From Opitutaceae bacterium (GTDB lineage Bacteria > Verrucomicrobiota > Verrucomicrobiia > Opitutales > Opitutaceae), in NCBI GenBank assembly GCA_014879845.1, contig JACSRI010000157.1, positions 1 through 34,437 on the forward strand: 34,437 nucleotides of DNA, read 5' to 3'. The position numbers were made by a program, and so were the translations under genes. Below, piece by piece: positions 1 to 34,437 of this stretch (position 1 is its first letter; every line of letters starts with the position of its first letter). The notes beneath the pieces are model-generated. The model searched no databases. It saw nothing but the letters and a program-made list of their open reading frames with translations, and was not told where the DNA came from.

Positions 1-980
1 CCAGCCCGCGCGTGGCCGAGGCCATCGCGCACGAGCTTGGCGCCTCGCTCCGGCTCTATCCGGATCCGCTCAGCTCGGCCGTGCGCCGCGCCTTCGCGCA
101 GCTCCACGGGCTCGCGGAGAACCAGGTGATCGTCGGCAACGGCTCCGACGACGTGCTCAACCTCCTCGTGCGCGCCTTCGCCGGCGGGGAAGGGAAGGGC
201 GTGGCGTATCCGATGCCCAGCTACTCGCTCTACCCGGTGCTCGTCGCGATCGAGGACGGCGCGACCTTCGAGGTGCCGTTCACGCGCGAGATGACGCTCC
301 CGGTCGACGCGCTCGCGCGCTCGGAGGCCTCGCTGCTGCTGTTGACCTCACCGAATGCCCCGACCGGCGTCGGCTTCCGCACGGCGGACCTGGAGGCGCT
401 CGCGCGGGCGTTTCGCGGCATCCTCGTCATCGACGAGGCCTATGGCGACTTCGCCGAGGAGAACGCCATGGCGCTCGTCGCGAAGTACCCGCGCGTCGTC
501 GTCGCGCGCACGCTCTCGAAATCGCATGGCCTGGCCGGGCTGCGCGTGGGATTCGCCGCGGGGCATCCCGAGGTGATCGACCTGCTCGACCGCGTGCGTG
601 ACAGCTACAACGTCAACCGCCTCTCCCAGGCCGGCGCGATCGCCGCGCTTGGCGACACGACCTACCTCGCGGACGTGGTGGCCCGCATCAAGCGCACGCG
701 CGCCGCGGCCGAGGCGGGTTTTCGCGCGCGCGGGTGGTTCACTTATCCGTCGCAGGCCAATTTCATCTTCACCGAGCCGCGCACGCACGACGGCCGCACA
801 GGCGCGGACGTGGCCAAGGCGTGCTACGATCACCTGCTCACGCAGAAGGTGCTCGTGCGCTACTTCGGGAGTCACGCCTTGACCCGCAATTTCCTCAGAA
901 TCACTGTCGGCACCGATTCCGAAATGGAGGCCCTCGCCCGGGCGATCGACTCATGGCAAACGACCGCGTCGCAGAGATAA
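1..980 (+). CDS. hisC: Histidinol-phosphate aminotransferase, 5' end outside window
   Basis: PLP-dependent class I/II aminotransferase that converts imidazole-acetol phosphate to histidinol phosphate in the cytoplasm. The frame is open at the left edge. The first visible residues, SPRVAEAI, match the region about 30 residues into the family, so the true start lies upstream. The GTG at 12 is an internal Val, not a start. Family motifs are visible: SPNAPTG, the DEAYGDF stretch that carries the PLP-contacting Asp, and TLSKSHGLAGLRVG with the Schiff-base Lys. The C-terminal FLRITVGT holds the conserved Arg that binds the substrate phosphate or carboxylate. It overlaps hisB by 28 bp in another frame, which supports a his operon with coupled translation. 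The identification is firm; only the N-terminus is missing. Confidence 0.95.
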   Translation, partial: SPRVAEAIAHELGASLRLYPDPLSSAVRRAFAQLHGLAENQVIVGNGSDDVLNLLVRAFAGGEGKGVAYPMPSYSLYPVLVAIEDGATFEVPFTREMTLPVDALARSEASLLLLTSPNAPTGVGFRTADLEALARAFRGILVIDEAYGDFAEENAMALVAKYPRVVVARTLSKSHGLAGLRVGFAAGHPEVIDLLDRVRDSYNVNRLSQAGAIAALGDTTYLADVVARIKRTRAAAEAGFRARGWFTYPSQANFIFTEPRTHDGRTGADVAKACYDHLLTQKVLVRYFGSHALTRNFLRITVGTDSEMEALARAIDSWQTTASQR

Positions 981-1549
981 ATCGCAAGACGGCCGAGACC
1001 GACATCGTCCTCCGCCTCAACGTCGACGGCAAGGGCCGCTCGACCATCGCGACGGGCGTGCCGTTTTTCGACCACATGCTCACGCTGCTGGCGAAGCATG
1101 CGATGTTTGACCTCGATGTGACCGTGAAGGGCGACGTCGACGTCGACTATCACCACACGGTCGAGGACGTCGGCATCGCGCTGGGCGAGGCGGTGAAGAC
1201 CGCCGTCGGCGACAAGAAGGGCATGGTGCGCTACGGCTTTTTCATCCTGCCGATGGACGAGTGCCTCGGCCGGGTCGCGGTCGACCTCGGCGGCCGTCCG
1301 TTCCTCGCCTACGAGTGCGCGCCAGCCAGCCTGTATGTGCGCGACTTCAACATCCTCCTCGTGAAGGAATTTTTCCGCGCCTTCTCCAACAGCGCGGCGG
1401 CCAACGTGCATGCGAAGTTGGAGTACGGCGAGGAGCCGCATCACGCGGCCGAGTGCCTGTTCAAATGCCTCGCGCGTGCGCTCGATCAGGCCTGCCGCCT
1501 CGACCCGCGCGCGGCCGGGACCGTGCCGTCGACCAAGGGCGTGCTGTAG
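953..1549 (+). CDS. hisB: Imidazoleglycerol-phosphate dehydratase
   Basis: Dehydrates imidazoleglycerol phosphate to imidazole-acetol phosphate, the step just before HisC. It is 198 aa, the length of a monofunctional HisB; there is no N-terminal histidinol-phosphatase domain like that of E. coli. The two Mn-binding histidine motifs are present as HHTVEDVGIALGE and EEPHHAAECLFKCLARAL, and the family-typical FFDHML lies near residue 40. The ATG at 953 gives the natural N-terminus MANDRVAEI and lies inside the end of hisC. Upstream in-frame extension would only translate hisC in another frame. Confidence 0.96.
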   Translation: MANDRVAEINRKTAETDIVLRLNVDGKGRSTIATGVPFFDHMLTLLAKHAMFDLDVTVKGDVDVDYHHTVEDVGIALGEAVKTAVGDKKGMVRYGFFILPMDECLGRVAVDLGGRPFLAYECAPASLYVRDFNILLVKEFFRAFSNSAAANVHAKLEYGEEPHHAAECLFKCLARALDQACRLDPRAAGTVPSTKGVL

Positions 1550-1578
1550 CGAGCGCGGCGTGCGGATGGGTTGAGCGG

Positions 1579-1654
1579 GTAGCGCGAGGCCTCCGGCCGA
1601 GCCGCAACCGTACGGATACGACCTCGCTTGGCTTAGCCAGAGGCTTTGCCCTAC
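1579..1654. repeat. Degenerate REPIN-like inverted repeat, copy 1
   Basis: The left arm (1579-1603) and right arm (1630-1654) are inverted copies of the GTAGGGCGAGGCCTCCGGCC family, matching at about 19 of 25 positions. Five of the six mismatches are transitions, which suggests decay by mutation after insertion. It fills most of the 202 bp between hisB and hisH. The copies near 20405 and 26563 are the intact versions. Whether it terminates or processes the his transcript cannot be told from sequence; there is no T tract. Confidence 0.7.
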
Positions 1655-1714
1655 CGATTCGCTCGCGCCGCTGGACATTTTCCGCGCCCGGACGTTCTTA
1701 GGATTGCCTCGGCA

Positions 1715-1747
1715 CCATTCGTCATTCGTCACTCGGCATTCGCCATT
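1715..1747 (+). repeat. Short tandem ATTCGTC-type microrepeat before hisH
   Basis: Imperfect tandem copies of a heptamer (ATTCGTC, ATTCGTC, ACTCGGC, ATTCGCC) sit directly upstream of the hisH start at 1752. It is noncoding. No ribosome binding site can be seen in or after it. Its function is unknown. Other microrepeats of different sequence sit before acpS and before the gene at 30676. Confidence 0.6.
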
Positions 1748-1751
1748 TTCG

Positions 1752-2387
1752 ATGTCTCGCATCGCTCTCATCAACTACGGCATGGGCAACCTCCGCAGCG
1801 TCTCGCAGGCGCTCCTCGCGGTCGGGGCCGAGGTGCACGTCTGCGAGCGGCCGGATGAGGTCGGCGAGGCGGACGGCCTCGTGTTGCCCGGGGTCGGGGC
1901 GCTGGCTGATTGTGTCGCGGCGCTGCGTGCGTCAGGTTTTGATGATTTCGTGCGCCAGTGGATCGCGGCGGACCGGCCGTTCCTGGGTGTGTGCCTCGGG
2001 TTGCAGGCGTTGTTCGACCACTCTGAGGAGGGCGACGTGACCGGGCTGGGCATCTTTTCAGGGCGTGTGATCCGCTTTCGGCGTCCGCCGGAGTTCAAGA
2101 TCCCGCACATGGGGTGGAACACCGTCAGCTTCCGGGACCCGGGTTCGCCGCTCATCGACGGGCTGCGCGCGGCGGGGGAGTCGTTCTATTTCGTGCACAG
2201 CTACCACGTCGTGCCGGACGACCCGGCCCTGACTTTCGGAACCTGCGACTACGGTGGGGAGTTCACGGCGGCGATCGCCCGGGGGCGTTGTTTCGCCACC
2301 CAGTGCCACCCGGAAAAGAGCCAGGCGAAGGGGCTGCTGGTGTACCGGAATTTCGTCCGACTCAGTGCCGCATCCGTTGTGCACTAA
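1752..2387 (+). CDS. hisH: Imidazole glycerol phosphate synthase, glutamine amidotransferase subunit
   Basis: Class I glutaminase subunit that feeds ammonia to HisF for formation of imidazole glycerol phosphate and AICAR. It is 211 aa, normal for the family. The catalytic triad is visible: nucleophile C81 in FLGVCLGLQ, with H186 and E188 in CHPEKS. The start MSRIALINYGMGN matches the HisH N-terminus. An in-frame ATG at 1704 would add 16 residues encoded by the microrepeat and is unlikely. HisF and HisA are not in the window, so the his genes of this organism are at least partly split. Confidence 0.96.
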   Translation: MSRIALINYGMGNLRSVSQALLAVGAEVHVCERPDEVGEADGLVLPGVGALADCVAALRASGFDDFVRQWIAADRPFLGVCLGLQALFDHSEEGDVTGLGIFSGRVIRFRRPPEFKIPHMGWNTVSFRDPGSPLIDGLRAAGESFYFVHSYHVVPDDPALTFGTCDYGGEFTAAIARGRCFATQCHPEKSQAKGLLVYRNFVRLSAASVVH

Positions 2388-2489
2388 GGGTCTGGCTTAT
2401 GTTTGCGCGCCAATCGTTTAGCGCGCGCGATTTCGGGCCGACTCCGCTTTACATCGGAAAGTCGATTGCTAAACCCATGAGGTTCGCGT

Positions 2490-2516
2490 GCGGCGGTCCT
2501 CTCGACGGTCCGCCGC
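2490..2516 (+). other. GC-rich hairpin in the gltA leader
   Basis: A 7-bp stem (GCGGCGG with CCGCCGC) is followed by a T-T mismatch and two more C-G pairs around a 7-nt loop. It lies between hisH and the citrate synthase start at 2560. No T tract follows, so it is a poor intrinsic terminator. It may be a leader structure of gltA. The rest of the 172-bp gap shows no clear promoter, and no good Shine-Dalgarno precedes 2560. Confidence 0.35.
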
Positions 2517-2559
2517 GTTGATGTTCCATCCCGATCCCGGGTCCCCAGAACTCTGTAAC

Positions 2560-3852
2560 ATGCCCAACAACGCTGTCCTCAAACTCGGTGACAAAGAGCT
2601 GACCTATCCCGTGATCGTCGGCTCCGAAGGCGAGAAAGCCATCGACCTCCGCAATCTCCGCGCCGACACCGGCCACATCACCTACGACGAGGGTTACGGC
2701 AACACGGGCTCGTGTGAGAGCGCGATCACTTATATCGACGGCGACGCCGGCATCCTGCGCTACCGCGGTTACCCGATCGAGCAGCTGGCGGAAAAGTCCG
2801 ACTTCATCGAGACCGCCTTTCTCGTGATTTACGGCGAGCTGCCCACGGCGGAGCAGCGCGCGCGTTTTTCCGCCCTGCTCACCGAGCACGCGCCGATCCA
2901 CGAGCGCATGGTGTATCTGTTCGAGAGCTACCCGCGCGATGCGCATCCGATGGCGCTGCTCGGCGCGATGATGAACGCGCTCTCCTGCTACTATCCCGCG
3001 CTCGCCACCAACGACCACAAGCGCGACCTCGAAAACTTCGACGTCGCCGCGGCCATGGCTCTCTCGAAAGTCCGCACGATCACGGCGATCACCTACCGGA
3101 TGAGCCGCGGCCTGCCGGTCATCTACCCGAAGCGCGCCTTCAAATACTGCGAGAACTTCATGCACATGATGTTCTCCGACCCGTACGAGCACTTCGACTG
3201 CCCGCCGGTCGTGGCGCGCGCGCTGAACCTCATCCTCCTGCTTCACGCGGACCACGAGCAGAACTGCTCGACCTCCTCGGTGCGCATGGTCGCCTCCTCC
3301 GGCGCCAACCTCTTCGCCTCATGCGCCGCGGGCATCTGCGCGCTCTGGGGTCCGCTGCACGGCGGCGCCAACCAGGCCGTGATCCAGATGCTCGAGGAGA
3401 TCCACGCCACGGGCGACGACGGCTCCAAGTTCATCGCCAGCGCCAAGGCCGGAAAGAGCCGCCTCATGGGCTTCGGCCACCGCGTCTACAAGAACTACGA
3501 CCCGCGCGCCAAGATCATCGGCAAGGCGTGTGAGGACCTTCTCAATACGCTCGGCATCAAGGACCCGCTCCTCGACATCGCCCGCCACCTCGAGCAGGCC
3601 GCGCTCAGCGACAACTACTTCATCGACCGCAAGCTCTACCCGAACGTCGACTTCTACAGCGGCATCATGATGCGCGCGATCGGCATCCCGATCAACATGT
3701 TCACCGTCATGTTCGCCATCGGCCGCATGCCCGGCTGGATCTCCAACTGGAAGGAGGTCGCGAGCAACCCGAAGGGCCGCATCTATCGTCCGCGCCAGAT
3801 TTACACCGGCAAGACCGTGCGCGACTACGTCCCGGTCGACAAGCGCGGCTGA
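2560..3852 (+). CDS. gltA: Citrate synthase (type II, hexameric bacterial class)
   Basis: Condenses acetyl-CoA and oxaloacetate to citrate, the entry step of the TCA cycle. It is 430 aa, the usual length for the class, with the N-terminal beta domain (residues 1-50) typical of GltA. The catalytic residues align: H267 in LHGGAN, H307 in GFGHRVY and D364 in NVDFYSG. The CoA/oxaloacetate-binding stretch [16 protein letters not shown] is intact. The ATG at 2560 gives the standard start MPNNAVLKL; an earlier ATG at 2521 would add a non-homologous tail. The gene is monocistronic, ending 26 bp before a strong terminator. Confidence 0.97.
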
Positions 3853-3877
3853 GCGTGCCATCGACTTCGGCGAAAAG

Positions 3878-3906
3878 AGGCCCGCGCGCTAGCCGCGGGC
3901 CTTTTT
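3878..3906 (+). terminator. Rho-independent terminator of gltA
   Basis: A perfect 9-bp stem, AGGCCCGCG (3878-3886) with CGCGGGCCT (3894-3902), encloses a 7-nt loop and is followed by a run of five T. The bases upstream are GAAAAG, which read as CTTTTC on the other strand. It could therefore also stop the convergent minus-strand gene that ends at 3945, but more weakly. Confidence 0.9.
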
Positions 3907-3944
3907 GTTGGCGTCTCTGCGGCGCGCGGGAGCCCCGATGTCGC

Positions 3945-4682
3945 CTATTTCTTCTTCTGGTGGTGCGGGTGCATCAAGGCCTCGAGGTCGAGGCCGGTCA
4001 GGCGATGGATGCCGCGGAAGACCCGCACCATCGCGACGATCATGATGGCCATCGTCGGCAGGGTGATCACCGGCCAGGACCACCAGTTCATGCGACCGAG
4101 CGCGGCGGTGAACTCCGGGGTGCCCGGCGCGCTGGTGAGTAGGATCCTTGCCAGAACGAAGTTGAGCACGGCCGACAACAGCAGGCTCGCGGCCACCAGC
4201 CAGGTGCAGGAGCGCAGCAACTGTTCGAACTGCGCCTTGGTCCCATGCTCGTCGAGCGCGGTGTTCAGCTTCTGGAGATCGACCACGGACTCGTTCAGGA
4301 CCATCTCGCGCACAAGCGGCTGGGAGGTGCGCAGGGTGGCGAGGATACCGAGGGCGAGCACACACGGGACGGCCGCCTCCTTGATGGCGAAGGCCATGGC
4401 CGAGGCATGGGCGAGACCGAGACCGCCGGTCAGGCCGACGCTGAGCAGGCCCACGCCGGAGAAGAGATTCCACTTCTTCCGCGTCACCAGGTCGTAGATT
4501 CCGTAGCCAAGCGGCAGCGACACGCCGGCGACCAGCGCCCAGACCGGGCCGAGGCGCTCGGGGGCGGCGAGCTTGCTCATGATCAGCCCGGGGAGGAACA
4601 CGTTGCACGCGAGGTTGAGCCAGATATTCTCGGGCTTGCGGACCGGGCGGGCCGGCGTGCCGGGTGCGGAGGTGTCGGTCAT
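3945..4682 (-). CDS. VC0807-like integral membrane protein
   Basis: Protein of 245 aa with about six hydrophobic segments and a C-terminal HPHHQKKK tail. The core NIWLNLACNVFLPGLIMSKL, followed by GPVWALVAGVSLPLGYGIYD and a KKWN...SVGLTGGLGL stretch, resembles the uncharacterised VC0807 family of bacterial membrane proteins. No catalytic motif is evident and I assign no function. The start at 4682 (MTDTSAPGTPARP) is preferred. The frame can be extended to 4853, but that part is a low-complexity Arg/Pro-rich stretch unlike a real N-terminus. No Shine-Dalgarno is visible. It is divergent from pdxJ and convergent with gltA. Confidence 0.8.
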   Translation of the reverse strand: MTDTSAPGTPARPVRKPENIWLNLACNVFLPGLIMSKLAAPERLGPVWALVAGVSLPLGYGIYDLVTRKKWNLFSGVGLLSVGLTGGLGLAHASAMAFAIKEAAVPCVLALGILATLRTSQPLVREMVLNESVVDLQKLNTALDEHGTKAQFEQLLRSCTWLVAASLLLSAVLNFVLARILLTSAPGTPEFTAALGRMNWWSWPVITLPTMAIMIVAMVRVFRGIHRLTGLDLEALMHPHHQKKK

Positions 4683-4875
4683 GAGAGGAGGAGTGCGGCG
4701 CGCAGGCCCGGTGACGGCTGGTATCCGCGCAGGTCGCCTGCCCGCGGGCGCGCGGTCGACGCTCGCGCATCGACGGCGCCCGCGAGCGGGCGGCCCACGC
4801 GGGCCGGATCGGTCCGGGCTGCGTGGCCGGCCAGTCTCCGGGCAGGTCTGCACTAGTCGAACGCGAAGTTTCTGC

Positions 4876-4881
4876 TACAGT
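4876..4881 (+). promoter_or_regulatory. Possible -10 element for pdxJ
   Basis: TACAGT (4 of 6 matches to TATAAT) lies 9 bp before the pdxJ ATG at 4891, with no convincing -35 partner. If real, transcription would begin about at the ATG, giving a leaderless message. This would fit the absence of any Shine-Dalgarno there. It is weak evidence from spacing only. The rest of 4683-4875 shows nothing recognisable. Confidence 0.25.
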
Positions 4882-4890
4882 CGCCCCCTC

Positions 4891-5655
4891 ATGGCTTCCC
4901 CCGGCTCACTCTTGCTCGGCGTCAACATCGACCACGCAGCCACGCTGCGGCAGGCGCGCTACCGCTCGGCCCCGCGCACGTGCGGGCAGATGGTCGAGCC
5001 GGACCCCGTGGCCCTCGCCCTGGTGGCCGAGCGGGCCGGCGCCGACGGGATCACCGTGCATTTGCGCGAGGACCGCCGGCACATCCAGCCGCGCGACGTG
5101 CTGCGCCTGCGCGAGTCGATCTCCACGCGTCTCAATCTCGAGATGGCCTGCACGCCGGCCATGGCGCGTTTCGCCCTCGAGGTGCGGCCCGACGCGGTCT
5201 GCATCGTGCCGGAGAACCGCACCGAGGTGACGACCGAGGGCGGGCTCGACGCCGTCGGCATCAGCCGCCGACTCGGCCGCGTGATCGAGCGCCTGCATGC
5301 CGCCGGCATCGCCGTGAGCCTGTTCATCGAGCCCGATTCCGCCCAGATCGAGGAGGCCGCGCGCCTCGGCGCGCCGTTCGTCGAACTGCACACCGGCGCC
5401 TACGCCAACGCCTGTTTCGACACCCGCCGGCGCCCGCGCGAGTTCAAGCGCTTGTATTCGGGCGCCGAGCACGCTCACGCCCTCGGTCTGACCGTCAATG
5501 CCGGCCACGGCATCAACTACGTCAACATCGCCGAGATCCGCACCCTCCCGCACCTGCACGAGCTCAACATCGGCCACTCCATCCTCAGCCGCGCCCTCTT
5601 CACCGGCATCGAGGAAGCGGTGCGCGAGATGAAGGCGCGGATGAACGACAAGTGA
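4891..5655 (+). CDS. pdxJ: Pyridoxine 5'-phosphate synthase
   Basis: TIM-barrel enzyme that condenses 1-deoxyxylulose 5-phosphate with 3-amino-2-oxopropyl phosphate to form pyridoxine 5'-phosphate (DXP-dependent B6 pathway). It is 254 aa. Catalytic residues equivalent to E. coli H45, E72 and H193 are H57 (TVHLREDRRHI), E84 (NLEMA) and H206 (VNAGHGINY). The loop after GVNIDHAATLRQAR is longer than in E. coli by several residues (RSAPRTCGQMVE before PDPVALA). The start at 4891 fits the family N-terminus. An upstream frame open to 4573 runs antisense through the neighbouring gene and is not real. Confidence 0.96.
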   Translation: MASPGSLLLGVNIDHAATLRQARYRSAPRTCGQMVEPDPVALALVAERAGADGITVHLREDRRHIQPRDVLRLRESISTRLNLEMACTPAMARFALEVRPDAVCIVPENRTEVTTEGGLDAVGISRRLGRVIERLHAAGIAVSLFIEPDSAQIEEAARLGAPFVELHTGAYANACFDTRRRPREFKRLYSGAEHAHALGLTVNAGHGINYVNIAEIRTLPHLHELNIGHSILSRALFTGIEEAVREMKARMNDK

Positions 5656-5662
5656 GGGACAA

Positions 5663-5760
5663 CCACGAATGGACACGAACCAACACGAGTTCTCCGAGCT
5701 GATCGGACCCACCCATTCTCGTCTCGGGATTCGTGTCTATTCGTGTCCATTCGTGTTTCC
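5663..5760. repeat. Inverted CGTGTCCATT-type repeat between pdxJ and acpS
   Basis: The left arm (5663-5689, CCACGAATGGACACGAACC...) and the right arm (5724-5760) are inverted relatives. The right arm itself is three tandem decamers, ATTCGTGTCT, ATTCGTGTCC and ATTCGTGTTT. It is noncoding and more AT-rich than its surroundings. From memory, similar 'ATTCGTGTCCATTCGTG' strings recur in intergenic DNA of Verrucomicrobia and other environmental bacteria. I cannot check that here. It occupies almost the whole 160-bp gap. Confidence 0.75.
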
Positions 5761-5815
5761 ACGGACCTGATCTTCCATGCCCGCTCCCGACCTCAGTCTC
5801 TTTCTCGGTGGTTTC

Positions 5816-6193
5816 ATGATCGGCCTCGGTGCCGACATCGTGGAGATCGAGCGCATCCGCGGCGTGCTCCACCGCCAGGGCGACCGGTTCCTCGACCGCG
5901 TCTTCACCGAGGAGGAGCGCGCCTACTGCATGAAGATGGCGCATCCGCACAAGCACCTCGCCGCGCGCTTCGCCGCGAAGGAGGCCGTGTCCAAGGCCTT
6001 CACCACCGGCATCGGTGCCGAGCTCGGGTGGAAGTCCGTATCCATCTATCACGGCCCGCGGCACGAGCCGCTCGTGCGGCTCGACGACCAGGGGCGCGCC
6101 CTCCTGCACAGGATCGGCGGCACGCGCGTGCTGGTCACGCTCTCGCACACCGAGACCGATGCGATGGCCGTCGCCGCGATCCTGCGCGATTGA
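5816..6193 (+). CDS. acpS: Holo-[acyl-carrier-protein] synthase
   Basis: Transfers the 4'-phosphopantetheine arm of CoA to apo-ACP. It is 125 aa from the ATG at 5816, the family size. Mg-binding D7 (GLGADIVEIERI) and E56 (RFAAKEAVSKAF) are present, as is the C-terminal VTLSHTETDAMAVA. The start at 5816 is chosen because MIGLGADIVEI matches the canonical AcpS N-terminus and GGTGG precedes it at SD distance. The ATG at 5777 would add 13 residues and lacks an SD. It is followed 21 bp later by the NAD(P)HX repair gene, a common partner. Confidence 0.94.
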   Translation: MIGLGADIVEIERIRGVLHRQGDRFLDRVFTEEERAYCMKMAHPHKHLAARFAAKEAVSKAFTTGIGAELGWKSVSIYHGPRHEPLVRLDDQGRALLHRIGGTRVLVTLSHTETDAMAVAAILRD

Positions 6194-6214
6194 CGCGCTA
6201 CATCCCGTCCCCGA

Positions 6215-7807
6215 ATGCCGACCAAGTCCCTTCTTCCCGGCGCCCATCCGGTGCTGAGCTGCATCGAGGCCAAGGCCTGGGAAACCGGCCTGCTCGGCGG
6301 CGACGAATCGCTCGAGTGGGCCGCCATGACCCAGGCCGGCCGCGCGCTCGCCACCTCGGTGCTCGAGGATGCCTGCGAGGTCGGCGGCCTCGCCGATGAC
6401 GCTGCCATGCTCGTCCTGTGCGGCAAGGGGCACAACGGCGGCGACGCGCTCATCGCCCTGCGCCATCTGCTCGAGGCGCGCCCGCGGGCCTCGGCCGTGG
6501 TGTTGGTCGTGCCGGGCTTCTCGCGCCTGCGCCATCTCGTGCGCCGCGCGGTCGAGGACCTGCAGCGCGCCCACGTTTCGCGGCTCGCCTGGCTCGAGGT
6601 CGACGGCGACCACGACGGGCGCGACGCCGCGCGCGTCTGGCAGGCGCTGGCCGGGCGCTCGTTCGACCTGTGCCTCGACGGCCTGTACGGCATGCAGTTC
6701 CGCCCGCCGTTGCGCGCCCCGGCCGACTGGCTGATCGAGCTGATCAACGCCCATCGCGGCATCCGCCTGCGCGTGGCGGTCGACCTGCCCAGCGGAGTTG
6801 GCGAGGGTGGCGACGAGGGCGATGCCGCGCCCTTCCAGGCTGACGTGACCTATGCCACCGGGATCGTGAAGAGGCCTGTGCTCTTTTCCCCGGCCTCCGG
6901 CCGTGTGCGGTATCTGGATCTTGGATTCTTCGACCACGCCCGCGCCCAGCAAACCCGCGAACGCGTGCTCACGCGCGGTGTGCTCGCCCCGCTCCTTCGC
7001 GCGCGCGATGCCGCGTCGGACAAGCGCACGTTTGGCCATCTCTTCATCGTGAGTGGCTCGCGCACGATGCCGGGCGCCGTGATGATGGCGGTCGAGTCGG
7101 CGCTCCGCTCAGGCGTGGGCCTGGTCACCGCCTTCGTGCCCGAGTCGCTCGCGACCGCCGGCGCGGCCCGGCTGCCCGAGGCGATGTGGGAGCCGATGCC
7201 GGAGACCCCGGCCGGCGGCCTCGCCCTCGAGGGGCGCAGTGCCGTCGTGGCGCGCGCCGCGCGCTGCACGGGCCTGCTCGTCGGCCCCGGGCTCGGACGC
7301 GAGCGCGAATCGCTTGCCCTGATGGAGGAGATCCTGCGCGCCGTCGACGTGCCCGCCGTGCTCGATGCCGACGCCCTGCAGCCCGGACTCGCCGCGGCGC
7401 GACCGCCGCAATCCACCGTCCCGCGCGTGCTCACGCCGCACGCGGGCGAACTCGCGCGTATCGCAAACGAGGACACGGACGTGGATCCCCGTGAGCTGGC
7501 TCGCCGCTTCGGCAGCGTGATCGTGGCCAAGGGCGCACCCACGCGCCTGACCGACGGCGACATTGTGCACTTCAGCCTCTTTGGCGGGCCGGTGCTCGCG
7601 CGTGGCGGCAGTGGCGACATCCTCTCCGGGCTCATCGCCGGTCAGCTCGCCCAGGGCGTCGATGCGATCGAGGGCGCGGCGCGCGGCGTGGTCTGGCACG
7701 GTCTCGCGGCCGACCGGCTTGCGCGCTCCACCGGGCAGCACTCCGCGCGCGTGACGGATCTCTGCGCGCACCTCGGGCCCGTCCTGCAGGAACTCGCGCA
7801 TGGCTGA
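6215..7807 (+). CDS. nnr: Bifunctional NAD(P)H-hydrate epimerase / ADP-dependent dehydratase
   Basis: Repairs hydrated NADH and NADPH (NADHX, NADPHX). It is 530 aa with two domains. The N-terminal YjeF_N epimerase (about 15-225) carries GKGHNGGDALI at 70-80 and VAVDLPSGVGEG. The C-terminal ribokinase-like dehydratase (about 240-525) has LTPHAGELARI, VAKGAPTRL and the catalytic RGGSGDILSGLIAGQLAQG. The usual GNNGGDG of the epimerase reads GHNGGDA here. The start at 6215 lies 21 bp after acpS. The stop overlaps the dprA start by 8 bp, so acpS, nnr and dprA form one unit. Confidence 0.94.
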   Translation: MPTKSLLPGAHPVLSCIEAKAWETGLLGGDESLEWAAMTQAGRALATSVLEDACEVGGLADDAAMLVLCGKGHNGGDALIALRHLLEARPRASAVVLVVPGFSRLRHLVRRAVEDLQRAHVSRLAWLEVDGDHDGRDAARVWQALAGRSFDLCLDGLYGMQFRPPLRAPADWLIELINAHRGIRLRVAVDLPSGVGEGGDEGDAAPFQADVTYATGIVKRPVLFSPASGRVRYLDLGFFDHARAQQTRERVLTRGVLAPLLRARDAASDKRTFGHLFIVSGSRTMPGAVMMAVESALRSGVGLVTAFVPESLATAGAARLPEAMWEPMPETPAGGLALEGRSAVVARAARCTGLLVGPGLGRERESLALMEEILRAVDVPAVLDADALQPGLAAARPPQSTVPRVLTPHAGELARIANEDTDVDPRELARRFGSVIVAKGAPTRLTDGDIVHFSLFGGPVLARGGSGDILSGLIAGQLAQGVDAIEGAARGVVWHGLAADRLARSTGQHSARVTDLCAHLGPVLQELAHG

Positions 7808-8921
7808 GACGCTCACGCGCCGGCAGGCCTATATGGTCCTCAACGGCCTGCCGGGCATGGGGCCGATCACGCTCAACCGCCTCCTCGCCCTCTTCGACGG
7901 CGATCCGGTGGCCGTGCTCGAGGCGTCGCCCGCGCGGCTGACCGAGGCCCGCCGCGTCGGCCCGAAAGTCGCGGAGGCGATCCGCGGCTGGCGCGAGCAT
8001 TTTCCCCTCGAGCGCGAGGAGGAACGGCTGGCGACGCTGGGCGGGTCCTTTGTGACGTGCGTCGACGACGACTACCCGCGGCTGCTGCGCGAGATCCACG
8101 ATCCGCCGATCGGACTGTATTTCCTCGGTGGCTACCGGCTCGCCGACCGGTGCATCGCGATCGTCGGCAGTCGGCGCTGCACGCTCTATGGGCAGGCGAC
8201 GGCGAAGAAGCTTGGCGGCGAGCTCGCGCGTCTCGGCTTCTGCGTCGTGAGTGGTCTCGCGCGTGGCATCGACACCGCGGCCCATCAGGGCGCGCTCGAG
8301 GCCGGGGGACGGACGGCGGCGATCGTCGGCTGCGGGCTCGACATCATCTATCCGCCGGAAAACTACGATCTCTACCGCGCGATCGCCGAGAAGGGCGCCG
8401 TGGTCTCGGAGTTTCCCTTTGGCCGGCGCGCCGACAAGCAGAGTTTCCCGATCCGCAACCGCGTCGTCGCCGGGCTGTGCGAGGCGATCATCGTCGTCGA
8501 GACCGACACGAGCGGCGGCGCGATGATCACGGCGAGATTCGCGGGTGACATGGGGCGGCAGGTATTCGCCGTGCCCGGGCGGATCGACCAGCCGAGCAGC
8601 CGCGGCTGCCATCAGCTCATCCGCGACGGCGCGACGCTGCTCACCTCGGTCGACGACGTGCTCGAGGAGCTCAACTACCTCGGCGGCTTCCGCGCGGCTG
8701 CCGTGGCTCCGGCGGCAGGTGATCGACCCGAGCCCGCCGGACTAAGCGTCGAGGAGGCGGCCGTCTGGGAGTGTTTTCGCGGGGGCAGCGTGCTCACGAT
8801 CGACACGCTCAGCGCCCTCACCGGTCACGGTGTGCCGGAACTGAGTGCCGCGCTGATGATGCTCGAGCTCAAGAAACTCGTGCGCAAGAAGGCGGACGGG
8901 AGTTTCGAGCTGGCGGGGTAG
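7800..8921 (+). CDS. dprA: DNA-processing protein DprA
   Basis: Binds incoming single-stranded DNA during natural transformation and loads RecA; present in many bacteria whether or not competent. It is 373 aa. An N-terminal helix-hairpin-helix region (about 15-65) precedes the Rossmann-like core with AIVGSRRCTLYG (120-131), VSGLARGIDTAAHQGAL (150-166) and AIVGCGLDIIYPPEN. A C-terminal winged-helix (DML1-like) region spans about 310-373. The start codon lies inside the end of nnr, so translation is probably coupled. The convergent neighbour ends 29 bp away; a 5-bp CGCCG-AAA-CGGCG hairpin (8938-8950) sits between but lacks a T tract. Confidence 0.95.
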   Translation: MAETLTRRQAYMVLNGLPGMGPITLNRLLALFDGDPVAVLEASPARLTEARRVGPKVAEAIRGWREHFPLEREEERLATLGGSFVTCVDDDYPRLLREIHDPPIGLYFLGGYRLADRCIAIVGSRRCTLYGQATAKKLGGELARLGFCVVSGLARGIDTAAHQGALEAGGRTAAIVGCGLDIIYPPENYDLYRAIAEKGAVVSEFPFGRRADKQSFPIRNRVVAGLCEAIIVVETDTSGGAMITARFAGDMGRQVFAVPGRIDQPSSRGCHQLIRDGATLLTSVDDVLEELNYLGGFRAAAVAPAAGDRPEPAGLSVEEAAVWECFRGGSVLTIDTLSALTGHGVPELSAALMMLELKKLVRKKADGSFELAG

Positions 8922-8950
8922 GAAGCATATCTTTGCGCGCCGAAACGGCG

Positions 8951-9655
8951 TCAGTTGTTCGCGAGCGCATCCAAAGCTGCGATCGCCTCTCGAGGGACGT
9001 CGACGCGTGTGGAACCGACCGCGCTTATCTCGACCGTGGTGGCCAGGTTGAATCGGTGGGGAAACGGATCGGCCTGGATCTCGCCGGAGAGTTCGACCTC
9101 GAACTTGGTGACCCGGCCGTGGTCGAGCCAGACGGTGATTGATCCAGCCGGATCCCGCAGGGTCGGCCGCGTGTCGTGGCCCGGTCGCGAACGAGGCAGC
9201 TGGAGCCGGTCGGAAATCGCGTCTGGCGTGAGGGTGGCGGTGATCTTGTTCCCGGCGACGCGTGGCCCGACACAACCTTCGACCAGCTGCCACAATTGTT
9301 CGGCCGGTGTGGCGACCGAGGGCGAGGCGACCACGAGGCGCAAGCGACGAACCTGCTCCGCGGTCAGCCACCCGTCGGTCGTTTCGTACACCGCGCGTCC
9401 GCCACGCGCCACGGCGGTGGACGTGCCGCGTTGTATCGTGGCACGAACTACAGTGAAGCCATTCAACTCGGTCTGCCCTGCGACAGGCATGACGAACATG
9501 CCTCCGCTCGAAACCGTGTTCGACTTCCAGGTATAACTGCGTTCCTCGCTCAAGTGCGCGATGGCCAGGAGCAGCTCGTCGGGCCGGGCGTCCTCAGCCG
9601 AGACAGTGACTGCGAATATGCATCCCAGAACGAAGGATGGGCGGAGGTAGGACAT
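8951..9655 (-). CDS. Secreted protein of unknown function
   Basis: Protein of 234 aa with an N-terminal signal peptide (MSYLRPSFVLGCIFAVTVSA, cleavage likely near residue 20). The rest is beta-rich: alternating hydrophobic strands, a repeated TVVRATI / TVEIS pattern, and no transmembrane segment or enzymatic motif. I do not recognise the family. It may be a periplasmic or outer-membrane-associated lipoprotein-carrier-like fold (long antiparallel strands such as GSITVWLDHGRVTKFEVEL), but this is a guess. It is last in a minus-strand series after the HIT gene (71-bp gap). No clear Shine-Dalgarno precedes the start. Confidence 0.7.
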   Translation of the reverse strand: MSYLRPSFVLGCIFAVTVSAEDARPDELLLAIAHLSEERSYTWKSNTVSSGGMFVMPVAGQTELNGFTVVRATIQRGTSTAVARGGRAVYETTDGWLTAEQVRRLRLVVASPSVATPAEQLWQLVEGCVGPRVAGNKITATLTPDAISDRLQLPRSRPGHDTRPTLRDPAGSITVWLDHGRVTKFEVELSGEIQADPFPHRFNLATTVEISAVGSTRVDVPREAIAALDALANN

Positions 9656-9726
9656 GGAGACGTTGCCTGCCTTCCTCTCAGTGTGGGCGAGACAAGATGT
9701 CTTCGTTCACGCACCGGCCAGGTCGC

Positions 9727-10071
9727 TCAACCCGGCGGCCACGTCATCGGCCGGCCGGCCAGCATGTGCACGTGCAGGTGCGGGACCGACTCGCAGGCGT
9801 GCGGGCCGTTGTTGACCACGAGGCGGAAGCCCTGGGCGAGCCCCAGCTTCTTGGCCACTTGGCCGGCCACGAGCATGAGGTGGCCGAGCACGCCTTCGTC
9901 GGCCGTTTCGGCCAGCGCGACACGTGGTATCGGCTTCTTGGGGATGATGAGCAGGTGCACGGGCGCCTGGGGCTGGATGTCGTGGATGACGAAGCAGCGG
10001 TCATCCTCGTGCTCGATCTTCGCCGGGATCTCGCGGTCGGCGATCTTCTGGAAGAGGGTCTTGGCGGACAT
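9727..10071 (-). CDS. HIT family protein (HinT-like nucleotide phosphoramidase)
   Basis: Cytoplasmic histidine-triad hydrolase of 114 aa, the size of HinT, which cleaves aminoacyl-AMP and nucleoside phosphoramidates. The HxHxH triad is H98, H100 and H102 in HLHVHML. The N-terminal half has the typical FQKIADREIPAKIEHED and VHLLIIPKKPI. The C-terminus is short, ending RPMTWPPG, as in HinT. The physiological substrate cannot be told. It lies 78 bp after an unknown gene, probably in the same transcript as nrdR. Confidence 0.93.
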   Translation of the reverse strand: MSAKTLFQKIADREIPAKIEHEDDRCFVIHDIQPQAPVHLLIIPKKPIPRVALAETADEGVLGHLMLVAGQVAKKLGLAQGFRLVVNNGPHACESVPHLHVHMLAGRPMTWPPG

Positions 10072-10149
10072 GGGAATGCGGATACGATGGCGAGGCCGTC
10101 AGCGGGTGCGGTGCGGTCGAGGAGCCGCGCATGGTCCCGAGTGGGCGCC

Positions 10150-10635
10150 TCAGACGAAGAGCATGGTCAGCGCGGTCCTCGGGTTGGCGCGGCGGGCGGC
10201 GAGGGTGCGCAGATGTTCGACCGTGTCGGCTTGCTCGGCGTCTCGGTCGCGGGTGCGGCGTGACGAACGTCGGCCGCGCGCCCCGAACGCGGCGGGGGTG
10301 TGTACGTCCGCGACCATGATGGTGGCGCGGCGCTTGGCGGCGTTGCGCCGCAGCGCGGCCAGGAGTTCGGCCCGGAGGAAAAGGGGGCCGGCGGCTTCGC
10401 CGTCGCAGAAGGCGAAGCCCGCGTCGGCGTCGACCGCGCCCGTGCGCGCGGAGAGGCGGCGGAAGAGCTCGAGAAACGCGTCGATCGAGGTCGTCGGCAC
10501 GCCCTCCTCGGTGCAGACGGTCTCCATCGCCGCGAGCATCTGTGAGGCGAGGTAGAGATCCTGTCCCGTCAGCGACGAGAAGTAGGTATTGATGAAATGG
10601 AGCCGGGCGAGACGGGCGCGGGCGGTCGTCGTCAT
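10150..10635 (-). CDS. Unknown protein translationally coupled to nrdR
   Basis: 161 aa, starting MTTTARARLARLHFINTYF. Its ATG shares four bases (ATGA) with the nrdR stop, strong support that it is real and co-translated. The N-terminal two thirds look helical and soluble (LASQMLAAMETVCTEEGVP, DAFLELFRRLSARTGAVDA). A central AALRRNAAKRRATIMVADVH is followed by an Arg/Ala-rich C-terminal region (about 118-150) that looks disordered or nucleic-acid binding. I recognise no family. The context suggests a housekeeping role near the ribonucleotide-reductase regulator, but nothing specific. Confidence 0.75.
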   Translation of the reverse strand: MTTTARARLARLHFINTYFSSLTGQDLYLASQMLAAMETVCTEEGVPTTSIDAFLELFRRLSARTGAVDADAGFAFCDGEAAGPLFLRAELLAALRRNAAKRRATIMVADVHTPAAFGARGRRSSRRTRDRDAEQADTVEHLRTLAARRANPRTALTMLFV

Positions 10636-11090
10636 CGTGAGCGGCTCTCCAGGTGGTTGATCTCCTCGGCGAGGGCGGCGAGGTCGTTGATGTCCTTGTA
10701 GACGCTGGCGAAGCGGATGTAGGCGATCGCGTCGATGCGCTTGAGCTGCTGCATCACGGCCTCGCCGATGGCGAGGCTCGGAATCTCGGCGTCGTAGTGC
10801 GCCTCGAGCTGGTCCATCACGTCCTCGAGCAGAAGATTGAGCTGCTCGGCGTTGATCGGGCGTTTCTCGCAGGCCTTGCGCAGGCCGGTGAGGATCTTGC
10901 TGCGGTCGAAGTCCTCGCGCCGGCCGTCGCGTTTGATCACCACCAGCCCCTCGCGCAGGATCGTCTCGGCCGTGCTGTAGCGGTGCCCGCACGAGGCACA
11001 CTCGCGCCGGCGGCGGATGGCCGAGCCGTCCTTGCTGACGCGGGAGTCGATCACCCGGTCTTCGGTCGAGGAGCAGCGTGGGCAGCGCAT
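10632..11090 (-). CDS. nrdR: Transcriptional repressor NrdR
   Basis: Represses ribonucleotide reductase genes in response to dATP/ATP. It is 152 aa, the family size. The N-terminal zinc ribbon has C3, C6, C31 and C34 (MRCPRC ... CASCGHRYST), and the ATP-cone domain covers about 46-136 (VIKRDGRREDFDRSKILTGL). No nrd gene is in the window, so it acts in trans. It lies 85 bp after the glutaminase gene and overlaps the next gene by ATGA. Confidence 0.97.
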   Translation of the reverse strand: MRCPRCSSTEDRVIDSRVSKDGSAIRRRRECASCGHRYSTAETILREGLVVIKRDGRREDFDRSKILTGLRKACEKRPINAEQLNLLLEDVMDQLEAHYDAEIPSLAIGEAVMQQLKRIDAIAYIRFASVYKDINDLAALAEEINHLESRSR

Positions 11091-11175
11091 GGCGGCGTGG
11101 CGTCGAGAGGCGGAGGCCGGCGGATCGCGGGAGCTCAGTCGCGGTCGGCGGCGAGCGGGGCGTTGCGGCTCCGCC

Positions 11176-11739
11176 TCATAGCGTGAGGAAATTCACCAGG
11201 ATGTCCATGCCGCGCTCGGTCGCGATGGACTCGGGGTGGAACTGCACGCCCCAGATCGGCAGCGTCTTGTGTCGCAAGCCCATGATCTCGCCCTCGGCCG
11301 TCTCAGCCGTGATCTCGAGGACATTGGGAAATGTCGCCCGCTCGACCAGGAGCGAGTGGTAGCGGGTGGCGTTGAAGGGGTTCGGCATACCCTTGAACAG
11401 ATCGGTGCCGTGGTGGTGGATCGGCGAGGTCTTGCCGTGCATCAGGCGGTCGGCGCGCACGACCCGGCCGCCGAAGAAGTGCCCGATGCTCTGGTGCCCG
11501 AGGCACACGCCCAGGATCGGCTTCACGCCGGCGAAGACGCGGATAATGTCCAGGCTCACTCCCGCCTCGGCGGGCGAGCACGGGCCGGGCGAGATGAGCA
11601 CGCGCTCCGGATTCAGGGCGAGGGCCTGCTCGGGGGTGATCTCGTTGTTGCGCACCACCTTCTGCTCCACCCCGCGCTGGCCGAAGTACTGCACGAGGTT
11701 GAACGTAAAGGAGTCGTAGTTGTCGATGACCAACAACAT
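11176..11739 (-). CDS. Glutamine amidotransferase of anthranilate / aminodeoxychorismate synthase
   Basis: Component II glutaminase (TrpG/PabA family), 187 aa. It supplies ammonia for anthranilate (tryptophan) or 4-amino-4-deoxychorismate (folate). The triad is complete: C79 in [12 protein letters not shown]168 and E170 in QFHPES. The N-terminal [19 protein letters not shown] is canonical. Sequence alone does not separate trpG from pabA, and many bacteria use one amphibolic protein for both. No trpE or pabB neighbour is present to decide it. No other gene of either pathway is adjacent. Confidence 0.93.
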
Positions 11740-11925
11740 GGGAAGAATCGGGCGACCGTAGTGGGCGCCGATCGAGGGTCAAGCGGCGTTCCGGGCTAGT
11801 CAACGGCCGGATGTCGTCGCGCGGGCAGATTCCGTGGAGAAAAAGATTCCGTTGGCGGCGCCGGTGCTGGCATTGGTGGGGCGACCGGCTTCGAGTCCTC
11901 GCACCGGAGACCGGCACACCGACTT

Positions 11926-14469
11926 ATGCCACGCCTCGCCTTCCCCCTGATTGTTGCCGCGTCGCTCGCGACGGTCCCGTTGGCCGCGCAGACGACGAAC
12001 CCGTCCTCGGACGAGGAGATCGCCCTCGAGGAGTTTATCACACGCGAGTCCGCCCGGGCTGACGCCGGTGACCTGGTCCCAACCTCGCGGCCCACGCTCT
12101 CGGTCTTTGGCGAGCAGTCTGCGCTCGAGGTGCCGCGGTCGCTTCTCGTCTTCACCCGCGAGCTCATGGACACCGCACAGGTCGAGGATTTCTCCGACCT
12201 GAACAAGATCGGCGCCGGCACTCAGCAGATCAATTACTACGGCGTCCCCGGCGCGCCCATCCTGCGCGGGGCCAAGGGTGGCGTCTTCTTCAACGGCATG
12301 CAGCGCGCCTACCAGCGCAACGAGATGCCGCTCTCCTTCGGCTCGCTCGATGCCATGGACGTCGTGAAGGGTCCGGCGCCCGCGCATTACGGTCCGTCGC
12401 AGGCGGGTGGGTACGTGGCGATGATCCCGAAGTCACCCTTCTTCGACCGGCGCCGCGGATCGCTGCAGGTGAGCGCGAGCGACACCGGCCTGGTGCGCGC
12501 GCAACTCGACCAGGGCGGGCCGTTCCTCGCCGGCGGCGAGCGCCCGGCCGCCTACCGCCTCTCGCTCACCGGGCAGGCGGGGGACTCCTGGTACGACGGC
12601 GTGCGCAACGACTTCGCCTCGCTCTACGCGTCACTGAAGATCCGGCTCGCGCCCGAGGTCTCTCTCTTCACTGGCGGCGAATACTACGACTTCCGCTCCA
12701 ATGAAAACGCCGGCTGGAACCGCGTCACGCAGGCGCTGATCGACCGCGGCGAGTACATCGTCGGCGAACCGATCAGCATCGTCAGCGCGGCTTGGGGCGG
12801 CGTGGCCAACCGCGACCTTCTCGGCCGGAGCAACGCCCTCGTCGTGCCGGCCGCCGTCGTCGATGCCGGCGTGAGCAGCGGCTTCATCTCCGGCGCGCAG
12901 CGCGACGCCATGCGCGACCTCGCTGACGCCGCCGAGCGCGCGCAGGCCTACGCGGTGTTTTCGGGCGCCGAGCTCGAGGACATCACCCAGACGACTTCAG
13001 GCTACCAATACACGCCGGAGTATTTTGCCGCCGGCGGCCGGGTGTTCACCGCGAAGGTCGACGGCAGCACGGTGCTGCGCGATCCGCGCGATCACGCCGA
13101 CTCGCGCAACCTTCTCTGGTTCGCCGATCTCGAGGATCGTCGCAGCGCCGAGACGACGCGGCGCCTGCAGTTCATGGTCGACGCGCTCGAGACCGACAAG
13201 CTCTCGAGCTACGGCTACGCCATGCAGACCGAGCAGGTCGTGCTCGAGCTCAAGGGCACGCTCGAGCGGCGCTTCGATCTGCTCGAGGGCATGCGGGTCA
13301 ACGGCGGCGCGTCCGTGCGCTATACCGACGCGATGGTGCTGCAGGACTACTCCGTCGAGCCGTTCAGCCGGCGCGACATCACGACGGCATCCGTCTCGGC
13401 CAACACCCTGGTCCTTTCCGGCCCGCAGCGCGGGCCCGATGGGCTCAACTTCTGGTCGCCGACGCCCCAGGGTGGCGCCAATGCCCATTCGCAGCTCTGG
13501 CAGCTCAGCGCCTTCGCCTACGCGATCAATCAGCTCACGCCGCGCCTTGCGACGACGACCTCGCTCCTCGGCGCCTGGGCGCCCTACAGCACGCGGTATC
13601 CATCCGGTGTCGACCGCGTGCCGGCCGACAGCCCGCTCCGCGACGAGGTCAGCGGCGACAAGGAGTATTTCTCCGCGAGCTTCAGCCCGGTCCTCAGCCT
13701 CACCGACGAGGTCAGGCTCTACGCCACGTGGCAGTATGGCACGGCGATCGACCCGCACCAGGGCGGCGCCGTCACGGGCAGGGATAACTTCACGCGCAAT
13801 CAGCTTCTCGAGGCCGGCGCCAAGGCCTCCCTCCTCGACGCGCGCCTCTTCGCGGTGGCGTGTGTCTACGGCTGGGAGCAGGAGCGCTTCGATACGAGGC
13901 AGGCTGTGGCCGAGCCGCTCGAGGGCGACGGCTGGGAACTCGAGTTCACCTGGGCGGCCGGGCGCGGCCTGACGTTCATCGGCTCGCTGGGCGAACAGCA
14001 CATGCGCCGCGACGCCAACCTCACGCCTTTTCGCGCCATGCCGTTGACTGACGAGCAGTACGCCCTGCACGGCGGCGTGATGAACACCGGCTTTGGACCG
14101 GCCTATTTCAACCCGGGCGAAGGCCGCCGCCCCGCTGCGAATCCAGATCTCGACTACCCGGGCTTTCCGGAGCGGCAGGTGAAACTCCTCGCCGTCTGGC
14201 GCCACGAAGGCGGACTCGGCCTCTCCGGCGGCCCGATCTGGAGCAGTGAGGCGTGGCACAACTTCGACCACACCCTCCGCCTGCCGTCATCGCTCGTGTG
14301 GAATGTCGCGATCTCCTGGCGTGCCGCGCGCTGGTCGGCGGAGCTCTCGTGCGAGAACCTCACCGACGAGGATTACTTCCTCGGATTCGAGCCGGTCTTC
14401 GGCGCGAACACGCTGCTGACCAAGGCGCCGGGACGCGTCGCGCGGCTGACGGTGAAGTTCCAGTTCTAG
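11926..14469 (+). CDS. TonB-dependent outer-membrane receptor 1
   Basis: 847 aa. Signal peptide (MPRLAFPLIVAASLATVPLAAQ), an N-terminal plug (about 65-170, with the PILRGAKGGVFFNGM and DVVKGPAPAHYGPSQAGGYV motifs) and a C-terminal 22-strand barrel ending in the aromatic LTVKFQF signal for BAM insertion. The plug style is that of siderophore-type receptors. The substrate is unknown. No FecI/FecR pair or biosynthetic gene is adjacent. It lies 158 bp before receptor 2 on the same strand and could be an independent unit. The 186 bp upstream show no promoter or riboswitch I recognise, and no Shine-Dalgarno precedes the ATG. Confidence 0.88.
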   Translation: MPRLAFPLIVAASLATVPLAAQTTNPSSDEEIALEEFITRESARADAGDLVPTSRPTLSVFGEQSALEVPRSLLVFTRELMDTAQVEDFSDLNKIGAGTQQINYYGVPGAPILRGAKGGVFFNGMQRAYQRNEMPLSFGSLDAMDVVKGPAPAHYGPSQAGGYVAMIPKSPFFDRRRGSLQVSASDTGLVRAQLDQGGPFLAGGERPAAYRLSLTGQAGDSWYDGVRNDFASLYASLKIRLAPEVSLFTGGEYYDFRSNENAGWNRVTQALIDRGEYIVGEPISIVSAAWGGVANRDLLGRSNALVVPAAVVDAGVSSGFISGAQRDAMRDLADAAERAQAYAVFSGAELEDITQTTSGYQYTPEYFAAGGRVFTAKVDGSTVLRDPRDHADSRNLLWFADLEDRRSAETTRRLQFMVDALETDKLSSYGYAMQTEQVVLELKGTLERRFDLLEGMRVNGGASVRYTDAMVLQDYSVEPFSRRDITTASVSANTLVLSGPQRGPDGLNFWSPTPQGGANAHSQLWQLSAFAYAINQLTPRLATTTSLLGAWAPYSTRYPSGVDRVPADSPLRDEVSGDKEYFSASFSPVLSLTDEVRLYATWQYGTAIDPHQGGAVTGRDNFTRNQLLEAGAKASLLDARLFAVACVYGWEQERFDTRQAVAEPLEGDGWELEFTWAAGRGLTFIGSLGEQHMRRDANLTPFRAMPLTDEQYALHGGVMNTGFGPAYFNPGEGRRPAANPDLDYPGFPERQVKLLAVWRHEGGLGLSGGPIWSSEAWHNFDHTLRLPSSLVWNVAISWRAARWSAELSCENLTDEDYFLGFEPVFGANTLLTKAPGRVARLTVKFQF

Positions 14470-14563
14470 TCCGGCGCGTCGTCGCGAGGGGCAGGCCCGC
14501 CTTCTGCGTGGAGCGGTGAGTGTGCCGATGACGCGGGGGCTGCGTTCAAAATAGGACTCTGAT

Positions 14564-14601
14564 TTGACACAGTCGTGACCGCCGCGGCACGCGCTTGTCA
14601 C
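14564..14601 (+). promoter_or_regulatory. Possible promoter and Pho-box-like half sites upstream of receptor 2
   Basis: A perfect -35 hexamer TTGACA at 14564-14569 contains the first of two TGAC boxes (14565-14568 and 14576-14579). The boxes are spaced exactly 11 bp, one helical turn. On the minus strand they read GTCA-N7-GTCA, the half-site spacing of PhoB boxes. A third GTCAC lies at 14597-14601. No matching -10 is seen at 17 bp. The downstream phosphatase and phytase make phosphate control plausible, but the match is short and may be chance. Confidence 0.3.
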
Positions 14602-14627
14602 ATCCTGGGGCCAGACTGGGGGGAGTC

Positions 14628-17531
14628 ATGTCACTCCTCAGCGCTTCCCATCTCCTCCGGCGGGTCCTCGTGGGCCTGCTCATCATGCTCGCGGGTGCTG
14701 CGCACCTGCGAGCCCAGGCTGCGACCGGCGTCGTGTCCGGTCGCGTTTCCGACGGGGCCACGGGCCGATCACTCCAGGGCGCCATCGTGCGCGTGGCCGA
14801 CTCGGTACTCGTTGCCTATACCGACCAGGAAGGGCGTTTTGTGCTGTCCGGCGTGCCTGCCGGGGAACGGCGCATCGAGGCCGAGTACGTCGGCCTCGAT
14901 GCCTCCACCCAACAGGTCACCGTCGCCGGTGGTCGCGGCGAGACCGTGAATTTCGCCCTCGAGAAGGCGGAGGTGGAACTCGCCGAACTGCGCATCACCG
15001 GCCAGGCCCAGGGCCAGGCGCGCGCGATCAATCAGCAGAAGACGGCCAGCGGCATCATGAACATCGTCTCCGAGGAGGCGTTCGGCCCGATGCTCGATGG
15101 CAACATCGGCCAGGCTCTGCAGCGCCTGCCGGGTGTGAGTGTCGACGAGGACCAGGACGGCTCGCAGGGCAGCATCAACATCCGCGGCATCGCCGGTGAG
15201 TTCAACTCCGTGCAGATCGACGGCAACCGCGTGCCCTCCTCCGGCGGCAGCCGCAGCTTCAATCCCCGCCAGATGGCGGCCGACGGCGTGACCACGATCG
15301 AGGTGGTCAAGGCGCCGACGCCCGACCGCGACGGCGACGCCATCGGCGGCATCGTCAACCTCGTCTCGCGCACCGCCTTCGAGCGCGACGGACGCTCGAT
15401 GCGGCTCAAGGTCGGCGCCACGCTCAACGAAGAGCCCGGCAACTGGGGCTACTCGGCCGCTCTCAACTACGCCGACATCTTCAGCGTCGGCGGCGGTTTC
15501 AAGAACCTCGGCGTGAGCTTCAGCCTGAGCAGCTACGAGACGGACCGCTATTCCATCAACGCCGACCAGGACTGGGTGCAGGTCGATCCCGAGACCAACC
15601 CGCAGCTCGATTTCACCGGGTACGACCTCCCGGTCTGGTTCATGGAGGCGACGCATTGGGAGCACGACACGCGCACGACCAACACGTCGACGCTGAGCGG
15701 CTCGATCGACTTCCGCACGAGCGAGCAGGACGCGTTTTACTTCCGGCCGATGTTCAGCCACTTCGACCGCAACGGCGTGAAGTACGAGACCGACGTCGAC
15801 ATCGACACGCGCTTCCAAAACGCAGCCGGCGGCCGCAAGACCTACGCCGAGCTCACGCCGACCTCCGGCCTCGGCACGGCGGGCAACAGCGGCAGCCGCA
15901 GCTCGCGCGGCTGGATCGGCACCAACGACGACCTCGATAACGATCTCTACTCGCTGAACTTCGGCGGCCGCCATGAACGCGACGCCAGCCTGCTCACCTA
16001 CGATCTCTACTACTCGCAGAACAAGCAGCAGCTCAACGACGGCGCCGAGCTCAACATGCTCATGGAGCCGACCGATCCGTGGTTTGTGCACGAATACGTG
16101 GTCGAGGACGCCGACGGCTTCGTCCGCGTCGACGTGGTCAATGGCGTCGACCCGACCGACCTCAGCCTCATGTCCGAGGGCGAACTGATCGAGGAGACCT
16201 CCGTCAAGACCGAGGAGGTCGTGAGCGGTCGCCTCGACTGGCAGCGCCGCTTCACCGGCGACCGCGGCACATTCACCTTCAAGACTGGCGCCAAGTACCA
16301 CTCCAGCGACATGGAGTTCGACCAGAGCGTCGACGTCTACTCGATGGACGAGACCTTCCCCTACGCCGACGTGCTCACGCCCACGAGCGAGGTGATCCTG
16401 CTCAAGCCGAAGTACTACAACGTCCATCCGCGCATCGGCCAGGACCTCCTCCGCACCAATCCGGAGCTTTTTGAACTCGAGGAGGAGGATTCGCTCGAGG
16501 ACAGCAACTTCGAGGACTACGACGCCACGCAGACCACGAGCGCGGCCTATGTCATGGGCACCTACCAGACCGGCCCGCACACGGTGGTGGCCGGCGTGCG
16601 CCTCGAAAATACGAAGTGGAGAAACACCAACAAGGTCGTGAGCTACCTGGACGGCGAGGCCTCCGTCGAGGAAGTGAAGACCTCGAACTCGCACAGCTTC
16701 TGGCTCCCCGGCGTGCACTTCCGCCACGAGCTGAAGAAGAACCTCATCCTGCGCGAGAGCTACAACCGCAGCTACGGCCGTCCGCGCCTGAGCGAGCTGT
16801 CCAGCGGCCGCTTCATCAACGAGGACGGCGACATCGCCGACGGCAATCCCGACCTCAAGCCCGCGGTCTCCGACAACTTCGACGCCCAGCTCGAGTTCTA
16901 CACGCAGACCGAGGGGCTCTACTCGATCGGCTTCTTCTACAAGCGCGTGAGCGACTTCACTTACACGCAGGTCTACGACTTCAACGAGCTCGATGCCGAC
17001 GGCATCCCGATCCCCGCCGAGGACGGCGATTTCGAATACGAGCGCCCGGTCAACGGCACGGACGCGACCAACTACGGCGTGGAGCTGATCGCCCGCCAGC
17101 GCCTCTACTTCCTGCCCGGTGCGCTGCGGGGCCTGTCGGCCTCCTTCAGCGCGACGTTCACGGAGAGCGATGCCGAGTATCCGAATCGCGATGACCGCGA
17201 CGACCTGCCGCTCGAGGGTTTCTCCGACTTCCTCGCCACAGCCTCGCTCGAGTATGACTGGAAGGGCTTCAATGCCCGCCTCGACTACCGCACGCGCAGC
17301 GAGTATGTCGAGGGTCTGGGCGACTCGATCGAGACCGACGAGTTCTACGCCTCGGAATACCGGCTCGATGCCGAGATCGGCTACCGCCTGCGCGACGGGC
17401 TCACGCTTTTCGCCACGGTGACCAATCTCACCGACCGCGGACAGATCTCCTTCGCGGGCTACCGTCGTTTCGTCGAGGACGCCAGCTACGCCGGCCGCAA
17501 GTGGACCTTCGGCGCGGAGTACTCGTTCTGA
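14628..17531 (+). CDS. TonB-dependent receptor 2 with N-terminal carboxypeptidase-regulatory-like domain
   Basis: 967 aa. Signal peptide (1-31), then a CarboxypepD_reg-like beta sandwich (about 35-110, GVVSGRVSDGATGRSLQGA). Next comes a plug (about 125-255) with IGQALQRLPGVSVDEDQDG, INIRGI and TTIEVVKAPTPDRDGDAIGG. The large barrel ends KWTFGAEYSF. The plug wording matches the Caulobacter/Xanthomonas-type receptor family (TIGR01782). The start at 14628 has a strong GGGGGGAG just upstream; the TTG at 14595 is in frame but inferior. A phosphatase and phytase follow at 96 and 13 bp. An organic phosphate or phytate-derived ligand is therefore inferred from context, not from the receptor sequence. 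Confidence 0.92.
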   Translation: MSLLSASHLLRRVLVGLLIMLAGAAHLRAQAATGVVSGRVSDGATGRSLQGAIVRVADSVLVAYTDQEGRFVLSGVPAGERRIEAEYVGLDASTQQVTVAGGRGETVNFALEKAEVELAELRITGQAQGQARAINQQKTASGIMNIVSEEAFGPMLDGNIGQALQRLPGVSVDEDQDGSQGSINIRGIAGEFNSVQIDGNRVPSSGGSRSFNPRQMAADGVTTIEVVKAPTPDRDGDAIGGIVNLVSRTAFERDGRSMRLKVGATLNEEPGNWGYSAALNYADIFSVGGGFKNLGVSFSLSSYETDRYSINADQDWVQVDPETNPQLDFTGYDLPVWFMEATHWEHDTRTTNTSTLSGSIDFRTSEQDAFYFRPMFSHFDRNGVKYETDVDIDTRFQNAAGGRKTYAELTPTSGLGTAGNSGSRSSRGWIGTNDDLDNDLYSLNFGGRHERDASLLTYDLYYSQNKQQLNDGAELNMLMEPTDPWFVHEYVVEDADGFVRVDVVNGVDPTDLSLMSEGELIEETSVKTEEVVSGRLDWQRRFTGDRGTFTFKTGAKYHSSDMEFDQSVDVYSMDETFPYADVLTPTSEVILLKPKYYNVHPRIGQDLLRTNPELFELEEEDSLEDSNFEDYDATQTTSAAYVMGTYQTGPHTVVAGVRLENTKWRNTNKVVSYLDGEASVEEVKTSNSHSFWLPGVHFRHELKKNLILRESYNRSYGRPRLSELSSGRFINEDGDIADGNPDLKPAVSDNFDAQLEFYTQTEGLYSIGFFYKRVSDFTYTQVYDFNELDADGIPIPAEDGDFEYERPVNGTDATNYGVELIARQRLYFLPGALRGLSASFSATFTESDAEYPNRDDRDDLPLEGFSDFLATASLEYDWKGFNARLDYRTRSEYVEGLGDSIETDEFYASEYRLDAEIGYRLRDGLTLFATVTNLTDRGQISFAGYRRFVEDASYAGRKWTFGAEYSF

Positions 17532-17552
17532 GCCACGTCCACCCTGGCATCC

Positions 17553-17580
17553 GCGGCGTGCGCCCTTCGGTGCGCGCCGC
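17553..17580 (+). other. Strong stem-loop between receptor 2 and the phosphatase
   Basis: An 11-bp stem (17553-17563 with 17570-17580, two G-U pairs) is closed by a CCTTCG loop that can be read as a C(UUCG)G tetraloop. It is not followed by a T tract. It could partly terminate, or protect the upstream receptor mRNA 3' end, so that receptor and enzymes are made in different amounts. This is a prediction from pairing only. Confidence 0.55.
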
Positions 17581-17627
17581 ATGTTGCGTGTAGGTATTTC
17601 CCAGTTCTCTTTTCGGACCTCCTTTCC

Positions 17628-19262
17628 ATGCGTCACTCGCTCTTTCTGGCTTCGCTGATCGGGCTGCCGATCGCGCTGATCGCCCATGATGACCACGACC
17701 ACGCGTCGTGGCAGCCCGAGCGCTATCCCGATGCGGCCGCGCACGCGCCGCGGCCGCTGCCCGACCGCGTCGTGCTCACCTGGGATGGCGATCCCGCCAC
17801 CTCGCAGGCCGTAACCTGGCGCACCGACCCGTCGATCGAGCGCGCCGTCGCCGAGCTCGCGCTGGCCAACGACCTCGGGCGCGCACTCGTGCCCACGCGT
17901 TTCGATGCGACCACCGTCGAATTCACCAGCGACCTCAGCACCGCCCACTACCACAGCGTGAGCTTTCGCGATCTCGCGCCCGACACGCTCTACACCTACC
18001 GCGTCGGCGACGGGGTGAACTGGTCGGAGTGGTTTCACTTCCGCACGGCGGCGCGCGAGGCGCGGCGGTTTTCCTTCATCTACTTCGGCGACGCGCAGAA
18101 CGACATCCGCACGCACTGGTCGCGCGTGTTTCGCGAGGCCTTCCGCGAGGCTCCGCGCGCCGCGTTCACGCTGCACGCCGGCGACCTGATCAACGAGGAC
18201 GCGAGCGACGCGGAGTGGGGCGAGTGGCACGGGGCGCCCGCCTGGGTCAACGGTACGATCCCGGTCGTCGCCACGCCGGGAAACCACGAGTACTACCGCG
18301 CCAACGCCGGGCCCGAGCACGAGCGGTTCTGGCGCACGAAGGACGGGAAGGACATCGCGGTCGACCTCGAGACGACCAAGATCTGGGATGACGCAGGCAA
18401 GGTCGTCGCGGTGCGCGTGGTCGCCCGCACCGCCGAAGGAAGATCAGGTGAACTCACGCACGACACCAAGCGCATCACCGCGGTCGACGCCGGCATCACG
18501 GCGCTGACCGGGTTCGCTGCGGCGGACCTCGTGGGCACGGAGCCGTCGAAGCATCCGCTGCGCGACCGGCCGCGAGATCCCGGCGTGCCGGCGGTCAGCC
18601 AGCACTGGCGCCCACAGTTCGCATTTCCAGTGCAGGACATCCCGGCCGGCCTGGAGGAGACCTGCTACTCCATCGACTACCAGGGCGCGCGTATCATCGC
18701 GCTCGATTCGAACCAACAGCAGGAGGCGCAGGTCGCCTGGCTGCGCCGCGTCCTCGCGGAGAATCGCCAGCGGTGGACGATTCTCACTTTTCACCATCCC
18801 ATCTTCTCGCCGGCCAAGGATCGCGACAACGCGTCGCTGCGTGCGGTCTGGAAACCCGTGTTCGACGAGTTCCGGGTCGACCTCGTGCTCACCGGCCACG
18901 ACCACACCTACGCGCGCACCGGACGCGTCGATGGCCGTGTGCGCGTGGGCGATACGAACGTGAGCAAGGGCTACACCCAGGCCTATGATCCCGAGATCGG
19001 CACGGTGTATGTCGTGTCGGTAAGCGGCCCGAAGATGTATGACATCACCGACGATTCGTGGGCCGTGCGCATGGCCGAGGACACGCAGCTCTTCCAGGTG
19101 ATCACGGTCGACGGCGACACGCTCCACTTCGAGGCGCGGACCGCGACCAATCGGCTCTACGATGCCTTCACCCTGCGCAAGCGCGCCGGCCAGCCGAACG
19201 AACTGGTCGAGGTGTTCCCTCCCGAAAACCGCCGGCCGCGCGCGGCCACACCCGCGAACTGA
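17628..19262 (+). CDS. Purple-acid-phosphatase-like metallophosphoesterase, secreted
   Basis: 544 aa. After a signal peptide (1-19) the mature protein begins HDDHDHASW. A fibronectin-like PAP N-domain (about 45-140, RVVLTWDGDPATSQAVTW) precedes the metallophosphatase core. Metal-ligand motifs are D155 (YFGDAQND), D186 (HAGDLIN), N219-H220 (GNHEYY), H389/H390 (FHHPIF) and H424/H426 (GHDHTYAR). The Tyr of the GDxxY motif that gives purple enzymes their colour is absent (GDLIN), so the metal pair may differ from Fe-Zn. About 90 residues (235-325) are inserted after the GNHE motif. It likely releases phosphate from an organic ester in the periplasm or at the cell surface, upstream of the phytase. 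Confidence 0.88.
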   Translation: MRHSLFLASLIGLPIALIAHDDHDHASWQPERYPDAAAHAPRPLPDRVVLTWDGDPATSQAVTWRTDPSIERAVAELALANDLGRALVPTRFDATTVEFTSDLSTAHYHSVSFRDLAPDTLYTYRVGDGVNWSEWFHFRTAAREARRFSFIYFGDAQNDIRTHWSRVFREAFREAPRAAFTLHAGDLINEDASDAEWGEWHGAPAWVNGTIPVVATPGNHEYYRANAGPEHERFWRTKDGKDIAVDLETTKIWDDAGKVVAVRVVARTAEGRSGELTHDTKRITAVDAGITALTGFAAADLVGTEPSKHPLRDRPRDPGVPAVSQHWRPQFAFPVQDIPAGLEETCYSIDYQGARIIALDSNQQQEAQVAWLRRVLAENRQRWTILTFHHPIFSPAKDRDNASLRAVWKPVFDEFRVDLVLTGHDHTYARTGRVDGRVRVGDTNVSKGYTQAYDPEIGTVYVVSVSGPKMYDITDDSWAVRMAEDTQLFQVITVDGDTLHFEARTATNRLYDAFTLRKRAGQPNELVEVFPPENRRPRAATPAN

Positions 19263-19275
19263 TCGCTCATTTCAG

Positions 19276-20373
19276 ATGACTTCTCGTATCCATCTTGTGT
19301 TGTCGCTCAGCCTTGCCGCTTTCACCCTCGCGCCGCTGCACGCGAAGGATCCACTCCCGGATCCCGGCGTGCTCCATGCCGGCGCGGTCGCGCCACGCGT
19401 CGTGACCGAGCCGACGCGGCACGACACCGATGACCCGGCCATCTGGATCAACCGGGCCGATCCGTCGCAGAGCCTCATCCTCGGCACCGACAAGGACGTC
19501 GACGGCGCGCTCTATGTCTACGGCCTCGATGGAAAGATCCACCACGACAGGGTCGTGCGCGGCCTCGTGCGCCCGAACAACGTCGACATTGCCTACGGCC
19601 TGCCGGTCGGTGGCGCGGTCGTCGACGTGGCCGTCACGACCGAGCGTTATGCCCATCGCCTGCGCGTCTACCGCCTGCCCGACATGGCGCCGCTCGATGG
19701 TGGCGGCATTCCGGTCTTCGAGGGGGAACGCGCGCGCGACTGCATGGGTGTGTCGCTCTACACGCGCCCATCCGACGGCGCGCTTTTTGCCATCGTCAGC
19801 CGCTCCGACTTCGGGGCGCCGGCGCGCGGTTACCTGCATCAGTATCGGCTCGTCGACGACGGCGCCGGCACCGTGCGGGGCATTTTCGTGCGCGCGTTCG
19901 GCGAATGGAGCGGAACGAAGGAGGTCGAGGCCATCGCGGTGGATGACGCGGCCGGTTTTGTCTACTACAGCGACGAGGGATTCGGCGTGCGCAAGTACCT
20001 CGCCGATCCGCTGGCCGACGACGCCGAGGATGAACTGACGCAGCTCGGCACGGCGGGTTTTGCCGAGGACCACGAGGGGATCTCGATCTACGAGTTCGAC
20101 GCGGCGAGCGGCTACATCCTCGTCTCCAACCAGCAGGCCGACACCTTCCGCATCTTTGCGCGCGAGGGCGGCCCGGGCGGTCCGCACGACCACGGCTTCC
20201 TCGGCAGTGTGCGCCTGAGCACACGCGCAAGCGACGGCAGCGACGTGACCTTTCGCACACTCTCGCCGCAATTTCCCGGTGGCCTGTTCGTCGCGATGTC
20301 GACTGACCGGACCTTCCACCTCTACGCCTGGGAGGACATCGCGAAGGCGGCGGGGCTGAAGGTGCGACGGTAG
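19276..20373 (+). CDS. Beta-propeller (alkaline) phytase
   Basis: 365 aa with signal peptide MTSRIHLVLSLSLAAFTLAPLHA. It aligns along its length with Bacillus-type 3-phytases, six-bladed propellers that hydrolyse Ca-phytate. Matching blocks are DDPAIW (52-57), LILGTDK, RPNNVDIAYGLPVGG, KEVEAIAVDDAAGFVYYSDE, DHEGISIYEF, YILVSNQQADTFRIF and, at the end, FPGGLFVAMSTDRTFHLYAW. The acidic residues of these blocks are the Ca and phosphate ligands in the family. The start is 13 bp after the phosphatase stop, with no clear SD, so coupling by termination-reinitiation is likely. Frames reaching upstream to 19162 overlap the phosphatase and lack a signal peptide. Confidence 0.92.
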   Translation: MTSRIHLVLSLSLAAFTLAPLHAKDPLPDPGVLHAGAVAPRVVTEPTRHDTDDPAIWINRADPSQSLILGTDKDVDGALYVYGLDGKIHHDRVVRGLVRPNNVDIAYGLPVGGAVVDVAVTTERYAHRLRVYRLPDMAPLDGGGIPVFEGERARDCMGVSLYTRPSDGALFAIVSRSDFGAPARGYLHQYRLVDDGAGTVRGIFVRAFGEWSGTKEVEAIAVDDAAGFVYYSDEGFGVRKYLADPLADDAEDELTQLGTAGFAEDHEGISIYEFDAASGYILVSNQQADTFRIFAREGGPGGPHDHGFLGSVRLSTRASDGSDVTFRTLSPQFPGGLFVAMSTDRTFHLYAWEDIAKAAGLKVRR

Positions 20374-20404
20374 GAAAGCGGGCGTGCGAGGGCGACGAAG
20401 TCTT

Positions 20405-20485
20405 GAGGTAGGGCGAGGCCTCCGGCCGAGCCGCGTCAGCGAGGTGCGTGCGAGCGCGGCTCGGCCGGAGGCCTCGCCCTACCTC
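20405..20485. repeat. REPIN-like perfect inverted repeat, copy 2
   Basis: Arms of 31 bp (20405-20435 and 20455-20485) are perfect inverted copies around a 19-nt loop. Each arm is itself an imperfect hairpin, GGCGAGGCC-TCC-GGCCGAGCC. It lies between the convergent phytase and sensor-kinase genes. The kinase stop codon (TAG, complement of 20479-20481) is formed by the first bases of the repeat. It may act as a two-way transcription stop, although no T tract follows on either side. Confidence 0.9.
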
Positions 20486-21843
20486 GGAGTGTGCGGCAGG
20501 CGGATCGTCACGCGCAGGCCGCCGCCGTCGCGGTTGACTGCGGTGATTGTCCCGCCGTGGGCTTCGACGATGCTGCGTGCGATGGCGAGGCCGAGGCCGC
20601 TGCCGCCGGGTGCGTGCTCGTCGGCGCCCGGGCCGCGCACGAAGCGGCCGAAAATCTGCTCGAGCTGCTCGGGCGGCACGCCGGGACCTTGGTCGTCGAT
20701 AGTGATCGTCCACGCGTCGGTGGCGCAGCCTGACCCGAGTGTGATGCTGCGACCCTTGGGTGTGTGGCGGATGGCGTTGGAGAGGACGTTGAGCAGGACC
20801 TGGCGGACGAGCACGGCGTCGAACTCGGCCGTGCCGGAGTCGTGGCGCGTGACGTGGAAGGTCAGACCGCGGTCCTCGCACAGCGCGGCGGCGTCTTCGT
20901 CGATCTCGGCGACGAAGCGCTGCAGGTCATGGCGGCGCCGGTCGAGCGGGAGACTGCCGGCGTCGGCCTTGGCGATGAAGAGCAGGCTCTCGACGAGCTT
21001 GTTCAGCCGCGTGATCTCCTCGAGCTGACTCTCGACCTGGGCGAGGTCGGCCGGCGTGAGCGCGCTCGAGTGCTGCAGGCGTTCGGCGTGCAGCCGGATG
21101 AGCGAGAGCGGGGTCTTGAGTTCGTGCGAGGCGTCGGCGGTGAAGCGTTTCACCTGCTCGAAGGCGGCCTCGAGGCGCGCGAAGAGGTCGTTGAGGAGGC
21201 GGGCGAGGGCGGCGATCTCGTCCTTGCCGGCGGGCACGGGCAGGCGTTCGGAAAGGTTGCTCGCGCTGATATGCTGGGCCGAGCGCTGCATCGCACGCAC
21301 GGGTTTGAGCGCGATCTCGCTGAGCAGCAGGCCGACGACGATCGAGCAGAGGAAAAGCAGGGGCAGCCCGACGAGGAGCAGCCGCTGGTATTGGTCGATG
21401 AGCTGCTCGACCTGCTCGAGGTTGGTCGCGATCTGCACGTGGTAGGTCTGGTAGTACTGCTCGCGCACGCGGATCGGTTCATCGCGCAGGGTGACCGTGC
21501 GCACGGCCGTCACGCGATCGCCGAGATCGGGCAGGACAAGATCGCCGAGATTGCGCGACCGGAAGATCACGCCCTCGCCGTCGCGGTGGATCTGAAAGTA
21601 GTAGATGGGCGCGTCGATCTCCGTGTGGCCGCGGAGGGCGGAGATGAGCTCGTCGTGCGGGAGCCGCTCGGGATGCGGCCCCATGCGGTGCAGGATTTCC
21701 TCCGTCTCGGCTGCGAGGAGGAAGTCGATGCCGTCGTGCATCTGCTTGCGGACGACGAAATACCCGATCGCCGCAGCCGAGCCGGCGGTGAGCGTCACCG
21801 CGAGGCTGAACCAGAGTGTGAGCCGAAAACGCAACGACCTCAT
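20479..21843 (-). CDS. Sensor histidine kinase, CusS-like
   Basis: 454 aa. TM1 (about 9-31), a periplasmic sensor region (32-154), TM2 (about 155-177), HAMP (178-230), an H-box with H240 (TADASHELKTPLSLIR), an N-box NVLSNAIRHTP, and G-boxes DDQGPGVP and GGSGLGLAIA. Length and layout resemble the CusS/heavy-metal sensor group, but the ligand is not evident. Its start overlaps the response-regulator stop by ATGA. It is the last gene of the ten-gene unit, which suggests it controls that unit. The C-terminus ends PHTPR and the stop codon comes from the adjoining repeat, so the original protein may have been longer. Confidence 0.93.
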   Translation of the reverse strand: MRSLRFRLTLWFSLAVTLTAGSAAAIGYFVVRKQMHDGIDFLLAAETEEILHRMGPHPERLPHDELISALRGHTEIDAPIYYFQIHRDGEGVIFRSRNLGDLVLPDLGDRVTAVRTVTLRDEPIRVREQYYQTYHVQIATNLEQVEQLIDQYQRLLLVGLPLLFLCSIVVGLLLSEIALKPVRAMQRSAQHISASNLSERLPVPAGKDEIAALARLLNDLFARLEAAFEQVKRFTADASHELKTPLSLIRLHAERLQHSSALTPADLAQVESQLEEITRLNKLVESLLFIAKADAGSLPLDRRRHDLQRFVAEIDEDAAALCEDRGLTFHVTRHDSGTAEFDAVLVRQVLLNVLSNAIRHTPKGRSITLGSGCATDAWTITIDDQGPGVPPEQLEQIFGRFVRGPGADEHAPGGSGLGLAIARSIVEAHGGTITAVNRDGGGLRVTIRLPHTPR

Positions 21844-22508
21844 GGCAGCACGTAGCCTGTGCCGCGCACGGTGCGGATGAGTGGCGTGCCATCCGTGCCG
21901 TTCGGCAGTTTCGTGCGCAGCTTCTTCACGTAGACGTCGATGAGGTTGGTTTCCGAGTCGAAGGAGGTTTCCCAGATGCGCTCGGCGATCTGCGTGCGCG
22001 TGAGCACGCGGCCGGGGTTGGCGAGAAACAGCTCGAGCAGCGCGAACTCGCGTCCGGTCAGGTCGACGGGCTGGCCGGCGGCCGTGACCTTGCGGCTGAG
22101 CAGGTCCATGCCGATGCCGGCGTGCTCGTAGCGCGTGCGCTTCTGTTTGGACTCGCGGCGCAGCAGGCTGCGCAGCCGCGCGAGTAGTTCGTCGAAGCTG
22201 AAGGGTTTGGGCAGGTAGTCGTCGGCGCCGAGGTTGAGCCCGGTGATGCGGTCGTCGACCTGGCCGCGCGCGGAGAGGATCACGACCGGCTCGGAAAATC
22301 CCGACTGTCTCCAGCGTCTGAGGACATCGAGGCCGGAGCCGTCGGGCAGGCCGATGTCGAGAACGATGGCGTCGTAGTGCGACTCGGCCAGCGCGTCCTC
22401 CGCCGCGGCGCACGTCCCGACGAGTGTCGCCGTGTAAGCGGCCTCCTGCAGGCCCTTCTGGATGAATTGGCCGAGCTTGCGCTCGTCTTCGACGACCAGG
22501 ATTTTCAT
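21840..22508 (-). CDS. OmpR-family response regulator, CusR-like
   Basis: 222 aa. The receiver domain has the acidic pair E7/D8, phospho-acceptor D51 in AIVLDIGLPDGSG and the conserved Lys in LPKPFSFDEL. The C-terminal winged helix carries LTGREFALLELFLANPGRV and the LIDVYVKKLR...IRTVRGTGYVL recognition region. It is transcribed with the kinase at 20479 (ATGA overlap) and the cytochrome upstream (ATGA overlap). The wording VDLTGREFALLELF is common in copper/heavy-metal regulators of the CusR/CopR group. That makes a metal or redox signal plausible, not proven. Confidence 0.95.
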   Translation of the reverse strand: MKILVVEDERKLGQFIQKGLQEAAYTATLVGTCAAAEDALAESHYDAIVLDIGLPDGSGLDVLRRWRQSGFSEPVVILSARGQVDDRITGLNLGADDYLPKPFSFDELLARLRSLLRRESKQKRTRYEHAGIGMDLLSRKVTAAGQPVDLTGREFALLELFLANPGRVLTRTQIAERIWETSFDSETNLIDVYVKKLRTKLPNGTDGTPLIRTVRGTGYVLP

Positions 22509-22966
22509 GGGGCTTCCGGAGCGGAAGTCTCGCCCTCGCGGCCGAGCGAGTCGAGGTAATCGAGCAGCGCCTCGCCGCGCCGATCGCCCTCGGCGAACAG
22601 GTGGGCGTAGGACGGCATGCGCGAGTGCGGCGAGACGAGGCGCGGCGTCGTGAGGTGCAGGCGTTGCCAGTCGCGGATGCGCCGTTGACCGACGTTCATG
22701 AGGTCGGGTCCCTGGCGGCGGTTGCCGATCAACGCAGGCGCCTGCTGGCGGGAGAACTCCGGGTCGCGCGCCGCGCCCCAGAGTTCCTCATCGCGCGTGC
22801 CCGGACGGATGAACTGCGAGTGGCAGTGCATGCAGCCCTCACTGATGTAGACCTGACGGCCGAGCGCGGCGCCGGTCAGCGCCGGTTCGGGGCGCAGCGC
22901 CGTGGCGATGAGCGTCGCTGCCGGGACGGCGAGGAAGACGAGGAGCGGAAGCCAGCGGGTGGTCAT
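22505..22966 (-). CDS. CcoO-like membrane-anchored mono-haem cytochrome c
   Basis: 153 aa with an N-terminal anchor (about 5-22) and a periplasmic domain. The haem site is C45-M-H-C48-H49 in YISEGCMHCHSQFIRP. A likely axial Met is M117 in SRMPSYAHLF. The strings SQFIRP, GPDLMNVGQRR and HLTTPRLVSPHSRMPSY closely follow CcoO, the mono-haem subunit of cbb3 oxidase, but the protein is shorter than classical CcoO (about 200 aa). It probably passes electrons to the CcoN-like protein at 24508. No CcoP or CcoQ is present. It overlaps both neighbours by ATGA. Confidence 0.92.
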   Translation of the reverse strand: MTTRWLPLLVFLAVPAATLIATALRPEPALTGAALGRQVYISEGCMHCHSQFIRPGTRDEELWGAARDPEFSRQQAPALIGNRRQGPDLMNVGQRRIRDWQRLHLTTPRLVSPHSRMPSYAHLFAEGDRRGEALLDYLDSLGREGETSAPEAP

Positions 22967-24108
22967 GGCGACGAGCGGAGTTGAAGCAACGATGCCGCGA
23001 GCACCACGGCCGCCGCCGGCGCGGCCCACAGCGGCACGCGGCCGAACTGCTCGGCCAGGCCCACGCCCGCGCCCGAGCCGACCCAGCCGGCGAGCGCATA
23101 GACCCACGTGGCGCGCCACGCGGGCCGCAGGCCGGCGTCGCCGGGGCCGAGCGCGGCAAACGCGGCGAGGGCGGTGGAATAGAGCGAAACACCCGCGGCA
23201 TACGCCGGTCCGGCCCAGAGCGCGGCACCGCTGCTGCCGAATCCGAAGTGCCCGGCCGCGAGCAGCGCGAACGCCGCGGCAAGCACCACGCGAAACGCGC
23301 CGCGATCGATGAGCAGGCCGGCGCCGAGCGCGGCCAGCGCGTGGGTCGCGCCGATGAGCCGCAGCGTGCGAGGCCCGCCCCAGAAGAGGTCGCGCAGGTC
23401 GGCCGAGTTTTGCACGGCCGTGAACGCCGCGGAGTCGAACCAGACGAGCGCGAGGAAACCGAGCGTCGCCATGGCCACGATGCGTCGCGAGACCAGCCCC
23501 GTGTAGGGGCCATCTGACGACACGGGAGCGGCCGTGCGTCCGGCGAGCGCGAAGCCGAGCCCGGCGAGCGCGGCTGCCGCGCTGATCCAGCCCTTGTCGG
23601 ACGGCGAGGCGGTGAAGAAGGCGGGAAAGTTGCAGACGAGGTAGGCGAGACCGGTGCCCGCTCCGACGTGCACGCCGAGCGCATGGCCGCCGGTGAAGCG
23701 TCGCAGCAGGATCGCGGCCGCGACCGTGGAGGCGCCGAGGCCGGCGCCGGTGAGCAGGGCGATGGCGGCGAGCATGCCCATGCCCGCTGCGGGTTGCGCA
23801 AACGCGAATGCCGCGAGACCGCCCGCCGCCGCGGCGAGGGCGAAGCCGATCGCGCCGGCGAATCGTGCCTCGCGCCGCTGCAGCGCCATCGCCGTGGCGA
23901 TGCTTGCGGCGATGCCGGCCAGCGCCATCGCGCCGAGCACACGATGGATCGCCTCGACCGGGTGGCCGGCTGCGCGGATGCCCTGCAGGAACCCGAACTG
24001 CGCGAAAATCAGGAAGTGGACATAGATGGCCGCGACGAGGCCGACGGCGGCTGGCGAAATGCGCGATCCGCCCGAGGCGGAACCAGCCGTGGACGCGGGC
24101 AAGCTCAT
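22963..24108 (-). CDS. Major-facilitator-like membrane transporter
   Basis: 381 aa, mostly hydrophobic, with about 11-12 predicted membrane segments from residue 20 onward. It has a central break around 210-225 (SSDGPYTGLVSRR) that separates two halves, as in MFS proteins. His and Met residues in membrane regions (PAAGMGM, GGHALGVHVGAG, YVHFLIF) recall, but do not prove, a metal transporter. CcoA, the copper importer needed for cbb3 oxidase assembly, is also an MFS protein, so a copper-supply role is a reasonable guess from context. Start and stop overlap its neighbours by ATGA on both sides. Confidence 0.75.
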   Translation of the reverse strand: MSLPASTAGSASGGSRISPAAVGLVAAIYVHFLIFAQFGFLQGIRAAGHPVEAIHRVLGAMALAGIAASIATAMALQRREARFAGAIGFALAAAAGGLAAFAFAQPAAGMGMLAAIALLTGAGLGASTVAAAILLRRFTGGHALGVHVGAGTGLAYLVCNFPAFFTASPSDKGWISAAAALAGLGFALAGRTAAPVSSDGPYTGLVSRRIVAMATLGFLALVWFDSAAFTAVQNSADLRDLFWGGPRTLRLIGATHALAALGAGLLIDRGAFRVVLAAAFALLAAGHFGFGSSGAALWAGPAYAAGVSLYSTALAAFAALGPGDAGLRPAWRATWVYALAGWVGSGAGVGLAEQFGRVPLWAAPAAAVVLAASLLQLRSSP

Positions 24109-24518
24109 GCCTCGAACCAACGTGCGTTCAATCCCCAGGCCTGGAGGAGGGCGAGCGTGGCATCCGAGAAGCCGACGACGAGCCAGGCGGGTTCGAGGTG
24201 TTTCGTCGCTACTGCGGTCAACGTGAATGCCGCGATGCAGGTGCGGATGGCGGCGGTCGCGCCCCACACGCCGTGGAGTCGTTGCGCCCGTCGGTCAAAC
24301 CGCGAGGTGGCCAGCCCCCAGAGGTAGGAGAGCCCGACACCCATCACGAACGCGCCGACGAATCGCATGAGGATGTCGCCGCCACCTCCGGGCATGGTCG
24401 CGCCGAAGAGATGGAGCGTCGTCTCGGGCAAGGTCACGAGGAGGGCGCCGGTCGTGGTGTCGAGCAGGCCGGCCCCGAGCGAGAGGAGGATGACGAAAGT
24501 CGTACGGTCAGAGCGCAT
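24105..24518 (-). CDS. Small four-helix membrane protein, unknown
   Basis: 137 aa with four hydrophobic segments (about 8-30, 47-68, 84-102 and 108-126). A Gly-rich loop (MPGGGGD) follows the first. No cysteine or histidine pattern suggesting a cofactor is seen. I recognise no family. Its start lies 11 bp inside the end of the CcoN-like gene and its stop overlaps the next start by ATGA, so it is clearly part of the unit. A small accessory subunit of the oxidase or the transporter is possible. Confidence 0.8.
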   Translation of the reverse strand: MRSDRTTFVILLSLGAGLLDTTTGALLVTLPETTLHLFGATMPGGGGDILMRFVGAFVMGVGLSYLWGLATSRFDRRAQRLHGVWGATAAIRTCIAAFTLTAVATKHLEPAWLVVGFSDATLALLQAWGLNARWFEA

Positions 24519-25854
24519 GGGCGGATCCGGGTTTGGAGGCTGTTGTCTCGATCGCGGAGTCAGGCCCGCGCCGCGCCGCAGCCCGCAGCCACAGAACGGC
24601 GGCGCCGAGCATCATGACGCCGGTAAGGAGACGGAGGGCGTAGCCGACGCTGACGGCGTTGGCGCCGTTGTAGGCGGCGAGCGGTTCGGCCGCCTCGTGG
24701 AATCCGACCCACGTGAGCACGCCGATCATCGCACCGCTGCCGGCGTTCCACAGCAACCACGGCAGGCGCGCGTCGAGCGCGCGGGCGAGCGCACTCGCGG
24801 GAGCGAGCGAGACGAGCACCAGCATGTTCAGCGCGGTGAGCAGCCCGGCCATGGCGAGGTGCGAGTGGGCGACGAACGCGTTGGTGAACTTCAGGCGGTC
24901 GAGGACGCCGGGCAGGAAGAGCACCCAACCGTCGACCACGAGGAGCGCGCACCACACCGCCGTCGTGATGAGCCAGCGGCGCTGCGACCGCTCCCACACG
25001 AAGAGGCGGAACCACCACACCAGCAGCGGCGGCCAGACCAGCAGGGTGCCGAGGCCGGCGATCTGCTCGGCGTCGTGGTTGGTGGCGTTGCCGTGCCCGA
25101 TGTATAGATACACCACCCAGTTGGCCGCGAAGATGAGGCCGGCGGTGATCGACTCCTGCACGATGCGGCGCCGGGCCGGGCGACCGAGCAGGGTGGGCAA
25201 CACCAGCGCGATGCCGACTACGCCGAGGCTCGAGGCAAGCAGGCTGTGGCCGGTGGCGCCGCCGCTGTCGGGATTGACCGGCGGGTAGACGGAGGGCTGG
25301 GCCGAGAAGTGCAGGGCGAGCGGCACGGCGGCGAGGACGAGGAGCATCGCGGCGTCGGCTATGCGGTGGGCCGTGCGCCCGCGATCGAGACGGCGGCGCG
25401 CCCACCAGCCGGCGGTGAGCACGGCCCAGAGGAGCAGCTGTGCGCCGGCGAAGGCGAGATCGTCGGCGCCGCTCCAGTCGAGGAAGAGCTTGCCGCTGGT
25501 ATGCCCGCCGAGCCAGTCGAGCGAGCCGGCGAGGAGCGCGCTGAGCCACGCGGCCAGCGCCACGCGCCCGGCCGTGTGCCAGGCGTCGGCCGGCGGGAGC
25601 ATCCGCAGCATCAATACGCCGACGACCGGCAGGCTGCACCAGCCAAAGAGCTGCACGTCGAGGTGCACGGGCATCCAGCGCCCGTAGGTGAGCGGACCCA
25701 TGAGCCGCCCGGCCTCGGGCCAGAGCAGGACGAACGCGAGCCAGAGCCCGACCGCGCTCGCCGCGATCAGGCAGGCGAGCGAGGCGAGGGCGACCGAGCG
25801 CTGCAGCGCGGCGCGGAAGGCGGCGTCGCCGGGCGACTGTGCCTCAGTCATCAT
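24508..25854 (-). CDS. Divergent haem-copper oxidase subunit I (CcoN-like)
   Basis: 448 aa with about 11-12 membrane helices. Low-spin haem ligands appear as H64 (MPVHLDVQLFGW) and H332, and the high-spin haem ligand as H330, in FVAHSHLAMAG. This matches CcoN H60, H347 and H345. For CuB, H203 (ATGHSLLASS) and H254 (YIGHGNATNH) fit two ligands by spacing. The canonical adjacent His-His (CcoN H257-H258) reads H254-G255, and the WAGP bases before it are deleted. Y249 or Y251 could stand for the cross-linked Tyr, at altered spacing. There is no Glu where NorB needs it. It may be a true but unusual oxidase, or a quinol/cytochrome haem-b protein without O2 chemistry. It pairs with the CcoO-like gene. 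It starts MM at 25854, inside the ATPase end. Confidence 0.8.
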   Translation of the reverse strand: MMTEAQSPGDAAFRAALQRSVALASLACLIAASAVGLWLAFVLLWPEAGRLMGPLTYGRWMPVHLDVQLFGWCSLPVVGVLMLRMLPPADAWHTAGRVALAAWLSALLAGSLDWLGGHTSGKLFLDWSGADDLAFAGAQLLLWAVLTAGWWARRRLDRGRTAHRIADAAMLLVLAAVPLALHFSAQPSVYPPVNPDSGGATGHSLLASSLGVVGIALVLPTLLGRPARRRIVQESITAGLIFAANWVVYLYIGHGNATNHDAEQIAGLGTLLVWPPLLVWWFRLFVWERSQRRWLITTAVWCALLVVDGWVLFLPGVLDRLKFTNAFVAHSHLAMAGLLTALNMLVLVSLAPASALARALDARLPWLLWNAGSGAMIGVLTWVGFHEAAEPLAAYNGANAVSVGYALRLLTGVMMLGAAVLWLRAAARRGPDSAIETTASKPGSAHAL

Positions 25855-26542
25855 GCACGATGCGTCCGTCGCGCACGAGCACGAGGCGGCCGCAGGCCTC
25901 GGCGAGGCTGCGGTCGTGCGTGGCGAGGATGAGGGTCGCGCTCTCGCGCGCCACGAGGTCGATCAACATCTTGAATACGCGCGAGCCGTTCTCCTCGTCG
26001 AGCGAGCCGGTGGGCTCGTCGGCGAGCACGAGGCGCGGGCGGTTGACGAGGGCCCGGCAGAGCGCGGCGCGCTGGCGCTCGCCGCCGGAGAGTTCCTGCA
26101 CGGGCCGGTCGATGCGGTGGGCGATGCCGGTGGCCTCGAGCAATTCCTCGACGCGCGTCTTCACCTCGCGGGGATGGCGGCCGGCGGCCAGCGCGGGCAC
26201 GAGGCAGTTCTCACGCAGCGTGAGATCGGGGATGAGATTGTGGAGCTGGAAGACGAATCCGACCGTGTCGCGCAGCAGCGCGGTGCGCTGCTCGGGCGTG
26301 CGGATGGGATGGCCGTCGAGGTGCACGTCGCCTTCGTCGGGCGAGTCGAGTCCGCCGAGGATGTTGAGCAACGTGCTCTTGCCCGAGCCGGATGCGCCGC
26401 ACAGCGCGACCGTTTCGCCGGCGTGCACGTGCAGGTCGACGCCCTGGAGCACGCGGATGCGGCCGGAGTCGTAGGATTTCCAGAGGCCGCGCACGCTCAC
26501 GATCGGCGGGGACGCGTGGTTGTTGGGCGGAGGCGTGATCAT
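25844..26542 (-). CDS. ABC transporter ATPase, MacB/LolD type
   Basis: 232 aa. Walker A GASGSGKST at 49-57, Q-loop VFQLHNLIP, signature LSGGERQR at 151-158, Walker B LVLADEP at 171-177 with catalytic E176, and switch H209 (LATHD). These are the hallmarks of the LolD/MacB/FtsE clade, which works with FtsX-type permeases on substrates extracted from the membrane or periplasm. Its partner is the permease at 26655, 112 bp upstream. The gap is filled by a REPIN-like repeat. The end overlaps the CcoN-like start by 11 bp. Confidence 0.95.
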   Translation of the reverse strand: MITPPPNNHASPPIVSVRGLWKSYDSGRIRVLQGVDLHVHAGETVALCGASGSGKSTLLNILGGLDSPDEGDVHLDGHPIRTPEQRTALLRDTVGFVFQLHNLIPDLTLRENCLVPALAAGRHPREVKTRVEELLEATGIAHRIDRPVQELSGGERQRAALCRALVNRPRLVLADEPTGSLDEENGSRVFKMLIDLVARESATLILATHDRSLAEACGRLVLVRDGRIVHDD

Positions 26543-26562
26543 GCGTGAGCGCAGCTTGCGGG

Positions 26563-26635
26563 TAGGGCGAGGCCTCCGGCCGAGCCGCGAGTGCGGGTCC
26601 GCGTGGGTTGCGGCTCGGCCGGAGGCCTCGCCCTA
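26563..26635. repeat. REPIN-like inverted repeat, copy 3, inside the operon
   Basis: Two perfect inverted 26-bp cores (26563-26588 and 26610-26635) enclose a 21-nt loop. Both match the copy at 20405. It lies between the permease stop (26655) and the ATPase start (26542). It is the only sizeable gap in an otherwise overlapping series. A 26-bp stem in the mRNA would be very stable and may set the ratio of the two halves of the transcript. Confidence 0.9.
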
Positions 26636-26654
26636 TCAGGTTCACGAGTCCGGT

Positions 26655-27767
26655 TCATTCGTAGCGCAGCGCTCGCGCCGTCTCGATGCGCATGGCAAAA
26701 CGCGCGGGCCAGGCGGCGCCGGCGGCGCCGGTCAGGCCGGCGACCAGCACCGCGGCCGCGGCCACGGTCCACTCGAGCTGCGGCATCACGTAGCCCTGGA
26801 GAAACGGCAGGTGTTTCATGATCACCACCGCGGCGTAGCCGAGCCCGAGCCCGAGCACGGCTCCGGCGAGCGAGACGACGAGCGACTCGCCCAGGATGAG
26901 CGAGGCGACCTGGCGCGGGGAGAATCCGCAGGACTTGAGGATCGCCAGTTCGCGGATACGCACGAAGACCGAGAGCACCATCGTGTTGGCCACGCCGAGT
27001 CCGCCGAGCAGGAAGGCCGCGAGCCCGACCGCCCAGCTCGTGGCGCGCAGGATCTTGAACTGCGAGTAGCCGCGGTTGAACTCGGCGTTTTCCAGCGCGA
27101 TGAGGTAGGGGATCTCGGCGGCCACGCGCTCGCGGAAGGCCGCGGCCTGGGCGGAATCGCGCAGCTTGATCGTGATGATCGAGGACACGCCCTCGCGTCG
27201 GAAGTACTCGCGCGCGGTCGCGAGCGGGAGGAACACGCCGCCGTCCTCGAAGCCGTTGCGCGTCTGCACCACGCCGCCGACGATGTAGTCGCGCGCGCCG
27301 ATCGTGACCTTCTCGCCGAGCCCGGCCTCGAGAAACTCCGAGGCGCGCGCACCCAGTACGATCTCGCCTTCGCGGCGGCCGAATGCGGCGCGGTCGCCCG
27401 CGAGCCAGGTGGCGGTGTCGAGGCGCGGGTCCTCGGGGCTGACGCCGAAACAGGTCACCACTGGGTGTCCCTGCGTGGAGACGAGCCCGAAGAGCAGCGG
27501 CAGCGCCGAGTCGACTTCCGGCATGGCGCGGAGTTTTTCGAGGTCCTCGTCGTCGACGGCGGAGAAGAAGAGGTCGGAGACATTGCGCTCGAAGACGAGC
27601 ATCTCGGTGTCGTGCGCGAGGATGCCCTGGAACATGCCGATCGCACCCCGCACCACGGCGATGACGGAAAACATCGCCGCCACGCCGAGCGCGATGCCGG
27701 CGACGCCGATGGCCGTGCGCACGCGGTGACGGCGCAGGTTGATGACGACGAGGCGGAGGTGATTCAT
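26655..27767 (-). CDS. FtsX/MacB-type ABC permease
   Basis: 370 aa. TM1 (about 17-42) is followed by a large periplasmic MacB-like domain (about 45-235). Three C-terminal helices follow (about 245-270, 292-320 and 335-358). Typical family wording is seen: RTAIGVAGIALGVAAMFSV, NTMVLSVFVRIRELAILKS and the coupling-helix region GFSPRQVASLILGE. MacB-type permeases act as mechanotransmitters rather than channels. No HlyD-like fusion protein or TolC is adjacent, so a LolCDE-like or lipid-handling role is as likely as efflux. Its start overlaps the prenyl synthase stop by ATGA. Confidence 0.92.
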   Translation of the reverse strand: MNHLRLVVINLRRHRVRTAIGVAGIALGVAAMFSVIAVVRGAIGMFQGILAHDTEMLVFERNVSDLFFSAVDDEDLEKLRAMPEVDSALPLLFGLVSTQGHPVVTCFGVSPEDPRLDTATWLAGDRAAFGRREGEIVLGARASEFLEAGLGEKVTIGARDYIVGGVVQTRNGFEDGGVFLPLATAREYFRREGVSSIITIKLRDSAQAAAFRERVAAEIPYLIALENAEFNRGYSQFKILRATSWAVGLAAFLLGGLGVANTMVLSVFVRIRELAILKSCGFSPRQVASLILGESLVVSLAGAVLGLGLGYAAVVIMKHLPFLQGYVMPQLEWTVAAAAVLVAGLTGAAGAAWPARFAMRIETARALRYE

Positions 27768-28708
27768 GCGCAGCGCGAGGCCGGGAGAGGATCGTGCAGG
27801 TGGGCGGAGGCCGCCACGCCAAAACGATCGATCAGCGGGCCGAGCGTGCGCCAGCCCGGCCGGAGTTCGACCAGGCTGCGGAACGAGGAATCGAGCAGAC
27901 CGAGCAGGCGCCGCAGGCGGGCCGAGGCGGCGTCGCGCCCCGCGGCGATGACGAAGTTGGGCCGGCCGCGGCCGGCGTCGCGGCCCGCGGTCTTGCCCGT
28001 GACGGCGCCGGAACCGAGGTCGCCGAAGTCGTCGGCGATCTGATACGCGAGACCCCAGGCCACGCTCACGCGGTCGATGAGGAGCCGCTCGCGCGCGCCG
28101 GCGCCGGCCAGCAGCGCGGGGGTGACCAGGCTCAGGCGCAGGAGCGAGACTGTCTTGCCCAAGGCGATACGTGCGACCGTGCGCGGCGTGCGGTCCGTCG
28201 CGGTGAAGTGGAGGTCGAGGCTCTGGCCGTCGAGCACCCCAGCGGTGCCGAGGCAGCGCTCGACGTGTGCGGCCGTGGCGGCGCGGTGCGCCTCCGGCAC
28301 GGCGGCGAGCGCGTCCCAGACGAGCCGGTAGCCGCGGTTGATGAAGCCGAGGGCGCCGAGGATCGTCGCCCCTTCGCCGTGCACGACGTGCGGACAGGGC
28401 CGGCCGCGGCGCAGGTGCGCGTCGTCCATGCAGGGCAAGTCGTCGAGCAGCAGCGAGGCGGTGTGGAAATACTCGAGCGCGCTCGCGAGCGGACGCGTCG
28501 CCGCGGCGGGCAAGTCGAGCGCGGCGCCGGCGATCAGTCCGAGCTGCAGGCGCGTGAGATTGCCCGGCGTGGCGAGCGTGTCGCGCAGCACCCCGGCGAG
28601 GTGCGGCTCGCGGGCGTTGACTGCGATGCCCGTGACGTAGGCTTGGTGCGCGCGGGCGAGGAGCTGGGCGCGCGGCGAGTCTCCGCCCGATGTGCTGGCG
28701 GGGATCAT
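27764..28708 (-). CDS. Polyprenyl (GGPP-type) synthase-like protein
   Basis: 314 aa trans-prenyltransferase. The first aspartate-rich motif is DDLPCMDD (89-96), followed by AHLRRGRP. The second is DDFGD (226-230) in AYQIADDFGDLGS. GQSLDL (161-166) and KTVSLL (185-190) are also present. The residue five before the first motif is Ala (FHTASLLLDD), as in CrtE geranylgeranyl diphosphate synthases, and unlike the Tyr of E. coli IspA. The N-terminal GKRxRP motif that binds IPP reads GNLTRL (49-54), losing the Lys. The enzyme may therefore be altered or accept a different substrate. It overlaps both neighbours by ATGA. Confidence 0.88.
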   Translation of the reverse strand: MIPASTSGGDSPRAQLLARAHQAYVTGIAVNAREPHLAGVLRDTLATPGNLTRLQLGLIAGAALDLPAAATRPLASALEYFHTASLLLDDLPCMDDAHLRRGRPCPHVVHGEGATILGALGFINRGYRLVWDALAAVPEAHRAATAAHVERCLGTAGVLDGQSLDLHFTATDRTPRTVARIALGKTVSLLRLSLVTPALLAGAGARERLLIDRVSVAWGLAYQIADDFGDLGSGAVTGKTAGRDAGRGRPNFVIAAGRDAASARLRRLLGLLDSSFRSLVELRPGWRTLGPLIDRFGVAASAHLHDPLPASRCA

Positions 28709-29262
28709 TCCAGGGTCCCGGTGACGGAGAAGCTGACCTTCACCTCGGTGTCGACCGTGAGCAGGCCAAACTTGCGAAACTGGGAGAGCCCGAACTTCGT
28801 CACGTCGACCACGGCGTCGCCGGTCACGGTGAGTTTCGCGCCCTCGCGCCGGAGGGTGACGGGAAACGAGACCGGCACGGTCACGCCGTGCAGCACGAGG
28901 TCGCCCTCGGCGACGCGGGCGGCTGGCGTGCCGGAGAATTTTGTGAGCCGAAACTCCACGGCCGGCTTCGACTCGTGCTCCATCCAATGGTGCATCTCGG
29001 CGTCGCGCTTCTCGTGGTCGGTCGTCATCGTCGCGCCGTCCCCCTTGAAGACCACGACGTCGGGCAGCTCGGCGCCCTCGGGCAGGCTCAGCTCGAGGTC
29101 CCAGGTGGCGATCCACCCCTCGAACGAGTGCATCGTCGCCTTGGCCACGAAGCCGACCTTCGAGGCGGTGTGGTCGACCTTGAGTTTTTGGGCGGCGGCG
29201 GAAAGTGGAGCGGTGGCGACGGTGGCCGCGACGAGCAGTAGGGTGAGCAAACGCGATTTCAT
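28705..29262 (-). CDS. YceI family isoprenoid-binding-type periplasmic protein
   Basis: 185 aa with signal peptide MKSRLLTLLLVAATVATAPLSAAA. The mature part follows the YceI lipocalin-like fold: KVDHTASKVGFVAKATMHSF, then RDAEMHHWMEHESKPAVEFRL, GDLVLHGVTVPVSFPV and DVTKFGLSQF. YceI relatives bind polyprenyl compounds such as ubiquinone-type chains in a hydrophobic barrel. The start at 29262 is preferred for the signal peptide, with AGGA just upstream. The frame is open further to 29310 without support. It is the first gene of the ten-gene unit and is followed directly (ATGA) by a prenyl synthase. Confidence 0.9.
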   Translation of the reverse strand: MKSRLLTLLLVAATVATAPLSAAAQKLKVDHTASKVGFVAKATMHSFEGWIATWDLELSLPEGAELPDVVVFKGDGATMTTDHEKRDAEMHHWMEHESKPAVEFRLTKFSGTPAARVAEGDLVLHGVTVPVSFPVTLRREGAKLTVTGDAVVDVTKFGLSQFRKFGLLTVDTEVKVSFSVTGTLE

Positions 29263-29398
29263 GGTCCTGAAAGGTAACAGCCCGGCATGAACACACCGTG
29301 AATGGCGCATGAATGATTGTTCATCTGGCGGCGGGGCGGCTTCTCGGATGGGAGGGGCGCGGGCGCCCGGTATTCCTCGCGGGCGCGTGCATGGGCTG

Positions 29399-29472
29399 CC
29401 GTGGTAGCGCAGGCTTCCAGCCTGCCGGTCGACGGCGGCTCAGTAAGCGCAGGCTGGAAGCCTGCGCCACGG
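29399..29472. repeat. REPIN-like inverted repeat, second family
   Basis: The arms (29399-29425 and 29449-29472) are inverted copies of CCGTGGCGCAGGCTTCCAGC..., identical except for an extra TAG in the left arm. Each arm core, GCAGGCT-TCC-AGCCTGC, is a perfect 7-bp hairpin with a TCC loop. It lies in the 259-bp divergent region between the YceI gene and aroB. That region must hold both promoters. I see no reliable -35/-10 pair for either direction in 29263-29398. Confidence 0.88.
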
Positions 29473-29521
29473 CGGGCACGGTCATTGACGACCCACGGGG
29501 GCGGCGCTAGGAGTTCCCGGC

Positions 29522-30616
29522 GTGTCCGCTGTCGAAACCCTTCAGGTACAATTGGCCGAGCGCAGTTACCCGATCACCTTCGGTTCCGGTCTCGGGACGC
29601 AGGTCGCCGAGGCGGTGTCCGCCGCGCGGAGCCAGGGGCGCCGACTGGTCGTCGTGACCGACGATAATGTGCGTGCGGCCGCGGGCGCGCTTTTCGCCGG
29701 ACCGCTCGCCGGTCTCCCGACCTACACGGTGCCGGCGGGCGAGGGTTCGAAGACCCTGGGCGTCTTCGCGGGCGCCTGCGAATTCCTGGCGCGCGAGCGT
29801 ATCGACCGCGGTGGCGTGCTCGTCGCCGTGGGGGGCGGGGTGGTGGGCGACCTCGGCGGATTCCTCGCCGCCGCCTACCTGCGCGGCATCGATTTCTGGC
29901 AGATCCCCACCACGCTGCTCGCCATGGTCGACAGCGCCGTGGGCGGCAAGACTGGGGTCAACCTCGAGGCCGGGAAAAACCTCGTCGGCGCGTTCCACCA
30001 GCCGCGTTCGGTCACCTGCGACATGGCGCTGCTGCGCACGCTGCCGGCGCGCGAGTTCGCCGCCGGCATGGCCGAGGTGATCAAATACGGCCTGCTCGCC
30101 GACGCCGCGCTCTTCACCGACCTCGAGCGCGCTCCGATGACCTCGCCCGACGACCCGCGCCTCGCCGGCATCGTGCGGCGCTGTTGTGCGATCAAGGCCA
30201 CGGTCGTGCAGGCCGACGAACGCGAAACCGCGTCGAGCGGCGGGCGCGCCCTGCTCAACCTCGGGCACACCTTCGCCCACGCCATCGAGGCCGTCGCGGG
30301 CTACGGTCAGTACCTGCACGGCGAGGCCGTGGGCGTGGGCCTCGTCGCGGCGGCGCGCCTCTCGGAATTGCTCGGGCTCGTCCCGGCGGCCGACGTCGCC
30401 CGCGTGCGCCGCGTGGTCGAGGCACACACACTGCCCGTGCGCCTGCGCGCACCGCTCGCGACCGACGCGCTGGTCGAGGCGATGAAACGCGACAAGAAGG
30501 TGAAGCACGGTCGCCTGCGCTTCGTCGTGCTGGAGCGCCTCGGCACCGCGGTCACGCGCGACGAGGTCGACCCGGCGTTGGCCGTGCAGATCTGGAAGGA
30601 GATGGGCGCCTCGTGA
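29522..30616 (+). CDS. aroB: 3-dehydroquinate synthase
   Basis: Second step of the shikimate pathway: cyclises DAHP to 3-dehydroquinate with NAD and a divalent metal. It is 364 aa, full length. The NAD-binding region is VAVGGGVVGDLGGFLAA (101-117). The Zn ligands are E185 (AEVIKYG), H249 (LNLGHTFAHAIE) and H266 (YLHGEAVGVG). The start is GTG at 29522, supported by AGGAG at 29509-29513. It is divergent from the ten-gene unit. Confidence 0.96.
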   Translation: MSAVETLQVQLAERSYPITFGSGLGTQVAEAVSAARSQGRRLVVVTDDNVRAAAGALFAGPLAGLPTYTVPAGEGSKTLGVFAGACEFLARERIDRGGVLVAVGGGVVGDLGGFLAAAYLRGIDFWQIPTTLLAMVDSAVGGKTGVNLEAGKNLVGAFHQPRSVTCDMALLRTLPAREFAAGMAEVIKYGLLADAALFTDLERAPMTSPDDPRLAGIVRRCCAIKATVVQADERETASSGGRALLNLGHTFAHAIEAVAGYGQYLHGEAVGVGLVAAARLSELLGLVPAADVARVRRVVEAHTLPVRLRAPLATDALVEAMKRDKKVKHGRLRFVVLERLGTAVTRDEVDPALAVQIWKEMGAS

Positions 30617-30644
30617 TCGAGCGGCCCCCATATCAGGTCCCCGC

Positions 30645-30670
30645 GGCTGACTGCTGATCGCTGACCGCTC
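30645..30670 (+). repeat. GCTGA-type microrepeat before the gene at 30676
   Basis: Imperfect repeats GCTGACT, GCTGATC, GCTGACC in tandem sit directly before the start codon at 30676. It is noncoding and leaves no ribosome binding site. It is the third example in this window of a short tandem repeat placed just upstream of a gene (others before 1752 and 5816), each with its own sequence. Confidence 0.55.
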
Positions 30671-30675
30671 CCACC

Positions 30676-31311
30676 ATGTCCGCCATCGACGAAGACATCG
30701 TCCGCGAGTATTTCGAGCAGAACGGCTTCCTCGTCCGCCAGGTGCGGAAGTACGCGGTGCAGTCGAAGAAGAAGTCGAGCGACGAGGAGATGATCGACCT
30801 GCTCGTGCTCAACCCCGCCTACGTGCGCAGCGAGCGGCGGCCCGAATTCTTCCTCTTCACCACCGAGCTGCCCTACGTCCACCGCGCCATGCTCTCGGTC
30901 AAAGGCTGGCACACCAACGTCTTTTCTGCCGCCACGCTGCGCAACAGCCCGGACATCTTCCGCTTCCTCGAGCAGAACGTGCAGCGCGAGGCCTCGCGCC
31001 AGCTCGCGGCCGACCCCGACGAGCCCGGCCTCGGCGACGACATGCTCAAGATCCTCGTCGTGCCCGGGCTGCCCACGCAGGAACCCTACCGCAGCCAGAG
31101 TGTGGCCATGCTCAAGGAGCGCGGGGTCGACGGCATCATTTCCTTCCGCACGATTCTGCAGGAGCTGATCGGGCGCATCGAGGTGAACCGCAACTACCGC
31201 AAGTCCGACACGCTCCAGATCATGCGCATCCTGAAGAATTACGACCTGCTCAAGGAGCCCCAGCTCGACCTTTTCCCCGGGGCCGAAGCCCGTCGCCGCC
31301 CCCCTCCGTGA
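30676..31311 (+). CDS. Conserved-looking protein of unknown function
   Basis: 211 aa, soluble, no signal peptide. The N-terminus (IVREYFEQNGFLVRQVRKY) is followed by SSDEEMIDLLVLNP, then EFFLFTTELPYVHRAML and VKGWHTNVFS. The strand pattern with ID and a later K is vaguely like a PD-(D/E)XK nuclease fold, but the motif is not convincing. The C-terminal part (LIGRIEVNRNYRKSDTLQIMRIL) is helical and basic. Base and codon use match the neighbours. It follows aroB by 59 bp and its stop touches an alternative start of the next gene. I assign no function. Confidence 0.75.
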   Translation: MSAIDEDIVREYFEQNGFLVRQVRKYAVQSKKKSSDEEMIDLLVLNPAYVRSERRPEFFLFTTELPYVHRAMLSVKGWHTNVFSAATLRNSPDIFRFLEQNVQREASRQLAADPDEPGLGDDMLKILVVPGLPTQEPYRSQSVAMLKERGVDGIISFRTILQELIGRIEVNRNYRKSDTLQIMRILKNYDLLKEPQLDLFPGAEARRRPPP

Positions 31312-31430
31312 TGCGTGCCGCGATGTTTTCCGAAACGCGTTCCCCGGTGCTTTCGTCATTAGGCGCGGTGACAGCCCCACGTTTCCAGCTCGAGCGGTCC
31401 ACCCGCCGTCCCGCCTGGTGCAGGAGCCGG

Positions 31431-33020
31431 ATGGACGGTGATGGTCGACGCGCATCGCCTGCACGCGGGCTTCGACTGAGAGCTGCGGTCTTCCTCGTGG
31501 GAGCGTGTTTCGCGATCTCGCTCGCCGCGCAAGTCCCGGCGCCCGGGGGCCCTCCGGCCGAGCCCGAGGTCGAACCGCCCGAGGGCCCGCCGCGCGTCAC
31601 GCTCGACCTTCCGCACGGCGCCCACCCGGTGCCGCCGGGACCGGTCGCCGCGGACTGGGACTCCATCGGCAAGTTCGCGCAGACGCCCGCGTGGCTGCAG
31701 GACGCGAAGCTCGGCATCTTCGTCTTCTGGGGCCTGTTCAATGTGCCCGACCACGGCAGCGATTGGTATCCGCGCAAGATGTACAGCCACGAGGAAGACG
31801 CCGCGTGGCACGCCGCCCATTTTGGCGCGCAGGACAAGTTCGGCTACAAGGACTTCATCCCGAAGTTCACCGCCAAGCGGTATGATCCCGCCGGCCTGGC
31901 CGACCTGTTCGCGCGCGTCGGGGCCGGCTACGTCGTCGGCCTGGCCGAGTTTCGCGACGGCTTCGCGCTCTACGACAGCCAGTACACTACGTGGGACGCG
32001 GTCGACATGGGCCCGCGGCGCGACTTGCTCGGCGAACTGGCCACCGCCACCCGCGCGCGTGGGATGAAGTTCGGCGTGTCCTACATGCGCATGGCGCACT
32101 GGACCTTCATGTTCCCGCGCCTCGTGCGCATGCCCCACGACCTCTTCGATCCGGCCCACGCCGAGTTCTACGGCCCGCCGCAACGCCCCAAGACTCCGGT
32201 GAGCGCGGCCTTTCAGGAGGAGTGGCTGGTGCGCCTGCAGGAGATCATCGACAAATACCAGCCCGACACGCTCAGCTTCGACGGCACGCTCAACGAGCGC
32301 GCGCTCGATCCGCTCAAGGCGCGCGCCGCCGCCTATTTCTTCAATCGCGCGGCCGGAGCCGGCCGCGAGCCCGCGCTCTTCACCATGATCGGGGAGGCCG
32401 GACCGGCCTTCCCGTCCGGCGGCTTGCGCGAGTTCGAACGTCAGGGGCGCGCACCCAAGGACCTGACCTCCGATGTCTGGCAGGTCACCGACCCCCTGAT
32501 GGAACGTTTTGGATACATCAGCGGGAACAAGACCGCGACGGCCGGCACCATGGTCCGTCGCCTCGTGGAAAACACCTGCCGCAACGGCACGTTTCTTCTC
32601 GTGGTCTCGCCGCGCGCCGACGGGTCGCTGCCCTACGAGCAGCGCCTGACGCTCAATGCGATCGCGGGCTGGATGGACGTCAACGGCGAGGCCATCCGCG
32701 GTACGCGCCCGTGGACGATTCCGGGCGAAGGCGCGCTCGTGCTCGGCCAGGGCCAGAACTACGGCGGCCGCGACATCCGGTTCACCCGCCGTGGGGACAC
32801 GCTCTACGCCATCCTCATGGACTGGCCGGGGTCTGAGGCGGTGGTCACGTCGTTGGCTTCCGGCGCGACGCCCGGCACGGTGAATAGAGTCTGGCTGCTC
32901 GGTCATAGCGCGCCGCTGGAGTTTACGCAGGACGCCTCGGGCCTGAAGGTGAAGTTGCCCGAGGAGGCCCCGTGCGCCCACGCCTACACCCTCAAGATCC
33001 ACGGACTGAAACTCCAGTGA
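31431..33020 (+). CDS. GH29 alpha-L-fucosidase-like protein lacking signature histidines
   Basis: 529 aa, exported (signal helix about 17-34), with a Pro-rich linker (36-72) and a GH29 TIM barrel (about 80-420). A beta-sandwich domain follows to the end. The barrel is clear: AWLQDAKLGIF, WYPRKMY, DGFALYDSQYTTW, GPRRDLLGEL and the nucleophile D284 in TLSFDGTLNE. The usual substrate-binding histidines are replaced: FIHWG reads FVFWG (F99), and KHHDGF reads EFRDGF (E173-F174-R175). Specificity is therefore probably not standard fucosidase. The start at 31431 has AGGAG upstream; an earlier ATG at 31311 would put 40 residues before the signal. Confidence 0.82.
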   Translation: MDGDGRRASPARGLRLRAAVFLVGACFAISLAAQVPAPGGPPAEPEVEPPEGPPRVTLDLPHGAHPVPPGPVAADWDSIGKFAQTPAWLQDAKLGIFVFWGLFNVPDHGSDWYPRKMYSHEEDAAWHAAHFGAQDKFGYKDFIPKFTAKRYDPAGLADLFARVGAGYVVGLAEFRDGFALYDSQYTTWDAVDMGPRRDLLGELATATRARGMKFGVSYMRMAHWTFMFPRLVRMPHDLFDPAHAEFYGPPQRPKTPVSAAFQEEWLVRLQEIIDKYQPDTLSFDGTLNERALDPLKARAAAYFFNRAAGAGREPALFTMIGEAGPAFPSGGLREFERQGRAPKDLTSDVWQVTDPLMERFGYISGNKTATAGTMVRRLVENTCRNGTFLLVVSPRADGSLPYEQRLTLNAIAGWMDVNGEAIRGTRPWTIPGEGALVLGQGQNYGGRDIRFTRRGDTLYAILMDWPGSEAVVTSLASGATPGTVNRVWLLGHSAPLEFTQDASGLKVKLPEEAPCAHAYTLKIHGLKLQ

Positions 33021-33137
33021 CGCGGACCGCGGCGCGAGCTGACGGTCCGTTGTCGCGTCGCTTGCCGCGGGACACCCGGCGCTGAGGGTGTGAGCCGCGT
33101 ATTCCCCGGTGCCCCTGGTCCTACCATCGTGAACTCC

Positions 33138-34437
33138 ATGACGTTTCTGCACGGCTCTCGCCTCGTGGTCGGCGCCGCGCTCATCGCGCTCGGCGCGGGG
33201 GCGGTCGTCCCGATGGATGCCGCGGCGCTGCATCGGTTTGATTTCGGCGCGACCGCCAGCGAGGCCGTCGCGGAGGGTTGGGTGGCCGTGGACGGCGCGG
33301 CGATCTTCAGCCGCGAGCGCGGTTTTGGTTTCGAGCCCGGCGTGGCGGTGCACGCGATCGACCGTGGCGGCGGCGACCGCGTCCGGCGCGATTTTGTCAC
33401 CGCGGACGAGCCGTTCTATTTTTCCGTCGTCGTGCCGCGTGAGGGCAACTACCGGGTCACCGTCATCCTCGGCGACGCCGCCGGCGAATCGACCACCACG
33501 GTCAAGGCCGAGCTGCGTCGCCTCATGCTCGAGCAGGTCGCGACGCGGCCGGGCGGTTTTCGCGTGCAGCGGTTTCTCGTGAACACGCGCACGCCGCGCA
33601 TCGACGACACGCGATCGGTCCGGCTCAAGGAGCGCGAGCGGACCTCCGAGGCCTGGGCCTGGGACGATCGGATCACTCTCGAGTTCAACGGCCCGCGCCC
33701 CGCGCTGTGTGCGCTCGAGATCGAGCCCGCGGACGAGGTGCCGACGCTGTATCTGCTCGGCGACTCCACCATGACCGACCAGGCGCGCGAGCCGTACGCG
33801 GGCTGGGGCCAGATGCTCACGCGTTTCCTCAAGGACGACATCGCCGTGGCCAACCACGGCGAGTCGGGCGAATCCTATGCGAGCGCCTTTGGCGAAGGAC
33901 GCGTCGACAAGGTCGCGAGCCTGCTTCGCCCCGGCGACTTCGTCGCGCTGCAGTTCGGGCACAACGACCAGAAGGCAAAGGGCGAGGGCAGGGGCGCCTT
34001 CCTCGACTACACCGACGACATCCGCCGTGCCGTCGCGCTCATACGCGCGCGCAAGGCCGTTCCGATCCTCGTCACCTCGATGCAGCGCCGCGAGTTCGAC
34101 GGCGCCGGCCGCGTGGTCGAGACGCTTGGCGACTATCCGGAGGCCGTGCGCCGGGCCGCGGCCGAGTTGCGAGTTGCCCTCATCGACCTGCATAGCATGA
34201 GCACCACGCTGCTCCAGGCCTTCGGGCCGGAGGGTTCGGCGGTTCTCTTCAAGGATGGCGACTCGACGCACCACTCCGCCTTCGGCGCCTACGAGCACGC
34301 CAAGTGCGTGCTCATCGGCCTGCGCAGCGCGCGCCTTCCCTTCGCCGGCTCGATCGCCGATGAGTTCGAGTCGTTCGACCCGGCGCATCCGGACCACCCG
34401 GGGTGCGGGATGGGCCTGCTCCAGTCCGTCCTCACGA
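33138..34437 (+). CDS. Rhamnogalacturonan-acetylesterase-like SGNH hydrolase, 3' end outside window
   Basis: The frame is open to the right edge with 433 complete codons, no stop. Signal peptide (about 1-30), then a galactose-binding-like beta domain (about 32-195, HRFDFGATASEAVAEGW), then an SGNH/GDSL domain. S210 is in LYLLGDSTMTD, the oxyanion motifs are NHGESGES and QFGHNDQ (N276), and the D375/H378 pair is in DGDSTHHSAFGAYEHA. The two-domain order is typical of CE12 pectin acetylesterases (YesT/RgaE type). With the GH29-like neighbour it suggests plant or algal polysaccharide use. An in-frame GTG at 33129 is the alternative start. Confidence 0.88.
   Translation, partial: MTFLHGSRLVVGAALIALGAGAVVPMDAAALHRFDFGATASEAVAEGWVAVDGAAIFSRERGFGFEPGVAVHAIDRGGGDRVRRDFVTADEPFYFSVVVPREGNYRVTVILGDAAGESTTTVKAELRRLMLEQVATRPGGFRVQRFLVNTRTPRIDDTRSVRLKERERTSEAWAWDDRITLEFNGPRPALCALEIEPADEVPTLYLLGDSTMTDQAREPYAGWGQMLTRFLKDDIAVANHGESGESYASAFGEGRVDKVASLLRPGDFVALQFGHNDQKAKGEGRGAFLDYTDDIRRAVALIRARKAVPILVTSMQRREFDGAGRVVETLGDYPEAVRRAAAELRVALIDLHSMSTTLLQAFGPEGSAVLFKDGDSTHHSAFGAYEHAKCVLIGLRSARLPFAGSIADEFESFDPAHPDHPGCGMGLLQSVLT

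Follow-up and report, generated by a model that had tools for sequence, protein, structure and literature searches.

YceI-family lipocalins are reported to hold octaprenyl pyrophosphate, menaquinone and UQ-8 as bound ligands (PMC5350466), and an isoprenoid or quinone inside the barrel is likewise described for YceI relatives (PMC5350466 and PMC9113575). In the LcoA-BcnA system, as presented in PMC9113575, a YceI lipocalin is coupled to a cytochrome b561 for lipid-peroxyl detoxification, and copper importers of the CcoA type carry MxxxM and HxxxM motifs according to PMC6362234. Here we analyze a ten-gene operon of an Opitutaceae bacterium, located within a 34,437-nt stretch of DNA (the window), that encodes a YceI lipocalin alongside isoprenoid, transport, heme-protein and two-component genes. 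Our search of papers outside subscription journals found no description of this gene combination, in agreement with an earlier sequence-only reading of the window, which had known of none. Together, the predicted remodelled oxidase-like complex and the isoprenoid genes point to an undescribed envelope redox system rather than to ordinary respiration. The features are, in order of transcription:

29288..29313, minus strand, promoter box TTCA-N7-TTCA-N7-TTCA, a triple repeat at 11-bp spacing whose end lies 25 bp upstream of the YceI ATG
28705..29262, minus strand, YceI-family periplasmic lipocalin, 185 aa (PF04264, 72.1 bits against a gathering cut-off of 23.7)
27764..28708, minus strand, short-chain trans-prenyl diphosphate synthase (PPS), 314 aa (PF00348, polyprenyl_synt, 101 bits)
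26655..27767, minus strand, FtsX/MacB-type ABC permease, 370 aa (PF12704, MacB_PCD; PF02687, FtsX)
26543..26654, no strand, gap between genes that contains a REP-like inverted repeat, a dispersed element
25844..26542, minus strand, LolD/MacB-type ABC ATPase, 232 aa (PF00005, ABC_tran, 131 bits)
24508..25854, minus strand, CcoN-like membrane protein, 448 aa (structure model, heme-copper-oxidase subunit I fold)
24105..24518, minus strand, small membrane protein, 137 aa (DUF4345 at E 0.018, below cut-off)
22963..24108, minus strand, MFS-fold protein, 381 aa (structure model, pLDDT 90.5; MFS fold, Z ~30)
22505..22966, minus strand, CcoO/FixO-like c-type cytochrome, 153 aa (FixO PF02433, 94 bits, above 29.6)
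21840..22508, minus strand, OmpR-family response regulator, 222 aa (PF00072/PF00486)
20479..21843, minus strand, sensor histidine kinase, 454 aa (HisKA/HATPase_c/HAMP)

All ten open frames lie on the minus strand where the sequence-only reading had placed them, and its account of the nine junctions proved exact: six overlaps of 4 bp (ATGA), two of 11 bp and one gap of 112 bp. The gap does contain a perfect inverted repeat of 26 bp (fold z -7.7); since further copies occur in the window at 20407-20483 (the end of the kinase gene), at 1575-1609 and, in part, at 7209-7227, this repeat was dropped as a system component and is a dispersed REP-like palindrome outside the system. The sigma-70 scan returned no site and the plasmid search no match.

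To follow the operon through its relatives, we used 98 distinct loci, all gathered via the CcoN-like protein and cleared of duplicates by CcoN slice, in which YceI and other genes were counted on the CcoN strand only. Of the 96 loci holding at least three core genes, 93 retain the core order PPS-FtsX-ABC-CcoN-small membrane protein-MFS-CcoO; the exceptions are L145 and, because their ABC match is another transporter, L038 and L044. Among testable loci, the YceI gene was found in 76/83, the permease in 84/89 and the small membrane protein in 84/95, with the regulator in 34/77 and the kinase in 33/77. The FtsX/ABC pair is absent in some lineages (no FtsX match in L038 and L044), and in some an MMPL exporter lies nearby in its place; PPS gave no match in L034, L049, L052, L060 and L061, and PPS and CcoN are still neighbours without the ABC pair in L074, L077, L078, L087, L095 and L110. 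The predicted conservation of order in relatives is borne out for the core and not for the regulator and kinase, which are not universal, or for the ABC pair throughout. Relatives of the module, in a set of 80 retained from 119 and limited to those matching two peptide patterns, bear record titles of Verrucomicrobiota, Acidobacteriota and Bdellovibrionales MAGs. Within the phylum its distribution is patchy, the CcoN-like protein occurring in 11 of 194 sampled genomes, of which 10 belong to the window's family. The family sample comprised 41 carrier genomes, of which 39 served as relatives (G000 is the window and G116 a fragment). Rows with stops were left out, and the alignments held 23/39 relatives (A1), 43/76 usable (A2), 34/70 (A3), 26/70 (A4), 23/61 (A5) and 10 rows (A6).

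Neither the CcoN-like nor the MFS-like protein of the window has a Pfam match of its own, and for both the structure models confirm the labels proposed from sequence. The CcoN-like protein, ~15% identical to solved CcoN, is modelled (pLDDT 91.2, pTM 0.90) with the heme-copper-oxidase (HCO) subunit I fold, its matches to known structures including NorB 4xyd (Z 28.9), CcoN 9g6b (Z 28.2) and 8smr_E (E 1e-8). A histidine census covering 95 of the 98 loci (L123, L149 and L069 were too short) found His64, His332 and His330, which we take to be the cbb3 heme ligands (low-spin pair and high-spin proximal histidine), in the window and in 95, 83 and 94 of 95 sequences, respectively; His332 is absent in the eight Terriglobia-type rows of alignment A2, and heme content may therefore vary. 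A histidine near the TM6 CuB position (His203) occurs in only 6/95 sequences, the window among them. His259 is missing in five of these six and present in 87/89 of the others, as if a ligand had been relocated and not lost; window positions 254/259/260 read H/N/H (His259 to Asn), and a metal site of His203, His254 and His260 may persist in the window protein. In a forced global profile alignment, used as a guide only, His203 falls on the TM6 CuB histidine (WYGHN) of CcoN and the TM7-8 histidines 254/259/260 fall outside the canonical HH register; local hhalign of the CcoN-like profile against canonical CcoN aligned the N-terminal part only. Judged from the census and these alignments, remodelling of the metal site extends throughout the CcoN-like family, with the heme histidines retained.

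The genes for the MFS-like and CcoO-like proteins are fused in 75/82 loci and split in the window. The window CcoO-like protein has one CxxCH and one MPxY motif and scores 95 bits against the equivalog model TIGR00781 (cut-off 201); a second cytochrome domain (second c-heme, extra CxxCH), present in the CcoO frame of 80/86 loci, is missing from it. Fusion and heme counts drew on 86/87 CcoO loci, and "absence" of MFS in L038, L042 and L044 denotes no tblastn match, their CcoO frames of 615-632 aa leaving room for it. No CcoP diheme subunit accompanies the window CcoO, which has a single CxxCH and is followed directly by the response regulator gene.

On the lipid side, the YceI N-terminus resembles, by eye, a signal peptide. 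The prenyl synthase is closest among NCBIfam models to FPP synthase (115 bits) and CrtE (105 bits), neither of which comes near its cut-off, and its best PDB matches are GPP, GGPP and FPP synthases in a near tie. Both Asp-rich motifs are present, with D89, D90, D95, D226, D227 and D230 in 24/24 rows, and an alanine stands five residues ahead of the first in the window; the product is probably C15-C20, within which we infer C20. The GGKR(x)R IPP-binding motif is not kept in the 24 rows, where PGSLxR stands instead: the lysine position is Ser in 20/24 and Lys in 1/24, and the second Arg is found in 24/24. Against curated models, the permease scores 57 bits for LolCE (cut-off 362) and the ATPase 219 bits for LolD (cut-off 308).

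Neighbour genes extend this inventory in some relatives. An idi gene sits between YceI and PPS in L032 (where the Idi model confirms it), L033 and L036; isochorismate synthase scores above cut-off in L087 and L074, and a UbiA-type prenyltransferase occurs in L097, L110 and L123, quinone genes adjoining only 6/98 loci, one of them as a weak match. A cytochrome b561 (PF01292) lies between YceI and PPS in L048, with matches to it in L092, L096 and L099 and lipocalin-b561 adjacency in 3/98 loci; the window, where YceI and PPS overlap, has no b561 match. The isochorismate synthase, UbiA and b561 neighbours point to quinones. The earlier suggestion that a prenylated lipid or quinone is synthesized and exported is compatible with idi, which some relatives have within the operon or preceded by this box, with the isochorismate synthase and UbiA genes beside a few copies and with published quinone/polyprenyl binding of YceI; the lipid itself is predicted. 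A further neighbour, redoxin-like by eye, had no PDB relative and no family in Pfam or NCBIfam (one member scanned in each).

The best NCBIfam models for the two-component proteins are cztR_silR_copR for the regulator (TIGR01387, 221 bits, cut-off 279) and cztS_silS_copS for the kinase (TIGR01386, 251 bits, cut-off 293). The proposed copper control is conjectural: both resemble CopR/CopS-type families, yet fall below the curated cut-offs. Among 29 testable loci that encode the regulator, 25 have a two- or three-repeat TTCA box ahead of their first gene, against 2 of 41 loci lacking the regulator (Fisher p 1e-12, for loci that are not phylogenetically independent and on part of which the box was discovered). 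This table omitted 16 loci with an untestable regulator, three of which have the box (L073, L088 and L102), and loci whose first gene begins <150 bp from the locus start. We propose the box as a candidate site of the operon's own response regulator. Three exact three-repeat boxes occur in the window's own genome, at the operon, at idi (IPP isomerase; Idi model NF002995, 204 bits, cut-off 127) and at one third site. As an exclusive signature of the module the box was rejected, at least one three-repeat box being present in 96/159 non-carriers and 34/41 carriers (hand count). That the products act together, as the sequence-only reading had it, is supported by the conservation of gene order across two phyla, by gene fusions and by a promoter box tracking the regulator.

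The explanation we prefer, tentatively, is a two-component-controlled envelope module that would produce an isoprenoid lipid, probably a quinone, carry it and exchange electrons with it via a heme complex. Its elements established at the sequence level are the box tracking the regulator, tight packing, kept order, MFS-CcoO fusion in relatives, an oxidase fold with a metal site remodelled family-wide, and the inclusion or co-regulation of idi in some members. Under this explanation, the kinase would sense envelope stress and the regulator would turn the operon on; Idi and the short-chain prenyl synthase would yield a prenyl diphosphate, probably C20, that ends up as a lipid tail. That lipid would most likely be a quinone; the FtsX/LolD-like ABC transporter (MMPL in some lineages) would shift it towards the periplasm, and the YceI lipocalin would carry it there. 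The CcoN-like protein, with b-type hemes, and the small membrane, MFS and CcoO proteins may form a membrane redox complex passing electrons either way between this lipid and c-type cytochromes. The complex would serve YceI as the cytochrome b561 LcoA is proposed to serve BcnA, keeping a lipocalin-borne quinone redox-active, and the probable purpose would be defence against lipid peroxidation or similar envelope stress. Counting against this are the scarcity of quinone genes (6/98 loci) and b561 (3), the presence of His203 and lack of the second cytochrome domain in the window, the lost GGKR lysine of the synthase, and a box that is not exclusive to the operon's regulator.

Other explanations share parts of this evidence. 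The module might instead remodel envelope lipids without a quinone, exporting a non-redox isoprenoid lipid to the outer membrane, in parallel with changes to lipid A, and using the heme complex to oxidise or modify it. An LTA-synthase-like sulfatase near the module at 9/98 loci (7/9 with a two- or three-repeat box at most ~130 bp upstream), PAP2 (lipid-A-phosphatase-like) at 10/98, an ArnC-like glycosyltransferase and LAB_N protein behind three-repeat boxes in L031, and the PmrA/CopR-like regulator all fit; with the quinone-pointing neighbours speaking against it, and no modifying enzyme (e.g., a terpene cyclase) seen among the few neighbours scanned with Pfam, we consider it unlikely. It is rather improbable that two unrelated units, one for isoprenoid and export and one for electron transfer, share the operon only because they answer the same stress, with no common substrate: the loci lacking FtsX or PPS matches would allow this, whereas the adjacency of PPS and CcoN in ABC-less lineages and the order kept in 93/96 argue otherwise.

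The oxidase, or alternative respiratory module, of the sequence-only reading is doubtful. A new type of terminal oxidase or nitric oxide reductase would be consistent with a full HCO fold near both CcoN and NorB, with a CcoO-like cytochrome bearing CxxCH, and with His64, His330 and His332 plus His203 in the window, the last placed on the CcoN CuB histidine by forced global alignment; the near-general lack of the TM6 histidine, four HCOs above the COX1 cut-off in the window's own genome and a canonical CcoN in 37/41 carrier genomes (family sample, raw hand count) make it rather improbable. Least probable, and to our minds very much so, is a copper module in which the MFS protein imports copper for a cuproenzyme under CopRS-type control. 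The cztR/cztS-type top models, a frame next to three loci that looks, by eye, like a multicopper oxidase, and MxxxM, as MGIGM, in 11/35 MFS rows lean that way, but the regulator and kinase miss their cut-offs, and the candidate CcoA-like importer was rejected since, for all its MFS fold, the window protein has neither MxxxM nor HxxxM, and across 35 rows the two motifs are not conserved.

If the preferred quinone-carrying module is real, an oxidase scaffold would have been redirected from O2 reduction to serving the redox needs of a periplasmic isoprenoid, for which the module would bring both lipid supply and carrier. This would help account for quinones in YceI lipocalins, add to the HCOs a branch whose metal site is unusual, and offer a testable envelope-stress system that includes cultured Acidobacteriota (Terriglobus roseus, Edaphobacter modestus and Acidipila rosea).

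Among known systems, cbb3 oxidase (CcoNOP) shares with the window the CcoN fold, a CcoO-like monoheme cytochrome and, in relatives, an extra c-type cytochrome domain; what sets the module apart is the rarity of the TM6 CuB histidine (6/95 sequences, the window's included), the low identity to solved CcoN, the MFS fusion of relatives, the isoprenoid and lipocalin genes alongside, and its co-occurrence with a canonical cbb3. NorB-type nitric oxide reductases have the same fold at an equal Z, whereas the metal-site histidines do not appear to be conserved in NorB fashion and the partner is of CcoO and not NorC type. LolCDE and MacB share an FtsX/MacB_PCD permease with a LolD-type ATPase, although the window's scores lie below both curated Lol cut-offs and MMPL stands in for the pair in some lineages. 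With PmrAB and CopRS the window has in common an OmpR-type regulator, direct repeats at 11-bp spacing and lipid-A-type genes behind similar boxes; its own box consists of TTCA-N7 repeats, and its scores are below the curated cut-offs. Like LcoA-BcnA, finally, the window encodes a YceI-family lipocalin, with relatives of known isoprenoid or quinone ligand, together with a membrane heme protein, and a few of its relatives also have a b561 gene beside YceI or PPS; in contrast to that system, it lacks a b561 between YceI and PPS, its heme protein has the HCO fold and is accompanied by a CcoO cytochrome, and it adds a prenyl synthase, an ABC transporter, an MFS protein and a two-component system.

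All ten frames that the sequence-only reading had placed at 20479-29262, which lie on the minus strand, together with their order (YceI, prenyl synthase, permease, ATPase, CcoN-like protein, small transmembrane protein, MFS-like protein, CcoO-like protein, response regulator, kinase) and junctions, match the re-examined sequence. Pfam and NCBIfam labels within the operon comprise YceI, a short-chain prenyl synthase, an FtsX/MacB permease, a LolD-like ATPase, a FixO cytochrome and a two-component pair. Neither the CcoN-like nor the MFS-like protein of the window matches a Pfam family by itself; COX1 is matched by 10 of the 24 members in an alignment of the former and MFS_1 by 15 of the 35 in one of the latter. 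Structure models of the two, built from alignments with relatives, have high confidence (pLDDT 91.2 and 90.5, respectively) and display a heme-copper-oxidase subunit I fold, to which CcoN and NorB are equally near, and, by structure comparison, an MFS fold. A dispersed REP-like palindrome (window 26543-26654, 20407-20483, 1575-1609 and 7209-7227) has one copy that breaks into the operon, in the 26543-26654 gap (perfect 26-bp arms, fold z -7.7), and another at the kinase end.

We interpret the operon as an envelope module for isoprenoid supply, carriage and redox, in which the isoprenoid, probably a quinone, would be supplied and carried in the envelope by the operon products and the CcoN-like/CcoO complex would serve as electron exchanger. 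Gene content, packing, fold, promoter box and the link to the IPP isomerase gene (idi) are evident from sequence, whereas we infer which lipid is made, its export, the direction of electron flow and the signal.

Carriers of the CcoN-like protein make up 41 of the 200 genomes sampled from the window's family and 11 of the 194 in a phylum sample. Scanning by pattern turned up 119 relatives, of which 80 were kept; the record titles are from Verrucomicrobiota, Acidobacteriota (Terriglobus, Edaphobacter, Granulicella, Acidipila, Thermoanaerobaculia), Bdellovibrionales and others. Among 98 distinct loci, where presence of the CcoN-like protein (98/98) is true by construction because it served for retrieval, testable presence was 76/83 for YceI, 80/89 for the prenyl synthase, 84/89 for FtsX, 88/92 for the ATPase (two matches being another transporter), 84/95 for the small transmembrane protein, 86/90 for MFS and 87/88 for CcoO. 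The regulator was present in 34/77 and the kinase in 33/77; gene order within the core is conserved in 93/96 loci. An MMPL exporter lies close to the module in 6/98 loci. A single frame encodes both MFS and CcoO in 75 of 82 loci, and at least two CxxCH motifs are present in 80 of 86 CcoO frames; the window and its sister locus L031 have separate genes and one CxxCH, a split, one-heme version that is probably derived, since the fused two-c-heme form is by far commoner. One locus titled Rhodanobacteraceae resembles the Terriglobia version, possibly through mis-binning.

Both Asp motifs of the prenyl synthase are kept in 24/24 rows. Alanine five residues ahead of the first motif goes with a C20-type product, and because the synthase carries alanine there, such a product is suggested; FPP synthase and CrtE, its top-scoring models in NCBIfam, both stay under cut-off. 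The GGKR lysine of the IPP site is replaced family-wide (28708-27764 in the window), which may reflect a changed acceptor substrate. Two more prenyl synthases occur in the window's own genome. IPP isomerase is encoded within the operon in three loci (L032, L033, L036) and downstream of a triple promoter box in the own genome, L051 and L069 (the last by sequence match). Isochorismate synthase lies beside the module in L074 and L087 (both over cut-off) and in L089 (weak match), and UbiA-type prenyltransferases in L097, L110 and L123, L110 adding a UbiE-like methyltransferase under the NCBIfam cut-off. A cytochrome b561 gene sits between YceI and the synthase in L048, with matches in L092, L096 and L099. 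That quinone genes adjoin only 6/98 loci is one of the two weakest points of the quinone redox reading, and service to a non-quinone envelope lipid is a main rival.

The other weak point is the window's own His203, and an unusual oxidase or NO reductase is likewise a main rival. In a histidine census of 95 sequences (from 95/98 loci), with canonical ligand roles that we take as assigned, His64 is present in 95, His330 in 94 (the remaining one being X), His259 in 88, His332 in 83, His260 in 65 and His254 in 51. TM6 (model 202-222) has histidines only at 203 (6/95, including the window) and 221 (4/95). The window's His203 falls on the CuB histidine of CcoN in a profile alignment forced to be global, and Asn259 accompanies it in 5/6 His203 sequences vs 2/89 others. 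Given these counts, a canonical CuB/FeB triad is no family feature as judged by sequence, and the window's branch may have undergone a putative ligand shift from 259 to 203, a possible swap. His332 is replaced by Leu or Phe in the eight Terriglobia-type rows of a second alignment. Since the own genome holds four other oxidases above the COX1 cut-off and canonical CcoN occurs in 37/41 carriers vs 107/159 non-carriers (hand count; Fisher p 0.003, genome completeness ignored), the module is mostly an addition to canonical respiration, no substitute.

The last main rival is a pair of functions with nothing but their regulation in common. In several lineages that lack the ABC pair, the synthase still adjoins CcoN. 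Three direct repeats, TTCA-N7-TTCA-N7-TTCA, end 25 bp upstream of the YceI start, and 39 family loci hold 66 double and 25 triple boxes (means of 5.25 and 0.0 in 20 local shuffles). A box precedes the first gene in 25/29 loci with an in-operon regulator (19 triple) and in 2/41 without one; in L120, where the synthase comes first, a box precedes it and a double box precedes a distant YceI gene. Because triple boxes occur in 130/200 family genomes, the pattern is not exclusive to the operon's regulator. Boxes also accompany LTA-synthase-like sulfatases (7/9 of those close to the module), an ArnC-like glycosyltransferase and a LAB_N protein; such a gene set suggests a regulon for envelope stress. 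In the own genome, the third box follows a PAP2 gene, beyond its 3′ end, and adjoins a frame labelled transposase-like by eye:

L184:4053-8187 (own genome, C123), LTA-synthase-like sulfatase and PAP2 genes, TTCA box past the PAP2 end

A further response regulator (by eye) diverges from these genes. Upstream of YceI (window ~29400-29470), a second palindromic repeat type, with arms like GCAGGCTTCCAGCCTGC, was seen by eye.

Other neighbours include a protein labelled redoxin-like by eye (L071:5570-6100 and 19 further loci; matched in 20/98), on the opposite strand and often directly upstream of YceI, for which no PDB relative was found, and an MBL-fold (PF12706, UlaG-like) hydrolase close to the module in 30/98 loci (for example L087:13424-14539). 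Within the window lie:

14595-20373 (+), consecutive genes for a TonB receptor, purple acid phosphatase and phytase, convergent with the operon
29522-30616 (+), 3-dehydroquinate synthase, divergent from the operon

The first of these looks like a phosphate-scavenging group.

Among known systems, other YceI lipocalins have been found with octaprenyl pyrophosphate and ubiquinone-8 and have menaquinone affinity, according to PMC5350466, and protection from lipid peroxyl radicals is reported for the BcnA-LcoA pair in PMC9113575.
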